DNA of 64,000 nt. Origin: Desulfobacteraceae bacterium (GTDB taxonomy: Bacteria > Desulfobacterota > Desulfobacteria > Desulfobacterales > Desulfosalsimonadaceae). Of the stretch, positions 1 through 64,000 are shown piece by piece. The notes under the pieces are model-generated. The model searched no databases and had not been told where the DNA came from. It saw nothing but the letters and a program-made list of their open reading frames with translations. The position numbers were made by a program, and so were the translations under genes. Position 1 is the stretch's first letter. The number at the start of each line of letters is the position of its first letter. The DNA is taken from assembly GCA_014237465.1 (NCBI GenBank), contig JABZFM010000002.1, positions 62,001 to 126,000 of the forward strand. The letters run 5' to 3'.

Positions 1-260
1 TCTATATTGTAATAGACACCGCCGCGCTCCATTGCCGCATGTAAATTGTCCACCGGGTTTTCCGGCACCTGTTGAATCTCAGCACCCGGTGACGTGTATG
101 TCAGACTATTGGCATCCGCCCATTTCTTCAACGATGCAAGACTGAAAACACAATGGTTTTCCTTTATGCGCACCGGAATTCTTCCCTGCCGGATCCACCG
201 TTCGGCAGTGGTGGGAGTAATGTTTAAGGCCGCTGCAAGCTCTTTTAACTGAAGTTTCAT
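1..260 (-). CDS. HTH protein, probable PTS EIIA-type C-terminal domain (partial, cut by window edge)
   Basis: The reading frame starts at an ATG (complement of 258-260) and runs off the left edge with about 86 codons visible. The first ~50 residues form a MerR/excisionase-type winged helix: a KELAAALNITPTTAERWIRQ stretch, then GRIPVRI. After a short linker comes LHAAMERGGVYYNI, which resembles the beginning of nitrogen-type EIIA (PtsN-like) domains. A DNA-binding domain joined to EIIA would suit a phosphorylation-linked regulator. The HTH reading is strong; the EIIA reading rests on about 14 residues and is an inference. It lies downstream of and in the same direction as the HD-hydrolase gene, 105 bp away. 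Confidence 0.6.
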   Translation of the reverse strand, partial: MKLQLKELAAALNITPTTAERWIRQGRIPVRIKENHCVFSLASLKKWADANSLTYTSPGAEIQQVPENPVDNLHAAMERGGVYYNI

Positions 261-365
261 AATTAAAACACTCTGTCTGTTTATAGCTATTTTAGCTGAA
301 AATCGATATGATTTATGAGCCTGACCTTCCTATAGAGTTCAAAGATTTCAATTAACACAAATGAC

Positions 366-917
366 TTATTCTTCATATCCGTCCATCCACCAGGCATCCC
401 ATGATGTAGACATGATTTCTTCTGCCAGTCGTTTTCCAATTTCTGTTTTTAAACGCTGCTGCACAACCGGCAGCCATTGTTCCGGGCTTTTATGACCCGT
501 ATCGGAAATGGATTTCAAATCAAGGATAAACGACAGCTGATCTGCATCATAGGCCATTTTTGATTCATCCGTCTCCTGTTCGTTAAATTCCTTTATCAGA
601 CTGGCCATGGATTGACCAAATGGAAGGTGTCGGGTAGCATCTGCGACTGCTTTTTCCTCATCAGCGATCACGTATTTTTTCTGTACATAATTCTGGTCCC
701 CGATTCTGGCTTCCGGCAAATCATGAACCAGGCACATGGATATCAGCCGGAGTGAATCAATTTCCGGCGCCATCATAGACATCACATACGCAATAAACGT
801 CGCACTAAATGAATGTTCCGCCACAGACTCTTTTCCGACTCCCAGAAAATGATATCCTGCCCTGGGAATATTTTTTAAAATATTTGCCTCAAACAGCAGC
901 GCCGCGATATTCTTCAT
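366..917 (-). CDS. HD-domain hydrolase (YfbR/HDDC2-like)
   Basis: A 183-residue cytosolic protein consisting of a single HD fold. Metal ligands are visible: His35 in AEHSF, the His65-Asp66 doublet in VHDLPEARIGD, and Asp124/Asp126 in YDADQ. This spacing matches the family that includes the 5'-deoxynucleotidase YfbR and human HDDC2, so dephosphorylation of deoxynucleoside monophosphates is the best guess for the reaction. The length is normal for the family. It sits 69 bp downstream of the rhomboid gene on the same strand and may be co-transcribed with it. Substrate is not established by the sequence. Confidence 0.85.
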   Translation of the reverse strand: MKNIAALLFEANILKNIPRAGYHFLGVGKESVAEHSFSATFIAYVMSMMAPEIDSLRLISMCLVHDLPEARIGDQNYVQKKYVIADEEKAVADATRHLPFGQSMASLIKEFNEQETDESKMAYDADQLSFILDLKSISDTGHKSPEQWLPVVQQRLKTEIGKRLAEEIMSTSWDAWWMDGYEE

Positions 918-986
918 CTTCAGTCCTTATCCTTTTGTACCCTTTAAAATTCAATATGATTGATGCCATCAAAATTATCCCCCGAA

Positions 987-1850
987 TTATCCACCTGACC
1001 AGGCCCAAAAAACAATAACCGACACCCCGGTCGCAAACAACCATTGAAGAATTTTCCCGGGAGTTTTTTTAATAAACAGGACATATAGACTTCCCAGCAG
1101 TATCCCGAAGAAAAAACCAAAAAGATGCGCCATGATATCGACCTCAGCTCCCCCGGCGCCAAGCAGTCCCAAAAGCGCCAATCCGCAGGCCACAGGCACC
1201 CATGCCGATTTCAACCGTTTCGAGGTTCTTTTAACTTTAAACCCCTGGTAACCGGCCAATATGCCGATCGCGCCGAATACCGCGGTTGATGCGCCGATTG
1301 AAACATGGCCGCTCTCATACATGAATGCATTCAGCAGGTTGCCGGCAACCCCGCTGATGAGAATCATCAACCACCCGGTCCCCCAGCCGGTTACCGAGCA
1401 TACCGCGGTTCCAAAAATAAAAAGGCCGATCATATTGCCGGCAAGATGCACTTCATCTTTGTGAAGCATTAACGCCGTGACCGAGCGGTAGTATTCGCCG
1501 TCAAGTATCTTGACCGCCGACGCGCCGAACCGGTTGATGATCTCTTTCACGTCACCGGCATTTTGAACCAGTATATACCATAACAAAAGAATAATGGATA
1601 TGATAATACCTGAAATAATTGTGTCTTTCTGAATCTCGACACTCTTTTCGCTAAAGCCCGGGCGGGAATTTCTATTCTCTTTAAAATACAGCTCCATTGA
1701 CTCGAGCGCTCGGTCATAATGGGTTTCTTCAACCCACACATCCCACCCGTTTTTATTTTTTTTTATCCGATAGGACAATCCTGATGCAGACAAAACCAGA
1801 GCGCACAGGTCCGCCTGTTTTTGCGTTAGACTTTCAAAAAGGATATACAT
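987..1850 (-). CDS. Rhomboid-family intramembrane serine protease
   Basis: A 287-residue membrane protein. Residues 1-64 are a soluble N-terminal domain, followed by transmembrane segments from about residue 79. The rhomboid signature is intact: the HLAGNM motif (His135, Asn139), catalytic Ser188 in GASTAVFG, and catalytic His242 in AHLFGFFFG. Rhomboids cleave transmembrane substrates within the lipid bilayer; the substrate here is unknown. The catalytic dyad is complete, so the protein should be active. The upstream 600 bp carries mobile and palindromic sequence (see entries at 1895 and 2221). Confidence 0.93.
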   Translation of the reverse strand: MYILFESLTQKQADLCALVLSASGLSYRIKKNKNGWDVWVEETHYDRALESMELYFKENRNSRPGFSEKSVEIQKDTIISGIIISIILLLWYILVQNAGDVKEIINRFGASAVKILDGEYYRSVTALMLHKDEVHLAGNMIGLFIFGTAVCSVTGWGTGWLMILISGVAGNLLNAFMYESGHVSIGASTAVFGAIGILAGYQGFKVKRTSKRLKSAWVPVACGLALLGLLGAGGAEVDIMAHLFGFFFGILLGSLYVLFIKKTPGKILQWLFATGVSVIVFWAWSGG

Positions 1851-1894
1851 GCATGAAAAGCCATTGATTTAAAAAACATGATTTAAAAAATATT

Positions 1895-2070
1895 GATGAT
1901 CCTGTAAAAAATCAAATTCAGATGGACAGAAAAAAGCTCCACCATTCTTATAAAAATTGGCAAGGCGCATAAATCATGAGAAATGATGATTAGTTACCCT
2001 ACTTCGCAATAACAAAGAATACAATGCAACCCATAGCTAAAATAGACATGAAATTTTTTACGAAGCCATC
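1895..2070. repeat. MITE-like palindromic element, copy 1
   Basis: About 176 bp. The left end reads GATGATCCTGTAAAAAATC and the right end TTTTTTACGAAGCCATC, imperfect inverted copies of each other. Inside, AAAAAAGCTCCACC and AAAATTGGCAAGGCGC match the element at 46076-46240 almost base for base, and ATTGGCAAGGCG is also shared (on the opposite strand) with the element at 9569-9710. No coding frame is seen. It lies in the 618-bp gap between the rhomboid gene and htpG, which contains no gene that I can support. Confidence 0.75.
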
Positions 2071-2220
2071 AAGCTTATAGCATATCGCCTGTCAGGATAA
2101 CACCTGATAATTATTTAAAACTTTAGCACTTACCTGCTCTTAAGAAAAGATAATTCAAAAATGCTTTCGCCCCCTGCTCATATTCAATGGACGCAAGTTA
2201 TCAGGGGTGAATCAACATAG

Positions 2221-2365
2221 CCCGGATCTCTCATGAAGAAAATCAATTAAGTTGAAAAAATATGATTTCAATTGGTTATGTCAATGCTGTACACTATCAT
2301 TAAAACAGTCTGTTTCGGCTGTGTATCCTAAAAGCTCATTAATTTTCTTCATGAGAAGTCCGGGA
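2221..2365. repeat. Long inverted repeat upstream of htpG
   Basis: The arms at 2221-2249 (beginning CCCGGATCTCTCATGAAGAA) and 2338-2365 (ending TTCTTCATGAGAAGTCCGGG) are reverse complements over about 28 bases with two or three mismatches, separated by about 88 bp of AT-rich DNA. Its sequence is unrelated to the element at 1895. It ends eight bases before the predicted htpG promoter, so it could influence it or simply be a second transposon-derived palindrome. A smaller inverted pair (CACCTGATAA near 2100, TTATCAGGGGTG near 2198) lies just upstream. Confidence 0.6.
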
Positions 2366-2372
2366 TGGGGGG

Positions 2373-2400
2373 TTGACAAATGAAAAATCACACCCATTAT
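2373..2400 (+). promoter_or_regulatory. Predicted htpG promoter (sigma32-like, overlapping sigma70-like)
   Basis: TTGACA at 2373-2378 is followed after 14 bases by CCCATTAT at 2393-2400. This fits the heat-shock sigma32 pattern (TTGAAA, 13-15 bases, CCCATNT) and also gives a sigma70 reading with an ATTATA/TTATAT -10 at 17-18 bases. HtpG is a classical heat-shock protein, which makes the sigma32 reading attractive. Position relative to the ATG at 2469 leaves a ~60-nt leader. Confidence 0.5.
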
Positions 2401-2468
2401 ATAAAAAAATCCATCCCCAGCCTGTAATAATTTAAATAAATTTAAAAATAGAAATTTAAGGAGTCGAA

Positions 2469-4394
2469 ATGGAACGTAAAAAAGAAACCCATGAATTTAA
2501 AACCGAAGTGAAACAGTTCATGCATTTAATTATCAATTCCTTGTATTCAAACAAAGAAATTTTCTTAAGGGAATTAATTTCAAACGCCTCGGACGCCATT
2601 GACCGACTCAGCTTTAAAGCCCAGACCGACAACAAAATCCTTGGAAGCGACACCGACTATAAAATAAAGATCACTCCGGATAAGGATAATAAAACCATTA
2701 CCATATCCGATAACGGTATCGGCATGACCCATGATGAAGTGGTCGAGAATATCGGTACCATTGCCCGTAGCGGAACCGCGGCGTTTATGAAGGCATTGGA
2801 AAATTCAAAAAATCAGAACACCTTAACGCCCGAACTCATCGGCCAATTCGGGGTCGGCTTTTACAGCTCATTTATTGTTGCTGAAAAGATCACCATCATT
2901 ACCCGGGCTGCTGGAGAAGAGACTGCGACCCAATGGGAATCAGCCGGTGACGGATCATATACCATTGAACCGGTGACCAAAAACGCCCGGGGAACGGATG
3001 TTATTTTGTCGTTAAAACCGGTGGAAAAAGATGAGCAGGATTTTACCGAAGAATGGACCCTTCGTAACATTGTAAAGAAGCATTCTGACTTTGTCAGCTA
3101 CCCCATTGTCATGGATGTGGAACATGACGAGTATGAAACCGATGATGAAGGCAAACAAGTTCTGGATAAAGACGGGAAACCCATCAAAAAAGGGACGACT
3201 GTTAAAGAAGAAACCTTAAACTCAATGAAGGCGATCTGGGCCAGGGATAAAAAGGATGTTACTGAAGAAGAATACAAGGATTTCTACACGCACATCAGCC
3301 ATGACTGGAGCCCCCCACTGACCCAGCTCCATTTAAAACTCGAAGGCCTTACCGAGTACAGCGCGCTTTTATACATTCCATCCCAGGCCCCCATGGATTT
3401 GTTCATGCCGGAAAGAAAACACGGGGTTCAGCTATACTGTAGACGCGTCTTTATCATGGATGATTGTAAAGAATTGATTCCTGAATATCTCCGCTTTATC
3501 AAGGGCGTTGTCGATGCCCCGGACTTAAACCTGAATATCAGCCGTGAAATTCTTCAGCAGGATGCACTGGTCAGGAATATTCATAAAAACCTGATCAAAA
3601 AAATCCTCGACATGCTGGACCAAATGGATGCCGAGGAATATGAAAAATTCTACAATGAATTCGGTGCGGTCATCAAAGAAGGAATCCACTCCGACTGGGG
3701 CAACCGTGAAAAGCTCTCAAAGCTTGCCCGTTACAAAACAACAAAATCCGACGGCAAATGGGTTTCTCTGCAGGACTATGTAAACAATATGAAACCGGAT
3801 CAGGAAGACATCTATTATATAACCGGCGACAACCTTATATCCATACTCAACAGCCCGCACTTAGAGACCCTCAAGGAAAAGGATTTTGAGGTTCTTCTGA
3901 TGACCGACCCGGTGGATGAGTTTGTCATTCAGTCCCTTCCGGAGTTTGAAAAAAAGAAATTCAAAAGTGCGGAAAAAGGCGATCTGGATCTTGATAAAGT
4001 CGATGAAGCGAAAAAAGAAACATTTTCTTCATTATTTGAAAAAATCAAATCCCATCTTGAAGATAAAATTAAAGATGTCAAACCCTCTTCCCATTTAAAA
4101 GACTCCGTCTCCTGTCTGTCCGGGGATGCATATGACATGAGTGCTTACATGGAAAAACTTCTCAAGGCTTCAGGCCAGTCCATGCCGGACTCAAAACGGA
4201 TTCTCGAACTGAATATCAGCCATCCGGTGATGGAAAAAATCCAGTCTATCTATGAAAAAAACAATGACGATGATTCATTAAAGGATTACAGCAATCTCAT
4301 TTACGATCTGGCAATTGTTGGTGAAGGCGGAAAAGTTGAAAATCCGGCCCGATTCAACAAAATTATCGGCGATGTGATGGCAAAAGCTCTTTAA
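2469..4394 (+). CDS. htpG: Molecular chaperone HtpG (Hsp90 family)
   Basis: 641 residues, normal for bacterial HtpG. The N-terminal GHKL ATPase is complete: [23 protein letters not shown] and [11 protein letters not shown] follow in order in the first ~130 residues. The middle domain (about 220-500) carries the client and catalytic-loop segment around [12 protein letters not shown], and the C-terminal dimerisation domain follows. A good ribosome binding site (AAGGAG) sits seven bases before the ATG. It is monocistronic, with its own promoter and a strong terminator. Role: ATP-driven conformational chaperone for late-folding clients. Confidence 0.98.
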
Positions 4395-4417
4395 TTATCA
4401 GATATAACTTTAAAACA

Positions 4418-4458
4418 GCCCGGGAATGTTTCATCCGAAACGTCCCGGGCATTTTTTT
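4418..4458 (+). terminator. Rho-independent terminator of htpG
   Basis: GCCCGGG at 4418-4424 pairs with CCCGGGC at 4444-4450, with the stem extended by ATGTTTC/GAAACGT around a short loop, followed by seven Ts. It begins 24 bases after the htpG stop codon. Confidence 0.92.
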
Positions 4459-4466
4459 GCGCCAAT

Positions 4467-4554
4467 TAAATTATTCTGGGTGATCCGCTTCAGTTAAGTT
4501 GAATTAAAAAGTTGAGACGATAACTTAAGCGAAGTGGATAACCAGGATAATTTA
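4467..4554. repeat. Long inverted repeat between htpG and the receiver gene
   Basis: The arms at 4467-4500 (TAAATTATTCTGGGTGATCC and on) and 4522-4554 (ending ACCAGGATAATTTA) are imperfect reverse complements separated by about 21 bases. It follows the htpG terminator and has no coding content. Together with 4555-4719 it fills a 260-bp gap with no gene; the remainder is AT-rich and holds the palindrome at 4688. Confidence 0.6.
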
Positions 4555-4687
4555 TTCGTCCATGTTTATCATAGATTTACCAGACTGTATCATATAATCG
4601 GTTGCCATTATAGACGGATTAGGTTACTTATTAACCAATTCAAAAAATAAAATGCGATAGTACAATAAACATCTGCCAGTGATAAAA

Positions 4688-4703
4688 ATTTAGTCGACTA
4701 AAT
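4688..4703. promoter_or_regulatory. Perfect 16-bp palindrome, candidate operator
   Basis: ATTTAGTCGACTAAAT is a perfect 16-base palindrome ending 16 bases before the ATG at 4720. Its position over the likely promoter/leader of the receiver operon suggests a dimeric repressor or activator site. The binding protein is unknown. Confidence 0.4.
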
Positions 4704-4719
4704 ATAAAAGCTATTTCAA

Positions 4720-5121
4720 ATGAAGCCGAAGCGAAAAATGCGGGTCATGGTCGTCGATGATGAGGATCATGTAAGAAAACTCATAACCACAGTCATTAAA
4801 AAGATGAACTGTGACATCGTCGGTGAAGCCAGCAACGGAAAAGAAGCTGTTACATTATTCTCTAACCTGAAACCCAATATGCTGCTTCTTGATATCAACA
4901 TGCCGTTAAAATCCGGAAAAGAGGCACTGGCTGATATTAAAAAAGGATTCCCGAATGCCTTTATCATCATGCTGACATCCCTGACCGATAAAGAGACAGT
5001 GGAAGACTGTATCGAACTCGGGGCTTCCGGGTTCATACGAAAAGATCTGCCGCTTGACGAGATGCGGGATGTCATCAAAAAAACCTGGGCCGCTTACAGA
5101 GAAACCTTTACGCAGGAATAA
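4720..5121 (+). CDS. Single-domain response regulator (CheY-like)
   Basis: A 133-residue stand-alone receiver domain. The acidic pair Asp13-Asp14, phosphoacceptor Asp58 in LLLDINMP, Thr86 and Lys108 are all present, so it should be phosphorylatable. There is no output domain. It is the first gene of a three-gene run: the next start codon is one base past its stop. An internal Met at codon 7 is a possible alternative start; neither has a strong ribosome binding site. Its partner may be the degenerate GspE-like protein encoded two genes downstream. Confidence 0.9.
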   Translation: MKPKRKMRVMVVDDEDHVRKLITTVIKKMNCDIVGEASNGKEAVTLFSNLKPNMLLLDINMPLKSGKEALADIKKGFPNAFIIMLTSLTDKETVEDCIELGASGFIRKDLPLDEMRDVIKKTWAAYRETFTQE

Positions 5122-5122
5122 A

Positions 5123-5287
5123 ATGAACTCAGAAGAAAAATATAATCTGTCCGACATGCTAAAGGAAATTGACGATGACATTCATGAGCAGAAAAAAGAC
5201 TTGAGCCAGGAAAAAAATATTCCCCAGGAGACTATCACCGAACTGATGATCGCAAATCTTAAGCAAAAGAAAAAAAAGATTACCTGA
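5123..5287 (+). CDS. Small charged protein of unknown function (54 aa)
   Basis: This frame starts at ATG 5123, one base after the preceding stop (TAA 5119-5121), with AGGA five bases upstream, and ends 19 bases before the next gene. The product begins MNSEEKYNLSDMLKEIDDDI and ends in a KQKKKKIT tail. It is acidic in the first half, lysine-rich in the second, and probably helical. The tight spacing on both sides argues that it is a real translated gene in this operon. I do not recognise the family. Confidence 0.65.
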   Translation: MNSEEKYNLSDMLKEIDDDIHEQKKDLSQEKNIPQETITELMIANLKQKKKKIT

Positions 5288-5306
5288 CACAGGACATTGC
5301 ATTAAG

Positions 5307-6998
5307 ATGATGATTCCGCCTAAAATTGAAAACCCTCTTTTTTTTAAACTGTTAAAAGAAGAACAGATTATTCCCGACGGTCTCATAACTGATCTGCTCA
5401 ATGAACTGGAAGGCAATGCCTTAGATGTACTGGCAACCCTTATCCAGAGCGGCATCGGCACCAAAAGACAGTTATGCCAGCTTTGGTGCGACTCCATCGG
5501 CATCGCCCACGTTGATCTTGAAAAATCCCTGTTCCAATCGGATGTGGTCCGAAAAATTCCGGAACGGTTTGCCAGACAGAATTACGCCATCCCCATATAT
5601 CAGATGGGCGATACAGTAACGGTGGCCACGCCGATTCCGGACAATATCGCGTTAAAAAGACAGATTGATAGTATCATCAAGGAGCCTGTGAACCTTGTTT
5701 TTGCATTACCCCAGGACATTGAGTGGGCGATTGAAAATGAGTATCAGACCAATACCGCTTTATATGAATTCTTTACTAAAATCACCACCAGTAAAGTATT
5801 TGAAGCAGATAGCCCCATCAGCGAAAAAACGTTTAAAGAAATCGCCGGCAAAGAGTCCATTAATCAACTCCATGTTTGTCTTATCCTGCTTGGCATTACT
5901 GAGCATACCAGTGAAATTCAAATTGACCCGGAAGAACATATTGCCAGAATCTGTTTTATCATCAACGGCAATTTCCATGAAAGACTGCAGATTGAAAAAA
6001 GCGTATATAATCAACTGTTAAAAAACCTGAAAACCATGGCAAAAATTAATGATGCCAAGGACAATGACGCGCAATACCGCCGGATCATCTTTCCGTCACC
6101 GGGAAAAAAGTTCGATATCCAGTTTTTGAGCCTGCCGACTGAATTCGGGGAAAAAGTCTTTCTGAAACTGATGGATCGGAAGGCATTACAGCATATACCC
6201 AGAATAAATGATCTGTATCTGTCCCTCAATCAGTTGCGCCGGCTCGAAAACCAGGTGAGCTCCTTAAAAGGCATAATGCTCATTTCCGGACCGTCTCAAT
6301 CCGATTACAGCAACCTTGCATATTCAATAATTAGAGAAATCCGTTCTTTAAACACACAAAAAATAATGACCGTGGAAGATTCACCCAGCTGCCTGTTAAA
6401 AGAAGTTGACCAGTACCAGGTAAATCCAAAGGCAAATTTCACACGTTCGGATGCACTCAAATCCTGCCTGAACCTCCACCCAAACGTCATTTATGTCCAG
6501 AACATCAAGGATCCTGAAATTACAGACGACCTGCGAAACGCTGCTGAAACCGGACAATTTATCATTGCCGGTATCAACGCTACCGATGTATTTGACACCT
6601 TATTCACCACCCGGCTGAGAATCGGTTCGGTGGTCACTTCCATTATCCATCAGCAGATAGTTCGACGACTGTGTGATCATTGTAAAGAAAAATATCAGCT
6701 GTCTCCCGAAGAAATGGAGGACCTGTTTATTTTTGACGGGACCCCAAAAGTGTTTGCCTATCGCGCAACCGGCTGTCCGTATTGCCGGCATACGGGATAT
6801 CACGGGCATATCGGTATCCAGGAACTACTGGTGATCAATGATGACATCAAAAATTTGATCAGCCGGAATGCAACAATCGGTGATATTCAAAAAAAATGTA
6901 AAAAGGATGGATTCCAAGGCCGGGAATATGACGGAATAAAAAAAGTACTCCGGGGCCTGACCACTTTTGAAGAAGTCCAATCGCTGCACTCAAGTTAA
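5307..6998 (+). CDS. GspE/PilB-family protein with degenerate ATPase motifs
   Basis: 563 residues with the layout of type II secretion/type IV pilus ATPases: an N-terminal MshEN-like domain (about 1-150), a central N2 domain and a RecA-like C-terminal half. The C-terminal zinc site is intact (CDHCKEKY and GCPYCRHTGYHG). The nucleotide-handling motifs are not: the Walker A position reads GPSQSDYS instead of GPTGSGKT, the Walker B segment reads VIYVQNIKD where GEIRD is expected, and the His box reads TGQFIIAGINATDV without its histidine. The fold should form but ATP hydrolysis is unlikely. Lying behind a CheY-like receiver, it may be a regulatory or scaffold relative of pilus/secretion motors. 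No pilin or secretin genes are nearby. Confidence 0.85.
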   Translation: MMIPPKIENPLFFKLLKEEQIIPDGLITDLLNELEGNALDVLATLIQSGIGTKRQLCQLWCDSIGIAHVDLEKSLFQSDVVRKIPERFARQNYAIPIYQMGDTVTVATPIPDNIALKRQIDSIIKEPVNLVFALPQDIEWAIENEYQTNTALYEFFTKITTSKVFEADSPISEKTFKEIAGKESINQLHVCLILLGITEHTSEIQIDPEEHIARICFIINGNFHERLQIEKSVYNQLLKNLKTMAKINDAKDNDAQYRRIIFPSPGKKFDIQFLSLPTEFGEKVFLKLMDRKALQHIPRINDLYLSLNQLRRLENQVSSLKGIMLISGPSQSDYSNLAYSIIREIRSLNTQKIMTVEDSPSCLLKEVDQYQVNPKANFTRSDALKSCLNLHPNVIYVQNIKDPEITDDLRNAAETGQFIIAGINATDVFDTLFTTRLRIGSVVTSIIHQQIVRRLCDHCKEKYQLSPEEMEDLFIFDGTPKVFAYRATGCPYCRHTGYHGHIGIQELLVINDDIKNLISRNATIGDIQKKCKKDGFQGREYDGIKKVLRGLTTFEEVQSLHSS

Positions 6999-7048
6999 AA
7001 CCAACTGGCAAAATCCCCGGTATTTGAACGCTAAATCTTTTTTGGCTG

Positions 7049-7087
7049 GCCTGTTATTTAATTCATATGAATGGCAGGCTTGTTTTT
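7049..7087 (+). terminator. Probable terminator of the receiver/GspE-like operon
   Basis: GCCTG at 7049-7053 pairs with CAGGC at 7075-7079, with an inner ATTCATATGAAT palindrome, followed by TTGTTTTT. It lies 50 bases after the stop of the GspE-like gene. Confidence 0.6.
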
Positions 7088-7150
7088 GCGGATAAAACCA
7101 TTTACTATTGAACGGTAAGAAATATTAACCCTATTCAGTGATGTAAAAAG

Positions 7151-8245
7151 ATGATGAACGTACTTATAGCAGAGGATGATGCTGCTGCCCGAAAAATGGT
7201 GTCTCAATACCTGAAAAAAAAAGGGTACAATGTCTTTGAGGCCTCAAACGGCATTGAAACATTTACGTCAATTATTGAACATCCCATTAACATTGCCGTA
7301 ATCGACTGGGTCTTGCCCGGAATGGACGGCATCGACGTCTGCCGTAAAATTCGCGAAAAACAAAAAAGCAGTTATGTGTTTATCATCATGCTGACCGCTA
7401 AAGAGGGGAAAAAAGATTTAATTGAAGGCTTTAAAGCAGGTGTTGATGAATACATCATGAAACCCGTGAACCTTCAGGAGCTGATTGCCCGGATCAAGGT
7501 GGGCGCACGCATTGTCCGGCTGGAAAAAAAACTGATCGAAAAACAAAGAGAACTTACCGGAAACAACGAGAGGAAAAATAAATTCATCGGGATTGTCGCG
7601 CATGACCTCAGAAACCCGGTTATTTCCATCAGGGGATTCAGTGAACTGCTTCTTAAAGATTCCAATAATTTTAATGAGGAACAGAACGAATTTTTAAGCA
7701 TCATCCATTCCACCAGCAGAAATATGCTGGCTATGATTAACGATCTTCTGGATATTTCCCGTATCGAAAGCGGCAATATACATCTTTCACAAAAAACCGG
7801 ATCATTAAATAAGTTAATCCTGGAAAAAATCCAGTTGATTCAATTACAGGCGAACAAAAAACATATCACCATTCATAAAGAGCTTTTCCTTATTCCGGAC
7901 ATTGCTTTTGACGCGCACCGGTTGGGACAGGCGGTTGACAACCTGATCACCAATGCCATTAAATTTGCGCCCATCGGATCAAACGTGTATTTAAGCCTGA
8001 AACAGGATGAGGGTCTTGTTAGATTCAGTGTTACGGATGAAGGGCCGGGCATCCCGAGAGAAGAACAGCACCTGTTGTTTTCTGAATTTCACCGGTTAAG
8101 CATCCGGCCGACAGGCGGAGAAACCAGCACAGGACTCGGACTGGCCATTGCCAAAAAAATTATTGAAGCCCACAACGGTGTGATCGAGTTTGAAACTCAG
8201 GAAGGCATGGGATCCACCTTCAGCCTGATCCTTCCGGTTAATTGA
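7151..8245 (+). CDS. Receiver-histidine kinase (REC-HisKA-HATPase)
   Basis: A 364-residue soluble protein. The N-terminal receiver (1-118) has Asp9/Asp10, phosphoacceptor Asp52 in VIDWVLPGMDG and Lys104. The HisKA segment carries His151 in IVAHDLRNP, and the HATPase domain shows the N box (DNLITNAIKF), G1 (DEGPGIP) and G2 (TGLGLAIAKKI). The receiver-first order with no membrane segment implies a cytosolic kinase whose activity is set by phosphorylation from another kinase. Two ATGs in a row (7151, 7154) make the exact start uncertain. It is separated from the previous operon by a terminator. Confidence 0.93.
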   Translation: MMNVLIAEDDAAARKMVSQYLKKKGYNVFEASNGIETFTSIIEHPINIAVIDWVLPGMDGIDVCRKIREKQKSSYVFIIMLTAKEGKKDLIEGFKAGVDEYIMKPVNLQELIARIKVGARIVRLEKKLIEKQRELTGNNERKNKFIGIVAHDLRNPVISIRGFSELLLKDSNNFNEEQNEFLSIIHSTSRNMLAMINDLLDISRIESGNIHLSQKTGSLNKLILEKIQLIQLQANKKHITIHKELFLIPDIAFDAHRLGQAVDNLITNAIKFAPIGSNVYLSLKQDEGLVRFSVTDEGPGIPREEQHLLFSEFHRLSIRPTGGETSTGLGLAIAKKIIEAHNGVIEFETQEGMGSTFSLILPVN

Positions 8246-8436
8246 TGGAGCAACTTCCGAATTGATCGCCAGCCTGATTCGTCATAGAACACCATGTTTT
8301 TGATCCAAATAAAATTTTGTGCCCTGCCAAACTGTTTCCGATAATACGGATTACAAAAATTCCATATCTGAAATCGAGTTTATTGTAAATATAGTGAAGG
8401 AATGGTTAACACGACAGATTAAAAAAGCAGCAATCA

Positions 8437-9570
8437 ATGACTGACAATGTCGAAGAAAACATCTCCCTCAAATCCGGGTGCAACACGGAATGCCCGGGTT
8501 GCGCGCATAAACACTTAACCCGGGCCCAGAGTCTGGCACAAAAGGAAAAATGGTTAAAAAACAGACTGGCTATTTGGACAACAAAATTTGACCCGATCCG
8601 GACCGTTGATGAAAAATCACGGTGGGGATACCGGGGAAAAGTGTGCCTGTCCACCCAATGGGAAAATGGAAAATGGCATTTCGGGTTAATTAAAAATGAA
8701 ACCGTCATCCCGATTCATGACTGCCCCGTCCACACCCGACAAATTCAGGAGGCAATTTCACTGCTTTCAGCCAGCCTGCCGCCCGCCGTCATTTTCCCTT
8801 TGGCGTATTATGTGCAGACCGGCAGTCAAATAACGCTGGTGGTTAAATCAAAACAGATGCCGGATTTAACATGGCTTGATGATCCCTTGATCAGGGCGTT
8901 AAACCATTTCGGCATCAAAGGACTGTGGGTGCATTTGCATCCCTGCACTGGAAAAAAAGTATTCGCAAAAAATACGTGGCATCTTCTGTATGGATCACCG
9001 CGATCTGTTGATGAAAACCAGTTCATTTACGGACCCAGGTCTTTCCAGCAGCTGATCCCCGCCCTTTATGATCAGGCGCTGTCTTCGGCTGAAACATTTC
9101 TGACACCCGCTGCAGAAGACATTTTCATTGATCTTTACTGCGGCATCGGGGCCGGGCTTGCCAGATGGCAACAGAGATGCGCAACCATTATGGGCGTGGA
9201 ATTAGATGGTGAGGCTGTCGATTGTGCCAGGGAAAATGCACCGAACGTTACAATTTTAAGGGGCAAATGCAGCGATCGCATTCCCCAGTTGATCCAATGG
9301 GCGGATTCACATCCGCCTTACAAAAAGCGCCGGCTTTATGTGAACCCCCCGAGAACCGGGCTGGAGCCTAAAACATTACAATGGATTGCCGCCGATTATA
9401 AACCGGACCGCATGGTTTATCTTTCCTGCAGTGCCGGAACCCTTCAACGGGACCTGGCACATTTTGAAATAAACGGATATCAAATTATCAAGATCACACC
9501 GTATGATTTTTTTCCCCAGACCCTTCATGTGGAAACCATGGTGTTTATTCAACCCAAAAATAAAATTTGA
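8437..9570 (+). CDS. RNA m5U/m5C-type methyltransferase, TrmA/RlmD family
   Basis: 377 residues. The N-terminal cysteines Cys15, Cys19 and Cys22 (GCNTECPGCAHK) fit the [4Fe-4S] site of the RlmCD/RlmD branch. The Rossmann domain shows IDLYCGIGAG, a GVELDGEAVDCAREN acidic loop and NPPRTGL. The catalytic cysteine is Cys331 in SCSAGTLQRDL and the general base is Glu366 in HVETM. The family methylates uracil C5 in tRNA or rRNA. Unlike RlmD, no N-terminal TRAM domain is present, so the target RNA cannot be named. Its TGA stop codon overlaps the first bases of the palindromic element at 9569. Confidence 0.87.
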   Translation: MTDNVEENISLKSGCNTECPGCAHKHLTRAQSLAQKEKWLKNRLAIWTTKFDPIRTVDEKSRWGYRGKVCLSTQWENGKWHFGLIKNETVIPIHDCPVHTRQIQEAISLLSASLPPAVIFPLAYYVQTGSQITLVVKSKQMPDLTWLDDPLIRALNHFGIKGLWVHLHPCTGKKVFAKNTWHLLYGSPRSVDENQFIYGPRSFQQLIPALYDQALSSAETFLTPAAEDIFIDLYCGIGAGLARWQQRCATIMGVELDGEAVDCARENAPNVTILRGKCSDRIPQLIQWADSHPPYKKRRLYVNPPRTGLEPKTLQWIAADYKPDRMVYLSCSAGTLQRDLAHFEINGYQIIKITPYDFFPQTLHVETMVFIQPKNKI

Positions 9571-9710
9571 TGGCGTCGTTAAAAGTCCCATCTACTGCGT
9601 TGTAGCGGTTTTTCAGGCACTCGAGATACGACATGTATAATTTCGAGCCTGAAAAACCACTACGCCTTGCCAATTTTTATGTGAATGGTGAAACTTTTAA
9701 CTTAACCATC
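9569..9710. repeat. MITE-like palindromic element, copy 2
   Basis: About 142 bp, with ends GATGGCGTCGTTAAAAGTC and ACTTTTAACTTAACCATC. The centre is a large hairpin: GCGGTTTTTCAGGC pairs with GCCTGAAAAACCAC. In reverse orientation it matches the copy at 16832-16958 along nearly its whole length. It fills the gap between the methyltransferase and NUDIX genes, which converge; its first two bases are part of the methyltransferase stop codon. It could act as a bidirectional terminator. Confidence 0.8.
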
Positions 9711-9713
9711 CTG

Positions 9714-10307
9714 CTACTTTTTACGAGACCCGCAAATTTTACCGGTTTCTCCATACATAGAAAGCACCAGCCATGTTTTCACGTCGCACTTGATTTGGTC
9801 ATTGCTGCATAATGACCTTGCTTCATCCGGGGAAACAAAAATAGTTTCAATATCCTCAGAGCTGGTATTCCCCTCTTTCGATGCTTCTCCAGTGCATTCC
9901 ACATAAACCATTGAGATGGATTCATCCGTCATGCCGGAAGAAGAATAAATGGGCGGACTGACTTTGTTTATTCGCGTCACTGTCAACCCGGTTTCTTCCT
10001 TGAGTTCTCTTTTAACCGATGTTTCTGCGGTTTCTCCGTTATCCACAAGACCTGCGGGAAATCCGTACTGGTAATCTCCGAGCGGCACCCTGAACTCTTT
10101 AATGATCACCAGTTTCTGGTTTTCAGAGTGATAGGGGACGATGACAACGGCATCCGGTGTTTCAAAATGTCCTGAAACACATTTTGGCGGATCATTGCGA
10201 GATGCAAAGCTCCAGATCTTTTTCCGGTCATTAGTATCCGAATATGTTATTTCAAACATATTCAAATGAAAATAATCGGTAATTTTTTTAACTGATTTTA
10301 TTTTCAC
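9714..10307 (-). CDS. NUDIX hydrolase
   Basis: I place the start at GTG 10307, which gives 197 residues beginning VKIKSVKKITDYFHLN, with GGGAAG a few bases upstream and a 25-bp gap to the preceding gene. An ATG at 10370 is in frame but would overlap the tautomerase gene. The NUDIX box is complete: G-LVDNG-E-TAETSVK-REL-KEETG. The overall layout resembles ADP-sugar pyrophosphatase relatives (a beta-rich N-terminal strand region, then EFRVPLGDYQYGFPAGLV). It cleaves a nucleoside-diphosphate-linked substrate, not identifiable here. It is probably co-transcribed with the tautomerase gene. Confidence 0.88.
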   Translation of the reverse strand: MKIKSVKKITDYFHLNMFEITYSDTNDRKKIWSFASRNDPPKCVSGHFETPDAVVIVPYHSENQKLVIIKEFRVPLGDYQYGFPAGLVDNGETAETSVKRELKEETGLTVTRINKVSPPIYSSSGMTDESISMVYVECTGEASKEGNTSSEDIETIFVSPDEARSLCSNDQIKCDVKTWLVLSMYGETGKICGSRKK

Positions 10308-10332
10308 AGGAACTTCCCGGCATGCATGATTT

Positions 10333-10677
10333 TCAAAACGTCTGCTTATTCCATCCAAACATTTTCCCATTAATATTGGCAAAATCAATGTAGACCCGTT
10401 CTGCTGCAACATCAAGGGAGGTTTCAATAAACTCACAAACCGCTTTGGTATATTCCGAGCATTTGTCCGGCACGAGTCCGATACTTTTAACTTCAACATA
10501 TGCGACCGGCAACGTGTTTTCGTTAAACGTCATTGTTACGCTGTGATACACCGACACCATAATGACCCGTTCCGGTTTGCCCAACAGGCCGGATAAAAAT
10601 ATTGACGCATCTTTGGAAAGCTTTTCAGCACCGGCGTCATCCAGTTTCTGATTGGTTTCAATTTTAAAATACGGCAT
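10333..10677 (-). CDS. MIF-like phenylpyruvate tautomerase-family protein
   Basis: 114 residues, the usual length for this family. The catalytic N-terminal proline is present after Met removal (MPYFKIETN), and the mid-protein VYIDFANINGKMFGWN matches the tautomerase signature region. Trimeric members catalyse keto-enol tautomerisation of phenylpyruvate-like compounds; the physiological substrate in bacteria is generally unknown. A ribosome binding site (GGGAGAAC) sits just before the ATG. It is directly upstream of the NUDIX gene on the same strand. Confidence 0.87.
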   Translation of the reverse strand: MPYFKIETNQKLDDAGAEKLSKDASIFLSGLLGKPERVIMVSVYHSVTMTFNENTLPVAYVEVKSIGLVPDKCSEYTKAVCEFIETSLDVAAERVYIDFANINGKMFGWNKQTF

Positions 10678-10726
10678 ATGTTCTCCCTTGGAAAAATTGT
10701 TTATTCAGATTAAAAAAAATGACTCA

Positions 10727-10900
10727 TTAATTCAAGCTGACATTCAAATAATCCATGTCAAGCAACCCCTCCGCCATAGCCAGCACGTATGCATTTTTTT
10801 TTAACCATTGATTATAACACCGAATAAAAACCGGGTCATGAAACAACATATTTTCACCCAAACAATTTAAATCATTATTAATTCTCCAATACAGATACAT
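10727..10900 (-). CDS. Small protein (57 aa), strong ribosome binding site
   Basis: A 57-codon frame starts at ATG (complement of 10898-10900), preceded by AAAGGAGGG with a three-base gap, one of the best Shine-Dalgarno sequences in the window. The product begins MYLYWRINNDLNCLGENMLF and ends LDMDYLNVSLN. It contains two cysteines and aromatic residues and no signal peptide. It lies 49 bp upstream of the tautomerase gene on the same strand, in a 304-bp stretch that otherwise has no gene. Family not recognised. Confidence 0.5.
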   Translation of the reverse strand: MYLYWRINNDLNCLGENMLFHDPVFIRCYNQWLKKNAYVLAMAEGLLDMDYLNVSLN

Positions 10901-10949
10901 AAACCCTCCTTTTAGATTATGATTAAGATTAAAGATTATTCAAGGCAGA

Positions 10950-10972
10950 GCCAAATATCTCTGACCTGACCC
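10950..10972 (+). repeat. Dispersed 23-nt repeat, copy A
   Basis: GCCAAATATCTCTGACCTGA plus CCC is found exactly here and again at 59500-59522. In both places an AT-rich TTAAGATTAA-type stretch lies 20-40 bases to the left. Both sites are intergenic. Confidence 0.7.
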
Positions 10973-10981
10973 GGATACCCA

Positions 10982-12712
10982 TCACAGATGAATATTAAAC
11001 CGCTTCATTTTCCGCCACAGGGTGGTGCGATCGATGCCCAAGGTTTGTGCGGTTTTTTTGCGGTTTCCCCGATGCTGCTTCAAGGTCTGGATGATCTGTT
11101 CGGTTTCCATGGCATCCTGTGGAGATAAAGCCGTGGAATGGCTGATCCCATTTTTGTGCCAGGATCCGAACCAGTTCTGGATATGGACCGGCAGATGGTG
11201 GAGTTCTATCAATTCTTCCTGGCAGATGATCAGGGCATGCTCCATGATATTTTCCAGTTCTCTGACATTTCCCGGGTAATCATAATTAAGCAACAACTCC
11301 ATGGCATGCTCGCTTATGCCGGGATACTGGTACCCCCTGATGGCACACAGCCTTCTTAGGATATGCTTGATTAAAATCGGGATATCCGGCTGATGGTCTT
11401 TTAAGCTGGGCAGATCAATCCGAAGGACGTTCAAGCGGTAATAAAGGTCTTCTCTGAACTGCTTGTTTTCCACCAGCTTTTCCAACCCTCTGTTGGTAGC
11501 AGAAATGATGCGGACATCCACTTTGATGGTATGGGGACTTCCTAGTTGGTAAAACTCCTTGTCCTCCAGTACCCTGAGCAGCTTTGCCTGCAACCCCAGA
11601 GGGATATCACCGATTTCATCCAGAAGGATGGTACCGCCATTCGCCTCCTGGAACCGGCCGGGCTTGTCTTTGATTGCGCCGGTAAACGCACCTTTGACAT
11701 AACCGAACATTTCAGATTCCAGCAGGTCATTGGGAATGGCCGCGCAGTTGACCTTTACAAAGGGTTGATCCGCCCGCCGGCTGGCTGAATGTATGACCTT
11801 GGCCATGAGATCTTTTCCCGTACCCGTGCTCCCTTCGATGAGGATAGTGGCGTCTGTAACTGCCACAACCGCTGCTTTTTCAAATATTTTCTGCATGGAC
11901 GGATCTTTACCGATCATATCATGGAAAGTATATCGTTTTTTAATGACCCGGTTTAATTGATGGGCAAGGGTCAGATCCCGAATGGTGGCTAACCCCCCGA
12001 CAATTATATCCTTTTCATTTTTCAAGGGAATATAGCTGGCCATAATGGGGATATTTTCTCCTTCAACATTAGTAATCATCCCCTTCCGATTGATCAGGGA
12101 CTGGCCATCGGTCATGGTCTTTGCAAGTAATGATGCACAGATTTTGTCGCTGGCGCCAAAAATCATGGAACAATTTTTACCCAGTACCTGACGACGGTTA
12201 TAGCCGGATATCTTTTCAGCCGCTGTATTGAAAAAAGTGACATGGCCGCCCTTGTTCACTGTAAAAATTCCCATATCAATGCTGTCAAAAATAATTTTCA
12301 GGGTCCGTTCCTGATGTTCCACCCGCTGGATCAGTTCCGACAATGTTGAATGATCCTGCAACACGGTAAAACACCCTTTTATCAACTGTTCAGGACTATA
12401 CACGGGAACCACAAACCGGGTCACCATATGCCTTGTGCCATGGCCGTTGATGATCTCCACATTGGGACATTCCGTTCCCTGGAGCAGCCCGCCCTGGAAG
12501 GGACACCTGCCATGACAGGGTATGGAACAGCATAATTTCTGGCAGGTTTTGTTAGTTACATCTGATTTCTTTACCCCCATGAGCAGCATGGCGCTACGGT
12601 TTAAGGTCACTACCTTCTTATCAGCCGTGACAAACGCACCAATATTAAGATGATCAAAAATCTGGAACCATTTTTTGTACATGGTCCTGAAATCTTTATT
12701 ATCTATAAACAT
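10982..12712 (-). CDS. Sigma54-dependent transcriptional activator with PAS sensor domains
   Basis: I place the start at ATG 12712 ([15 protein letters not shown]), preceded by GGAG, giving 576 residues. Two PAS-like regions occupy the N-terminal half; the first holds a cysteine cluster ([12 protein letters not shown]) that could bind a metal or sense redox. The AAA+ domain has Walker A GSTGTGKD near residue 293, the sigma54-contacting GAFTGA near 340 and [10 protein letters not shown] (Walker B). A Fis-type helix-turn-helix ends the protein ([19 protein letters not shown]). It is transcribed divergently from the Hdr cluster, with a sigma54 promoter and palindromic sites between, so it most likely activates that cluster. 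Confidence 0.95.
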
Positions 12713-12728
12713 TGATTTTCTCCAGCCT

Positions 12729-12830
12729 GTTGCATGGCGTTGCGTAATTGTTGCGCAACATTGTCTATGGTGCATCATTGATGAATTGGTTTAAATTCAG
12801 AATAATACGATTGTTGCAACCATGCAACAA
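12729..12830. promoter_or_regulatory. Cluster of TTGTTGC palindromes, candidate activator binding sites
   Basis: Two palindromes and one half-site: TGTTGCGCAACA (12749-12760, perfect), TTGTTGC-N6-GCAACAA (12811-12830), and TGTTGCATGG at 12729-12738, which is the reverse complement of bases 12820-12829. The 12811 site is about 100 bases upstream of the predicted sigma54 start point, the usual distance for enhancer-type activator sites. The 12729-12760 sites sit just upstream of the activator's own start codon, suggesting autoregulation. Confidence 0.6.
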
Positions 12831-12902
12831 TTATCAGAGATTGCCAATAGACTTTCTACATAAATTTCGTTTTATCGCCCAAGAACCAGGCCTTGAGAGT
12901 CA

Positions 12903-12919
12903 TGGCACAATTTATGCAT
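12903..12919 (+). promoter_or_regulatory. Sigma54 (-24/-12) promoter of the Hdr cluster
   Basis: TGGCAC at 12903-12908 is followed after five bases by ATGCAT at 12914-12919. The consensus is TGGCAC-N5-TTGCA, so there is one mismatch in the -12 element and correct GG/GC spacing. Transcription would start near 12928-12930, leaving only a few bases before the ATG at 12936. Confidence 0.6.
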
Positions 12920-12935
12920 TTATGATTTGCAAACC

Positions 12936-13364
12936 ATGAAAACGCTTAAAAAAATAATCATTCTCGTAGAGGGCCTGGAAATGCAGGTATTTTTATCCAC
13001 AGTCCTGCAGGAAGTCTTGTTTACCCCTGTTATTGCAGAATATATTGACGATGCCTTTGAAAAAATCATTACACAAAATCCCTTAGTAATCATCATTGAC
13101 ATGATGATGCCAAAAGAGCAGGGAGTTAAAATGTACCGGCAGCTCAAAACCCATGAAAAATTTAAAACCCTTCCGGTGATCATGCTCTCCACCCTTGCCA
13201 AGGAAGCATTCTTTCAATTCCATAATATTGAATATACTTTGCCCCATCATGGGCTCCCAAAACCGGAAGGGTATCTGCCCAAACCACCGGAAGCTGAAGA
13301 GTTAATTCATACTGTCAAAAGAATTATTAAAAACCAGCCAAAAAGGGAAAATAAATGTCTTTAA
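12936..13364 (+). CDS. Atypical response-regulator receiver protein
   Basis: A 142-residue single-domain protein starting at ATG 12936. It has the receiver fold pattern with Asp55 in VIIIDMMMPKEQG, but the usual acidic pair after strand 1 is Glu12-Gly13 (ILVEGLEM) rather than two acidic residues, and the C-terminal half is altered (HHGLPKPEGYLPKP). Magnesium binding and phosphorylation may therefore be weakened. It is the first gene of the Hdr operon and its stop overlaps the next gene's start by ten bases, so translation is likely coupled. No Shine-Dalgarno is evident; with the predicted sigma54 start the mRNA would be nearly leaderless. Confidence 0.85.
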   Translation: MKTLKKIIILVEGLEMQVFLSTVLQEVLFTPVIAEYIDDAFEKIITQNPLVIIIDMMMPKEQGVKMYRQLKTHEKFKTLPVIMLSTLAKEAFFQFHNIEYTLPHHGLPKPEGYLPKPPEAEELIHTVKRIIKNQPKRENKCL

Positions 13365-16300
13365 GAATCGGATGCTATATTTGCCATTGCGGAATTAACA
13401 TTGCTTTTAAAGTGAGAGTAGAAGAAGTGGCTGAATTTGCAAGGAGCCTTGATGACGTTGCGGTGTCACGGGATTACAAATTCATGTGCTCTGATCCGGG
13501 CCAGGAAATGATTGAAAAAGACATTAAGAATTTTGACCTGAACCGTGTGGTGGTCGCTTCCTGTTCACCCAGGCTCCATGAAAAAACCTTCCAGGCTACT
13601 TGCAAACGGGCAGGATTGAATCCTTATATGTTCCAGATGGCATCAGTCAGAGAACAGGTATCCTGGGTTACCCAAAACGAAGACGAAGCCACTCAAAAAG
13701 CCAAAACATTGATGGCCGGTGCCATAAACCGGGTGAAATACCACCATGAACTTGAAACCCGAAAAGTTGAGGTCCATCCGGATGTTCTGGTAGTGGGCGG
13801 CGGTATTGCCGGTATGCAGGCAGCTCTGGATATTGGAAACGCAGGTCATCAAACTTTTCTGGTTGAAAAATCCACCACCATTGGCGGGCATATGCTCCAG
13901 TTTGACAAAACCTTTCCCACGCTGGACTGTGCAGCCTGCATCGGCACCCCTAAAATGGTGGAAGTGGCACAGAATGACCATATTAAATTATTTTCCTATA
14001 GTGAGGTGATAGACGTTTCAGGATACATTGGCAATTATTCAGTCAAAATACTTAAAAAACCCCGTTATATAAAAGAAAGTCTCTGCACTGGCTGCGGTGA
14101 ATGTACAAAAGCATGTCCTGTGATCTCCCCCAGTGAATGGGATGAATCCTTAGGGGATCGCAAGGCGATTTTCAGAGCCTTTCCCCAGGCAGTTCCCATT
14201 ACTTACTGCATTGATAAAAAAGACAGGGCGCCCTGCGTGGGAGCCTGTCCTGCCCATGTAAATGTTCAGGGATATATCCAGCTTATTAAAAAAAAAGAAT
14301 ATATCAAAGCCACCCAATTAATTATGGAAAAAATACCATTGCCCGGTGTACTGGGAAGGGTCTGTCCCCATCCCTGCGAACTGGAATGCCGGCGCCAGGA
14401 ACTGGATAAACCGGTTGCCATCAGAGATCTCAAGCGCTTTGCAGCCGATCAGATGGATATGACCACTCTTGCGATTCCGGATATTGAAGACCAAACCCAA
14501 AAAGTCGCTATTATCGGCTCCGGCCCTGCCGGGCTGACCGTTGCCTATGATCTGAGATTGAAAGGATATCAGGTCACTGTTTTTGAAGCATCTAAAAAGA
14601 CAGGCGGCATGCTAAGGCTTGGAATCCCTGACTACAGGCTGCCACCAGAAATTCTTGATAATGAAATCGGCTATATTCAAAGAATGGGCGTAGATATCCG
14701 GACAAAGACCCGGTTTGGAACAGATATTACGCTTGCAGATCTGAAAAAGTCAGGATTTTCTTCTGTCTTTTTAGGCATTGGTGCCCATGGTGCCATATCT
14801 TTAGGCATCCCTGGGGAAGATCTTGAAGGAGTGATAGATGCAATCCGGTTTTTAAGGGAAGTAAATCTTGGAGATCGCACCTGTCCGGGGAACGAGGTGA
14901 TTGTGATCGGCGGAGGCAATGTAGCCATTGATGCGATCCGCGTGGCAAAACGGACAGGCTCTAAAAAACTGACCCTGGTGTATCGCCGGACAGAAAAAGA
15001 AATGCCGGCATATGAAGATGAAATTCTGGGTGCCAAAGAAGAAGGTATTGAATTTTTATACCTGACCTCCCCTGTAAAGGTGATTGAAAAACAGGGTAAA
15101 GTGGTTGGTCTGCAATGCATTAAGAATAAGCTTGGAGCGCCGGATGCCAGTGGCAGACAACGACCTGAACCGATCAAAGGATCAGAATTTATTATATCCT
15201 GCGATACTATTATTACAGCCATTGGACAGAAAATAAACCTTTTGAACGACCTGACCAACAATGGCCTTGAATGTACTTCCTCAAACAATATCATTTCAGA
15301 CCCTGACACCATGCAAACCAGTATTCTCCATGTGTTTGCCTGTGGTGATGCTGTGACAGGCGCAGCCACCGTTGTTCAGGCCATTGCCGGAGGTCACAGG
15401 GCGGCCAGGGGCATGCACCACTTCCTTGCCGGTCGTGACATGGCAGCGCTTAAAAATATAGATAATTCATTGCAAGACGTTCAAATGCCTCATTACAAGG
15501 ATATCCCGAAAGGCAGCCCCATAAGGAAGCGACAATTATTAACCCATATGGATGCACAACAACGCTCTGCCTGTTTTGATGAAGTGTCAAAAGGACTTTT
15601 ACCTGAACAGGCTATAGAGGAATCCGATCGCTGTCTTAATTGTGGAGAATGCTGTGAATGCTGTGAATGTGTCTCAGTTTGTGAAGCCAATGCCATTGAC
15701 CATACCATGAAAGGAGAGATTGAAGAAATAAAGGTGGGCAGCATTATTCTGGCCACAGGATATGATGTACTTGATCCGGGACCAATAAAACAATTCGGTT
15801 ATGGCACCTACCCCAATGTATACACCAGTCTCGAATTTGAGCGTATCAGCAATGCCACAGGCCCTACCGGAGGAGAAATCCTGATCCGGGACAATTCCCT
15901 TGCATTTACCCGAGAACCCGAAAGCGTGGCCCTGCTTCACTGCATTGGCAGCCGGGATGTGAACTACCACGAATACTGCTCCAGAGTCTGTTGCATGTAT
16001 GCCTTAAAGTATTCCCACCTGATCAAGGAAAAAACCGGACATGATACCAAAGTATATGATTTTTATATTGATATGCGCTGCTTTGGTGAAGGGTATGAAG
16101 AATTTTACCGAAGATGTCAGGAAGAAGGCACCCATTTTATCCGGGGCAAGGCTTCAGAAATTACCCATGTGGCCCAAACCCCGGAAGAGCAGGATAAACT
16201 CATTGTCCTTGCGGAAGACACTCTTTTGGGAATGCCGGTTCGCATTCCTGTTGACATGGTGGTTTTATGCGTGGCCATGCAGGCAAGAGAAGATGCCCTG

Positions 16301-16765
16301 GATGTAGGAAGAATCTTTGGAGTGAATCTGGGTGCGGATGGTTTTTTCTTGGAAGAGCACCCCAAACTGGGGCCTTTGAACACGGCAACTGATGGTGTGT
16401 TTATTGCCGGCGCCTGCCAGTCTCCAAAAGATATACCGGATACGGTTGCCCAGGCCTCTGGCGCTGCTGCCAAAGCTCTGTCTCTCGCTACCCGCGGGCA
16501 GGTTCTGGTGCCATCCACCATTTCCTGGATTGATCCTGACATCTGTGCCGGATGCCAGATATGTATCGATCTGTGCCCCTATACAGCCATTGAATTTGAT
16601 CATAGAAGGCAGATTTCTGTCATCAATGAAGCAGTTTGTAAGGGATGTGGAAGCTGTTCCGGTTTCTGTCCCAGTGGTGCCGCCCAGGTCAGACATTTTC
16701 AGAAAAAACAAATTTTTGCGGAATTTGAGGGCATCATGGATGCCGTCAATACGGTCGGCATATAA
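13355..16765 (+). CDS. hdrL: HdrA-like flavoprotein fused to a GltD/NfnB-like NAD(P)H module (HdrL type)
   Basis: 1136 residues. The order is: an HdrA N-terminal domain (1-140), the FAD-binding HdrA core beginning VLVVGGGIAGMQAALD (about 144), a ferredoxin segment (CTGCGECTKACP), then a complete GltD-like insertion (about 290-700) with its own cysteine motif (CVGACPAHVNVQGY), FAD motif IIGSGPAGLTVAYDL and NAD(P)-motif VIGGGNVAIDA, then the rest of HdrA (CSRVCCMYALKYSHL) and two C-terminal [4Fe-4S] motifs (CAGCQICIDLCP, CKGCGSCSGFCP). HdrA flavin bifurcates electrons; the GltD-like part would exchange electrons with NAD(P)H. Similar fusions (HdrL) are known in sulfate reducers. Exact partners here are inferred from the neighbouring hdr and mvhD genes. 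Confidence 0.93.
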   Translation: MSLRIGCYICHCGINIAFKVRVEEVAEFARSLDDVAVSRDYKFMCSDPGQEMIEKDIKNFDLNRVVVASCSPRLHEKTFQATCKRAGLNPYMFQMASVREQVSWVTQNEDEATQKAKTLMAGAINRVKYHHELETRKVEVHPDVLVVGGGIAGMQAALDIGNAGHQTFLVEKSTTIGGHMLQFDKTFPTLDCAACIGTPKMVEVAQNDHIKLFSYSEVIDVSGYIGNYSVKILKKPRYIKESLCTGCGECTKACPVISPSEWDESLGDRKAIFRAFPQAVPITYCIDKKDRAPCVGACPAHVNVQGYIQLIKKKEYIKATQLIMEKIPLPGVLGRVCPHPCELECRRQELDKPVAIRDLKRFAADQMDMTTLAIPDIEDQTQKVAIIGSGPAGLTVAYDLRLKGYQVTVFEASKKTGGMLRLGIPDYRLPPEILDNEIGYIQRMGVDIRTKTRFGTDITLADLKKSGFSSVFLGIGAHGAISLGIPGEDLEGVIDAIRFLREVNLGDRTCPGNEVIVIGGGNVAIDAIRVAKRTGSKKLTLVYRRTEKEMPAYEDEILGAKEEGIEFLYLTSPVKVIEKQGKVVGLQCIKNKLGAPDASGRQRPEPIKGSEFIISCDTIITAIGQKINLLNDLTNNGLECTSSNNIISDPDTMQTSILHVFACGDAVTGAATVVQAIAGGHRAARGMHHFLAGRDMAALKNIDNSLQDVQMPHYKDIPKGSPIRKRQLLTHMDAQQRSACFDEVSKGLLPEQAIEESDRCLNCGECCECCECVSVCEANAIDHTMKGEIEEIKVGSIILATGYDVLDPGPIKQFGYGTYPNVYTSLEFERISNATGPTGGEILIRDNSLAFTREPESVALLHCIGSRDVNYHEYCSRVCCMYALKYSHLIKEKTGHDTKVYDFYIDMRCFGEGYEEFYRRCQEEGTHFIRGKASEITHVAQTPEEQDKLIVLAEDTLLGMPVRIPVDMVVLCVAMQAREDALDVGRIFGVNLGADGFFLEEHPKLGPLNTATDGVFIAGACQSPKDIPDTVAQASGAAAKALSLATRGQVLVPSTISWIDPDICAGCQICIDLCPYTAIEFDHRRQISVINEAVCKGCGSCSGFCPSGAAQVRHFQKKQIFAEFEGIMDAVNTVGI

Positions 16766-16831
16766 TAAATTATCATTTCCGTTTAACAAATACATAAAGG
16801 TTAATGATAATGAACTCGTATAACATTGCAG

Positions 16832-16958
16832 GATGGCTAAGTAAAAAGTTCCATATACAAGGCGTAGTGGTTTTTCAGACTTGAGATAATACATGTAGTA
16901 TATTGAGAGTCTGAAAAACCGCTACAACGCAGTAGATGGGGCTTTTTACGACGCCATT
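16832..16958. repeat. MITE-like palindromic element, copy 3
   Basis: About 127 bp, ends GATGGCTAAGTAAAAAGTT and GCTTTTTACGACGCCATT. Its centre is a long hairpin (GTAGTGGTTTTTCAGACT pairs with AGTCTGAAAAACCGCTAC). It is the reverse-oriented counterpart of copy 2. It sits inside the Hdr transcription unit, between hdrL and mvhD, where a hairpin this strong could end part of the transcription or protect the upstream mRNA. Confidence 0.8.
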
Positions 16959-16975
16959 AAAAGAAGAGGAAACCC

Positions 16976-17398
16976 ATGGCAGAACATGAACCATTGATTA
17001 TTGCATTTGTGTGTAACTGGTGCACCTATACGGCAGCAGATCTGGCCGGAACTTCCAGACTGAGCTACCCTAAAAACATCCGGTTAATACGGGTGATGTG
17101 TACAGGAATGGTTGATCCCCAATATATTATCAAGGCATTTTTAGAAGGTGCGGACATGGTTATTGTCAGTGGATGCCACCCGGGAGACTGCCACTATATC
17201 AATGGAAATTACAAGGCCCGGCGACGGATAAAATTGCTCAAGGAGATCCTGCCCAAATTCGGAATTGAAAAACAACGCTTAAAACTGACCTGGATCGGGG
17301 CAAGTGACGGTATTGAATTTGCCAAGACCATGCAGGAGCTGGTGATTCAGGCAAAAACCATCGGGCCAAACCCGGCAAGAACCGGCGCGGGTTTATAG
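16976..17398 (+). CDS. mvhD: MvhD/FlpD-type [2Fe-2S] electron-transfer subunit
   Basis: 140 residues, the normal length of the stand-alone MvhD delta subunit. Conserved cysteines are all present: FVCNWC, RVMCTGMVDP and GCHPGDCHYINGN. In methanogens MvhD links hydrogenase to HdrA, and in other anaerobes the same domain links formate dehydrogenase or other donors. Here no hydrogenase follows, so the donor is open; the next gene, an FrhB/FdhB-like protein, is a candidate partner. Ribosome binding site AGAGGAAA is close to the ATG. Confidence 0.93.
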   Translation: MAEHEPLIIAFVCNWCTYTAADLAGTSRLSYPKNIRLIRVMCTGMVDPQYIIKAFLEGADMVIVSGCHPGDCHYINGNYKARRRIKLLKEILPKFGIEKQRLKLTWIGASDGIEFAKTMQELVIQAKTIGPNPARTGAGL

Positions 17399-17418
17399 TG
17401 TCTCGTCAAGGATGAAAT

Positions 17419-17462
17419 GGCGTAAGATTACGCCGTAATTTTTTGGGCCAAACCCATTACGG
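17419..17462 (+). promoter_or_regulatory. Attenuator-like pair of alternative hairpins
   Basis: GGCGT/ACGCC (17419-17423 with 17430-17434) forms a stem followed by a six-T run, a terminator shape. An alternative stem pairs CCGTAAT (17433-17439) with ATTACGG (17456-17462); it shares bases with the first stem and would also cover the Shine-Dalgarno of the gene at 17469. The two structures exclude each other. Confidence 0.4.
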
Positions 17463-17468
17463 AGATCA

Positions 17469-18617
17469 ATGATGGCAAACACAAGCTTTCTCAATGTTGA
17501 CAATGACAATGTCCTCTTGTCCATACAAAAATTTTTAAAATCCATTTTGGATCTGAATGATATTGAAGCAATACTTGCCCCTTTACACAAAAAAGACGGG
17601 AAAAATATCATGCCGGTATTCATTGCGGATCCGACGCTTCTGAATGATGTAGACCCCCTGGCACCGGCATTTGCCATGAATGCAGCCAAACTTGTATCAA
17701 AGCTGACACATAAGCCAATGGGTAAAAAAATTGCCGTGGTCTTAAGATCCTGTGAGATAAGGGCCTTAATTGAACTGGTCAAGCTAAAACAGGCTTACCT
17801 GGAAGACATTGTCATTATCGGTTTTGACTGTCTTGGCACCTATACCAATAAGAACCTGGCTTTTCTCATGGCATCTGATACAACAGATCTAACCCAACGA
17901 TTCTGTGAAAACGCCCTTGCAGGAAAAGAACCTCCTATAGAAGGCGGCCCGAACCTGTCTCCCGCATGCAGGGCCTGTGAATATCCGGTTCCGGAAAATG
18001 CAGATATTTTAATCGGGTTGTTGGGTCTGGATATTAAAAAGCAGGTTTTGCTCCAGGCATTGACTGAAAAAGGTAATGCCCTGTTTGAAAATCTATCGTA
18101 CACAGAATCAGAAGAACCCCCGGGCAGAAAAAAGGTCATTTCAGAAGTTATTTCCAAAAAGATTGAATTCCGGGACAAGATGTTTGAAACAACCCATAAG
18201 GCCACCAATACACTTGAAAAACTATCAGATTATTTTGCAAGCTGCATCAACTGTTACAATTGCAGAGTCGCATGCCCGGTTTGTTATTGCAGGGAATGTG
18301 TTTTCAACACAGATGTGTTTGACCATGATCCTTATCAGTATATGCAATGGGCCAAACGAAAAGGAGCCGTTAAATTGCCGGCGGATACAAATTTTTACCA
18401 TATCACCCGTCTGGCCCACATAAGCCTTAACTGTGTCGGGTGCGGTCAGTGCTCCAATGCATGTCCCAATGATATCCCTGTTATGGAACTTTTCAAATAT
18501 GTGGCCAACAATACTCAGGCAGCGTTTGAGTATGAGGCAGGGAAAGATATGGACCAGCCCCCGCCATTATCCGTGTTTAAGGAAGAGGAATATCTTGATG
18601 TGGTGGGTATCAATTAA
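17469..18617 (+). CDS. FrhB/FdhB-like iron-sulfur oxidoreductase subunit
   Basis: 382 residues. The first ~200 residues resemble the N-terminal half of coenzyme F420 hydrogenase/formate dehydrogenase beta-family proteins (VVLRSCEIRALIELVKL, IGFDCLGTY). Then come a cysteine-rich segment (CINCYNCRVACPVCYCRECVF) and a second [4Fe-4S] motif (CVGCGQCSNACPNDIP). It probably passes electrons between a soluble donor and the Hdr/MvhD unit. The GGAG ribosome binding site lies four bases before ATG 17469, and a second ATG follows immediately. Whether it binds a flavin or F420-like cofactor cannot be told from the sequence. Confidence 0.82.
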   Translation: MMANTSFLNVDNDNVLLSIQKFLKSILDLNDIEAILAPLHKKDGKNIMPVFIADPTLLNDVDPLAPAFAMNAAKLVSKLTHKPMGKKIAVVLRSCEIRALIELVKLKQAYLEDIVIIGFDCLGTYTNKNLAFLMASDTTDLTQRFCENALAGKEPPIEGGPNLSPACRACEYPVPENADILIGLLGLDIKKQVLLQALTEKGNALFENLSYTESEEPPGRKKVISEVISKKIEFRDKMFETTHKATNTLEKLSDYFASCINCYNCRVACPVCYCRECVFNTDVFDHDPYQYMQWAKRKGAVKLPADTNFYHITRLAHISLNCVGCGQCSNACPNDIPVMELFKYVANNTQAAFEYEAGKDMDQPPPLSVFKEEEYLDVVGIN

Positions 18618-18711
18618 AAAGCTTTTCATGGTGATTCATTACCACTGTATGAGAAAATAACTTATCAATCATTTCAAACTATTACGATTGAGTTATTTGG
18701 AAGAGGCTCCC

Positions 18712-21700
18712 ATGGACAAAAACAACAGCAATGCCCTTGTTGTGGGCGCAGGAATCAGCGGTATCCGGACTGCACTGGATCTGGCACAACAGGATTTTCA
18801 TGTCACGCTTATTGATAAAAGCCCGGCCATTGGCGGTATCTTAAGCCAATTGGATTACCAGTTCCCCTCCAACCATTGCGGCATGTGCAAAATGCTGCCC
18901 CTGATCAACCGGGATGCATCATCCCAGTTTTGTCTGCGCAAAGGACTGTTCCATGAAAACATCCATCTATTGCTCTCATGCGAACTAAGCGGCCTTGCCG
19001 GAGAAGCCGGGAACTTTACAGCACGACTGCGCCAGAAACCCACCTGGGTGGACCCGGATCTGTGTGTGGGCTGCGGTCTGTGCGAAAAAGTCTGCCCCCA
19101 GGATATACCGGACTGTTTTAACGAAGGGCTCTCCTCCCGCAAGGCCATCTATCTTCCCGTACCCCATGCCATTCCCAATGCTTATGTCATTGACCTTGCA
19201 GCCTGCAACCGCTGCGGTGCCTGTGAAGAGGTATGTCCCACCAATGCCATCCAGTTGTCCCAGTCCAACCGGAAGGCATTTAATATTCTGGTGGTGGATG
19301 ATGAACTCAGTATCAGAGATTCATTAAAAGAATGGCTTGAAGAAGAGGATTTCTCTGTGGACATGGCGGTTTCAGGAGCGGATGCGCTTACAAAACTCTC
19401 ACAAAAACCTTATCAGCTCATGCTCACTGATATCAAAATGCCTCAAATGGGTGGTGTAGAACTCCTTAAAAAAGCAAAAAAAGACCATCCAAACCTCAGC
19501 GTGGTCATGATGACAGCCTATGCCACGGTGGAAACCGCAGTGGAGGCCATGAAAATCGGCGCACTGGATTATCTTATCAAACCCTTTGATCCGGACACCC
19601 TGGTGCCCATGGTTATCAGGATATTTCAGGATATTGAAGCCACAAAAGATCGGGAAATAACTATTGATACAATTATTTTCAGCACGGGTACTTCTTTTTA
19701 CGATCCAGCTGATGAAAAAAATATCTTTGGGTATGGCATTTATCCCAATGTGCTGACCAGCATTGAATTTGAACGAATGATCAGCCACACTGGGCCAAGT
19801 CAAGGAGCGCTGTGCCGTCTTGACCATAACCCGAATGATCAGAATGACCCGCCCGTTAAAAAAATAGCCTGGATACAATGTGTGGGATCTAGAAACATCC
19901 AGCAAAATGCGGATTTCTGCTCCAGTATCTGCTGTATGATTGCTATAAAAGAAGCGGTTCTGACCAGGGAAATCTCAAAGGGCAAGATAGATACGACCAT
20001 TTTTTATATGGATATGCGAACCTTTGGAAAATCATTTCAACGCTATTATGATACGGCCCTGAGTGAGCATGGCGTCCGATTTGAACGATGTAAAATCGAC
20101 TCCATCTCCCTTGATAAAAAAACCAATGATCTGATCATCAGGTATATTTCCAAAAACGGTGAATTAAAAAAAGAATTATTTGATATGGCAGTCCTGTCCA
20201 CGGGGCAGCGCCCGAGCTATAAAACCGCCCAACTGGCAAAAATCTGTGATCTGTCCACTAATCCCTGGGGATTTATACAGACTTTGCCCTTTTCACTTAC
20301 CCTCACCGCAAAAGAAGGCATTATTGCCGGCGGTTCTGTTACAGGGCTCAAAGATATATCCCAATCCCTTATCCAGGCATCTGCTGCTGCACAGAATGCC
20401 GGTTGCATCATCCATTCCAAAGGCAGTAAAAAATTAGAAGCACCCATTGAAAACAAAGGAGTTTACCGGGATGTTTCCCGTGAACCTGTAGATCTTTTAA
20501 TGGTTATATGTACCTGCAAAGAACGAGTAACCAGGTTTATTGACCCAAAAATCCTAACTGAAAAATTCATACAGGATCCTTGCATCAGCAATGTCATTTT
20601 TTTGGACAATATCTGCACAGACAATGGCTGGCAGGAACTTGAACAGATCGTAATGGATTGCCGGCCCAACCGCCTGCTGATTGGCGCCTGTCACCCTTAT
20701 CTATATATCCGGAGAATCAGGGAACTTGCCAAAAAATGTACCCTTGATCCGGTATTTATTGATGTCGTGGATATCATGACCGGTGTTTTTCAGGAAAATC
20801 CTGACTCTCAAAACGAACTTAACTCAACCGGCTTTCACATAACAGGTATTTTAAATGCCGGAGCAGCTGCATTGAAACAGGCTCAATATCAAACATCACA
20901 TAAAATACCAGTACACCCAAGCGCTTTGATAATCGGTGGCGGCATAGCCGGAATGACAGCTGCTTTGGGCATTGCCGACCAGGGATATGAAGTGGCATTG
21001 GTTGAAAAAACAGATCATTTGGGCGGAAACTTAAACTGGCTCAAACAGACCATTGACGGGCTGTCCTGTGAAAATCTCCTGGAAGAAACCATTGCCAGGG
21101 TCACAAAACAGCCTTTGATCCGGATATTTCTTAACAGTCAAATCATCAGTTGCACCGGATATACCGGGCAGTTCAAAACCATTATTGAAGATGGAGAAAA
21201 ACAGCCTGTCACCATTGAACATGGCGCTGTCATACTTGCCACCGGTGGCAATGAAGCGAGAACACAATCCTTTAATTACGGCACGCAAAATTCAGTCGTC
21301 ACCCAGAAAGATCTTGAAATCAGACTGGCCGATAAATCTATTGACCCCAAAAAACTTGACAGCATTGCCATGATTCAGTGCGTTGATTCCAGGCAGGAAC
21401 CCAGAAACTACTGTAGCAGGGTATGCTGCCCGACTGCCCTGAAACAGGCCCGGTTTATTAAGGAGCAGAACCCTGAGGCTGATATTTATTTTCTGTACAG
21501 AGATATGATGACCTGCGGTTTTACAGAGACTTTTTTCACACAGGCCCGCAAAGACAATATCATTTTCATTTCATATGAGCCGGATAATCTGCCACAGGTC
21601 GAAGAGATTGAAGGAAAAATAATTATTAATGCCGTTGAACCGGTTTTGGGACGACCAATAGAGATAAATGCAGACCTGGTTGTTCTTGCCACAGGAATCA

Positions 21701-22173
21701 CGCCTGAATTTCCAGACACTCTGGCTTCCATACTGGGTATCATGCCGGATATGGACAGGTTTTTCCAGGAGGCTGACCCCAAATGGCGACCTCTGGATGC
21801 CATAAAAGAAGGTATTTATGCCTGTGGCATTGTTCATTCTCCCGGCTCCATTCCGGAATCCATTGCCACGGCCCAGGCAGCCGCCCAGAGGGCCTTGAAC
21901 ATTATTTCCAGACCGGTTCTTGCTTCTGCTCAAATAGTTGCCCTGGTCCGCCACAGTTTATGTTCACTTTGCCAAAGGTGTATCGACACCTGCCCTTATG
22001 GGGCCCGGATGCTCAATACGGATGAAACCAAAGTACTGGTAAACGAAGCCATGTGCCAGGGATGCGGCGCCTGTGCAGTCATATGTCCCAATAATGCATC
22101 CGTGCTGCAGGGATATTCAGGACAACAGATGCTGGGTGTTATTGATGCTGTTTTTGAAGATTTGCTTAATTAA
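18712..22173 (+). CDS. hdrA: Tandem HdrA flavoprotein with an embedded response-regulator receiver domain
   Basis: I place the start at ATG 18712 (after GGAAGAGG), giving 1153 residues. Module 1 begins with the FAD motif LVVGAGISGIRTALDL and two [4Fe-4S] motifs (CVGCGLCEKVCP near 118, CNRCGACEEVCP). Directly after these, residues ~190-312 are a full receiver domain: ILVVDDELSIRD, phosphoacceptor Asp240 in LTDIKMPQMGG, MMTAYA and LIKPFDP. The HdrA fold then resumes (FGYGIYPNVLTSIEFER). A second HdrA module starts near 734 (ALIIGGGIAGMTAALG) and ends with ferredoxin motifs (CSLCQRCIDTCP, CQGCGACAVICP). An electron-bifurcating subunit with a built-in phosphorylation switch is unusual. The receiver closely resembles that in the Usp fusion at 23706. 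Confidence 0.93.
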   Translation: MDKNNSNALVVGAGISGIRTALDLAQQDFHVTLIDKSPAIGGILSQLDYQFPSNHCGMCKMLPLINRDASSQFCLRKGLFHENIHLLLSCELSGLAGEAGNFTARLRQKPTWVDPDLCVGCGLCEKVCPQDIPDCFNEGLSSRKAIYLPVPHAIPNAYVIDLAACNRCGACEEVCPTNAIQLSQSNRKAFNILVVDDELSIRDSLKEWLEEEDFSVDMAVSGADALTKLSQKPYQLMLTDIKMPQMGGVELLKKAKKDHPNLSVVMMTAYATVETAVEAMKIGALDYLIKPFDPDTLVPMVIRIFQDIEATKDREITIDTIIFSTGTSFYDPADEKNIFGYGIYPNVLTSIEFERMISHTGPSQGALCRLDHNPNDQNDPPVKKIAWIQCVGSRNIQQNADFCSSICCMIAIKEAVLTREISKGKIDTTIFYMDMRTFGKSFQRYYDTALSEHGVRFERCKIDSISLDKKTNDLIIRYISKNGELKKELFDMAVLSTGQRPSYKTAQLAKICDLSTNPWGFIQTLPFSLTLTAKEGIIAGGSVTGLKDISQSLIQASAAAQNAGCIIHSKGSKKLEAPIENKGVYRDVSREPVDLLMVICTCKERVTRFIDPKILTEKFIQDPCISNVIFLDNICTDNGWQELEQIVMDCRPNRLLIGACHPYLYIRRIRELAKKCTLDPVFIDVVDIMTGVFQENPDSQNELNSTGFHITGILNAGAAALKQAQYQTSHKIPVHPSALIIGGGIAGMTAALGIADQGYEVALVEKTDHLGGNLNWLKQTIDGLSCENLLEETIARVTKQPLIRIFLNSQIISCTGYTGQFKTIIEDGEKQPVTIEHGAVILATGGNEARTQSFNYGTQNSVVTQKDLEIRLADKSIDPKKLDSIAMIQCVDSRQEPRNYCSRVCCPTALKQARFIKEQNPEADIYFLYRDMMTCGFTETFFTQARKDNIIFISYEPDNLPQVEEIEGKIIINAVEPVLGRPIEINADLVVLATGITPEFPDTLASILGIMPDMDRFFQEADPKWRPLDAIKEGIYACGIVHSPGSIPESIATAQAAAQRALNIISRPVLASAQIVALVRHSLCSLCQRCIDTCPYGARMLNTDETKVLVNEAMCQGCGACAVICPNNASVLQGYSGQQMLGVIDAVFEDLLN

Positions 22174-22180
22174 TTTAACC

Positions 22181-22762
22181 ATGAATATTATGAATATAGG
22201 AAAAACCATTTTGAATACAACAACCACAAAAAATCCTCTGGCCCAGGTAAAAGAAATGGTACAATCCTGTATCCAGTGCGGCACCTGTACTGCTTCGTGT
22301 CCCAATGCATTTGCTATGGATCATACACCACGCAAGCTTTGGCGGATGGTTCAGGCAGATAACGCCGATGCTGTTTTCAAGAGTAAAACCTTTATCTTAT
22401 GTTCTTCCTGTTATTACTGCACCCTCAGGTGCCCCAGGGGACTTCCCCTGACCCGGGCAATGGGGCTTTTAACCCAAATGGCTCAAGTCCAAAACCCGGA
22501 ACCTTTTAAACAGAGCCATCGATTTTATCAGGAGTTTATACAAAGTGTCCGCCGTCACGGTCGGGTAAATGAAATCGAATTTATGTCTTTATTTTTCTTG
22601 TCCATGAAAAATCCGATTCTGCCTTTTAAGTATGCATCTTTGGGGATAAAGCTCCTGCAGAAAAAGAAAGTATCCATACCCAATCCCAATATATGGAAAA
22701 AAGATCAAAACGGGCTGGAAAAAATATTCAATAAAGTCAGAGAACTGGAGGAACAATCATGA
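22181..22762 (+). CDS. hdrC: HdrC-like iron-sulfur subunit
   Basis: 193 residues from ATG 22181; further Met codons three residues on, and a TTG at 22211 after AGGAAAA, are alternatives because the Shine-Dalgarno is weak. Two classic HdrC motifs are present, CIQCGTCTASCP and CSSCYYCTLRCP, which bind two [4Fe-4S] clusters. The remainder is helical. HdrC carries electrons between HdrA and the catalytic HdrB. It overlaps hdrB by four bases (ATGA), so the two are translationally coupled. Confidence 0.93.
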   Translation: MNIMNIGKTILNTTTTKNPLAQVKEMVQSCIQCGTCTASCPNAFAMDHTPRKLWRMVQADNADAVFKSKTFILCSSCYYCTLRCPRGLPLTRAMGLLTQMAQVQNPEPFKQSHRFYQEFIQSVRRHGRVNEIEFMSLFFLSMKNPILPFKYASLGIKLLQKKKVSIPNPNIWKKDQNGLEKIFNKVRELEEQS

Positions 22763-23679
22763 AATATTTCTACTACCCGGGCTGCTCTCTTGAGGGCACT
22801 GCCAAGGAATATCATATTTCCACAACTTCTCTGATGAAGGCGCTGGGGGCTGAACTTATCGAAATTGAGAGTTGGAGCTGCTGTGGCGCAAGCGCTGCTG
22901 AATCAGTCAGTGATCTGCTTTCATATGTCCTGCCGGCACGAAACCTTGCCATTGCTGAAAAAATGAGCGCTGAAACCAGCGAAACTCTTGATATATTGGT
23001 ACCATGCAGCGCCTGTTACCTGAATCTGAAAAAAGTAACCGAAGATATTAAAACTAATCTCCAATTATTGGATACCATAAACACTGTCCTCAAAGAAGAC
23101 AACCTTGAGCTTAAAAACAAACTTCAAGTGAGACATCTTCTGGATATCCTTGTCAATGATATGGATATCAACTTTTTCAAGACAGAAGTTAAACACTTTT
23201 TTGAAGATTTTTCCGTGGCACCCTATTATGGATGCCAGTGCCTCAGGCCCTATCATGTGTTTGACAATCCTGAGAAACCAAAATCCATGGAACCTCTTAT
23301 TTTGGCAACAGGAGCCACAATTCACACCTGGGAAATGGGCCCCAAATGCTGCGGAGCATCCCATATGAGTACTAAACCCGAGGTGGGTCAAACCTTGGTG
23401 GGGAATATATTAAAAAGTGCCAGGGGAGCTGACATGATTATAACAGTCTGTCCCATGTGCCAGATGAATCTGGAGGCATTCCAGAAAAAAATCAGCCAGG
23501 CCTGCAATGAGTCATTCAACATGACGATCCTGTATCTTCCCCAGTTTATGGGAATGGCCATGGGATTGTCTGAAAAGGATATCCGGCTGGATTTAAACCT
23601 TAGTATCACCAAAAAATTTAAAACAAAGTATCTTACCATGACCTCTAAACCCGTAATGCTGATGACGGCATCGGCATAA
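22759..23679 (+). CDS. hdrB: HdrB-like CCG-domain subunit
   Basis: 306 residues with two CCG (cysteine-rich) domains. The first includes YPGCSLEG, SWSCCGAS and PCSACYLN; the second YYGCQCLRP, GPKCCGAS and CPMCQMN. These bind the noncubane [4Fe-4S] clusters that split disulfides in methanogen HdrB. All key cysteines are present, so it should be catalytically competent. The true electron acceptor in sulfate reducers is unknown (a DsrC-type protein or another disulfide has been suggested for related clusters). A membrane anchor is absent, pointing to a soluble HdrABC. Confidence 0.94.
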   Translation: MKYFYYPGCSLEGTAKEYHISTTSLMKALGAELIEIESWSCCGASAAESVSDLLSYVLPARNLAIAEKMSAETSETLDILVPCSACYLNLKKVTEDIKTNLQLLDTINTVLKEDNLELKNKLQVRHLLDILVNDMDINFFKTEVKHFFEDFSVAPYYGCQCLRPYHVFDNPEKPKSMEPLILATGATIHTWEMGPKCCGASHMSTKPEVGQTLVGNILKSARGADMIITVCPMCQMNLEAFQKKISQACNESFNMTILYLPQFMGMAMGLSEKDIRLDLNLSITKKFKTKYLTMTSKPVMLMTASA

Positions 23680-23705
23680 CCAAAATTAAATAAAGGAAAA
23701 TAGCC

Positions 23706-25019
23706 ATGTTTAGAAAAATTTTACTGGCAACAACACCCATTGATGAGAGCAAAGGGGCATCAAACCTGTCCTTTGCTCTGGCGCGGCCGAGTAGATCTAA
23801 ACTCTTTATTTTCTATGCATATGGTATCACTGAAGAGGGATGGAGCAGCATCCGGTATCTGTTGCCTTCAGGAAAAGTGGATGAAGTTAAAAAAGACTTA
23901 AAAAAACATTATAAAAATGAGTTGTCCAAAATTAACAATTATCAGGTGGAAGTGGTTCCCGGAGTTCCCCATGATGAAATCTTAAGATTTGCAAGAAAGG
24001 AAAACGCAGATCTCATTGTGATGGGTCCTCACAAGATAGACAAAAATCAGCCCAGGCTTTGGGGATTAACCGGAAGTACTCTGCAAAAGGTCAGTTTAAG
24101 GGCACGTTGTCCTGTCATGATCGTACCTTCAGATATGCCCAAAATTTATCCATCAGGTGATATCGAGCTGTCTACTGAAGATCGTAAAAAATACAAAATC
24201 CTTGTGGTGGATGATGAATTATCTTTAAGGGATTCATTAAAGGAATGGCTCGAAGAAGAAGGATTTACTACGGGTATGGCGGAATCCGGCCAGCAGGCCT
24301 TGGACATGTTAGCAAAAGAAGACTATCACCTGATGCTCACAGATATCAAGATGCCGGGCATGGACGGTGTTGAGCTCTTAGACCGTGCGAAAAAAGAACA
24401 CCCGGACTTGGGAGTCGTCATGATGACTGCTTATGCCACCATTGATACGGCCGTGGATGCCATGAAAATAGGTGCCCATGACTATTTAATCAAGCCTTTT
24501 GATCCGGAGTTACTGATCCCCAAAATTCTGAAACTCCACCAGGATTTTGAGGTAACAAAAGGACGTCTGAAAATGGCATTTGCCAGTATTGTCCTGGCTA
24601 CGGATTTTAGCGAACCTGCATACTGTGCTTTTGATTTTGCCATGAAGATTGCCCAGTATTATGATGCAAAACTACATATATTCCATGCCATTCCCATATC
24701 TGATGATAAGGAGCTTCCTCCCCAGTCTGTTATTGAAAAAAACATCGAAGAAACCATTGACCGCATGAAAAAAAAATATGGGGCAGACTTGAAAAATGTT
24801 GTAGAATATTCGCTGGAATCATGGGAAGGCACTCCCCATGTGGAAATTCTTAAATATGCCCGGTGGAAGCATGCTGATCTGATCATTATGGCGCATCACT
24901 CCAAAGGAAAAGACCCGGAAAAAGCCGTACTCGGCTCCAATGTGATAAAAGTGGCCAGCGGGTCCAAGTGCCCGATTCTCAGCATAAACCGGGATTTTAT
25001 TCCCAGCTGCGGGACTTAA
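23706..25019 (+). CDS. Universal stress protein-receiver-universal stress protein fusion (Usp-REC-Usp)
   Basis: 437 residues in three parts. Residues 1-148 are a UspA-like domain (KILLATTPIDES at the start, LIVMGPHK, and CPVMIVPSD at the end). Residues ~163-290 are a receiver with ILVVDDELSLRD, phosphoacceptor Asp213 in LTDIKMPGMDG and LIKPFDPE. Residues ~293-432 are a second Usp domain (IVLATDFSEPA, LIIMAHHSKGKDPEKAVLGSN). The receiver matches the HdrA-embedded receiver through most of its length (ILVVDDELS.RDSLKEWLEEE...), so one is a copy of the other. It directly follows hdrB and has a good AAGGAAAA ribosome site. It probably senses nucleotide or redox state and shares a kinase with HdrA. 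Confidence 0.93.
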   Translation: MFRKILLATTPIDESKGASNLSFALARPSRSKLFIFYAYGITEEGWSSIRYLLPSGKVDEVKKDLKKHYKNELSKINNYQVEVVPGVPHDEILRFARKENADLIVMGPHKIDKNQPRLWGLTGSTLQKVSLRARCPVMIVPSDMPKIYPSGDIELSTEDRKKYKILVVDDELSLRDSLKEWLEEEGFTTGMAESGQQALDMLAKEDYHLMLTDIKMPGMDGVELLDRAKKEHPDLGVVMMTAYATIDTAVDAMKIGAHDYLIKPFDPELLIPKILKLHQDFEVTKGRLKMAFASIVLATDFSEPAYCAFDFAMKIAQYYDAKLHIFHAIPISDDKELPPQSVIEKNIEETIDRMKKKYGADLKNVVEYSLESWEGTPHVEILKYARWKHADLIIMAHHSKGKDPEKAVLGSNVIKVASGSKCPILSINRDFIPSCGT

Positions 25020-25031
25020 CGGAGGATTATT

Positions 25032-26609
25032 GTGCATCAGGATATGAACCGGAAGATGAATCGAGATATAAAATGGGAAATCGTTTTAATTGACGATGAA
25101 AAAGGCATCCGCAAAGTGATGGCCATTGCCTTGAAAGACTCTGGATACTCGGTACTAACTGCTGAAAACGGAAATGCAGGTGTCAAGCTGTGCACGGAAT
25201 CCTCGCCCCAGCTGGTGATTACGGATATCAAAATGCCGGGAATGGATGGCCTGCAGGTTCTTGAAATCCTTAAAAAAGAGCTCCCGGATATTGAAGTCAT
25301 TGTCATGACTGCTTTTGGAGATATTGACACCGCCATTCGGGCCATACAGCTTGATGCATCGGATTTTATAACCAAACCCATTAATGACGATGCGCTTGCT
25401 CTGGCCCTTGACCGGGCCAAAGAACGTTATCTTTCAAAAAAACAGCTCAAGGAATATACATCACTTCTTGAAACCGGGTGGTCTCGTGCCACAAAAGAGC
25501 TTTTAAATAATTTCTCATTTCAAAAACAGATTATTGAAAGTTCCATCAACGGAATTATTGGCTGTGGAGCTGATGAAAAAATTAAAATTTTTAATAGCAG
25601 CATGATTAAAATGCTTGGGTATACAAAAAGCGAAGTGGTGGGAAAAAAATACTTAAGAGAGCTGCTTGCAAAAGGAGAAGAAAAACGGATAAAAGAAGCC
25701 CTTGAAAGTGAGAGCCATGGAGGAATCAATAAAATAGCTCTGATGGAATCCGTGCTTCTGGATCATGAATCTTTGACAATACCGGTACGAATATCTGCAA
25801 GTGTACTGTTTGAGGAAGGTAATCAAAACGGAATATTGATCTCTGTAAGAGATTTAAGAGAACTTCGAAAAATCGAAAGAAAAATGGCTGACCAGGAACG
25901 AATTTTGCATCAGGACAAAATGATGTCCCTTGGAAAATTAGCAGCAAGCGTGGTTCATGAAATTAATAATCCATTATCCGGAATATTAAATTATCTTCGT
26001 CTGATGACCAAAATAATAACCAAAGGTTTGACTCCTGAGAAAATTGAAAAATTCTCAAAATACCTGGATATTGCAACCAAAGAAACCGCCAGATGCTCCC
26101 AGATTGTCTCAAATCTGTTAACCTTTTCAAGAAAATCCTCCTTGTCGTTTGAACCTGTTGATGTCAAAGAACTGATCCACCGCTGCACACTTATAAGTCA
26201 ACATAAACTAGAATTACAAAATATTACACTTTCAGTCAGCGTAGATTCAGATATTCCTTTTATCATGGTGGATGCCAATCAAATCCAGCAATGCCTGATC
26301 AACCTTATATTCAATGCAATTGATGCCATGCCCGATGGAGGAACCATTGATCTTTTGGGCAAATACGATTCAGAAAAACAGAAGGCTATTATTTATGTCA
26401 AAGACACTGGTACGGGTATTGATCAAAAAGACCTTCCCCACATCTTTGAACCTTTTTTTACCACCAAAGACGAAGGATATGGTGTAGGGCTAGGACTGTC
26501 AACGGTATATGGCATCATGGAACGTCACAACGGATCTGTCTTAGTGGAGAGTGCCCCAGGAAAAGGAACCCAATTTATCCTTGAGTTTAATACATTGGCT
26601 AAGGAATAG
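25032..26609 (+). CDS. Cytosolic hybrid kinase (REC-PAS-HisKA-HATPase)
   Basis: 525 residues starting at GTG 25032 with GGAGG seven bases upstream. An N-terminal receiver (about 15-135: IVLIDDEKGIRK, ITDIKMPGMDGL, FITKPIND), a PAS domain (about 165-285), HisKA with His309 in VVHEINNPLSGI, and HATPase motifs (NLIFNAIDAM, DTGTGI, GLGLSTVYGI). It has no membrane segment. It lies 12 bases behind the Usp fusion and is a natural candidate to phosphorylate the receivers of HdrA and the Usp fusion. Confidence 0.94.
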   Translation: MHQDMNRKMNRDIKWEIVLIDDEKGIRKVMAIALKDSGYSVLTAENGNAGVKLCTESSPQLVITDIKMPGMDGLQVLEILKKELPDIEVIVMTAFGDIDTAIRAIQLDASDFITKPINDDALALALDRAKERYLSKKQLKEYTSLLETGWSRATKELLNNFSFQKQIIESSINGIIGCGADEKIKIFNSSMIKMLGYTKSEVVGKKYLRELLAKGEEKRIKEALESESHGGINKIALMESVLLDHESLTIPVRISASVLFEEGNQNGILISVRDLRELRKIERKMADQERILHQDKMMSLGKLAASVVHEINNPLSGILNYLRLMTKIITKGLTPEKIEKFSKYLDIATKETARCSQIVSNLLTFSRKSSLSFEPVDVKELIHRCTLISQHKLELQNITLSVSVDSDIPFIMVDANQIQQCLINLIFNAIDAMPDGGTIDLLGKYDSEKQKAIIYVKDTGTGIDQKDLPHIFEPFFTTKDEGYGVGLGLSTVYGIMERHNGSVLVESAPGKGTQFILEFNTLAKE

Positions 26610-26643
26610 ACCCAATGAATAGATATGACCAGGAGAAATTAGT

Positions 26644-28914
26644 GTGATAAAACAGCTTACAACACTTAAGAAAAGTCTTGCCTATAAACTGATATTTGCG
26701 GTGGGTCTGACCCTTTTGATCATGATTCTATTAGGGGCGTTTTTTATTATCAAATATGAAAAAAATAAAGCCATGGATGGCATAACGGCTGAAGCAGACC
26801 GCCTGAGCAGCACAATTCTTTTAGGTGCCCATTATGCCATGATGCTGAATGCAAGAGACGATATCACTCATATTATTCAGAATATTGCCAAACAACCGCA
26901 AATTGAAAATATCCGTATTTTCAACAAAGCCGGTGAAATCCATTTCTCAAATATCAATGAAGAGGTGGGGAGTGTTACCAATATCAAGGCTGAAGCCTGT
27001 TATGTCTGTCATAAGACAGAGCCGCCTTCCGAATATTTAGAACTAAATGAAAGAAAACGAATCATCATGTCTCCAAGGGGATATCGGCTCATGGGTATCA
27101 TCAGTCCCATTTTCAATGAGCCAGGATGTTCAGAGTCCTGTCATTTTCATCCCAAGGACAAAATAGTTCTGGGCGCTCTGGATGTTGTTATTTCCCTTGA
27201 GCAAACCGACGCTAAAATAGCTTTTTATGAAAAAGGTCTGCTTTTTTTCGCTTTTTGTATAGTTTTTATCTGTTCGTCCATCATTGGTATTTTTGTACTG
27301 CGGTTTGTAAATCAGCCCATTAAAAAACTGATCCGTGGAACCCGGCAGATCAGTAAAGGTTCCTACGGTAGGATAGAGATTATCCAGGACGGAGAAATCA
27401 AACAGCTCGCCGATGCCATAAACCATATGGCAGAGCAGATTGAAATTAAACAAAATGTGCTCAACGAACAACGAACAGAATATCAGAACCTCTTTGAGGC
27501 GGTTCCATGCCTTATCACGGTTCAAAATAAAAATTTTCAACTGCTGAAATACAACCGTGAATTCAATGACCGATTTCACCCTAAAGAGAGAGCTCTTTGC
27601 TTCCAGGCATATAAAAACCAGTCTGAACCGTGCGAACAATGCCCGGTTGCGGAAACTTTCAGGGACGGCAAGCCACACCACAGTGAGCAAAGCGGAATTT
27701 CAAAAAACGGAAATCCCACTTACTGGACCCTTCGAACCGCCCCGATCAAAAATCGGGAAGGGATGGTCACAGCAGTCATGGAAATTTCTGTGGATATCAC
27801 CCAGATTCGTTTACTGGAAAAAGAGGTCCGCAAATCAGAAGAAAAGTACAGGGCCATATTTGATAATATTCCCAATCCATTGTTTGTACTGGAACAAGAA
27901 AACTTGCTAATTATTGACTGTAATGCCAGTGTCGAATCAGTGTATGGTTTCACCAAACAGGAAACCTTAAACCGATCCTTTGAAGACTTTTTCGATCCCG
28001 AAATTCAAACTTCTATTATTGAAAAGATTAAAAGCGTTGAATCTATCAGTAAGGTTCGCCAGATCGGAAAAAACGGAAAAATTATTTTTACAAATATCCA
28101 TGTCTCCCCTTCAGAATACCCCAGCCACAAGGTTCTTTTAGTCAATACCACGGATATCACAAAACGGCTCATCGCTGAACAACAGCTCATTCAGGCCAGC
28201 AAAATGGCGACCCTGGGCGAAATGGCAACCGGGATTGCCCATGAACTAAATCAGCCACTCTCGGTTATTAAAAGCGCCAGCAATTTCATCACTAAAAAAG
28301 CAAAGCTAAATGAGATCATCCCCCAAGACATCATGACCACCATGACAGAGGAAATTGACGGCCAAGTCGACAGAGCTTCCAAAATCATCAGTCACATGAG
28401 AGAGTTCGGCCGAAAATCCGATGTAATCAAGGAAAAGGCACAGGTAAATAATGCATTAATAAAAGCTTTTGATATTTTCCGTGAGCAGCTGAAACTTCGT
28501 CAGATTGAAGTGATCCAGAATCTTCAAGAAGACCTGCCTCGGATACTGGCAGATGAAAATCGCCTGGAGCAGGTATTTATCAATTTGCTGATCAATGCCA
28601 GGGATGCCATTGAAGAGCATGCTGGAAACAGCCTGTACGCTGCTAAAGAAGCCAAGCAGATTTTTCTGACAACCAAAACATCTGGCAACTGTGTCGCCAT
28701 TGAAATCGAAGATACCGGGAACGGCATTCCAGCCACAATTGCCGACAAAATTTTCGAGCCTTTTTTTACGACCAAAGATGTAGGCAAGGGGACCGGCCTT
28801 GGCCTGTCCATCAGTTATGGCATCATCCAGGATTATGGCGGAACCATTACCGTGACCTCAGGACGCCTGGGCGGTGCTTTGTTTATCATCAAATTCCCTA
28901 TTATAACTGCCTAA
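26644..28914 (+). CDS. Membrane sensor histidine kinase with a periplasmic heme-c-like motif
   Basis: 756 residues starting at GTG 26644 after AGGAG. A transmembrane helix (about 14-36) leads to a periplasmic domain with CYVCHK (Cys119, Cys122, His123), a canonical heme-c attachment motif, and CSESCH (Cys162, Cys166, His167), a CxxxCH variant. A second transmembrane helix (about 195-218), HAMP, two PAS domains (the first with CEQCPV), HisKA with His533 in AHELNQPLS, and a HATPase domain ([28 protein letters not shown]) follow. A heme or redox sensor feeding the Hdr-associated phosphorelay is the likely role. Last gene of the run; the next gene converges. Confidence 0.93.
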
Positions 28915-29042
28915 TAATCCGCCACAGATAACCAAATAAAGAATCATTAGATTTTATATCAATTAGTTATCTTATATTTACGTAAGTTCTCAAAAAATTC
29001 GAAAATAATCGGTTCACAGATAACACCATGTAGCGGATGGCT

Positions 29043-32000
29043 TTACACCTTATCCAGTTCATCCAGATCCCACTGGAGTTCCATTTCTTCAAACAGGGTC
29101 CGTGCTTTTTCAAGGTATTCTTCTGCGGTGATGTTGTTTAACTCTTTGTACTTGCTGTTTGGTTCCAGCAGGCGTTTGCCGACTTCAAAATAGGTGCGGG
29201 ACAACTCAAGGCGGGCACCAAGACGTTCACCTTCCTTAATCGATTTATTCCACCACTTTAATGCCTTTTTTTGTTTGCCGATTAACCAGTAATATGTGCC
29301 CATTAATTTGAGTGTTTCGGTGCGTTCACTGGTAGCCTTTCGTGATTTTTTTATTGCTTTTTTCCCGAATTTTATGGCGTCATTTTGTATCTTCTTTATC
29401 TGTGACTTGTCGCCGGTTACTGACATCGCCTCCAGCCGGTGAAGATTCAGGATAAATTGGGTTAACAAAAGATACCCATGATAGTAAGGCAGTGGTAATG
29501 CTGCGGCTTGATATTCCCTCGCATAAGATAAAGATAGAGATTCTTCAGCCCCGTCAATATTATTCAGCAGAATCTGGACCCGGGCTTTATATAACAGATA
29601 GACAAAAACATATATTTTCATGCCGATTTTATGGCCGAAATTAATACCTTCCTCTATTTCATCAAGAATACTATGGAGTTTTCGCTGTTTCAGCAGCAAC
29701 TTTAAATTAACTTCATACTTATGTGCCCTGGAAAAAACATTTTCATATACTTCAGCCATTTCAGACAATTTGTCGACGATTGTTTGCACAACATGAAAAC
29801 GTCCCTGATCAATATTTATAAATCCATGAAATATATTATAAATAGAAGTGATTTCCATCTGACCGATACGTAAAGATTGATTTACCAAATCTTCATCATA
29901 TTCCTTTGCCAAATTCCAGTTGCCTGTCACAAAACCATATAATGATACAACCATATTATAATTAATCTTAAATTTTACATCACCTTTATCAGCCTTGCTT
30001 TTGGCAAAATCCAACACTTTTCGACTCAGTCTGAATGAAACACCCGGCCAGGCAAATGTAGCACTGGCCCCCCCATACATACCAACTCCGTTTTCCACTT
30101 TTGTTAAATCAAAATTCGAAAGCCGCCTTAGAAAATAAAAGGATTCAATAAAGAATCTTTTGGGGTCTGTAATCGCCAAAGCGCTCAGTTTTTTATAAAA
30201 CAAATTTAAAACCTCAACGTCTTTCGTATCGGGCATTCTTTTGAACTTCAGAGCTGGAAAATATAAGCTGATTAAAAAATGAGAAAAACAAACGGTAAAC
30301 TTCAATGCCATTGGAATCATATGTTTCGGTGATTTTTCCCCGTAATATGCAATGGTTTTGTCAAAAAACTCACCCGCTTCAAAAAACTGTCCTCTATTAT
30401 GCAATGATAGCGCGATGTTACTTTCCATCATCGCAACCTTTTGGGGATCCGCATCATTACGATATTTTTTTAGATAAAGACTCAAAGCCTCCTGATAGTA
30501 CTGCACCGCTTCGCTTGATGCAGAAGAACGTATGGCCTCTTCACCGGCTTTCACCAGATAATGCTCTGCTTTCTCATAATCCTCACCTTTGCTGTAATGT
30601 AACGCCAGCATCCCGTAAAATTCATGCAGCCGTTCATTAAAGACCTTCTCGATAGACCGGGCAACCTGTAGATGAATTTCTTTTTGTTTTTGATGCAAAA
30701 TCGAGTCATAGGCCGCTTCCTGAGCAAGGGCGTGCTTGAAAAGATATTCCAGCTCCTCCATTCGCTGTCGCTCACGGATGAGTTCTATCTGTTTTAAATA
30801 AGATAGCCGGTTGTCGATCCCATCAACTGTCTTTGCCACTTCAATAAGAATCCGGTAAAAAAAACTCCGTCCGATCACCGAAGCGACCCTGACAAGGCCA
30901 CGGGTATTATCGTCGAGCCGGTCAATCCTGGCCATGAGCACATCATTGATGGTGTGCGGAATCACCATTTTCTCTATCTTATCCGTGACTTCAAACTCAC
31001 CGTTTGTTTTGACCACCGCCCCCTCATCAATAAACGACCGCACCACTTCCTCGATGAAAAAAGGATTACCACCGGAACGCAGAATGATCTGATCAACCAC
31101 TGCAAGCTGGAGACCTCTGATATTGAGCATATTGTTAATAAGCGTTTCACTCATTTGTTCGTTTAGCGGCTTGAGGTTGACTTCAACATAATAGACAGGA
31201 AGTTTTTCTTTAATGGTTTCCACTATTCTGTCGCCGGTTTCCGGGTGATTGGGCCGAAATACATTGATAAAAAGAATCCGCTGGGTTTCTGCGAGGGTGA
31301 ACAGGGACTCAAGGAGCTCAATAGAACTGGTATCCGCCCAATGCAAATCTTCGGTTACAATCACCAAAGGGGTCAGTTCAGTTGATTTTATGATAAGGTC
31401 TTTTACATTTTTTAAGATCAGTTTTTCAAGTCCTTCTCCCTCAATGCCTTTCAACCTTTCAGCGTGTCGGCCGGACAGCTTCATACCCATCAGCGTCGCC
31501 ACAAAAGCAAAAATTTCATCTGTATCTTCCGGGCATACACTTCTAATCGCTGTTTCCAGTTTGCTGATTGCGGTTGATGAATTATCGTCTTCTTTAATAC
31601 GGGACCAGTGCTTTAACAGGTTAATAATGGGGTGAAAGCTTAAATTTCTGCCGATGGAAATTGCCCTGCCCTCAAGTAGTGTGATTCGTTTCATTACACT
31701 GCTGTTTCTAAGTTCGGCAATCAGCCTTGATTTTCCAATGCCGGCCTCTCCGATAATATTGACGATAGATCCTTCACCACTGGAAGCTTTATTTACCTGA
31801 AGCTCCAATTTATTGAGGTCATTGTCTCTGCCCACCATTTCAGAATAAATCTGTCGCTCCAGACCCAGTCGGGGTCTATCAACTTTGGCTTTAATCAGCT
31901 CATATACATCCAAAGGTACTTCCTTACCTTTAACCTTGGCCTCACCCAGGGGATTAAAATCGAATTGTTGACTGACCCGTTTGTAAGTAACAGGCGAAAC

Positions 32001-32618
32001 GAGAATAGTGCCCGGTGCTGCCATGCTTTCCATCCGGGCGGCTAAGTTCGTGGTGTCACCGATGGCTGTGTAATCCATTCGCAGATCATCACCGATAGAG
32101 CCCACGATCACCGGGCCGGAGTTCAGGCCAATCCGCATTTTAAATTCAAACCCGAATTTTTTCTGTAATTCTTCGCTGTATTTCTTTATGGCGCTCTGTA
32201 TAGCAAGGGCGGCCTGGCAGGCATCCTGGGCATGATCTTCAAGAGCAAGGGGGGCACCGAACAGCGCCATAACCCCGTCACCGGTGAACTGGTTGATGGT
32301 TCCCTGGTGATTATGAATTTGTTCCATCAGGATTTTAAAACATCCATCCATGATCTGGTGGACCTGCTCCGGATCGAGTTTTTCCGACATAGAAGTAAAG
32401 CCCGCCACATCGGCAAAAAGGACCGTCACTCGTTTTCGTTCGCCCTCCATGGCGCTTCGGGTGGTGAGGATTTTATCAGCCAGAAATTTGGGGGTGTATG
32501 AATGGGGTTGGGTGAAATCTATGGGAGGGGCTTGTTCTTGTGCTTGCAGAGGATAAGCGCACCAATCGCAAAACCTGGCCTCTTCACGATTATCATGCTC
32601 GCATTTCGGGCATTTCAT
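29043..32618 (-). CDS. Class III adenylate/guanylate cyclase-AAA ATPase-TPR protein
   Basis: 1191 residues. A short zinc ribbon (CPKCEHDN...CDWCAY) opens the protein. The cyclase domain (about 60-240) has the metal aspartate Asp70 in LFADVAGFTSM and FTGDGVMALFGAP. An STAND-type ATPase follows with Walker A GEAGIGKSRL and DLHWAD, then about 500 residues of helical TPR-like repeats. This architecture is typical of large bacterial signalling proteins; whether it makes cAMP or cGMP, or is inactive, is not established. It is the distal gene of the minus-strand accessory block. Confidence 0.9.
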   Translation of the reverse strand: MKCPKCEHDNREEARFCDWCAYPLQAQEQAPPIDFTQPHSYTPKFLADKILTTRSAMEGERKRVTVLFADVAGFTSMSEKLDPEQVHQIMDGCFKILMEQIHNHQGTINQFTGDGVMALFGAPLALEDHAQDACQAALAIQSAIKKYSEELQKKFGFEFKMRIGLNSGPVIVGSIGDDLRMDYTAIGDTTNLAARMESMAAPGTILVSPVTYKRVSQQFDFNPLGEAKVKGKEVPLDVYELIKAKVDRPRLGLERQIYSEMVGRDNDLNKLELQVNKASSGEGSIVNIIGEAGIGKSRLIAELRNSSVMKRITLLEGRAISIGRNLSFHPIINLLKHWSRIKEDDNSSTAISKLETAIRSVCPEDTDEIFAFVATLMGMKLSGRHAERLKGIEGEGLEKLILKNVKDLIIKSTELTPLVIVTEDLHWADTSSIELLESLFTLAETQRILFINVFRPNHPETGDRIVETIKEKLPVYYVEVNLKPLNEQMSETLINNMLNIRGLQLAVVDQIILRSGGNPFFIEEVVRSFIDEGAVVKTNGEFEVTDKIEKMVIPHTINDVLMARIDRLDDNTRGLVRVASVIGRSFFYRILIEVAKTVDGIDNRLSYLKQIELIRERQRMEELEYLFKHALAQEAAYDSILHQKQKEIHLQVARSIEKVFNERLHEFYGMLALHYSKGEDYEKAEHYLVKAGEEAIRSSASSEAVQYYQEALSLYLKKYRNDADPQKVAMMESNIALSLHNRGQFFEAGEFFDKTIAYYGEKSPKHMIPMALKFTVCFSHFLISLYFPALKFKRMPDTKDVEVLNLFYKKLSALAITDPKRFFIESFYFLRRLSNFDLTKVENGVGMYGGASATFAWPGVSFRLSRKVLDFAKSKADKGDVKFKINYNMVVSLYGFVTGNWNLAKEYDEDLVNQSLRIGQMEITSIYNIFHGFINIDQGRFHVVQTIVDKLSEMAEVYENVFSRAHKYEVNLKLLLKQRKLHSILDEIEEGINFGHKIGMKIYVFVYLLYKARVQILLNNIDGAEESLSLSYAREYQAAALPLPYYHGYLLLTQFILNLHRLEAMSVTGDKSQIKKIQNDAIKFGKKAIKKSRKATSERTETLKLMGTYYWLIGKQKKALKWWNKSIKEGERLGARLELSRTYFEVGKRLLEPNSKYKELNNITAEEYLEKARTLFEEMELQWDLDELDKV

Positions 32619-32683
32619 TTTTATTCACCGTCACTGGCCTATCGGTTCGTATAGTTGGTGCTTAAATAACAATGAATATCAGA

Positions 32684-32706
32684 GGCAGGGCAATTTCTGC
32701 CCTGCC
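32684..32706. terminator. Perfect hairpin between two minus-strand genes
   Basis: GGCAGGGCA (32684-32692) and TGCCCTGCC (32698-32706) form a perfect nine-base stem with a five-base loop. The T-rich tail (TTTATTT) is on the plus side. It lies 21 bases after the stop of the gene at 32727, so it probably terminates that gene even though its U tract on that strand is weak. Confidence 0.5.
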
Positions 32707-32726
32707 TTTATTTAAATGTATGCAAT

Positions 32727-34055
32727 TTATTTTTTCTTTCCGATATCTGACATAGCAGCAGAATTGATCAGTATATCACCTTGTTCCTGAGTAATGATGC
32801 CTTCACTCACTAACAATTCTACTTCATGGGTAACACATCTTACATACATGCCATGATTATTCCAAGAAGCGCTCGGGTCACAATTTCCTAAAGAACCATC
32901 ACAATTTTCATCAGTTCCATTTCCGGGTAATTCATCTGCGACAGGATTAATCAATGGATTATTATCATTGCAGTCACCTCCGCACGTCGTGTAATTATCT
33001 CCATCAGCATCAAATCCCTCATCAGCCTGATCATCACAATTGTTATCAATTCCATCACATGTTTCTATTGCGCCCGGATGAATGTTCGCATCATTATCGT
33101 TACAATCACCCATCTCTATAGAATAACCGTCATCATCATTATCTGCAAAGCAAGCCCCGGCAGCAACCATGACAACGGTATCTGTACCTGTTAGTCCGTC
33201 GTCATCAGTGACGGTTAAAGTTATATCATAAAATCCGGATTCTAAATTTGAGACTTCGGGATTTACACCTTCGGCGGTTTGATTATAACCCGGATTCTCT
33301 CTATGCTGAAGATCCCATTGATACGATTCAACCATACCATCCGGATCGTAAGACTGACTCCCGTCAAGTGCTGCACTGTCAAAAACAATTTGGTCAGGGC
33401 CTGTGTTGGCGACTGGGTCAATGGTAATGCTTTGGGCATGGATATTCGTTATATTAAATTCGAGTCTTACCCATTTATAACCATTTAAAAAAGTATCAAA
33501 CCTATAGAACTCGATATAGCCATCCCATTCTGGATCGTAATTGTACCCTGAAAAATCTAAAGGAAGTTCACTCGCGCCACCTGGGGGTAATGTTGACGAT
33601 AACAATTCATCTGTTTCAACAAATAGTCTGTCATAATTATCTAACCAATTGCCACTTTCCATAAACACCGTTTCGCTAATTTGCAGCGCCCCTAACCACT
33701 GTTCGTCATACATATATGTGAAAACATTTATAATGCTCATTAAATCGTATGCGACCAATCGGTCTTCGTTGTAACTGCCCCATTCATATGGCGGAGATAC
33801 GCCATCCTCGGCTGGGGCTGACAGAGTTATATTAATGGAAATAATGTGATTGGTTGACATGGAAGGGTCATAAGTTATTACACCTGATACAAACGTATGC
33901 TCTTTGTCATAACCGGTTGGAGTTAAAAACATATTCATTTCTTCAATACTTGTACCGACTGCTTCAAATGTTATTTCAACCGTTCCTGCTGTTGACAAGG
34001 CAGGTATTATAATTGCACAAAACATAGCCAATGTTATTAAAGACAGATTTTTCAT
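32727..34055 (-). CDS. Exported protein with PKD domain and MopRes-type metal-binding repeats
   Basis: 442 residues with a Sec signal peptide (MKNLSLITLAMFCAIIIPAL then STAG). The middle contains a PKD-like domain (about 215-300: ANTGPDQIVFDSAALDGSQS and TVTDDDGLTG), and the C-terminal third has repeated DxDxDG-rich, cysteine-containing units (ADNDDDGYSIEMGDCNDND; CDGIDNNCDDQADEG; CGGDCNDNNP) of the putative metal-binding motif type. It ends in a conserved-looking tail (NHGMYVRCVTHEVE... SDIGKKK). A diverged copy of this tail occurs at 52846-53106 on the other strand. Ribosome site GGAG is eight bases from the ATG. Function is unknown; calcium binding is likely. Confidence 0.8.
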   Translation of the reverse strand: MKNLSLITLAMFCAIIIPALSTAGTVEITFEAVGTSIEEMNMFLTPTGYDKEHTFVSGVITYDPSMSTNHIISINITLSAPAEDGVSPPYEWGSYNEDRLVAYDLMSIINVFTYMYDEQWLGALQISETVFMESGNWLDNYDRLFVETDELLSSTLPPGGASELPLDFSGYNYDPEWDGYIEFYRFDTFLNGYKWVRLEFNITNIHAQSITIDPVANTGPDQIVFDSAALDGSQSYDPDGMVESYQWDLQHRENPGYNQTAEGVNPEVSNLESGFYDITLTVTDDDGLTGTDTVVMVAAGACFADNDDDGYSIEMGDCNDNDANIHPGAIETCDGIDNNCDDQADEGFDADGDNYTTCGGDCNDNNPLINPVADELPGNGTDENCDGSLGNCDPSASWNNHGMYVRCVTHEVELLVSEGIITQEQGDILINSAAMSDIGKKK

Positions 34056-34279
34056 AATATTTCTCCTTACCTATGACAATTTTTGATAAACACGAACAAG
34101 TCATGAGGTCTTTCGAAAGTCGATTTATTGAGCCTTTGAATAAAAAAAATCAACGTTTCATTTGCCGGTTGGGACAATGCAAGGATGGTATTCGAAATCA
34201 TTACTCTCAAGAAGCTGCTTAACTGAAGAAATAACAGGTAATACCCCATGACAGAAAACATGTTAGAAAATTGCTCTGC

Positions 34280-35116
34280 CTATTCAATTTTTTTACACAC
34301 TGAACATTTAATAAAAGATAGTCTTATTTCGGTATCACCTGGGGCGGCATGATCAATGTTGTTAGCACTTATAATCGCACCAGATGAAGAACCAGAAATT
34401 TCACTCTCAAAAGTTTGGGAGTTTACGCAAATTGGTCCTAATTGTGATTCATCACGGTGAGAAGCTCCCATAGCATAGCCGAAATATAAAACTTCCCACC
34501 CTTCTGGTGGTAAATGAGTTCCCAAGATTATTACTGTCGGTGTCTCAGCATAACTCACAGCCGCTTTAATATAGCTGTTGGCCGTAATGCCTGGAGGCAT
34601 GTTTGTCGATTCTGTAACAATGAAATAAAGTAAACTTGCGTAAGTGGCGTTAGAATAGCCGCCGGGATCACCTGTTTTAACAACAATTGGCTTACTGCTC
34701 CCTCCTGCATGAGAATAATGAGAAGCATAACCATAACCTGAATAAATAAGAGTTGCTCCTTCAGGAGCAGAGGTACTTCCCCAATTAATAAATGTGCTGC
34801 CGGTTAATTCAATTTGAAGTGGTATTTCCTCCAATGCTATAACCCGATCCGATAATTCCTGGAGCGGAATTCCCATACCATCTATCTGACTCTGCAAATC
34901 ACTGTCGCCGATTTCTCTTGCCTCAACTTCAGCCGCCAGATCCGCCTCAAGCCCTTGTATACGGCTATTGTTTGATTCGGTCTTCTCCTTGTTGTTTGTC
35001 ACTTCATTTTGAATGACTTGGACAGTCGTATCCTCGATTGCCAGAGCAATTCCTGTAAAAACAAAAAATGAAAAGCCGATTGCCCATAGAGCCGCCATTA
35101 ATGATCTGATCTTCAT
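34280..35116 (-). CDS. Exported coiled-coil protein of unknown function
   Basis: 278 residues. A Sec signal peptide (ending GIALA) leads to a predicted coiled coil (about 35-100; NNKEKTESNNSRIQGLEADL), then a beta-rich C-terminal domain with glycine/serine-rich stretches and a CSVCKK near the end. Ribosome site AAAGGGGGCG precedes the ATG closely. I do not recognise the family; the layout suggests a trimeric or surface-anchored protein like its neighbour at 43835. The 224-bp gap between it and the next gene contains no convincing frame. Confidence 0.7.
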   Translation of the reverse strand: MKIRSLMAALWAIGFSFFVFTGIALAIEDTTVQVIQNEVTNNKEKTESNNSRIQGLEADLAAEVEAREIGDSDLQSQIDGMGIPLQELSDRVIALEEIPLQIELTGSTFINWGSTSAPEGATLIYSGYGYASHYSHAGGSSKPIVVKTGDPGGYSNATYASLLYFIVTESTNMPPGITANSYIKAAVSYAETPTVIILGTHLPPEGWEVLYFGYAMGASHRDESQLGPICVNSQTFESEISGSSSGAIISANNIDHAAPGDTEIRLSFIKCSVCKKIE

Positions 35117-35155
35117 AAACGCCCCCTTTCTCTATGATTTTTAAAAAAACTCTAT

Positions 35156-35509
35156 TTACACCATACCTTGTAAAAGATTTATCGCATCCATGATAAACGG
35201 ATAAATTTCATCTTGAGTTTCGCAATCATTGATCCAGTCGTTTTTGTCAGGAGCCCCGGTTTCTGCGCATCCGTTTATTTTTTTGTGGATATCGTTTTCC
35301 AGCTTGTCAAGCGCCTCCAGGTAAAACCCCTGGTCGATGGCCTCAAGGGCTGCATTGATCTTATTGCTAAGTGCATTTTGCATATTTTGATTCTTGAAAT
35401 CCTCTGGATCGATGATATTGATGGCATCCACTGCATCGAATAAATCATCAACCACCTGGCTCTGGGTGGTGGTTGCAGTAACAGAAACCGCTGCTGCATC
35501 GCTATCCAC
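35156..35509 (-). pseudogene. C-terminal fragment of a larger exported protein
   Basis: A 117-codon frame (first usable codon GTG 35509) encoding DSDAAAVSVTATTTQSQVVD, then FKNQNMQNALSNKINAALEA, ALDKLENDIHKK, AETGAPDKNDW and ETQDEIYPFIMDAINLL. I recall a similar domain closing very large secreted proteins in related bacteria. There is no signal peptide and no ribosome binding site, and the opening residues read like the end of a repeat domain. It is most easily explained as a remnant of a truncated gene, though a free-standing small protein cannot be excluded. Confidence 0.55.
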
Positions 35510-35525
35510 AAACCCTTGATTCCGT

Positions 35526-35550
35526 GTTAATCAGTCAATGGGTGATTAAC
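35526..35550. repeat. Short perfect hairpin
   Basis: GTTAATCA (35526-35533) and TGATTAAC (35543-35550) form an eight-base perfect stem between the stop of the gene at 35587 and the fragment at 35156. It has no U-run and may be a weak terminator. Confidence 0.35.
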
Positions 35551-35586
35551 ATCTCAGCCAAATTGATCTTTTTCCCAAATGATTGA

Positions 35587-38500
35587 TTATCTAAGCACAA
35601 ATCCTGCTTCAAAATTGCGGCCATCCGGCATGGCAATGGTGATTTTATACGTCCCAACAACTAAATTTTTTGTGCCCAGATTATAGATCCATAATCCATC
35701 CGAGAACCGGAAATATGGACCGCTATCATTTGCTTCACCAGAATCTAAATCAATTGTCTCCATTACAATGGCCGCACCTTCCCTTTGGATATCGATTATG
35801 GCCGGCGGGACTGGAACGTCAATATCGGTCATCAGCAGTCCATCTCTTGAGAAAAGCTGTAGTTTAAGCGGCAGCGTTCTTCCCTGCTTAAAGGCCTTAT
35901 CCGGATAGAGAATATCCTCTCCTGCGGGGACAAGTTCCGCTAATGGCGGCTCCAGGCCGCTTGGTTCGGTTATCAGGGTGGGGGCAACAACGACAAACCA
36001 AGAAAATGAGGTTGCCTGTCCGCAGATGGTAACATCATCCCCAATTCGATTCCGTGATGTGGTGATATCACCACAAACATCGTCACTGCAATGTAACAGT
36101 TGGATAGTGGATTCATCTATACCTGGCGCATACTGTGTCAAACACAGGGTGACATTGCCCGAAAAAGCTGCTGTGGTTTGGACTCTAAAAAAGGGAGAAA
36201 TAACTTCCAGGTCGGTGCCAAGGGTAAATCCCGGATTATCATTGCTTGATGTTATTGTGGTAATTCCTGTTTCGTCAACCTGATCAAATGTGATTTGTAA
36301 TCCGGAATCAGAGGTCATGCAAACAGGAGATCCCTGATTCGTATTATAAAACAGACGCCAGATTAACGCATGCTGATAACCTTCAGCGGTTTGACTCCAC
36401 CCAACTATCCATTTTCCGGAAGCATCAATGCCCCGGGCCATTGAAAAGCTTGTGTCTGTTAATGGCTCGAGTTCCAACATGCCGTTTTGCGTCCAAAGAT
36501 AAGCGGCTATGTTATTATTGTAATCGGTTGTATATCCGACCACATGTCCTTGATCATCTGTTTCAAATGCACTGCTGAATGATTCACTAAGTCCATCTAT
36601 GAAACTAAACCCATCAGCAGGATTATAAACAAAAGCTGCTCCTTGAGCCATCCGACCGTGAACAATACCATTGTTATTTATTGAATAGGGCCGTACCCGC
36701 ATGCCATCAAAATCCCCGCAATCGGACATAAGGTCATTTACGCCATTGCTGTCGATATCACGATACCAGGTATCGGATACACCATCAGCATCCGTGTCTT
36801 CAGGTTCTATTGTAAAGAGGTGATATTGGCCTGCCGTGGTCAAACTTTCGCCGCAAATCATACCGTTTTCACTGATGGCATATGCGTTACTCGCTGTGCC
36901 GCCAAGGGTTCCAAGACCAAGCATTAAATCATTCGTTCCATTGTTATCGGCATCCTCAAACCATGTGTCCGGGTGCCCGTCGTGATCAATGTCTTTTGGA
37001 ATAATCAGAAAAGCCTTGGCATGGGGGTCATCATTGGTAACTGAAGGCTGTGTATACCCCACAACTAATCCTTCATTATTGATATCAAATGCTATTGTTG
37101 TATTATTTGAAACATCAATGGTGCCTATATTGACCAATCCATCGGAAGCAGTCCAGACAAAACCCTGCATATAGTCGCCTGCGTCAACTTGATAGAATCC
37201 CGTAACAATCCTTTGATCATTTATGGCATAGGCATAGCTTGTCCAGAATGCACTGCCGATATCCATCATCAAGTCATTGGCACCGTCGCTGTTTGAGTCT
37301 ATGAACCAGGTATCCGGCTGCCCATTTCCATCATTATCCAAGGGTTCGATCAAGAATGCTTTGGGCGGTCCTCCTGCTTCTTTTTCACTGCATCCGACCA
37401 CAACGCCGGAATTATTGACATCAAACGCCTGACTGTTTTCTCCACCCATTGTTTTGATATCTTTTAAAATAATTCCATCAGGATCACACACATCACCTAT
37501 ACCATCGCCGTCTGCATCCGACTGATTTCTATTTGCCGTTTCCGGGCAGTTATCTTCATAATCACAGACGCCATCATCATCGGTATCTCCTCCAATGGCA
37601 TAGCACAGATCAAGGGCCGCAACATAAACATCATCCGCCCCTGTTCCATCCCGGTCGTCAACATAGGCCACCATATTCCCATACACATTATTCATTTTTT
37701 GATGCACAGAATCATTAGTGACCTGAAAAGTTTCCCCGGTGGATATCTGGTATATATAAATTTCATAGTTGCCGGACACACTAGATTCATAGGCTATGAG
37801 ATCTCCATCAATGGTAGGATTAAAGGCTGGAGAATTAGCAGCGACTGTGATTGTTTCATTGGTACTCATATTCTTTGCAACGACACAGATGCCTTCACCA
37901 GGTCTATCTTCTTCCCAGACGACCCATGGACCGCTGGTGGAAGGAAAATCTTCTGCATCATTGGCGATCGGTATTAGTTGATTGTCGCGGAGGTCGTATG
38001 CAACCAAATTCGATTGTTCACACCATACAACAAACATGTCTCCCATTCCCAGAAATTGTGGGCTAAGCGCATCGGGAGCACTTATCTGTATGGGGCTTGA
38101 AAAAAGATATAGATCATACAACATAATTCGGGTGGACCCCATGCTAAGTTCTACATAAGAAATATAATTACCTGAAATTTTAGATTTTCGGACTGATATG
38201 TAATCTGTTATGGGCATTGTGGTTCCGTTTTCCAAATCATAGAGTCGAATTTGGCTGCCATCATCGGTATAGGCTGTATATACAATTCTATGCCCAGCGA
38301 TATCGTTAAATACATTACTTTCCGAACTTTCCACAGCCACTGGAATTGGCGTTCCGATTGGGCCGTCTCCATTTATACGCTGGGCATAGATTTCTCCCGG
38401 GCCAAGTCCACCAGTACCTGTCATTTCCCTGCGGGTATACACAACAATGTAGCTTGTTCCATCGTGCCCCAGGGTTGGATCGCTTTCTACATAATTAGAA

Positions 38501-38673
38501 GTATTTGTTATTCTGAATTCGTTTGTTACCTGGATGTCAGCGAAAGCGTTTGTCGTTAATAGCAGAAAGCTGAAAAAAATTGAAAATAACAAGATAGAAG
38601 TATTTATTTTTCCGGAAGAGTCAAATTTCTGTTTTAATTGTAAGCCTAAATTGGGCAGGGAAATTGTTTGCAT
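35587..38673 (-). CDS. Large exported protein: TolB-like propeller, thrombospondin-3 and HAF repeats
   Basis: 1028 residues from ATG 38673, chosen because GGAGG lies eight bases upstream; a TTG at 38694 would be longer but lacks a site. A hydrophobic segment near residues 25-45 (ILLFSIFFSFLLLTTNAFA) is the signal peptide. Residues ~50-370 carry propeller-like repeats (IVYTRREM; YISYVELS; VVWEEDRPG; IAYESS). A thrombospondin type 3 calcium segment (DTDDDGVCDYEDNCPE) follows, then HAF-type repeats up to ~800 (GVVVGCS, GLVVGYT, GMICGES, GHVVGYT). The C-terminal 200 residues are beta-rich. Function unknown; surface or secreted. Confidence 0.8.
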   Translation of the reverse strand: MQTISLPNLGLQLKQKFDSSGKINTSILLFSIFFSFLLLTTNAFADIQVTNEFRITNTSNYVESDPTLGHDGTSYIVVYTRREMTGTGGLGPGEIYAQRINGDGPIGTPIPVAVESSESNVFNDIAGHRIVYTAYTDDGSQIRLYDLENGTTMPITDYISVRKSKISGNYISYVELSMGSTRIMLYDLYLFSSPIQISAPDALSPQFLGMGDMFVVWCEQSNLVAYDLRDNQLIPIANDAEDFPSTSGPWVVWEEDRPGEGICVVAKNMSTNETITVAANSPAFNPTIDGDLIAYESSVSGNYEIYIYQISTGETFQVTNDSVHQKMNNVYGNMVAYVDDRDGTGADDVYVAALDLCYAIGGDTDDDGVCDYEDNCPETANRNQSDADGDGIGDVCDPDGIILKDIKTMGGENSQAFDVNNSGVVVGCSEKEAGGPPKAFLIEPLDNDGNGQPDTWFIDSNSDGANDLMMDIGSAFWTSYAYAINDQRIVTGFYQVDAGDYMQGFVWTASDGLVNIGTIDVSNNTTIAFDINNEGLVVGYTQPSVTNDDPHAKAFLIIPKDIDHDGHPDTWFEDADNNGTNDLMLGLGTLGGTASNAYAISENGMICGESLTTAGQYHLFTIEPEDTDADGVSDTWYRDIDSNGVNDLMSDCGDFDGMRVRPYSINNNGIVHGRMAQGAAFVYNPADGFSFIDGLSESFSSAFETDDQGHVVGYTTDYNNNIAAYLWTQNGMLELEPLTDTSFSMARGIDASGKWIVGWSQTAEGYQHALIWRLFYNTNQGSPVCMTSDSGLQITFDQVDETGITTITSSNDNPGFTLGTDLEVISPFFRVQTTAAFSGNVTLCLTQYAPGIDESTIQLLHCSDDVCGDITTSRNRIGDDVTICGQATSFSWFVVVAPTLITEPSGLEPPLAELVPAGEDILYPDKAFKQGRTLPLKLQLFSRDGLLMTDIDVPVPPAIIDIQREGAAIVMETIDLDSGEANDSGPYFRFSDGLWIYNLGTKNLVVGTYKITIAMPDGRNFEAGFVLR

Positions 38674-38753
38674 GATCCTTTCCTCCAATTTCAATTAAAA
38701 ATTATCGTCGATTTTTTTATCTGTCGCTAAAAAGAAATTTTAAAAAATCCGCC

Positions 38754-41700
38754 TTACTTCTTGTGAACCACTATATTCCCACCGGCCAGATCGTTTTTCG
38801 CACGATGGTAAGGATCAGCTTCCGTGTTGGTCCCCAACCAGATTTTTATATCAAATGCATCCGGCTGATCACCGGTCAGATCGCCATCAGTAGCTTGAAC
38901 TCTGAAGGTATACAGGCCTTCTCCATTGATTGTCGCCACGCCCTGGAACATGGCTTTATTGCTGCTAACCGTATACCAGCCCATATTTTGGCTTTTAAGA
39001 TTGATATGTGCTGCCTTGTACTGAAACTCCAGATTTCCCGCAGCTGCCTTGTTTTTATCGATCTTTACGATAAAGCCGAAGTTGGCCTTGTCCTGATCAG
39101 ACTGAGCCGGCAGTGTGCTTTCTCCATCCGGCCGGATAAACCCTCCGCCTGTGGCCCTTGGCACGTTTGGATCAAACACGACAAGCAGGGATTCTGCCTG
39201 ACCAACCGGGCATCCGGATTCTTCGGTTGTCATCATAATTGTGTAAACATTAGGTGAAAGGCCAGAAAAACTGCATTGGGACAATCCTGAGGCATCACTT
39301 AAAGCAGAGCCCTCCGCAGAATAAATTCCACTATTGTCAGTAACAGTATAACCAATGGAAACATCTGCCAGGCCCAAATTATTTCCATCTGTCACTAAGG
39401 CTGAAAGATCTATCGCAGCAAATCCGGTTTCGTTAACAGCAAAAAGCAGTTCACCCGTATATTCTATCAATATTTGGTCCTCTTCTCCTATGAAAGGACA
39501 AACGTCACATGCACTGCCTATCCCATCCTCATCCTCATCTGCCTGGTCAGAGTTCACCGACTCCGGACAGTTGTCCTCATAATCCGGGATACCGTCACCA
39601 TCCGTATCAATTTGATTGCATATGTTTTCATCAACTGTCAGCACCATTGAATCCGAACTCCTAAAACCATCATTATCTGTAACCGTAAGAATAACATCAT
39701 AAACACCAAATTCCAGATCCGTTACAATGGGTGAAGCACCGGAGACACTAATGCCTGTTGGCATAATAATAGCACCTGGGATATTTACATCAGGGGGCAA
39801 ATCTTCCCTGAGTACCAGCAGCCAATTATAAGATACGATCGTGCCATCAACATCTTCGGATTGTGTGCCATCGAAGACAACTGAATTACATACTGCCTGA
39901 TCAGGGCCTGCATTTGAAATCGGATTGCCCGAAACCATAACAGTGCGGGTTCTCTGATTTGCCTGATTGCCGGCAGAATCCATTGCATCGTAAGTTATTG
40001 TATAGGTTCCGGCATTGCCGCTATCAACTGCATCTCCGCCAATAACAACCGGCACTTCCATATCACAGTTGTCAATAGCGATTGCGCCTTCTTCTGTATA
40101 CGAATCACCCAGTTTTAATGAAATAAGAGAATCGCCGTTAAGTGAAATATTCGGAGGGGTCATATCCATGATTTGAACATCGATTGAGTCAGTACTGCTT
40201 GCTCCCTTGTTATCTTGTACTGTCAAGGTGAAAGTATAATTTCCAGCTGCCAGAGTTGCTTCCATCACCGGGCTATCACCAATCAAATTACCCTCACTGT
40301 CTTTCCATTCAAAAATCAATGGTGCTCCTTCAGGGTCATTTGAAGAAGTGCCATCCAGTTCTATGTCTGTGCCGTTTTCAGAGGTACAGTTTTGTTCAAC
40401 GATCTGATCAGGACCGGCAATAGCAACAGGTATCTGATTGACCGGCACTGTCTGAATAGAAAGTGTTACTTCTTCACCACCTGGGGGAACATCAAGACCA
40501 AACAAGCTGATTTCCCATGTTCCCGCTTCCGGATTACTGATAACATATTCTTCAAAAGTGGAGCCGAGAGTGTGTATGACATCCGTAGCAATCGAATCAC
40601 GGCCAATTATCCGTCCTGAAGGCGATATGAGGGTCATTTCAACGTCACTTCCTGGCCAGCGCGAAAATAAAATAAGTGAGCTAGTGCCGTCCGGCACCGC
40701 GACATTAGTTCCATCAATTTCGCCCGGGGGTATATCAAAAGGTATTTTTGGAGGATCAGTTGGAATGTAAGTCATTCCTGGTTCTCCATCTTCTCCAACA
40801 GGACCAGGAGGGCAGCTGTTTTCGGGAGCTACTGTAGATGCATCTCCTTCCTCACCAGGAGGACCCAAAATCAATATATTAATATCTTCTGCATACGCAA
40901 CACTCGGGGATATAACGGAATCACCTGCTAAGAACCAAGGATAAGATATACCACCGCCGCCACCGCCACCACCACCGCCAGCGCCACCGCAGGCACCATT
41001 GCCACCATTCCCTCCACACCCTGCAATCCAACCGAAGATCAGGTGTGTCGTTCCCCAACCTGCATCACCGCCTGCACCGCCTGAGCCACCATAACTTGGT
41101 GACCCGCCAGAACCGCCGTTTCCGCCACCCGCTGTTGTAATTATATTTTCTACAACTTGGGCTGTGGCGTCGATAAAATAGATACCAATACTTGCACCAC
41201 CACCACCACCGCCTAAGCCTCCTGTGCCCGGTGAACCACCACCACCGCCACCACCGCCAGAACCGCCTGGACGTGGAGACGTATCACCACTAAGCCCTCT
41301 TCCGGCACCGCCGCCGCCACCGCCGCAGCCGACGTCTCCTTGCCCACCATTTAGGCCTGAGTTACCTATCCACATTTTGGTGATTCTGTTAATATGTCCT
41401 TCTTCTCCACCACCTTCTCCAGACTCACCCGGATCACCAGGATCTCCCGGGTCTCCATGGCCCCCATGATCTGAAAAATCTCCAGAAGTTCTACTGCAGG
41501 CTGGCCCACCGTCGCTTGTCTTATCCATATAGCTAGAATAGCCATCGCCACCATCAAAACCACAAGTAAGCATTGACATACCACCACCACCACCAAAACC
41601 GCCTATACCCATGGTACCTGAACCAGCATCACCGCCAAAAAGGCTTGATTGCGTACCATATTTGCCTATGTATTGTTCATAAGTACGAGTATTTCCATCA

Positions 41701-43643
41701 CTCCACCAGGGATCTCCATGACCACCAGGTCCTCCAGGGTTACCCGGCAAACCCGGGAGGCCATTACGGCCTTTCCCTCCTTGGCCTGCTAAAATTTTGT
41801 TGTTTCTAATAATCAAGTTGCTGGGGGAAACGTTCTTTAAATATATTGGAATTGAATTTTCTCCCCAACTCCGTATCCCCTCCTCACCATCTGCCCCATC
41901 AGCAGATTCAATGGTCAAGCCATCTATTACTGTCGGGCTATTGATATTTTCTATTTTTAAAGCAATTGCAGGCCCGTATATTCTGGTTTCTTCGCTTGTA
42001 GTCCGACTCCATGATGCCCCAAAAACCTCGAATCCTCCATAGATGCTTACATCATCTTCCACAAGTAATGATTCAGTTAAAAAATAGGTATTACTGCTTG
42101 CTTCTATGTATATATCCGCGTTTGCTGGCTCGCTATCTACGGCCAATTGCATTGCTTTTTCTATAGACTGCACCGGACTTTCTGGTGTCCCAAGGTTACT
42201 ATCATTGCCCATATCCGACGAAACAAAAATTGCATTATTCACATCTTCTAAAACAGTTACAAAAACAGTATCCGTTGTTGAATATCCGTCCATATCCGTA
42301 ACAGTTAGCTCAAAAGTCAGGGTTTCAACGGTTCCGGGTGCATCAAAAGTTACCGATGGAGACGCAGTATTTGTCAAGTCAACACTTGTTCCCTCAACCT
42401 GAGCCCAGCTATATGTATCTGCGAATGCATTATTCTGACTTTCTAAGGTCACCTGGTCACCACCGCTGACAAGCTGATCACTCCCGGCATCTGCAATGAA
42501 GGGTATTGCTAAATAGATACGGAAGGTTGTCATAGGGAGCATGGATGATCCAACCCAAACTACATAACCGAAATCATTAATCTGAGGATTGCTCTCACTA
42601 TCATTCGGATTATTTGAAATATTTGTAATAGATGAGCCGTCAAAATAATATACGTCAACGTTTAAGAAACCATAACTGCCTGCCCAAACCACATGACCGT
42701 CAGAATTGATCTGAGGGTTACTTTCATTAACATCCGGGCTGTTTGAAATATTGGTAACCGTTGAACCGTTATAATAATATATTTCACTGCCTGAGCCATC
42801 ATCGCCAGACCAAACTATATGACCATCAGCATTTATTTGAGGGTTTTTATCATCGCCAGCCGGGTTGTTTGAAATATTGGTAACATTTGAACCATCGTAA
42901 TAAAATATTTCATAGTCCGAACCGGTATAACCGGACCACACCATATGACAGTTTTCATTTACTTGGGGATTAATATCCTCCCCGAAAAGATTAGCTGAAA
43001 TCATGTTTTTAACAGGCTCATCATTTTCGAAATAACCTTCATAGATTTCATAATCTAAGCCAATTTTAATGCTCCTTTCGCCAGACCAGACCACAAGACC
43101 ATTCCCATTGATTTGAGGATTAACATCATCACCAACAGGGTTATTTGAAATATTCCATGTTAGTTTGGAATTGCCTCTATAAATGTCATAATCTGAGCCG
43201 TTATAGCCAGACCAGACCACAAGACCATTTCCATTTACTTGAGGATCAAGATCATCACCATCGGGATTGTTTGAAATATTCCATTTTGAAATTCCTATAG
43301 GACCAGGAAATTGCTGGGCTAAATAAATTTCACTGTCTGAACCGTCATGGGCCGACCAAACCACAAGACCATTTCCATTTATTTGAGGGTCAAGATCATC
43401 ACCATCGGGATTATTGGATAAATTAATAACCGTTGAACCGTTATAATAATATATTTCACCGCCTGAACCATCATCATCATCGCCAGACCAAACCACATGA
43501 CCATTTGTATTTATCTGAGGTGAAGGTGATTTCGAAAATATATTACCTGAAATATTTATCGTTACAAAATCCCTGGCAAAAGAATTTGATGTTGCCGTGA
43601 GGATCCCAACAGCTAAACATAAAAAGAATAAAACCCGTTTCAT
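38754..43643 (-). CDS. Giant exported protein: propeller repeats, PKD domains, glycine-rich region
   Basis: 1629 residues from ATG 43643 (MKRVLFFLCLAVGIL), preceded by GGGGGT. After the signal peptide, about nine ~40-residue repeats (NPQINxxGHVVWSG and YYYNGSTVTNISNNP) form a TolB-like propeller (25-380). A PKD domain (~385-475) and a DUF1565-like beta-helix start (IYGGFEV) follow. A glycine-rich region (~624-907) contains runs of eight to nine Gly. Further along are a PKD, a DUF5011-type domain (~1165-1240), another PKD, a thrombospondin-3 segment (~1350) and a C-terminal beta domain (VPRATGGGFIRPDG). Likely a calcium-stabilised surface or matrix protein; function unknown. Confidence 0.82.
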   Translation of the reverse strand: MKRVLFFLCLAVGILTATSNSFARDFVTINISGNIFSKSPSPQINTNGHVVWSGDDDDGSGGEIYYYNGSTVINLSNNPDGDDLDPQINGNGLVVWSAHDGSDSEIYLAQQFPGPIGISKWNISNNPDGDDLDPQVNGNGLVVWSGYNGSDYDIYRGNSKLTWNISNNPVGDDVNPQINGNGLVVWSGERSIKIGLDYEIYEGYFENDEPVKNMISANLFGEDINPQVNENCHMVWSGYTGSDYEIFYYDGSNVTNISNNPAGDDKNPQINADGHIVWSGDDGSGSEIYYYNGSTVTNISNSPDVNESNPQINSDGHVVWAGSYGFLNVDVYYFDGSSITNISNNPNDSESNPQINDFGYVVWVGSSMLPMTTFRIYLAIPFIADAGSDQLVSGGDQVTLESQNNAFADTYSWAQVEGTSVDLTNTASPSVTFDAPGTVETLTFELTVTDMDGYSTTDTVFVTVLEDVNNAIFVSSDMGNDSNLGTPESPVQSIEKAMQLAVDSEPANADIYIEASSNTYFLTESLLVEDDVSIYGGFEVFGASWSRTTSEETRIYGPAIALKIENINSPTVIDGLTIESADGADGEEGIRSWGENSIPIYLKNVSPSNLIIRNNKILAGQGGKGRNGLPGLPGNPGGPGGHGDPWWSDGNTRTYEQYIGKYGTQSSLFGGDAGSGTMGIGGFGGGGGMSMLTCGFDGGDGYSSYMDKTSDGGPACSRTSGDFSDHGGHGDPGDPGDPGESGEGGGEEGHINRITKMWIGNSGLNGGQGDVGCGGGGGGAGRGLSGDTSPRPGGSGGGGGGGGSPGTGGLGGGGGGASIGIYFIDATAQVVENIITTAGGGNGGSGGSPSYGGSGGAGGDAGWGTTHLIFGWIAGCGGNGGNGACGGAGGGGGGGGGGISYPWFLAGDSVISPSVAYAEDINILILGPPGEEGDASTVAPENSCPPGPVGEDGEPGMTYIPTDPPKIPFDIPPGEIDGTNVAVPDGTSSLILFSRWPGSDVEMTLISPSGRIIGRDSIATDVIHTLGSTFEEYVISNPEAGTWEISLFGLDVPPGGEEVTLSIQTVPVNQIPVAIAGPDQIVEQNCTSENGTDIELDGTSSNDPEGAPLIFEWKDSEGNLIGDSPVMEATLAAGNYTFTLTVQDNKGASSTDSIDVQIMDMTPPNISLNGDSLISLKLGDSYTEEGAIAIDNCDMEVPVVIGGDAVDSGNAGTYTITYDAMDSAGNQANQRTRTVMVSGNPISNAGPDQAVCNSVVFDGTQSEDVDGTIVSYNWLLVLREDLPPDVNIPGAIIMPTGISVSGASPIVTDLEFGVYDVILTVTDNDGFRSSDSMVLTVDENICNQIDTDGDGIPDYEDNCPESVNSDQADEDEDGIGSACDVCPFIGEEDQILIEYTGELLFAVNETGFAAIDLSALVTDGNNLGLADVSIGYTVTDNSGIYSAEGSALSDASGLSQCSFSGLSPNVYTIMMTTEESGCPVGQAESLLVVFDPNVPRATGGGFIRPDGESTLPAQSDQDKANFGFIVKIDKNKAAAGNLEFQYKAAHINLKSQNMGWYTVSSNKAMFQGVATINGEGLYTFRVQATDGDLTGDQPDAFDIKIWLGTNTEADPYHRAKNDLAGGNIVVHKK

Positions 43644-43834
43644 TTTTTTACCCCCTTGTTTTTTCAGGTTTATGGTAACGATCTCCAATAAAGAAAAAAT
43701 CATGTTAATCATGCACATCCGGTTAAAACTGGGTATTGATTTTTAACGAAACAAAAAAAGCCGGGTTCCACCTTATGTGACCCTGACAACCGACGTCACA
43801 TTCAGCAACTCGATTGTCTTTTTTGCTAATATTA

Positions 43835-45184
43835 TCATTGTTCGACTTTGGCTGTTGATACGCGTTGAAAAGAGAACCCTGGATCAAAAATAGGAATCGG
43901 ATCCGGTCCGCAATCTTCAATCATTAATACACAATTGATTAATTCTATACCAATCCCACTCCAATCATATGGTGAAACATAGACCTGTAATTGAAAAGAA
44001 TAATGGATGTTATATCGCGGGTGGTCGTTGATCCAAATACTATATTGTTCAGGATAACCTGGATTTGCTGTGAGGTTTGAGAAAAAATATTCTATCTCAT
44101 CACCGGTATCTATAGAAAGGATAACCTGAATTTCTTTTGGAGTTTCTGCATCCGGGCAGGTTCCTATCAGATTAATCTGTTTAATAAATACACGTTCCTC
44201 AAAGCAAGGATGATTTAAAGCTATGTCTCCTCCTGATGAAAAATCATGATATACATGCAAGTAATCTTCGATAGAATCCTCTCCATCACAATTTTGATCA
44301 ATTCCATCACATGCAATATCGATAGCATTGGGATGGATTAATGGATCATAATCATCACAGTCTACAATTGCGCAATATGGGCCTACTCCATATCCATCGA
44401 CATCTTTATCAAAACAGCCATTCTGTTCAATTGCAGCAATACGTTCTATCAACAACGAATAGCTGTTTTGTAAATTTTGGAACTCTTCATAAGAAATCGG
44501 ACAAACTCCAGGATCTCCCTGAGGTCCAGGAGGTCCAGGAGGTCCTAGTGGTCCAACCTGGCCTGGTTCACCCTGGGAGCCCTGATCGCCTGCATCCCCC
44601 TTCGGCCCTTGAATTCCCTGAGGACCTTCCTGGCCTGTTGCTCCGACAGGCCCCTGAATCCCTTGCAGTCCCTGCTCACCCGAAGGGCCCTGTGGCCCCG
44701 GAGGTCCTTGCTCACCTTGCGGTCCCTGAACCGGGTCAGTCAGTTCAAGTGCGATAATTCTGTCAAGCATCGCCAGAGTGGCCTCGTCTTCAAGAACGAT
44801 AATCGGTTTGGAAATATCCGGCGTACGAGCCAGAACGATACCGTCATGTTTATATTCAACAATCAATTTACTGCGGGAACTCATTTTAACTGTTTGTAAA
44901 GATACAGTGCCGGTGAAATTATTACCTCTGATTTTTTTTGAAATAATTACATCATCTTCAATCCGTTTCAGGTGAATTTCATCTTTATTTGACAGCTCAT
45001 TATCGTCATCAATAATCATAAACTCCACTTCAATGGCTTCACCGGAAACAACTGCTATCTCGTCTGCTGCGTTCGGGGCATTTAGAATATTTAACATCAC
45101 GGTTGGTTCTGCATATGCGCCTGTCGTGATAAAAATGGATAAAAGACAAAACAATAAATTTTGAACAGATAATACGGTCTTCAT
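43835..45184 (-). CDS. Exported collagen-like (Gly-X-Y) protein
   Basis: 449 residues with a signal peptide (ending GAYA). After ~130 residues comes a collagen-like stretch of about 70 residues ([19 protein letters not shown] and on) with near-perfect Gly-X-Y periodicity. A coiled-coil-like linker ([13 protein letters not shown]), a metal-binding repeat ([38 protein letters not shown]) and a C-terminal beta domain follow. Bacterial collagen-like proteins form trimeric stalks. The upstream ACAAGGGGGT matches the one before the 43643 gene, so the two may be co-regulated. Receptor or role unknown. Confidence 0.85.
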
Positions 45185-45411
45185 ATTACACCCCCTTGTA
45201 ATATAGAGCGTTGTGATTTGTTAAAAAATCCAAATTATGGTTCTTTTATATTTGTTTTTTTCAGGCTTGTCTCGTCACCGGCAGAATGTCTGGAAATGAC
45301 CAGTATTTTTTGGGTGATGTAGCCAACTGAAATAAAAGGTAAAATAGAAAGGAAGAAAAATTAGTTGAAAAAAAATAAAAAAAATATTTTTTTTAGGCTA
45401 TTTTTTTTGTA

Positions 45412-45837
45412 TCAGGTGGGCTTTACTTGGTTACTTTCTCTATATCTTGTAGGCGTTTCACTCATAACCCGGTAAAAAATCCGGTTAAAGGTTCTCAGGC
45501 TTTCAAAACCGGCATCAAAGGCGATATCGTTTATCTTTTTACCCGAGTGCTTCAATTCCTCTGCAACATATTGAATGCGGAGTTCATTTACATATTCGCG
45601 AATTGGTTTGCCCAGTTGTCTCTTGAATAATTTCCCCAGATAATCCGGATTTAAATCACACTGACAGGCAAGTGTTTCCCGGGAAACCTCCTCAGTGAAA
45701 TGCTGCTTGATGTAGTCTATGAGATCCTGCACTCTTTTCTCCAGGGGATTCTCTATTTGTGTGTCAATCCCATTGGTTTCAAGATTTACGAGTTTTTCAG
45801 TGATAATATCCCTAAAGCAGCAATAATGATTAAACAA
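45412..45837 (-). pseudogene. Detached AraC-family DNA-binding module, duplicate of the kinase C-terminus
   Basis: 141 codons of which ~120 match the last ~120 residues of the protein encoded at 46250 (TEKLxNLETNGxDTQIExP, VQDLIDYIKQHFTEEVSRET, CDLNPDYLGKLFKRQLGK, FDAGFESLRTFNRIFYRVM). Both AraC helix-turn-helix motifs are intact. The match starts at about 45797; the residues before it come from unrelated sequence and the only start is a TTG without a ribosome site. It could be a truncated copy or, if transcribed, a free DNA-binding competitor of the parent protein. Confidence 0.6.
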
Positions 45838-46075
45838 AAAATAAGATATTTCATTTTTACCTTCTGGTGTTCCGAGCAGTTCTGATTAGTTAAAAAAATC
45901 CAGTATTATGGTTGTTTTATATTTGGTTTTTATTGGATTGTCTCGTCACTGTCAGAATGTCTGAAAATGACCGGTATTTTTGGGGCGATGTAGCTGCTTG
46001 AAATAAAAAGAAAAAAGGAATGAAGAAAAATTAGTTGAAAAAAATAATAAAAATATTTTTTCCTGGCTATTTTTT

Positions 46076-46240
46076 GACAAACTCGTAAAAAGTCAGATTT
46101 CGATGGCAAAGAAAAAAGCTCCACCAAATCTTAAAATTGGCGAGGCGCGCAAATCCTGAGTGATGATTTGTACTTATCGTACCATGAAGAAACGAAGGAT
46201 GCAGCGCAACAAAGAATTTGGACTTTTTACGAAGCCATCA
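46076..46240. repeat. MITE-like palindromic element, copy 4 (inserted in a duplicated segment)
   Basis: About 165 bp. The ends GACAAACTCGTAAAAAGTC and GACTTTTTACGAAGCCATC share an inverted TCGTAAAAAGTC. AAAAAAGCTCCACC and AAAATTGGCGAGGCGC match copy 1. The duplicate at 45391-45410 lacks this block and reads straight from GGCTA through eight Ts into GTATCAGG, so it is the empty counterpart. Confidence 0.82.
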
Positions 46241-46249
46241 TTTTTTGTA

Positions 46250-49200
46250 TCAGGTGGGCTTTACTATGTTGCTTTCTCTATATCTTGTAGGCGTTTCACC
46301 CATAACCCGGTAAAAAATCCGGTTAAAGGTTCTCAGGCTTTCAAAACCGGCATCAAAAGCGATATCGATTATCTTTTTACCCGGGTGTTTCAACTCATCT
46401 GCAACAAATTCAATGCGGAGTTCATTTACATATTCGCGAATTGATTTGCCCAGTTGTCTCTTGAATAATTTTCCCAGGTAATCCGGATTTAAATCACACT
46501 GACGGGCAAGCGTCTCCCGGGAAACCTCCTCGGTGAAATGCTGCTTGATGTAGTCTATGAGATCCTGCACTTTTTTATCCGGGGGGCTCTCTATTTGTGT
46601 GTCAACCCCATTGGTTTCAAGATTTGCGAGTTTTTCAGTGAGAAAAAGGTTTTCTATGGCAACAGCGGCTTGTGATAAAAGTTTACCCAGTAAATCAACA
46701 TCTTTCTCGAAGAAAACCCCTTCTGCCAAATTATTTTGCAGATAACAGACACCATTGATCAGGTCATTATATTTCAAAGGCATACAAAGGATTGATTTTA
46801 TATTGCTTCGACTGACACTGATCTGGTCTGAAAAAGTGTCATCGGTTTCCGCATTGGTAGTGATTATCGGTTTTCCGCTATTGAAAACCGCATCAACGAT
46901 GGTTTGCGAATAAACCGGTTCCAGATCTGTGTTTATACCCCGCCAAGTGTCTAAAAAAACAGCATTGAAGTCTTTTTTACTAAGGAAAATCCCTCCAGCT
47001 TGGGCGCCAGTTATCTCAAGAGCCTTCTTCATCACCAAACCGGACAGGTCATCCACATTGTGGCTGGTGGAAATCTCTTTCCCAAAATCAAGTACCGCCT
47101 GCTTTCGTTTTTCTTCTACAATATCCACTTTAGAGGTAGCGTCCGCCAGCCGGATACCAAGGATAGCCTCAGTTTTTTCCTTCCAGTACGGAACCTCCAT
47201 TTGATCAAACAGCATATAGGCGTTTTCCAACTCTGTACGGGCTCTTTCCTGCCGTCCGGTGTCTTTGAGGAACATGCCGTATGCGTATCGTATCCGGGCC
47301 AGCTTATATCGCTGCTTAAATGTTTCATGGTGGGCAATGGCCTTTTTGTAATACATATCGGCTTTAGCGAAATTGCCGGCAGCGGCTTGACAGCTAGCCA
47401 TAACTTTCAGGGCACCACCATAGTGCATCGGGTAGATTCTGTTTTTTTTCAGGGCGATTTTACAAAGACGATCGATTTTTTTAAATTGTTTTGCATTTTG
47501 TTGTGAAGCGGTTGCCGTGCGTTTTCCTTGACGGGTCAAATACTCGCCTAACAACACCTCGGGATAGAGATTGTGAATCTCCGTTACCAGGTGCTGCATG
47601 AAACTGTTTTGTTTATCAAGCCGGATGGCTTCCTGAAGATATTCCAATGCCTTATGATAATCGGTTTGTTCAAGATTGATACGGCAGAGGGTTATGGAAA
47701 TAGTGCACTGTTCAAAAAGACGATCTTGTAAGTGTCGATATGGCATCAAACTCGCCTCGGCACGATCATAATCACCCAAATTCGCGTAGATAGCTCCGGG
47801 TCCGGAGCCATGTGAAAGAAGAATTTCGTCGGCAGTGCTAGAAGCAACCCTCAGCGACATATTGATTTTCTTAAGTGCGTGTTGAAACTCTCCCAGTTCA
47901 GCATGGCATAAAGCATTTCCCATGTTTGCTGTACACAACTCATTGATCTCTTTTGTATGGATAAAAAAAAGGTGGCTACTGGTGAAATATTCAAGTGCCT
48001 TGCGGTAACGGCCGGTTATGGTGAAAAGAAACCCCAAAATAAGATCGCCGTATTGCATGAGCCATTCATTTTTCATGTCTTTTGCCATGGAAGCGGCCCT
48101 TTCAGCCTTAGCAAATGCCTTATTGTAAAAACGAAGAATCCCACACAGCATGGCATAATACATCAGGCTGTGGGCCAGCTCCGGAGAGGGCCCGATACGG
48201 TATTCCCCAAGGTTGAGCATCCGCAAAACAACGCGTGGGGCTTTCCAGAAGTCATACACATGGTAAGTCCAGAGCAAGTTTTTATAAAATTCAATCTTGA
48301 CCCTGTCTTTTTGTTTTGAAACCGTTGATATTTCAGCCCCCGGTCCGTCGGGCTTCCTGGGATGAAACCAAAGAAGGAACAGCTCTTTCAAGGTGCCGAT
48401 GAGAATTCCCGTTTTACCGACCGGTAGCCACTCGCCGATCAACTGCAGGCCCATTCTGGCCGGCTCTTCGGAGCTCCGATATTCTCCTTCCACGATATAA
48501 GCCTTGGTCATCCAGTTATACAGCACCGCTTTTTGCTGGGGATCTTTTCGAAAGGGCAGAAGTGTCTTCAGCAAACTTAAAGCGTCTTTCCCCTGGCGGG
48601 CGTTCAAACGGGTCTTGGCCAGTTCTTCGTTGCACACGATCCAGTCCTGACGGTTTGAATCCAGATCTTTTTCGAGTATTGTCTGAACGATCGAATAATA
48701 TTTGATTGCGTCATCATAGGCATACTCAATATTGGCTTGCCGACCTGCTGGATAGGCGTATTTTAAAATTTTTTCATCCCGGTCGCTTTCCGTGAAATGA
48801 TAGGCCAGATCAAAAAGTACATCCGATATATTTTTCTGATGCATCCGTTCTATGGCCAGACCAATCCAGTAATGAAACTCCTGCCGTTCCTTCTGAGGCA
48901 TGACGCTGTAGAAGGCTTCACGGATCCGGTCATGGACGAACACCATTTCTCCCTTTTTTAAAAAGTTTTCTTCGATGAGACGGTTTTCCAGAGCAAGGTC
49001 TATGGCCTGGATTGTTCTCTGGGGGGTGCCCGCAGTTTCATCGGTAATTACTTGTATCAATAATTCCATATCAAAACGTTTGCCGATGATCGCTGCTATC
49101 TGCAATACCTGCTGAACGGAATAATCAAGAGATCGGACACGGCCAAGCAGCATGTCGGTTAATGTATCAGGGAGAGATACATAAGTCAGATCTTTGGTTC

Positions 49201-50959
49201 GTAACTGCCAGCTGTTATTCTCACGGGTCAAATGGTTTCTCATGATCAAATGATGCAACAACTCAAAGGCATGAAACGGGTTGCCTAAACTTCTACGGTA
49301 CAGAAAGGCGGCAAGTTGAATGATCCAGGGTTCGTCCATATTCAGGACGTACCTGATAAAAACCTTCATCTCCTCTTCGGTAAAAGAAGTTAAAAAGAGT
49401 TGCTCCACTGTATACCGCTTTTCCTCAAGATAGAGAAGGTTATGGAGGGCATGATCTTTATCCACTTCATTGTTGCGATACGTACCCACAATCAATAGTG
49501 GTTTGTCATAAATATTTCTCGCAATTTCCTCTATAAGCTTCAGACTACCTACATCCGCCCATTGCAGATCATCCAAAAGCACCAGCAGTCCGTTTTCTGC
49601 TTCAGACAGGGAGAAGGTAAATGTGGACAAGGCCATACAGGAACGAATCATTTCCTGTTCCGGGGTGACCTTTGCAGTTTTCGGGCATTGGCCAAGGATC
49701 TCCTGAGCCGGTGGGTACAAATCAGTTATAATCTTTCCCAGTTCACTGCATTTTTTTTTCAGGGAGTGCGAGATGGATCTTTTTTTCTCCATATCATAGC
49801 GTTGAAATACCTTCATATAGTCAGACAAAGAGTCACGGAAAAGCCCCCAGGGCATTTTGCTGTTTCGCTCCAGACAACGACCTTCGCAAACCGAAAATTT
49901 TTGAGTCAGGGCAAACTCTCGAAATTCATTTAGCAATCTCGTTTTTCCGATGCCCGGCTCACCTGCAATGAAGCAGACCGACCCTGTGGAACTTCGAGTC
50001 ATATCGCATAGTTTTTTAAGCTGCTTGAGCTCCTGATCACGCCCCACCAAGTGAGTAGTAAAATGAAACAGATGCGATACATCTTTTTCTCCAACGAAAA
50101 AATCCAGATCGCCGGATGCATATTGTTCCAGATCTGCATGTAGGCCTATGCTGCTTTGATAGCGCCTGTCCGGGTCCTTTTTCAGAAGCTTCAAAATAAT
50201 CATGTCCAAAACCGGCGGAATATCGGGATTGAAAAGCGACGGGGTGTCCGGTGGCTTAGCAATCTGTTCATGGAGCATGGTCGACAGGGAGACGGTGGAA
50301 AACGGATGGACACCGGTAAGCAGTTGATAGGCAATAATGCCTAAGGAATACAGGTCACTCCGTTCATCTACTTTGCGGCGCAAAAGCCCAATTTGCTCGG
50401 GTGACATGTATTGAAATGTTCCTCGAATATCTGTTTCATTATCAATCACATTGGTATCTTTGATGCGGGAAAGGCCAAAGTCAAGAACCTTTGCCTGGGG
50501 TGAATCTTTGGTTTCTACCAGGATATTGCCTGGTTTCAGATCGCCATGGATTATTCGCTTGCTGTGGACGGCACTGAGTGCTTTTGTAATCTGCACCAAC
50601 AGGGATACCTTGTCGTCAATTCCGGCCTGAGACCTTTCCCCCCACTTATCGAGGGAAAAACCTTCCACATACTCCATGGCCATGTAATAGGAAAAATCAA
50701 AAGCCGCGTTATCCAGGCTGCCTGCATCCAGGATTTTAACGATATGAGGATGATCCAGGTCTTTAAGAATCTCCGCCTCTGTGCGGAATCGAATCTGGTG
50801 TTCAGGACGGCATAATTCGCGGGGCAACAGTTTCAGGGCAACGGATATATCGAGATTCAGATCCTTTGCTCGAAATACCGTGCTGAACTTGCTTTCCGCG
50901 ACTTTTTCGCCGATATGGTACCTGCGGCTTATAATAGAGCCTGTCAGACTGGAAGTCAT
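46250..50959 (-). CDS. Ser/Thr kinase-STAND ATPase-TPR-GAF-AraC multidomain regulator
   Basis: 1569 residues from ATG 50959 (MTSSLTGSIISRRYHIGE), with AAGGAAAAG upstream. An STK domain (1-270) has IIHGDLKPGN and VLDFGLSRI. An ATPase follows with Walker A GEPGIGKTRL and LLDDLQWAD. Next are about 700 residues of TPR-like helices, a GAF domain (~1290-1440: QAGGIFLS, ILCMPLKYND) and a C-terminal AraC-type DNA-binding domain (~1446-1569, two helix-turn-helix motifs). A kinase and a DNA-binding output on the same chain is uncommon and suggests a one-protein pathway from signal to transcription. The C-terminus is duplicated downstream (45412). It follows the FadL gene by 36 bases. Confidence 0.9.
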   Translation of the reverse strand: MTSSLTGSIISRRYHIGEKVAESKFSTVFRAKDLNLDISVALKLLPRELCRPEHQIRFRTEAEILKDLDHPHIVKILDAGSLDNAAFDFSYYMAMEYVEGFSLDKWGERSQAGIDDKVSLLVQITKALSAVHSKRIIHGDLKPGNILVETKDSPQAKVLDFGLSRIKDTNVIDNETDIRGTFQYMSPEQIGLLRRKVDERSDLYSLGIIAYQLLTGVHPFSTVSLSTMLHEQIAKPPDTPSLFNPDIPPVLDMIILKLLKKDPDRRYQSSIGLHADLEQYASGDLDFFVGEKDVSHLFHFTTHLVGRDQELKQLKKLCDMTRSSTGSVCFIAGEPGIGKTRLLNEFREFALTQKFSVCEGRCLERNSKMPWGLFRDSLSDYMKVFQRYDMEKKRSISHSLKKKCSELGKIITDLYPPAQEILGQCPKTAKVTPEQEMIRSCMALSTFTFSLSEAENGLLVLLDDLQWADVGSLKLIEEIARNIYDKPLLIVGTYRNNEVDKDHALHNLLYLEEKRYTVEQLFLTSFTEEEMKVFIRYVLNMDEPWIIQLAAFLYRRSLGNPFHAFELLHHLIMRNHLTRENNSWQLRTKDLTYVSLPDTLTDMLLGRVRSLDYSVQQVLQIAAIIGKRFDMELLIQVITDETAGTPQRTIQAIDLALENRLIEENFLKKGEMVFVHDRIREAFYSVMPQKERQEFHYWIGLAIERMHQKNISDVLFDLAYHFTESDRDEKILKYAYPAGRQANIEYAYDDAIKYYSIVQTILEKDLDSNRQDWIVCNEELAKTRLNARQGKDALSLLKTLLPFRKDPQQKAVLYNWMTKAYIVEGEYRSSEEPARMGLQLIGEWLPVGKTGILIGTLKELFLLWFHPRKPDGPGAEISTVSKQKDRVKIEFYKNLLWTYHVYDFWKAPRVVLRMLNLGEYRIGPSPELAHSLMYYAMLCGILRFYNKAFAKAERAASMAKDMKNEWLMQYGDLILGFLFTITGRYRKALEYFTSSHLFFIHTKEINELCTANMGNALCHAELGEFQHALKKINMSLRVASSTADEILLSHGSGPGAIYANLGDYDRAEASLMPYRHLQDRLFEQCTISITLCRINLEQTDYHKALEYLQEAIRLDKQNSFMQHLVTEIHNLYPEVLLGEYLTRQGKRTATASQQNAKQFKKIDRLCKIALKKNRIYPMHYGGALKVMASCQAAAGNFAKADMYYKKAIAHHETFKQRYKLARIRYAYGMFLKDTGRQERARTELENAYMLFDQMEVPYWKEKTEAILGIRLADATSKVDIVEEKRKQAVLDFGKEISTSHNVDDLSGLVMKKALEITGAQAGGIFLSKKDFNAVFLDTWRGINTDLEPVYSQTIVDAVFNSGKPIITTNAETDDTFSDQISVSRSNIKSILCMPLKYNDLINGVCYLQNNLAEGVFFEKDVDLLGKLLSQAAVAIENLFLTEKLANLETNGVDTQIESPPDKKVQDLIDYIKQHFTEEVSRETLARQCDLNPDYLGKLFKRQLGKSIREYVNELRIEFVADELKHPGKKIIDIAFDAGFESLRTFNRIFYRVMGETPTRYRESNIVKPT

Positions 50960-50995
50960 GAGTTGATCTTTTCCTTTTTGGGAAAGCAAGTGCAA

Positions 50996-52240
50996 TCAGA
51001 ACATAAACCCGGCACTCATCATAATCGCATGAGAGCTATTTTCGTATGTGCCTGGTAAAGACGAATCCCTAACAGTCCGGTCTTCATAAATACTGCACAT
51101 ATAGCCAATATCAGCAGTCCAGGTTTCCGCCTTATACCCAAACCCCATCATAACATTGTGACTTTTAGCATCCGGATTGTCCGGTCCCAGGGTGTGATCC
51201 GGAACATAGGTATCTGAAAAACCATACCCTGCCCTTGCAGCCATGGTTTTACTGAACCAATACTCGAAACCGATTGCTATGGAATACGAATCCTGCCAAT
51301 CCAAAAGGTTAGAACTGTCTGTTAAAATCGGCGGTACCTGGTTTTTAAGATGCAGATCCATGTAATCAAGCACTGACCAGCCGAACCATTGGTATTCCAA
51401 TCCGATGATCAATTTGTCCATAGGCCGCAGTGCAATGCCGATGTTCACAACATCCGGAAAAGTGATCGACGTTTCCACATCGGTTTTAAATTGGCTTCCG
51501 TTAAATATGGACTGCAAGGGAGGGGCAATGCCTTTTATTTTCAAGGTTCCGTCTTGATCTACCTTTACCCGGCTTCTGTATGCTGCACCAATACTGAATA
51601 TCTTGACTGGTTTATATAATATTCCCAGGTTATAACCCCAACCATCGCCGGTTGCTTCCATCTCCATGCGGGCATCCGGTGACCCTGCTTCAGATTGATC
51701 GACCTTTTTTACTGCCTCGTTCATGGCATAATAGTAATTAAGGCCTGCGCCCACAGACAGGTTTGGCAAAATTTGCCACGCGGCACTCGGATTGACATTT
51801 ATGGTGGCTATGGTGCTCTCAACGGACTGATAACGGGTCAAACCGGTATCCAACCATTTTCTTCCGCCAATACCGAAAGGAGAATAAATAGCCAGCCCAA
51901 AAGCGAATTTGTCTAAACAAAAATCAGATGAGACATATAAATGAGGAGGAAAGAATACCTGCGATTCAGTTGTTTCTCTTTGCCCGTTCAGGTTTGTGTA
52001 TTTTGATGATGGGATTATTACACTGCTGCCTGTGTATACTTGCGTCCGGTCCACATTCGTCAAGCCGGCAGGATTATATGCCATTGCAGAGGGATCGTCA
52101 GCGATTCCCGTGAATGCACATCCCATGGAACCGGCCCTTGTCCCATGGATAAATCCTCCGGCAGCAACTGTTTGCGGGAATGACAAGATTAATAAGATTA
52201 TTGTCCATACAATACATTTTGAATTGAGTTGAGTTATCAT
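50996..52240 (-). CDS. FadL/TodX-family outer-membrane transporter
   Basis: 414 residues from ATG 52240, with GGAGG six bases upstream. A signal peptide (ending TVAAGG) is followed by the FadL signature GTRAGSMGCAFTGIADDPSAM and AYNPAGL. The rest is beta-barrel-like, with alternating hydrophobic strands and an aromatic final strand ending in MSAGFMF, as in outer-membrane porins. FadL proteins move long-chain fatty acids or aromatic hydrocarbons across the outer membrane. Together with the kinase regulator just downstream it may form a sensing and uptake pair, which is an inference from position. Confidence 0.9.
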   Translation of the reverse strand: MITQLNSKCIVWTIILLILSFPQTVAAGGFIHGTRAGSMGCAFTGIADDPSAMAYNPAGLTNVDRTQVYTGSSVIIPSSKYTNLNGQRETTESQVFFPPHLYVSSDFCLDKFAFGLAIYSPFGIGGRKWLDTGLTRYQSVESTIATINVNPSAAWQILPNLSVGAGLNYYYAMNEAVKKVDQSEAGSPDARMEMEATGDGWGYNLGILYKPVKIFSIGAAYRSRVKVDQDGTLKIKGIAPPLQSIFNGSQFKTDVETSITFPDVVNIGIALRPMDKLIIGLEYQWFGWSVLDYMDLHLKNQVPPILTDSSNLLDWQDSYSIAIGFEYWFSKTMAARAGYGFSDTYVPDHTLGPDNPDAKSHNVMMGFGYKAETWTADIGYMCSIYEDRTVRDSSLPGTYENSSHAIMMSAGFMF

Positions 52241-52258
52241 TGCATCCCTCCATTTCAA

Positions 52259-52845
52259 AAAATGTCAGTAAAGATATGCGACAAAGATTCGACTGATATT
52301 AGAATAAATTGGGCAGCTGTTTATGTATGGTAATTTGCTTTTTTTTTGTTGAGATATAGCCTCCTATAGATAATTCTTTAACTCAACTTTCGGGGAAGAT
52401 AGTTTGAAAAATTTTAGTAACTTCTCAATAAGTTCGGGTGTTTAAAAATACAATGCTTTTATTGTAGTATATTATATGTATAAAGGCAATGAATATCAAG
52501 ACAATCATATCGCAAAAACCGGACAAAGAGAAGACGCCTTTGGTCTAATTTTGGCCCTTTTGAAAATCGCGCCCCCTTCAGATACTTCATTTGTAGGATA
52601 AATACTGACAAAATTTGACTACAACCATACCAATTAAAATTTTCAGAATAACACAATTCTCATTTTCCACCGGATCAAAATGGGCGGTCAAATATTTCAA
52701 ATTAACTTGAAAATATTAGCTATTCCCCATACTGAAATTTTATCTTATCAAATAAAATACCCAACAATAGCCCCATCCTTAAAATACGTTACAAAAAGCA
52801 ATTCTTGACAAATCCGATTGTTACGTCCTAATCGATTAAAAGTCT
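52259..52845. other. AT-rich intergenic region with no supported gene
   Basis: 587 bp, unusually AT-rich (long A/T runs, for example CTTTTTTTTTGTTGAGATAT near 52350). I see no frame with a plausible start, no terminator and no repeat shared with the rest of the window. It separates the accessory block from the truncated metal-binding-repeat fragment and may mark a junction. Confidence 0.6.
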
Positions 52846-53106
52846 ACCTGCGGAGGCGACTGCAATGATAATAATCCAATAATTAATCCTGCCGCAGAGG
52901 AATTGCCTGGAAACGAAATTGATGAGAGTTGTGATGGTTCTTTAGGGAATTGTGATCCCAACGATTCTTGGAATAATCATGGTATGTATGTGAGATGTGT
53001 AACCCACGAAGTAGAATCGTTAGTGAGTGGAGGTATAATCACTCAGGAACAAGGCGATATACTAATTAATTCTGCTGCTACGTCAGATATTGGCAAAAAA
53101 AAGTAA
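52846..53106 (+). pseudogene. Truncated copy of the MopRes-type protein C-terminus
   Basis: About 87 codons that match the last ~85 residues of the protein encoded at 32727 (CGGDCNDNNP, CDGSLGNCDP, NNHGMYVRCVTHEVE, GGIITQEQGDILINSAA, SDIGKKK, stop), and the DNA also matches closely. Upstream the frame hits a stop at 52837, and only a TTG at 52903 is available inside. It has no signal peptide or promoter and is in the opposite orientation to its parent, so it is a 5'-truncated relic. Confidence 0.75.
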
Positions 53107-53121
53107 AACCACTGAACTGTG

Positions 53122-53144
53122 ACTTGCCCAAAGGGCCAAGTTTT
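53122..53144 (+). terminator. Weak terminator-like hairpin after the truncated copy
   Basis: ACTTG-CCC pairs with GGG-CCAAGT (one bulged base) and is followed by TTTT. It is a possible terminator on the plus strand. Confidence 0.35.
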
Positions 53145-53156
53145 CTATGCTATAAT

Positions 53157-53188
53157 AAAAAAAAGGACCATATAAAATTACATGGTCC
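53157..53188 (-). terminator. Rho-independent terminator of the tRNA pair
   Basis: On the minus strand GGACCAT (complement of 53182-53188) pairs with ATGGTCC (complement of 53165-53171), followed by eight Ts. It begins 12 bases after the tRNA-Arg 3' end. Confidence 0.85.
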
Positions 53189-53199
53189 CTTGCTATTCA

Positions 53200-53276
<77 letters not shown>

Positions 53277-53326
53277 GTAAGCGACTAATCCATTGCAGAA
53301 AACCAGCTGCAACGGTTATTTTCTGA

Positions 53327-53403
53327 TGGGGTGAGTGATGGGACTTGAACCCACGACCACCTGGGCCACAACCAGGTGCTCTACCAACTGAGCTACACCC
53401 ACC
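53327..53403 (-). tRNA. tRNA-His (anticodon GTG)
   Basis: A 77-nt cloverleaf with CCA and the extra 5' G(-1) typical of tRNA-His. Acceptor GTGGGTG/CACTCAC with one G-U pair, D-arm GCTCAGTTGGTAGAGC, anticodon stem CCTGG/CCAGG around loop TTGTGGC, and T-arm with GGTTCAAGTCC. Co-oriented with tRNA-Arg and likely co-transcribed. Confidence 0.95.
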
Positions 53404-53417
53404 ATAGAAAGTAGCTT

Positions 53418-53446
53418 TATTTAGCAGACCGTTTTTATCTTTTCAA
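53418..53446 (-). promoter_or_regulatory. Candidate promoter of the tRNA-His/tRNA-Arg transcript
   Basis: On the minus strand TTGAAA (complement of 53441-53446) and TAAATA (complement of 53418-53423) are separated by 17 bases, placing the start a few bases before tRNA-His. The -10 fit is only moderate. Confidence 0.4.
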
Positions 53447-53490
53447 GAGGTTTTTATTATAATCTTAAAATAATGCGATCGCAAGCCCAG

Positions 53491-53516
53491 TTTTGCCCGG
53501 TTTTGCCCGGTTTTGC
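53491..53516. repeat. Short tandem repeat (10-mer TTTTGCCCGG)
   Basis: TTTTGCCCGG occurs twice in a row and then partially (TTTTGC) a third time. It lies between the tRNAs and the selB operon, in a 200-bp gap with no gene. Confidence 0.6.
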
Positions 53517-53603
53517 AATGATGATAAGAAACTTCTATTGACCATAGATTCTATTTTTATTACATTTTTTAATTTAAATGCATTAAAATAAAGGTTAATC
53601 AAC

Positions 53604-53786
53604 ATGAGCAAATATTTGATTTTTATTGTTAGGGCTATTTTCAGCTGTGTTTTTGCCGTTGTGCTCTGTAAAATGTTCAGACCGGATGCCCAACCGCTAT
53701 TTATCGCCGGGCTTGCGATTTTTCTATTGGGCGCATCTTATGGATTTGAGTACTTCAGGAAGAAAAAAACGAATAAAGGACGATAA
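53604..53786 (+). CDS. Small membrane protein (60 aa)
   Basis: Two hydrophobic helices (about 4-23 and 31-47) around a short polar loop, followed by a basic tail (FRKKKTNKGR). AAGG lies nine bases before ATG 53604. It stops four bases before the selB start, so the two are probably in one operon. Family not recognised. Confidence 0.6.
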   Translation: MSKYLIFIVRAIFSCVFAVVLCKMFRPDAQPLFIAGLAIFLLGASYGFEYFRKKKTNKGR

Positions 53787-53790
53787 AAAA

Positions 53791-55701
53791 TTGAAACAGA
53801 TTATTCTCGGCACCGCAGGACATATCGACCACGGCAAAACCAGCCTGATTAAAGCCATCAGCGGTTATGATACAGACCGCTTAAAAGAAGAAAAACAGCG
53901 AGGCATTACCATTGAACTGGGCTTTGCCTCCTTAGACCTTCCCAGCGGGACTCATATCGGTATTGTTGATGTGCCGGGGCATGAAAAATTTGTAAAAAAC
54001 ATGGTGGCCGGCGCAACCGGGATTGATGTGGTGGCCATGATCATTGCCGCTGATGAAGGGGTCATGCCCCAGACCCGGGAGCACCTGGAAATCTGCACGC
54101 TTCTTGGCATTCAATACGGATTTATCGTGCTGACCAAGATTGATATGGTGGATAATGAATGGGCGGAACTTGTCAAAGAAGACCTCGCAGAATTTGTGGA
54201 AGGCACTTTTCTGGAAAACGCGCCAGTCATTCCGGTATCATCAGTTACGGGTGAAGGGATACCGGAATTCATTCAAGCGCTTGACAGTTTCTGTTCGAAA
54301 ATATCCGTAAAAAAACCGAGCGGTCTGTTTCGCCTTCCGGTGGACCGGGTTTTTACAATGAAAGGGTTCGGAACAGTCATTACCGGCACCCTGATATCCG
54401 GAAAAATATCGGTGGGTGAAACCGTCATGATTTATCCGGGGGATACAAAATCCAAAATCAGGGGGCTTCAGGTTCATGATCAACAGGTGAATACTGCCGA
54501 AGCCGGTATGCGGACCGCCATTAATTTCCAGGGGATTGAAAAGGCAACGGTCAACCGGGGGGATATGATTGCCCGCCTGGAAACCCTGAAAAATTCGTTT
54601 ATGCTGGATATTGAACTCCACCTGTTGGAAAGCAATGTCCGGCCGGTTAAAAACAGGGATCGCGTCAGGTTCCATACCGGGACCAGTGAACTTCCCTGCA
54701 ACGTTATCCTGCTGGACAGGGAAACCCTTGAACCCGGGAAGACTGCTGTTATTCAGCTACGGCTTGATGCCCCGGTCGCCTGTGTAAAGGACGACCGGTT
54801 TGTTATCCGGAGCTATTCACCGGTGCGGACTCTTGGCGGCGGCCGGATATTGAATCCGATTCCGAAGAAACACAAACGGTTTAAAGATGAAACCAACGTC
54901 GATCTCTACGCGCTGGCAAACGCAGACGAAGAAACGCTGATTCAACTGCATGCAAAAGACGCCGGTTATGCCGAAGTCGCGTATTCCGACCTGCCGATCG
55001 TTACGAATCTTTCCGGAAAACAACTGGACAAATATCTGAAATTACTTTTGTCAAAACAATTGCTCATCCAGACCGACAAGGAGAATAAACGCTATATTCA
55101 CCAGAAAACTTTTGAGACTTTTATGTCAAAAATTTCGGAACTTTTGACCCAATACCATTCTGCTCACCCTTTGAAAAGCGGAATGCCCAAAGGGGAGCTA
55201 AAATCCAAATTTCCGCCGATTATGAGTGACAAACTGTTCAATCACTTACTGAATGCAATGGTCAAATCCAATGAAATCGTTTTAACGGAAAACAATATCC
55301 GGCTACCCGGCCATAAAGTAACGCTAAAAGCGGACCAATCCGGTATAAAGAAAAAAATCATTGAAACATATTTAAACAGCGGGCTTCAGCCGCCGTATTT
55401 CAAGGAACTGTCAGGCACTCTGAAGATTGACCCCAGGGAATCGAAAAATGTTCTCATGCTGCTGGTCAAGGAAGGATCTATTGTTAAAGTAAAAGAGGAA
55501 CTTTTTTTTCACGCAGACGTCATCACGGACCTGAAAACCCGGCTGATGGATTTTTTAAAATCAAACAGTGAAATCACGACTCCGAAATTTAAAGAGATGA
55601 CAGGCGCATCAAGAAAGTATACAATACCCCTGCTGGAATATTTTGATGATGAAAATTTAACCATCCGGGTTGGGGATATACGACAGCTCAGAAAACAGTA
55701 A
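53791..55701 (+). CDS. selB: Selenocysteine-specific elongation factor SelB
   Basis: 636 residues from TTG 53791, with AAAGGA ten bases upstream. An earlier frame opening at 53626 would run through the small membrane protein gene and is not used. The GTPase domain starts at once: [13 protein letters not shown] (G1), [31 protein letters not shown] (G3) and LTKIDMVD (G4). EF-Tu-like domains 2 and 3 follow, and the C-terminal ~250 residues are winged helices (domain 4) that bind the SECIS stem-loop. SelB delivers Sec-tRNA to in-frame UGA codons. selA, selC and selD are not in the window. Confidence 0.96.
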
Positions 55702-55765
55702 AAATTATATCCAATACCCTCTTCGGTATATCCATGTAAAGCGGAGCATTCACAGGAGGAAAAAA

Positions 55766-56827
55766 ATGAAAAAATCAACGGATAATGATCAACCAAATGT
55801 CCAGGGCAAAGAATTTCAGATATTCGTATGGGCCCGAATTATCGGCGGCCTTGTTATTGCCGTCGCATTAATTTGGGGAACCATGAAACTGATTGATTTT
55901 GTCTACCCGGATAGCGGCAGCCATTCACCTGAAATTCTATATTCTTCTGAATCCCATGGCCCCATGCATGACGCAAACGATTCCCAGTCAACTCAAAAGG
56001 GGGATGCGCATTCAGCCGAAATATCTCCTTATGGATCGGATACATACGATACTCATGGTGCTGCATCTAAAGGCCCAAAGGGTGTCGCATTTGTGGAAGC
56101 ACTGACCGCTTCCATGGATTATGAGTTAAATGAACGTTTCTGGGGATGGCGTCCGAATGATCTCATCAAATTCACGGATAATGTCAATGAATACCAACTG
56201 GGCGTCCTGGAAGTCACACGCCGGACGACCACACGGCTGACTGAAAATATTTCCAGGACCGGCAGCACTGCCGTAATCAATAAACATCTGGAACGCGCCA
56301 TGAACTCATTGATGATCCGGGCGGACCGCTACCTGTTTCCTTCAGCTGAAAACCAGTATCGACAAGCCATTGAAAATTTAAATCGATACAAAGAACAGCT
56401 GATTAGAAATGAAGCATCATTTTATACCCGCACAGACAATTTAATCCCTTTGCTTCAATCCCTGGTAGAACTGGTGGGCAGCTGTGATGAAAAACTGGTA
56501 AAGAGGACAGAAGATAACGGCGAACCGGTCAGCACGTTTGCTGCAGACAATTATTACTATTATTCCAAAGGCGTGGCCAGTGCCCTGCTGCCGATCCTTC
56601 ATGCGATTGAATATGATTTCAGCCAAGTACTTGAGACCCGAAGCGGTTCTGAAATACTTCACCACGCCATTGAATCCTGTCATCATGCCGCGGAAATGAA
56701 ACCATGGCTGTTTGTCACCGAAGGAAATTTGAACGGTATTATCGCCAATCACCGGGCCAACATGGCAACGGCGATCAGTCATGCCCGGTTTTATTTGGGA
56801 TTGCTGGTCGTAACTTTATCGACATAG
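55766..56827 (+). CDS. Membrane-anchored protein of unknown function
   Basis: 353 residues from ATG 55766, with a near-perfect AGGAGG seven bases before it. One transmembrane helix (about 26-48) leaves a short cytosolic N-terminus and a large periplasmic domain. That domain starts with a low-complexity His/Ser-rich linker (~49-110) and continues as helices with histidines (HAIESCHHAAEMKPW near the end). It may be a DUF2333-type protein, which I state with low confidence. It is 64 bp downstream of selB. Confidence 0.75.
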   Translation: MKKSTDNDQPNVQGKEFQIFVWARIIGGLVIAVALIWGTMKLIDFVYPDSGSHSPEILYSSESHGPMHDANDSQSTQKGDAHSAEISPYGSDTYDTHGAASKGPKGVAFVEALTASMDYELNERFWGWRPNDLIKFTDNVNEYQLGVLEVTRRTTTRLTENISRTGSTAVINKHLERAMNSLMIRADRYLFPSAENQYRQAIENLNRYKEQLIRNEASFYTRTDNLIPLLQSLVELVGSCDEKLVKRTEDNGEPVSTFAADNYYYYSKGVASALLPILHAIEYDFSQVLETRSGSEILHHAIESCHHAAEMKPWLFVTEGNLNGIIANHRANMATAISHARFYLGLLVVTLST

Positions 56828-56840
56828 CAAATAGAGGTAT

Positions 56841-56896
56841 AAGGCTGAAGGTTGAAGGCTGAAGGTGGAAGGTGGAAGGTGAAAGGTGGAAGGTGA
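56841..56896 (+). repeat. Heptanucleotide array (AAGGNNN x 8)
   Basis: Eight consecutive seven-base units of the form AAGGYKR (AAGGCTG, AAGGTTG, AAGGCTG, AAGGTGG and so on) start 14 bases after the stop codon of the gene before it. The converging hemW gene ends 31 bases later. Confidence 0.9.
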
Positions 56897-56926
56897 AAAA
56901 GAACGACCCCTATGGTTTAAATCCCC

Positions 56927-58078
56927 TTATATTGCATCGATAAACCGGGAGGAAATGCTGTCCGCAAACAGCATGCCCTTTCGGGTCAACCGGCATTTGT
57001 TGTTGATAATTTCAAGAACTCCGTCAGATTCATATGTTGACACGATTGACCCGAAACACCGGTTAAAATCAATATTAAATCGCTTTTCAAAATCCAAAAT
57101 TGAGATGCCGTCAACGCATCTCAATCTCAAATAAAGCGTTTCCATCATCAGCTGCCTGGAGTTCAATTCTTCTGTTTCTTCAATTGGAAGTTTCCCCTGC
57201 CCTGTTTTACGCAGATACGCCTCAAGGGACCGGACATTCCAGGACCGCCGGTTATCGACCAAGGAATGCGCCGAAGGCCCAAGTCCGATGTAAGGCGCAT
57301 GCGTCCAGTACTTTTGGTTATGTTTTGAGCGGCTCTGGCGTGAGGTCGAAAAATTGGAGACCTCATACTGATAAAACCCGTTGTCTTCCAGGTACCGAAC
57401 CGTAAAGTCATACAGCCGCCCCACGTCTTTATCCGGAAGCGCCCTGAAACGACCGTTTCGCAGATTGTTTTCCATCTTCGTGCCCGGCTCATAGGTCAAC
57501 ATGTAACAGGAAAGGTGTTCAGGAGTCAGATTGATCGCTGTCTGAAGATCAGCTTGCCACATGCGCTCAGTCTGTCCCGGAAGGCCGTAAATAAGGTCAA
57601 GCCCGATATTATCAAATCCGGCGGACCGGGCGAATTCAATGGATTGAATGGCCTGATCTGCCGTGTGAATACGGGAAAGAAAATCAAGGGAAGCATCTGA
57701 AAATGACTGCACACCAATACTGATACGGTTAACACCGGCCTGCCAATAGCCTGCCAGTTTTTCGGCATTCACGGTTCCGGGGTTCACCTCAATGGTGATT
57801 TCTGCATCGGGCGCTGCCTGAAACCGGTTGATGGCTGCGTCAATCAGAAGCTGAATCTGTTCCGCTTTCAGCAGGGACGGAGTTCCGCCGCCGATATAAA
57901 GGGTATCGGCATGAAGCGGAAAATCCGCCGTCAGATTCATCTCAACAATTAATGATTGAACGTATGACGGAATTTTTTCCAGGTCTGTGCAGGAATAAAA
58001 ATCACAGTAGGCGCATTTTTTTACACAAAACGGCACATGGATATAGATTCCGCCCTTTTGTCTATTTGATTCATCCAT
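56927..58078 (-). CDS. hemW: HemW-like radical SAM protein
   Basis: 383 residues. The radical SAM cysteines are CVKKCAYC (after GIYIHVPF), and the typical GGGTPSLL, NPGTV and GVQSFSDASLDFLSRIH motifs follow. The C-terminal HemN-like domain is complete. HemW is annotated as an oxygen-independent coproporphyrinogen oxidase homologue but is now seen as a heme chaperone. No lone CNRY-type fourth cysteine typical of HemN was seen. The start follows a weak ribosome site. Confidence 0.92.
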   Translation of the reverse strand: MDESNRQKGGIYIHVPFCVKKCAYCDFYSCTDLEKIPSYVQSLIVEMNLTADFPLHADTLYIGGGTPSLLKAEQIQLLIDAAINRFQAAPDAEITIEVNPGTVNAEKLAGYWQAGVNRISIGVQSFSDASLDFLSRIHTADQAIQSIEFARSAGFDNIGLDLIYGLPGQTERMWQADLQTAINLTPEHLSCYMLTYEPGTKMENNLRNGRFRALPDKDVGRLYDFTVRYLEDNGFYQYEVSNFSTSRQSRSKHNQKYWTHAPYIGLGPSAHSLVDNRRSWNVRSLEAYLRKTGQGKLPIEETEELNSRQLMMETLYLRLRCVDGISILDFEKRFNIDFNRCFGSIVSTYESDGVLEIINNKCRLTRKGMLFADSISSRFIDAI

Positions 58079-58101
58079 GCAGGCTCATACCATAAAAAAA
58101 T

Positions 58102-58129
58102 TCTTAATTCCTAATTCTTAATTCTTAAT
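58102..58129 (-). repeat. Heptanucleotide array (ATTAAGA x 4)
   Basis: On the minus strand ATTAAGA, ATTAAGA, ATTAGGA, ATTAAGA follow directly after the TAA stop of the radical SAM gene at 58130, with no gap. Confidence 0.85.
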
Positions 58130-59296
58130 TTAAATAAACCGTTTCATCAACTCATCGATCATATGATCGACATTTTCAGGATTAATGCCATACTGGCGGC
58201 ATGCTTCCTCCGCCCGGGCCGTCAGCTGGGAATTATTCAAATCACTCAACCGGGAAAACAAGCCCAGTCGACGGCCGACCTGATATAGCATCCGCTGGTG
58301 AGGATCCATTTCAAGGAATTTTCGAATCACGCCGGTGATGCGGTCTTTATCCTCCGGATATTTTCCTTCAACTTCTTCAAAAAGGTTTAAAATATGATCA
58401 CTTTTGATGGTGCTGGTGATGCCCTCCAAATTTTCCAGAAATAATAATAATTCTTTGGCTGTTTCAACGTCTGTGAGTTTTTCAAACCGGCCGGAAGCAT
58501 ATTCATCATAGAGTTCAACACTGTTAGGAATTGCCAGGGTACGGAGCCGGATAAAATCCGGGTTAATCCGGTTCAATGCATCAGCGGTTTCCAGGGCATG
58601 TGTTTCAGACAGCTCTTTTCCCCCTAATCCGGGCATGACGTATTCGGACAGTTCAATTCCGGCTTTTTTAACTTTCTGCCCGGCCTTGATATGGGTCTTT
58701 TTATCCACGCCTTTTTTGACACGCTTTAACACCTCATCCGAACCGGATTCCAGCCCGATATGAATCCGGTTGAGTCCGGCTTGTGCAAAAGATTTTAAAT
58801 CTTCATCTGAAATACGGGCAATGGTGTGAGATCTGGCATAGGAAGTGATGCGGTCCACCCATGGAAAACATTTCATCAAATGTCGCAGTATGTCAACCAG
58901 ATCTTTGGACTTGATGATCATGCTGTTGGCATCCTGAAGAAAAATGGACTCCATGCCGCAAGCAAACCAGTTCACGGCTGCATGAAAAGTCTGCCGTTCT
59001 GAAGCATCCAGCGTTGTATTATAGGTGTTCAGATCTTCACGGGAAATTTGACCGCTCTGATTACCCATCTGCCTGAGCGCGTTGATATGCCGGCTGATGT
59101 CATCAATATCATGGATAACGTGATCCACCGGCCGCAGTGAGAATGTCGATCCTTTGTAAACCGGGCAAAACGTACACCGGTTCCAAGGACAATTCCGGGT
59201 AATACGAATCAGGAGGCTGTGTGCCTCGCTGGGCGGGCGAATCGGGCCCTGCTCAAAACCGCTGTAAGTTTTTTCTTTTTCCCTTGAACCAGTCAT
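58130..59296 (-). CDS. Radical SAM protein of unassigned function
   Basis: 388 residues. The cluster motif CPWNRCTFC follows ITRN, and a HIGLESGSDEVLKRVKKG strand and VMPGLGG turn are typical of the B12-independent, Elp3/HemN-like radical SAM fold. The N-terminal GPIRPPSEAHSLLIRI is typical of a widespread uncharacterised group. No substrate can be named. A potential AAGGAG ribosome site is 12 bases from the ATG, which is long. It lies just upstream of hemW on the same strand. Confidence 0.85.
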   Translation of the reverse strand: MTGSREKEKTYSGFEQGPIRPPSEAHSLLIRITRNCPWNRCTFCPVYKGSTFSLRPVDHVIHDIDDISRHINALRQMGNQSGQISREDLNTYNTTLDASERQTFHAAVNWFACGMESIFLQDANSMIIKSKDLVDILRHLMKCFPWVDRITSYARSHTIARISDEDLKSFAQAGLNRIHIGLESGSDEVLKRVKKGVDKKTHIKAGQKVKKAGIELSEYVMPGLGGKELSETHALETADALNRINPDFIRLRTLAIPNSVELYDEYASGRFEKLTDVETAKELLLFLENLEGITSTIKSDHILNLFEEVEGKYPEDKDRITGVIRKFLEMDPHQRMLYQVGRRLGLFSRLSDLNNSQLTARAEEACRQYGINPENVDHMIDELMKRFI

Positions 59297-59499
59297 AAAT
59301 ATGTGCTCTCCTTAATAAATATCCGGGTCTAGAGGGCCCGGCGTTGGGGTAAGCCCAGAGGGCATGGTTTACTGTATTGATGATAATCAATTCTCATTTT
59401 TCATAATCATTATCTTAATCTTAATCTGTTTTTTAATGAAAGACTTTTAGCACCAATGGTTAAGATTAAGAGTAAAGAGTACGAATTTTTCAGGGCATC

Positions 59500-59522
59500 G
59501 CCAAATATCTCTGACCTGACCC
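59500..59522 (+). repeat. Dispersed 23-nt repeat, copy B
   Basis: Exact second copy of the repeat at 10950-10972, again preceded by a TTAAGATTAAG stretch. It lies in the 285-bp gap between the divergent radical SAM and mltG genes, which holds no gene. Confidence 0.7.
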
Positions 59523-59581
59523 AGCGAGCCCGGTTTTTTAAGTTAAAATAAACTATATATATTTAGATTGTACAGGAATAA

Positions 59582-60592
59582 ATGAAAAAACGACACATTG
59601 TTTTCTTGATTGCCGGACTGATAATCATCGGTCTGCCGGCATATTTTTGTGCGGATATTTATTTTTACGCGAATACTCCGGCTGATGTGCCAGATCCTCA
59701 AAAGGTAATTATTACAATTTCTCCCGGACAAAGCTTTAACAAAATCGTGGATCACTTATATCAAAAAAACATCATCACCTTTCCATCCAAATTTAAACTG
59801 ATTGCCCGGCTCAAAAAATCCGACCGGAAGATCATTGCCGGGGAATATGAACTCTCAAGGGCCATGTCGCCGCTTGCCATCCTGAAGCAATTGACAGACG
59901 GCTATGTCCGGCTTCACCGGCTCTCCATCCCGGAAGGATTTAATATCAGTCAGATCGCCGAAAAAGTTGAGGCTGCCGGATTTTGTGACAAGCAGTCGTT
60001 TATCAGCGCGGCAACGGACGAAGAACAGGTCCGTAAAATGGGGATTTCCACAACAACCTTTGAAGGATTTCTGTTTCCGGATACCTATTATTTTTCAAAT
60101 GATGTCTCGCCGCAACAGATTATTTCCTCTATGGTTGACCGGTTTCATGAAGCATTGCTGCCGGAGTGGAAAGCCCGGGCACAGGAGATGGGGTTTTCAG
60201 TAAATGAAATTATTACACTGGCATCGATTATTGAAAAAGAAACCGGCGTTGCTTCGGAACGGCGCCTGATTTCATCGGTTTTTCACAATCGCATCAAACA
60301 AAGAATGCGACTTGCCAGTGATCCGACGGTTATTTACGGGATAAAGAATTTTAACGGCAATATCACCAAAAAAAATCTAAACACGTACACGCCGTATAAC
60401 ACCTATATGATTGCCGGCCTGCCCCCCGGCCCTATTGCAAACCCGGGATCAGAATCAATTAAAGCAGCGCTTTATCCAGCAAAAACAAATTATCTATACT
60501 TTGTAGCAAAGCGAGACAAAACACACTATTTTTCTTCAACACTTGCAGAACACAACCGGGCGGTACGGAAGTATCAGTTGAGAAGAAGGTAG
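59582..60592 (+). CDS. mltG: Endolytic transglycosylase MltG
   Basis: 336 residues: an N-terminal transmembrane helix (about 6-27), a LysM-like domain (PGQSFNKIVDHLYQ), and the YceG/MltG catalytic domain with LASIIEKETG (catalytic Glu), ISSVFHNRI and LASDPTVIYGI. It cleaves nascent peptidoglycan to set glycan strand length. AGGAAT lies five bases before the ATG. The stop codon (TAG 60590-60592) is two bases before the AGGGTTC array. Confidence 0.96.
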   Translation: MKKRHIVFLIAGLIIIGLPAYFCADIYFYANTPADVPDPQKVIITISPGQSFNKIVDHLYQKNIITFPSKFKLIARLKKSDRKIIAGEYELSRAMSPLAILKQLTDGYVRLHRLSIPEGFNISQIAEKVEAAGFCDKQSFISAATDEEQVRKMGISTTTFEGFLFPDTYYFSNDVSPQQIISSMVDRFHEALLPEWKARAQEMGFSVNEIITLASIIEKETGVASERRLISSVFHNRIKQRMRLASDPTVIYGIKNFNGNITKKNLNTYTPYNTYMIAGLPPGPIANPGSESIKAALYPAKTNYLYFVAKRDKTHYFSSTLAEHNRAVRKYQLRRR

Positions 60593-60593
60593 A

Positions 60594-60628
60594 AGGGTTC
60601 AGGGTTCAGGGTTCAGGGTTCAGGGTTC
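60594..60628 (+). repeat. Heptanucleotide array (AGGGTTC x 5)
   Basis: Five perfect AGGGTTC units beginning one base after the mltG stop codon. Confidence 0.92.
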
Positions 60629-60698
60629 AGGATGAAAGGGATAGGGGTTTAGTTTCTAAGTTCTATTTTTTTGCATTTTATGGCAAAAAATTTCAAAA

Positions 60699-60852
60699 CT
60701 CAAAAAGTGTAAAGTGACTAAAGTGAGCTAAATTGCCTAAAGTTGTGGACTGCTCTAAACGCGCAATCATTTTTATTATAAAAATTGGCAATGCCGGAGG
60801 CATTAACCATAACTTTAGATCACTTCAAACTTTAGTTCACTTTTAACTTTTC
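60699..60852. repeat. Long inverted repeat between mltG and tsaD
   Basis: The left arm (60699-60748, AAAAAGTGTAAAGTGACTAA onward) and the right arm (60807-60852, ending TAGTTCACTTTTAACTTTT) are imperfect reverse complements with several ACTAAAG-type units. The 378-bp gap 60593-60970 consists of two heptamer arrays and this palindrome, with no gene. Confidence 0.55.
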
Positions 60853-60891
60853 CGGTTTATCCGGGTTAGGTTATTGTGTGAAAGGATTCTT

Positions 60892-60970
60892 CGATCTTCA
60901 GTCTTCTGTCTTCTGTCTTCTGCCTTCTACCTTAAACCTTAAACCTTAAACCTTATAAACCTTCTACCTT
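60892..60970 (-). repeat. Heptanucleotide array (AAGGNNN/AAGANNN, 11 units)
   Basis: Read on the minus strand from the tsaD stop: AAGGTAG, AAGGTTT, (AT), AAGGTTT x3, AAGGTAG, AAGGCAG, AAGACAG x2, AAGACTG, AAGATCG. The array starts directly after the TAG stop codon, with no gap. Same consensus as the array at 56841. Confidence 0.9.
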
Positions 60971-61987
60971 CTACCTCTTGGCTGCCCGTGAGTAAACGTC
61001 CATGTCAAGCTCACCGGGCGGTCCGGCCGGGTCCTTCAAATAATAATAACCGGACGCGGCAATCATAGCCGCATTATCTCCGCACAATTCAATGGATGGC
61101 AAAAAAACAGTCAGACCATACTTTTGTGCAGTTTCTGTCACATGACCCCTTAGCCGCTGGTTGGCTGCCACCCCGCCCACCAACGCCACATGACGGCACT
61201 TTTTTTCTCTTGCCGCCCGAATAATCTTATATGTCAGTACATCCACGACAGACTCCTGAAACGCTGCCGCAATATCCGCAGTCTGGCTTTGATACTCATC
61301 CGGATGGGTCTGGATATATCGATTGACCGCACTTTTTAATCCGCTGAAGCTGAAGTTGAACTCGTTTTTATCGAGATACGGTCGGGGAAATTTGATCTTT
61401 TCCGGATCACCGGTTTTTGCCAGATCTGAAATAACCTTTCCCCCCGGATACCCCAAGCCTAACATTTTAGCGACTTTGTCAAAGGCTTCACCAGCCGCAT
61501 CATCAAACGTCTGCCCCAGGCATTCGATTTGGGTGTGCGATGTGACATAATAAATATTCGTGTGTCCGCCGGATGCCAGAAGTGCAATAAATGGAAACTC
61601 CGGTGACGGGGATTCTAAAAAGACCGAGTTGATATGCCCTTCAAGATGGTCAACCCCTACCCAGGGGATATCCAAAGCATATGCAAACGATTTTCCAAAA
61701 CAAAAACCCACCAGCAGGGCGCCGACGAGTCCCGGCCCCTGGGTGACCGCAACGGCATCCACCTGTTTTGCATCAATCCCTGCCATCTGCAGGGCTTCGC
61801 TGACCACGGGCACGATCATCTCAATGTGCTTGCGCGAGGCAAGTTCAGGCACCACACCGCCGTAAGGATGGTGAACATCCACCTGGGAAGAGACAACAGA
61901 CGACAGAATAGTAGCACCGTCTTCCACCACTGCGGCGGCAGTTTCATCACAGGAACTTTCAATTCCAAGAATTTTTTTTAAACCCAC
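60971..61987 (-). CDS. tsaD: tRNA N6-threonylcarbamoyladenosine synthase subunit TsaD
   Basis: 338 residues of the Kae1/TsaD fold. Visible motifs: GIESSCDETAAAVV at the start, LASRKHIEMIVPV with the metal-binding histidine, LASGGHTNIY, and GGVAANQRLR near the end. With TsaB, TsaC and TsaE it makes t6A37 in ANN-decoding tRNAs. Its start overlaps the end of purM by ten bases, so the two are co-translated. The stop codon abuts a heptanucleotide array. Confidence 0.97.
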   Translation of the reverse strand: MGLKKILGIESSCDETAAAVVEDGATILSSVVSSQVDVHHPYGGVVPELASRKHIEMIVPVVSEALQMAGIDAKQVDAVAVTQGPGLVGALLVGFCFGKSFAYALDIPWVGVDHLEGHINSVFLESPSPEFPFIALLASGGHTNIYYVTSHTQIECLGQTFDDAAGEAFDKVAKMLGLGYPGGKVISDLAKTGDPEKIKFPRPYLDKNEFNFSFSGLKSAVNRYIQTHPDEYQSQTADIAAAFQESVVDVLTYKIIRAAREKKCRHVALVGGVAANQRLRGHVTETAQKYGLTVFLPSIELCGDNAAMIAASGYYYLKDPAGPPGELDMDVYSRAAKR

Positions 61988-63033
61988 TTGACCCGCTTAT
62001 CATCTGACTTTTTCGCTGAAACGACTTCACCGATGATATAGGCTTTTTCACTCATTCCCGCAACACGCTCGACAACATCCTGGGCGGCATCTGCCGGGAC
62101 AACAGCGATCATGCCGACACCATTGTTGAAAGTCCGCCACATCTCCGAATCTTTGATATTTCCGGCATCCTTTAAAAAGCCGAATACCGGCGGAATGTCC
62201 CATGCGCCGCTTGCAATTTCGACGTTAACGGATGACGGCAGGACCCTGATGACATTCTCTTCAATGCCGCCGCCGGTAATATGAGCCAGACCGTGAATCG
62301 GCAGATCCTTGATCAGGCGTAAAATAATTTCCGTATAAATCTTGGTGGGTGTAATCAGTTCTTCGCCCAGGGTTTTCCCAAACTCCGGGACATATGAATC
62401 CACTTTAAGTTTTAAAACATCAAAACAGACCTTGCGGACCAGGGAGTATCCATTGCTGTGAAGACCGGATGACGCGATTCCAACAAGCTTATGACCGACC
62501 CGAATCTCGGAACTATCCACGATTTTATCATTATCAACGATCCCGACGGAAAACCCGGCCAGGTCATATTCATTGTCATTGTACAGACCGGGCATTTCAG
62601 CGGTCTCACCGCCGATCAGGGCACATTGAGACTGGCAGCAACCCTCGGCAACACCTTTAACAATATCCTCGGCGACACGGGGATTCAATTTCCCCATTGA
62701 AAGATAGTCCAGAAAAAAAAGCGGCTTGGCACCCTGGACCGCCACATCATTCACACACATGGCCACCAGATCAATACCAATGGTATCATGCTTATCCATC
62801 AGAAAAGCGATTTTTAATTTTGTGCCCACGCCGTCCGTGGCACTGACAAGTACCGGACGTTTATAATCAGCCGTATTTAAAGAGAACAGACCGCCAAACC
62901 CTCCGATCTCCCCCATGACCCCGGAACGGGGCGTCCGGGACGCAATTTTCTTTATTGCATCAACAAATACATTTGCCTTATCAATATCAACACCGGCATC
63001 GGCATATGTTAATGAATCTTTTGAATTACTCAT
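61978..63033 (-). CDS. purM: Phosphoribosylformylglycinamidine cyclo-ligase PurM
   Basis: 351 residues, normal for PurM (AIR synthetase). Motifs present: TYADAGVDI, GFGGLF, ATDGVGTKLKIA, GIDLVAMCVND, ALIGGETAEMPG and HITGGGIEENV. It closes the imidazole ring in step 5 of purine synthesis. It starts at ATG 63033 after AGGACA and precedes tsaD in the same operon. Confidence 0.97.
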   Translation of the reverse strand: MSNSKDSLTYADAGVDIDKANVFVDAIKKIASRTPRSGVMGEIGGFGGLFSLNTADYKRPVLVSATDGVGTKLKIAFLMDKHDTIGIDLVAMCVNDVAVQGAKPLFFLDYLSMGKLNPRVAEDIVKGVAEGCCQSQCALIGGETAEMPGLYNDNEYDLAGFSVGIVDNDKIVDSSEIRVGHKLVGIASSGLHSNGYSLVRKVCFDVLKLKVDSYVPEFGKTLGEELITPTKIYTEIILRLIKDLPIHGLAHITGGGIEENVIRVLPSSVNVEIASGAWDIPPVFGFLKDAGNIKDSEMWRTFNNGVGMIAVVPADAAQDVVERVAGMSEKAYIIGEVVSAKKSDDKRVKWV

Positions 63034-63120
63034 TGGTTATATTTGTCCTGAATTAATTTTTCATTTACTAAAAAATTAGATTTGATAACGTAACCAGCCC
63101 TAAAAGTCAAAACAATTTTT

Positions 63121-63149
63121 TTGACATAAGCAGTTTAGTGGTGTAATTA
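63121..63149 (+). promoter_or_regulatory. Predicted sigma70 promoter of the aminotransferase gene
   Basis: TTGACA at 63121-63126 and TAATTA at 63144-63149, spaced 17 bases, lie 37 bases before the ATG at 63187. The -35 is perfect, the -10 moderate. Confidence 0.5.
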
Positions 63150-63186
63150 AACTCCACATTATTCACAAACAGATAAGAGGTTGAAC

Positions 63187-64000
63187 ATGAAAACTTTCGC
63201 AAGGCTGAACCGACTCCCGAAATATGTTTTTGCCGCAGTAAACCAGATTAAAATGGATGCCCGGCATGCCGGTGAAGATATTGTGGATCTGGGAATGGGA
63301 AACCCTGATTTAGGTACCCCTCAGCATATCGTTGACAAATTGACAGAGGCGGCACAAAAGCCACATAATCACAGATACTCCGCCTCAATGGGAATCAGAA
63401 AACTGAGAATGGCCATTGCGGACTGGTACAAACGACGCTATGATGTTGATATCGACCCGGAAACTGAAACCATCGTTACCATCGGCGCTAAAGAAGGAAT
63501 ATCCCATTTGATGCTGGTGACCCTGGGTCCCGGAGATGTTGTTTTATCACCTAACCCGACCTACCCCATTCACCCGTATGCGTCGATCATATCCGGGGCG
63601 GATGTACGATATGTGCCGCTGGGCCCGGACACGGATTTTTTTGAAAACCTGATCGCCACCACAAAACAGACCTGGCCTAAACCCAAGGTGCTTATTCTCT
63701 GTTTTCCGCATAACCCGACCACGGAAACCGTGGAGCTTGAGTTTTTTGAAAAGGTGGTTGCGTTTGCCAAAGAACACGACATCATGGTCATTCATGACTT
63801 TGCCTACGCGGACATCGTTTTTGACGGCTATAAACCGCCCAGTTTTCTTCAGGCCAAAGGTGCCAAGGACGTGGGTGTGGAGTTTTTTTCCTTGTCCAAA
63901 AGCTACAGCATGGCCGGCTGGCGTGTGGGATTCTGCGTGGGCAATGCGGAGACCGTCGGCGCCTTAAGACGAATTAAAAGCTACCTGGACTACGGTATCT
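63187..64000 (+). CDS. alaC: AlaC-like PLP-dependent aminotransferase (partial, cut by window edge)
   Basis: 271 codons are visible, with no stop before the right edge. It starts at ATG 63187 with AGAGG six bases upstream. Fold type I features are clear: [11 protein letters not shown] near the N-terminus, [34 protein letters not shown] and the PLP lysine in [15 protein letters not shown]. This matches AlaC/YfdZ and the closely related LL-diaminopimelate-type aminotransferases, so alanine synthesis is the first guess. The C-terminal third is outside the window. Confidence 0.9.

Follow-up and report, generated by a model that had tools for sequence, protein, structure and literature searches.

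A receiver domain inserted in a tandem HdrA-like protein of Desulfobacterota

We found, in a Desulfobacteraceae bacterium, a gene for a tandem HdrA-like protein into whose chain a complete CheY-type receiver is inserted. The gene lies in the window, by which we mean the whole stretch of 64,000 nucleotides analysed here (contig JABZFM010000002.1, assembly GCA_014237465.1). HdrA complexes set the division of electrons in anaerobes between ferredoxin and other acceptors, and discussions of their control usually turn on gene expression or thermodynamics. A receiver at the ferredoxin arm, often linked to a kinase with heme motifs, would allow direct control of bifurcation by a signal to be tested with a single point mutation. 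If such control exists, the output of a two-component system would be a core energy-conserving redox enzyme rather than a promoter, a large iron-sulfur flavoenzyme would join the known outputs of receivers, and a core energy enzyme of many sulfate reducers may be under direct sensor control.

Domain layout and predicted fold

The gene (Table 1) is a single open frame from either of its two starts, with no stops and no frameshifts. Response_reg (PF00072) covers residues 200-309 of the 1161-residue form (Pfam E 4.5e-30; 104.5 bits against a cut-off of 30.2), preceded by Fer4 (166-189) and followed by pyridine-nucleotide/FAD domains. The domain belongs to PF00072 by its CheY fold and by its Asp pair, acceptor Asp, Thr and Lys, all five being present (D204, D205, D248, T276, K298); D248 is the Asp240 of the preliminary description, which counted from the ATG. 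Alignment to the solved HdrA 5odc resumes on both sides of the receiver, with residues 14-193 corresponding to HdrA 144-313 and residues 323-485 to HdrA 318-472. About four residues of 5odc give way to the receiver, which sits where the chain leaves the inserted ferredoxin domain, after its second [4Fe-4S] motif and before the strand with which the first flavin domain resumes. The preliminary description, which had read here a complete receiver, inserted rather than appended, in a tandem HdrA, was thus correct on all of these points. Being internal (residues 193-323), the receiver does not follow the classical response-regulator layout of an N-terminal receiver and a separate output domain; its best NCBIfam matches are the receivers of AtoC, FixJ and NtrC.

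Table 1. Features of the HdrA-receiver gene cluster, in window coordinates
Feature	Position	Strand	Remarks
Stand-alone receiver-like protein, first gene of cluster	12927..13364	+	similar protein upstream in many related loci
HdrL: HdrA with NfnB/GltD-like insert in inserted ferredoxin domain	13355..16765	+	
FlpD/MvhD-like subunit	16976..17398	+	
FrhB/FdhB-like subunit with Fe-S motifs	17469..18617	+	
Tandem HdrA-like protein with embedded receiver	18712..22173	+	1153 aa (ATG); 1161 aa (TTG 18688)
Receiver domain, residues 198-322 of 1161-aa form	19279..19653	+	complete beta-alpha repeat in model
Codon of predicted phospho-acceptor Asp, D248 (D240 from ATG)	19429..19431	+	
HdrC-like subunit	22133..22762	+	66 bits, under HdrC equivalog cut-off of 160
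HdrB-like subunit	22759..23679	+	154 bits, under HdrB equivalog cut-off of 345
USP-REC-USP protein (receiver between two universal-stress domains)	23706..25019	+	
REC-PAS-histidine kinase	25032..26609	+	possible cognate or relay kinase
Sensor kinase: CxxCH and CxxxCH c-heme-like motifs, HAMP, PAS, HisKA, HATPase	26644..28914	+	probable cognate kinase

The two halves of the protein are seen both in the 5odc alignment and in the predicted fold. Half 1 consists of a flavin domain with inserted ferredoxin, the TrxR-like arrangement that defines HdrA-like proteins, and half 2 of an N-terminal domain, a flavin domain and a C-terminal ferredoxin. Cysteines C118, C124, C128, C165, C168, C171 and C175 (ATG numbering) are invariant columns of our alignment A1, as is C59, and C600, C602, C635 and C660 are nearly so; these last two sets include the cysteines of the N-terminal domain and the Cys197 site, which are divided between the halves (the Cys197 site was located by counting along the 5odc alignment). 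As the protein scores under the NCBIfam HdrA/HdrA2 cut-offs (636 versus 1100, 507 versus 1400 and 490 versus 1300 bits), it is a relative of the CoB-CoM HdrA/HdrA2 equivalogs and not one of them.

In the model, half 1 superposes on 8rwn_A at 1.8 A over 422 residues, half 2 on 7bkd_A at 3.3 A over 554 residues, and the receiver on 3crn_B at 1.1 A over 125 (Z 22.8), so that a normal HdrA core and a normal receiver are both kept. Helix alpha5 of the receiver is joined by three linker residues to the strand with which the chain returns to the flavin domain. Because the core of half 1 is kept in the model, we favour a receiver that would gate the exit of electrons, the docking of the arm or the binding of partners over one that would distort the flavin site; the preliminary description had proposed that phosphorylation could change flavin or cluster geometry.

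Spread, conservation and origin of the receiver

A search for other HdrA proteins with an internal receiver, as the preliminary description had suggested, revealed a family-wide feature: HdrA-REC joined at this site recurs across Desulfobacterota, conserved in many families of one order and present outside that order as well. The N-side gap between receiver and iron-sulfur part is 7-9 residues in 76 of 76 measurable members, and this shared junction excludes a frameshift or sequencing join at either edge of the window receiver. Among 78 other members (L001 and L122, the window's own copies, are excluded from these counts), the full phosphorylation quintet is intact in 71 and the acceptor Asp present in 76, while the switch Thr and Tyr occur in 72 of 72 rows, six decayed, cut or atypical rows having been set aside. 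Across 77 members, the median identity to the window protein is 67.6% for the Fe-S part, 68.0% for the receiver, 53.2% for the flavin part and 53.5% for the C-terminal half; by this measure the receiver is conserved to the same degree as the iron-sulfur part. Between the window and L057, dN/dS is 0.052 for the receiver and 0.157 for the adjoining flavin part.

Some copies have decayed. The receivers of L065, L073 and L082 have lost their active sites yet are still in place at about full length, and that of L072 is retained with Gly at the acceptor position, so phosphorylation is not required for the domain to be retained. Among the best 80 of 235 loci, those read that are titled Chloroflexota, Myxococcales or Desulfofundulus are receiver-less. 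Loci without a receiver, with a working one and with a decayed one thus offer a natural comparison. Two other candidates fell away: L003 is a REC-spacer-REC protein rather than a further HdrA fusion, and L078:17879-19645, a REC-REC-HdrA N-terminal protein, was excluded from later counts. Downstream of the L003 protein lies an RnfC-like frame, named by eye from the letters.

In a 77-row HdrA tree (without L063, L066 and L067, among others), the three receiver states require two label changes, the minimum possible, and the branch parting receiver-less from receiver-bearing HdrA has a support of only 30. This fits a single insertion, if weakly. On this reading a tandem HdrA would have gained an NtrC-type receiver, probably on one occasion and early in the history of Desulfobacterota, at the strand leading from the inserted ferredoxin domain back to the first flavin domain. 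The receiver tree covers one domain (123 columns), with receivers from the window genome and the fetched loci and without L064, L065 and L073. HdrA rows make up the majority of its receiver group, and receivers near the HdrA/USP group include those of the sigma-54 regulators of L042, L068, L046 and L094 (fork 95/84). USP rows split into two groups, with HdrA row L129 inside the second; L173, the USP-REC-USP protein of G148 truncated by its contig end, was tagged 'other' and so contributes one artificial change. We rejected the idea that the HdrA receiver began as a recently copied cassette from the USP protein, because many genomes have HdrA-REC without a USP-REC-USP match and HdrA rows dominate the receiver group.

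Gene neighbourhood and a possible phosphorylation switch

Judging from its HdrA, HdrB, HdrC, FlpD and FrhB companions, the complex encoded in the window is predicted to be an electron-bifurcating enzyme. The USP-REC-USP receiver shares 68% identity with the HdrA receiver, the closest match in the genome. USP-REC-USP is found in 13 of 291 genomes of the order and is far rarer than HdrA-REC; four of the 13 (G021, G093, G094, G144) have no HdrA-REC match. The USP-REC-USP gene adjoins hdrB, at a contig end, in G094 and a heme-type kinase in G093, and the stretches read around it in G021 and G144, where the contig ends near the gene, hold no Hdr gene. A scan for sigma-54 promoters (two mismatches or fewer) gave 29 matches against 36 expected, and hence no evidence for such promoters.

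Both downstream kinases named in the preliminary description are borne out by Pfam. Receiver loci have a kinase resembling the heme-motif kinase of the window downstream in 15 of 19 cases, against one of 18 receiver-less loci and none of three decayed-receiver loci; these counts ignore the relatedness of loci and rest on a similarity criterion favouring loci close to the window. In two of the 15 (L052, L059) it is on the opposite strand. The contrast is weaker (17/19 versus 7/18) when any kinase resembling either of the window's two is counted. Of the four receiver loci that lack the heme-type kinase downstream, L054 and L069 (Desulfonema magnum) have none of the searched-for kinases within 9 kb. 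For two of the three decayed-receiver loci, a kinase is encoded on the other strand, about 4.3 kb upstream. Both heme motifs occur in 15 of the 19 such kinases fetched, the remaining four being short frames. In L042, L068 and L078, a kinase and a receiver-sigma54 regulator lie close behind HdrA.

We think it fairly probable that a neighbouring kinase phosphorylates the HdrA receiver, and that the receiver in turn modulates how electrons leave, or how partners dock, at the ferredoxin arm. That the receiver is phosphorylated, by which kinase, on what signal, in what complex, in which direction and with what effect on activity, we infer. The receiver would have been retained as a working switch, with the heme-motif kinase, presumably reading the redox state outside the cytoplasm, phosphorylating D248 either alone or via the REC-PAS-histidine kinase. 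Phosphorylation would alter the alpha4-beta5-alpha5 face and, given that alpha5 leads by its short linker into the flavin-domain strand, the switch would act at the base of the ferredoxin arm, where it may tune how electrons leave for ferredoxin, how the mobile donor arm docks or how partners bind, thereby adjusting the activity of the HdrL-FlpD-FrhB-HdrA-HdrCB complex. In methanogen HdrA, according to the accessible text of one study, electrons are expected to leave through the inserted ferredoxin domain, and transfer seems to be gated by a mobile arm (PMC12350162). USP-REC-USP, with the same receiver type, may answer the same kinase. The fullest form of this proposal, in which a heme-sensing membrane kinase phosphorylates a bifurcating flavoenzyme and gates low-potential electron exit directly, with USP-REC-USP as a second output of the same signal, we offer tentatively.

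It is rather unlikely that the phosphorylated receiver acts instead by recruitment, docking a ferredoxin partner, USP-REC-USP or a membrane complex with no allostery on HdrA chemistry. The site does lie next to the domain to which electron-exit partners bind in methanogen complexes (PMC12350162, in its accessible part) and USP-REC-USP is encoded alongside in some genomes, but its rarity relative to HdrA-REC speaks against it as the partner. More doubtful is a purely structural role, as rigid wedge or oligomerisation surface, with phosphorylation irrelevant: the three decayed receivers kept at about full length would suit it, as would the receiver-derived wing that certain decarboxylases need for decamer formation (accessible text of PMC8503589), whereas the acceptor quintet intact in 71 of 78 members, the Thr/Tyr pair constant in the 72 rows examined and the lack of a kinase downstream of the decayed copies speak against it. 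Equally doubtful is signalling outward, with HdrA as a sensor whose redox state alters the receiver phosphate, competing with or draining a kinase shared with a nearby sigma-54 regulator. The three loci with such regulators behind HdrA, and the sigma-54 receivers near the HdrA/USP group, point that way; however, fusion fixes receiver and enzyme at 1:1, as would be usual for an output and not a sink, and in a tree limited to receivers of the window genome and fetched loci the L078 regulator falls elsewhere. An assembly chimera or gene-fusion artefact, for which nothing was found, is virtually inconceivable and was rejected, since the same architecture and junction occur in many other genomes' assemblies.

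Comparison with known systems

Like HdrA of the methanogen HdrABC complexes (5odc, 7bkd, 8rwn), the window protein has a TrxR-like FAD domain, inserted and C-terminal ferredoxins and an N-terminal domain, but it joins two halves in one chain, and a receiver separates its inserted ferredoxin from the flavin domain. The accessible text of one paper (PMC9012536) describes a tandem HdrA type, that of ANME HdrA3/HdrA4 and Moorella MetFV-HdrABC-MvhD, in which the losses of Cys197 and of the N-terminal domain complement each other. From alignments read by eye, the window protein is of this type: the Cys197 site is retained in half 1, where the N-terminal domain is missing, and half 2 has that domain and no conserved Cys at the site. 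The cluster likewise resembles locus VIII (hdrL/hdrA4) of Desulfobacterium autotrophicum HRM2, a tandem hdrL/hdrA with mvhD, fdhB and hdrB/hdrC, in the available part of its description (PMC2702500), where a figure legend also names response regulator, histidine kinase and CheY-like genes, their locus unstated; HRM2 HdrA4, compared by description, may or may not carry a receiver. The word 'receiver' is absent from the accessible text of both papers. No paper describing a receiver in HdrA was found in the literature searched, subscription papers lying mostly, and supplements wholly, outside its coverage; tandem HdrA, HdrL and the gene cluster are already known, and the receiver is undescribed within that literature.

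HdrL and other NfnB-inserted HdrA proteins (HdrA9-11), a type already described (PMC9012536 and PMC2702500, as far as accessible), share with the window HdrA a large insert at the inserted ferredoxin domain, but the HdrL insert is a pyridine-nucleotide oxidoreductase where that of the window HdrA is a receiver. Receiver-winged (extended) ornithine/lysine/arginine decarboxylases, in the available text of PMC8503589, likewise fuse a metabolic enzyme to a receiver-derived domain. The window protein falls outside that class, PF03709 being absent from the Pfam matches listed for the window (25 of 30) and matching the decayed L065 receiver weakly (E 0.024). Whereas the decarboxylase domain is an N-terminal fusion with a role in assembly (PMC8503589, same portion), the receiver of the window HdrA is internal, with its acceptor residues intact.

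A receiver within a tandem HdrA

HdrA-REC, a tandem HdrA-like protein with an embedded receiver, belongs to a genome of 5.09 Mb on 70 contigs and is numbered here either from TTG 18688 (1161 aa) or from ATG 18712 (1153 aa, in which D248 becomes D240). Its residues 14–193 align to HdrA 144–313 of 5odc and the alignment resumes at 323–485 (HdrA 318–472), which places the receiver at the chain's exit from the inserted ferredoxin domain. The receiver is thus inserted rather than appended, as the preliminary description held, with FAD/NAD domains on both sides by Pfam and HdrA sequence on both sides by the 5odc alignment. The tandem organization that it proposed was also borne out by this alignment and by the predicted model: the second half has a domain resembling the N-terminus of HdrA, a flavin domain that lacks the ferredoxin insertion, and a ferredoxin domain at its C-terminus.

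An AlphaFold2 model of one chain, without cofactors or partners (68 sequences; mean pLDDT 89.8, pTM 0.90), contains a full five-strand receiver at approximately residues 191–310 (ATG numbering), whose last helix (294–310) runs via three residues into strand 314–318. In this model, half 1 (4–571) fits 8rwn_A at 1.8 Å over 422 residues, the receiver (188–312) fits 3crn_B at 1.1 Å over 125, and half 2 (591–1150) fits 7bkd_A at 3.3 Å over 554 and 5odc_A at 10.7 Å over 552; the difference between the half-2 fits points to different domain arrangements. Given these matches to solved structures, the predicted HdrA core is that of its relatives despite the insert.

Features of the HdrA-REC cluster (window nucleotides) and of HdrA-REC itself (residues, 1161-aa numbering)
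Feature	Position	Remarks
PAS/sigma-54 activator-like gene	10982-12778	divergent; opposite the sigma-54-like promoter match
Sigma-54-like promoter	12903-12918	one mismatch; directly before the cluster's first gene; whole scan not above chance
HdrL	13355-16765	
HdrA-REC	18712-22173 (+)	single unbroken chain
USP-REC-USP	23706-25019	receiver flanked by two universal-stress domains and closely related to that of HdrA
REC-PAS-kinase	25032-26609	
HAMP-PAS-kinase	26644-28914	CxxCH and CxxxCH motifs in the sensor part
Fer4	residues 166-189	Pfam
Response_reg	residues 200-309	Pfam, E 4.5e-30
FAD/NAD domains	both flanks of the receiver	Pfam

Distribution, conservation and origin

Of 291 genomes sampled evenly across the order, 91 gave a receiver match with an E-value of 1e-42 or lower. 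A USP-REC-USP gene was the only such match in four of these (G021, G093, G094, G144). In the other 87, the window's included, the match falls in a frame of HdrA size or one truncated by a contig end; the frames that were fetched and scanned proved to be HdrA, the others being judged by frame size alone. Ten of 395 genomes in a phylum sample match at 1e-38, the window's among them; in the remaining nine the frames measure 1150–1191 aa, and five of these genomes lie outside the order. The proposed search for further HdrAs with an internal receiver therefore found them in many genomes of the order and in some outside it. Fe-S part and receiver are separated by 7–9 residues in all 76 measurable distinct members; recurrence in other genomes with this same gap rules out chance or an assembly artefact and, with the unbroken chain, excludes a frameshift or sequencing join at a receiver edge.

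One HdrA-REC gene (L199, 9766–13218, in the single-contig genome G054) is split by an in-frame TGA, which may be selenocysteine, a nonsense mutation or an error. At L078 (17879–19645) receivers and HdrA are joined in a second manner, two receivers preceding an N-terminal half of HdrA in one protein; the next gene looks NuoE-like. A 572-aa REC-spacer-REC protein at L003 (1456–3171, contig C24) has an RnfC-like frame downstream, and a relative (L078, 3–1316) lies upstream of an HdrA-REC cluster.

Of 78 other members, 71 retain the whole quintet D204, D205, D248, T276 and K298. The exceptions are the three decayed receivers (L065, Pseudodesulfovibrio; L073, Desulfovibrionaceae; L082), L072 (Gly at the acceptor position), L140 (Glu for the second Asp of the pair), L064 (an Arg within the Asp pair and an alignment gap at Thr) and L146, truncated by a contig edge. 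Thr276 and Tyr295 occur in 72 of 72 rows of a set leaving out L064, L065, L072, L073, L140 and L146, in which alpha1 and alpha4 positions are conserved yet variable among other receivers. Median identity to the window over 77 members is 67.6% for the Fe-S part, 68.0% for the receiver, 53.2% for the middle flavin part, 37.2% for the bridge and 53.5% for the C half, the last resting partly on short pieces from contig-cut members; of these 77, 72 have a higher identity in the receiver than in the middle part, and 42 a higher one than in the Fe-S part. Between the window and L057, dN/dS is 0.041 (Fe-S part), 0.052 (receiver) and 0.157 (middle part), synonymous sites being near or past saturation for the more distant pairs L066 and L123. 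Judged by sequence, the receiver appears to be under selection as a switch. The decayed active sites (within HdrAs at L065, 8833–12426; L073, 8941–12495; L082, 8983–12423) lie in receivers of about full length, and their retention suggests that the receiver has also become structurally built in.

Receiver-less relatives join the two HdrA parts by 8–14 residues, and many share the gene order HdrL-FlpD-FrhB-HdrA. A quick-method tree of the HdrA parts, receiver excluded (77 rows, of which 40 have the receiver, 3 a decayed one and 34 none), accounts for its three states with two label changes, the minimum possible, and no outright loss was seen among its rows. The receiver was probably inserted once, and the history can be read as one gain and one decay. 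The branch parting receiver-less rows from the rest has a support of 30, because the group L080/L101/L102/L151 is not firmly placed, so a single gain fits but lacks proof.

Gene neighbourhood and a second receiver copy

The window cluster runs from a stand-alone receiver-like protein through HdrL, FlpD/MvhD, an FrhB/FdhB-like protein, HdrA-REC, HdrC, HdrB and USP-REC-USP to the two kinases. Of 21 loci whose upstream DNA spans 6 kb or more, 19 have HdrL, FlpD and FrhB ahead of HdrA-REC; the other two are L072, where HdrL is partial, and L069. HdrCB follow in many loci, not all. At L069 (Desulfonema magnum) hdrC and hdrB lie downstream, and HdrL, FlpD, FrhB and the usual kinases are absent for ~9 kb either side; HdrA-REC can thus be encoded apart from the rest of the cluster. 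HdrL is itself an HdrA with a large GltD/NfnB-like insert in its inserted ferredoxin domain, and the operon's two HdrAs carry different inserts in the same region. Four loci (L042, L043, L047, L048) have no hdrCB after HdrA-REC and instead encode a ~770–780-aa protein upstream of HdrL, HdrD-like in the L042 copy (1451–3799), with duplicated Fe-S and CCG domains (Pfam).

Kinases were counted at loci whose downstream DNA spans 6 kb or more, the window not counted, by a criterion that includes similarity to the window's kinases. A heme-motif-kinase relative lies downstream at 15 of 19 receiver loci (two on the opposite strand), none of three decayed loci and one of 18 receiver-less loci (Fisher, receiver versus receiver-less, 6.7e-6, ignoring kinship of loci). 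Relatives of either kinase occur at 17 of 19, none of three and seven of 18 (p 0.0019, kinship again ignored), four of these seven on the opposite strand. Both heme motifs are present in 15 of 19 fetched relatives, the other four being short frames (523–563 aa). None of the searched kinases lies downstream at L065, L073 or L082, two of which have a kinase ~4.3 kb upstream on the other strand; L069 and L054 retain the receiver with none of the searched kinases within 9 kb.

The USP-REC-USP receiver is 68% identical to that of HdrA, the genome's next receiver reaching 47%. In a 141-receiver tree, 75 HdrA and 12 USP receivers cluster together (support 88/90, below the tool's mark of 95/80). Of the 54 other receivers, 53 lie outside this cluster, and the exception is a USP row that carries the wrong label; the USP rows occupy two places within the cluster. 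Found in 13 of the 291 genomes, the USP-REC-USP gene adjoins hdrB in eight (the window's, G137, G221, G170, G290, G094, G202, G238), together with hdrC if the contig extends that far. In G093 and G038 it stands next to a heme-type kinase, with no hdr genes alongside. G021 and G144 show no Hdr gene on the stretch covered, up to the contig end; the G148 copy is contig-cut, its neighbourhood outside the survey. Identical in length and gene layout, the G137 contig appears to be that of L066. At decayed loci a USP-like protein follows hdrB in place of USP-REC-USP, with two Usp stretches and no receiver at L065 and two USP parts (similarity rows) at L073.

Comparison with known Hdr systems

In methanogen complexes, electrons are expected to leave through the inserted ferredoxin domain, and transfer seems to be gated by a mobile arm to which the N- and C-terminal domains of HdrA belong (PMC12350162). 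Also described are tandem HdrAs that have lost Cys197 and the N-terminal domain in complementary fashion, and HdrAs whose ferredoxin domain carries an NfnB-like insert (PMC9012536). By analogy with this published layout, the receiver would sit on the half that owns the exit, the other half owning the arm. Its phosphorylation might tune electron exit, arm docking or partner binding.

The hdrL/hdrA/mvhD/fdhB/hdrBC locus of Desulfobacterium autotrophicum was described in 2009 (PMC2702500), and Desulfococcus multivorans has hdrA2 beside hdrBC and mvhD, the accessible portion of that report mentioning no receiver (PMC5109826). The literature searched, partly as excerpts, held no published description of a receiver in HdrA; what would be new is a signalling switch within an already known enzyme class. 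The nearest precedent met is in decarboxylases, in which an N-terminal receiver wing serves assembly (PMC8503589).
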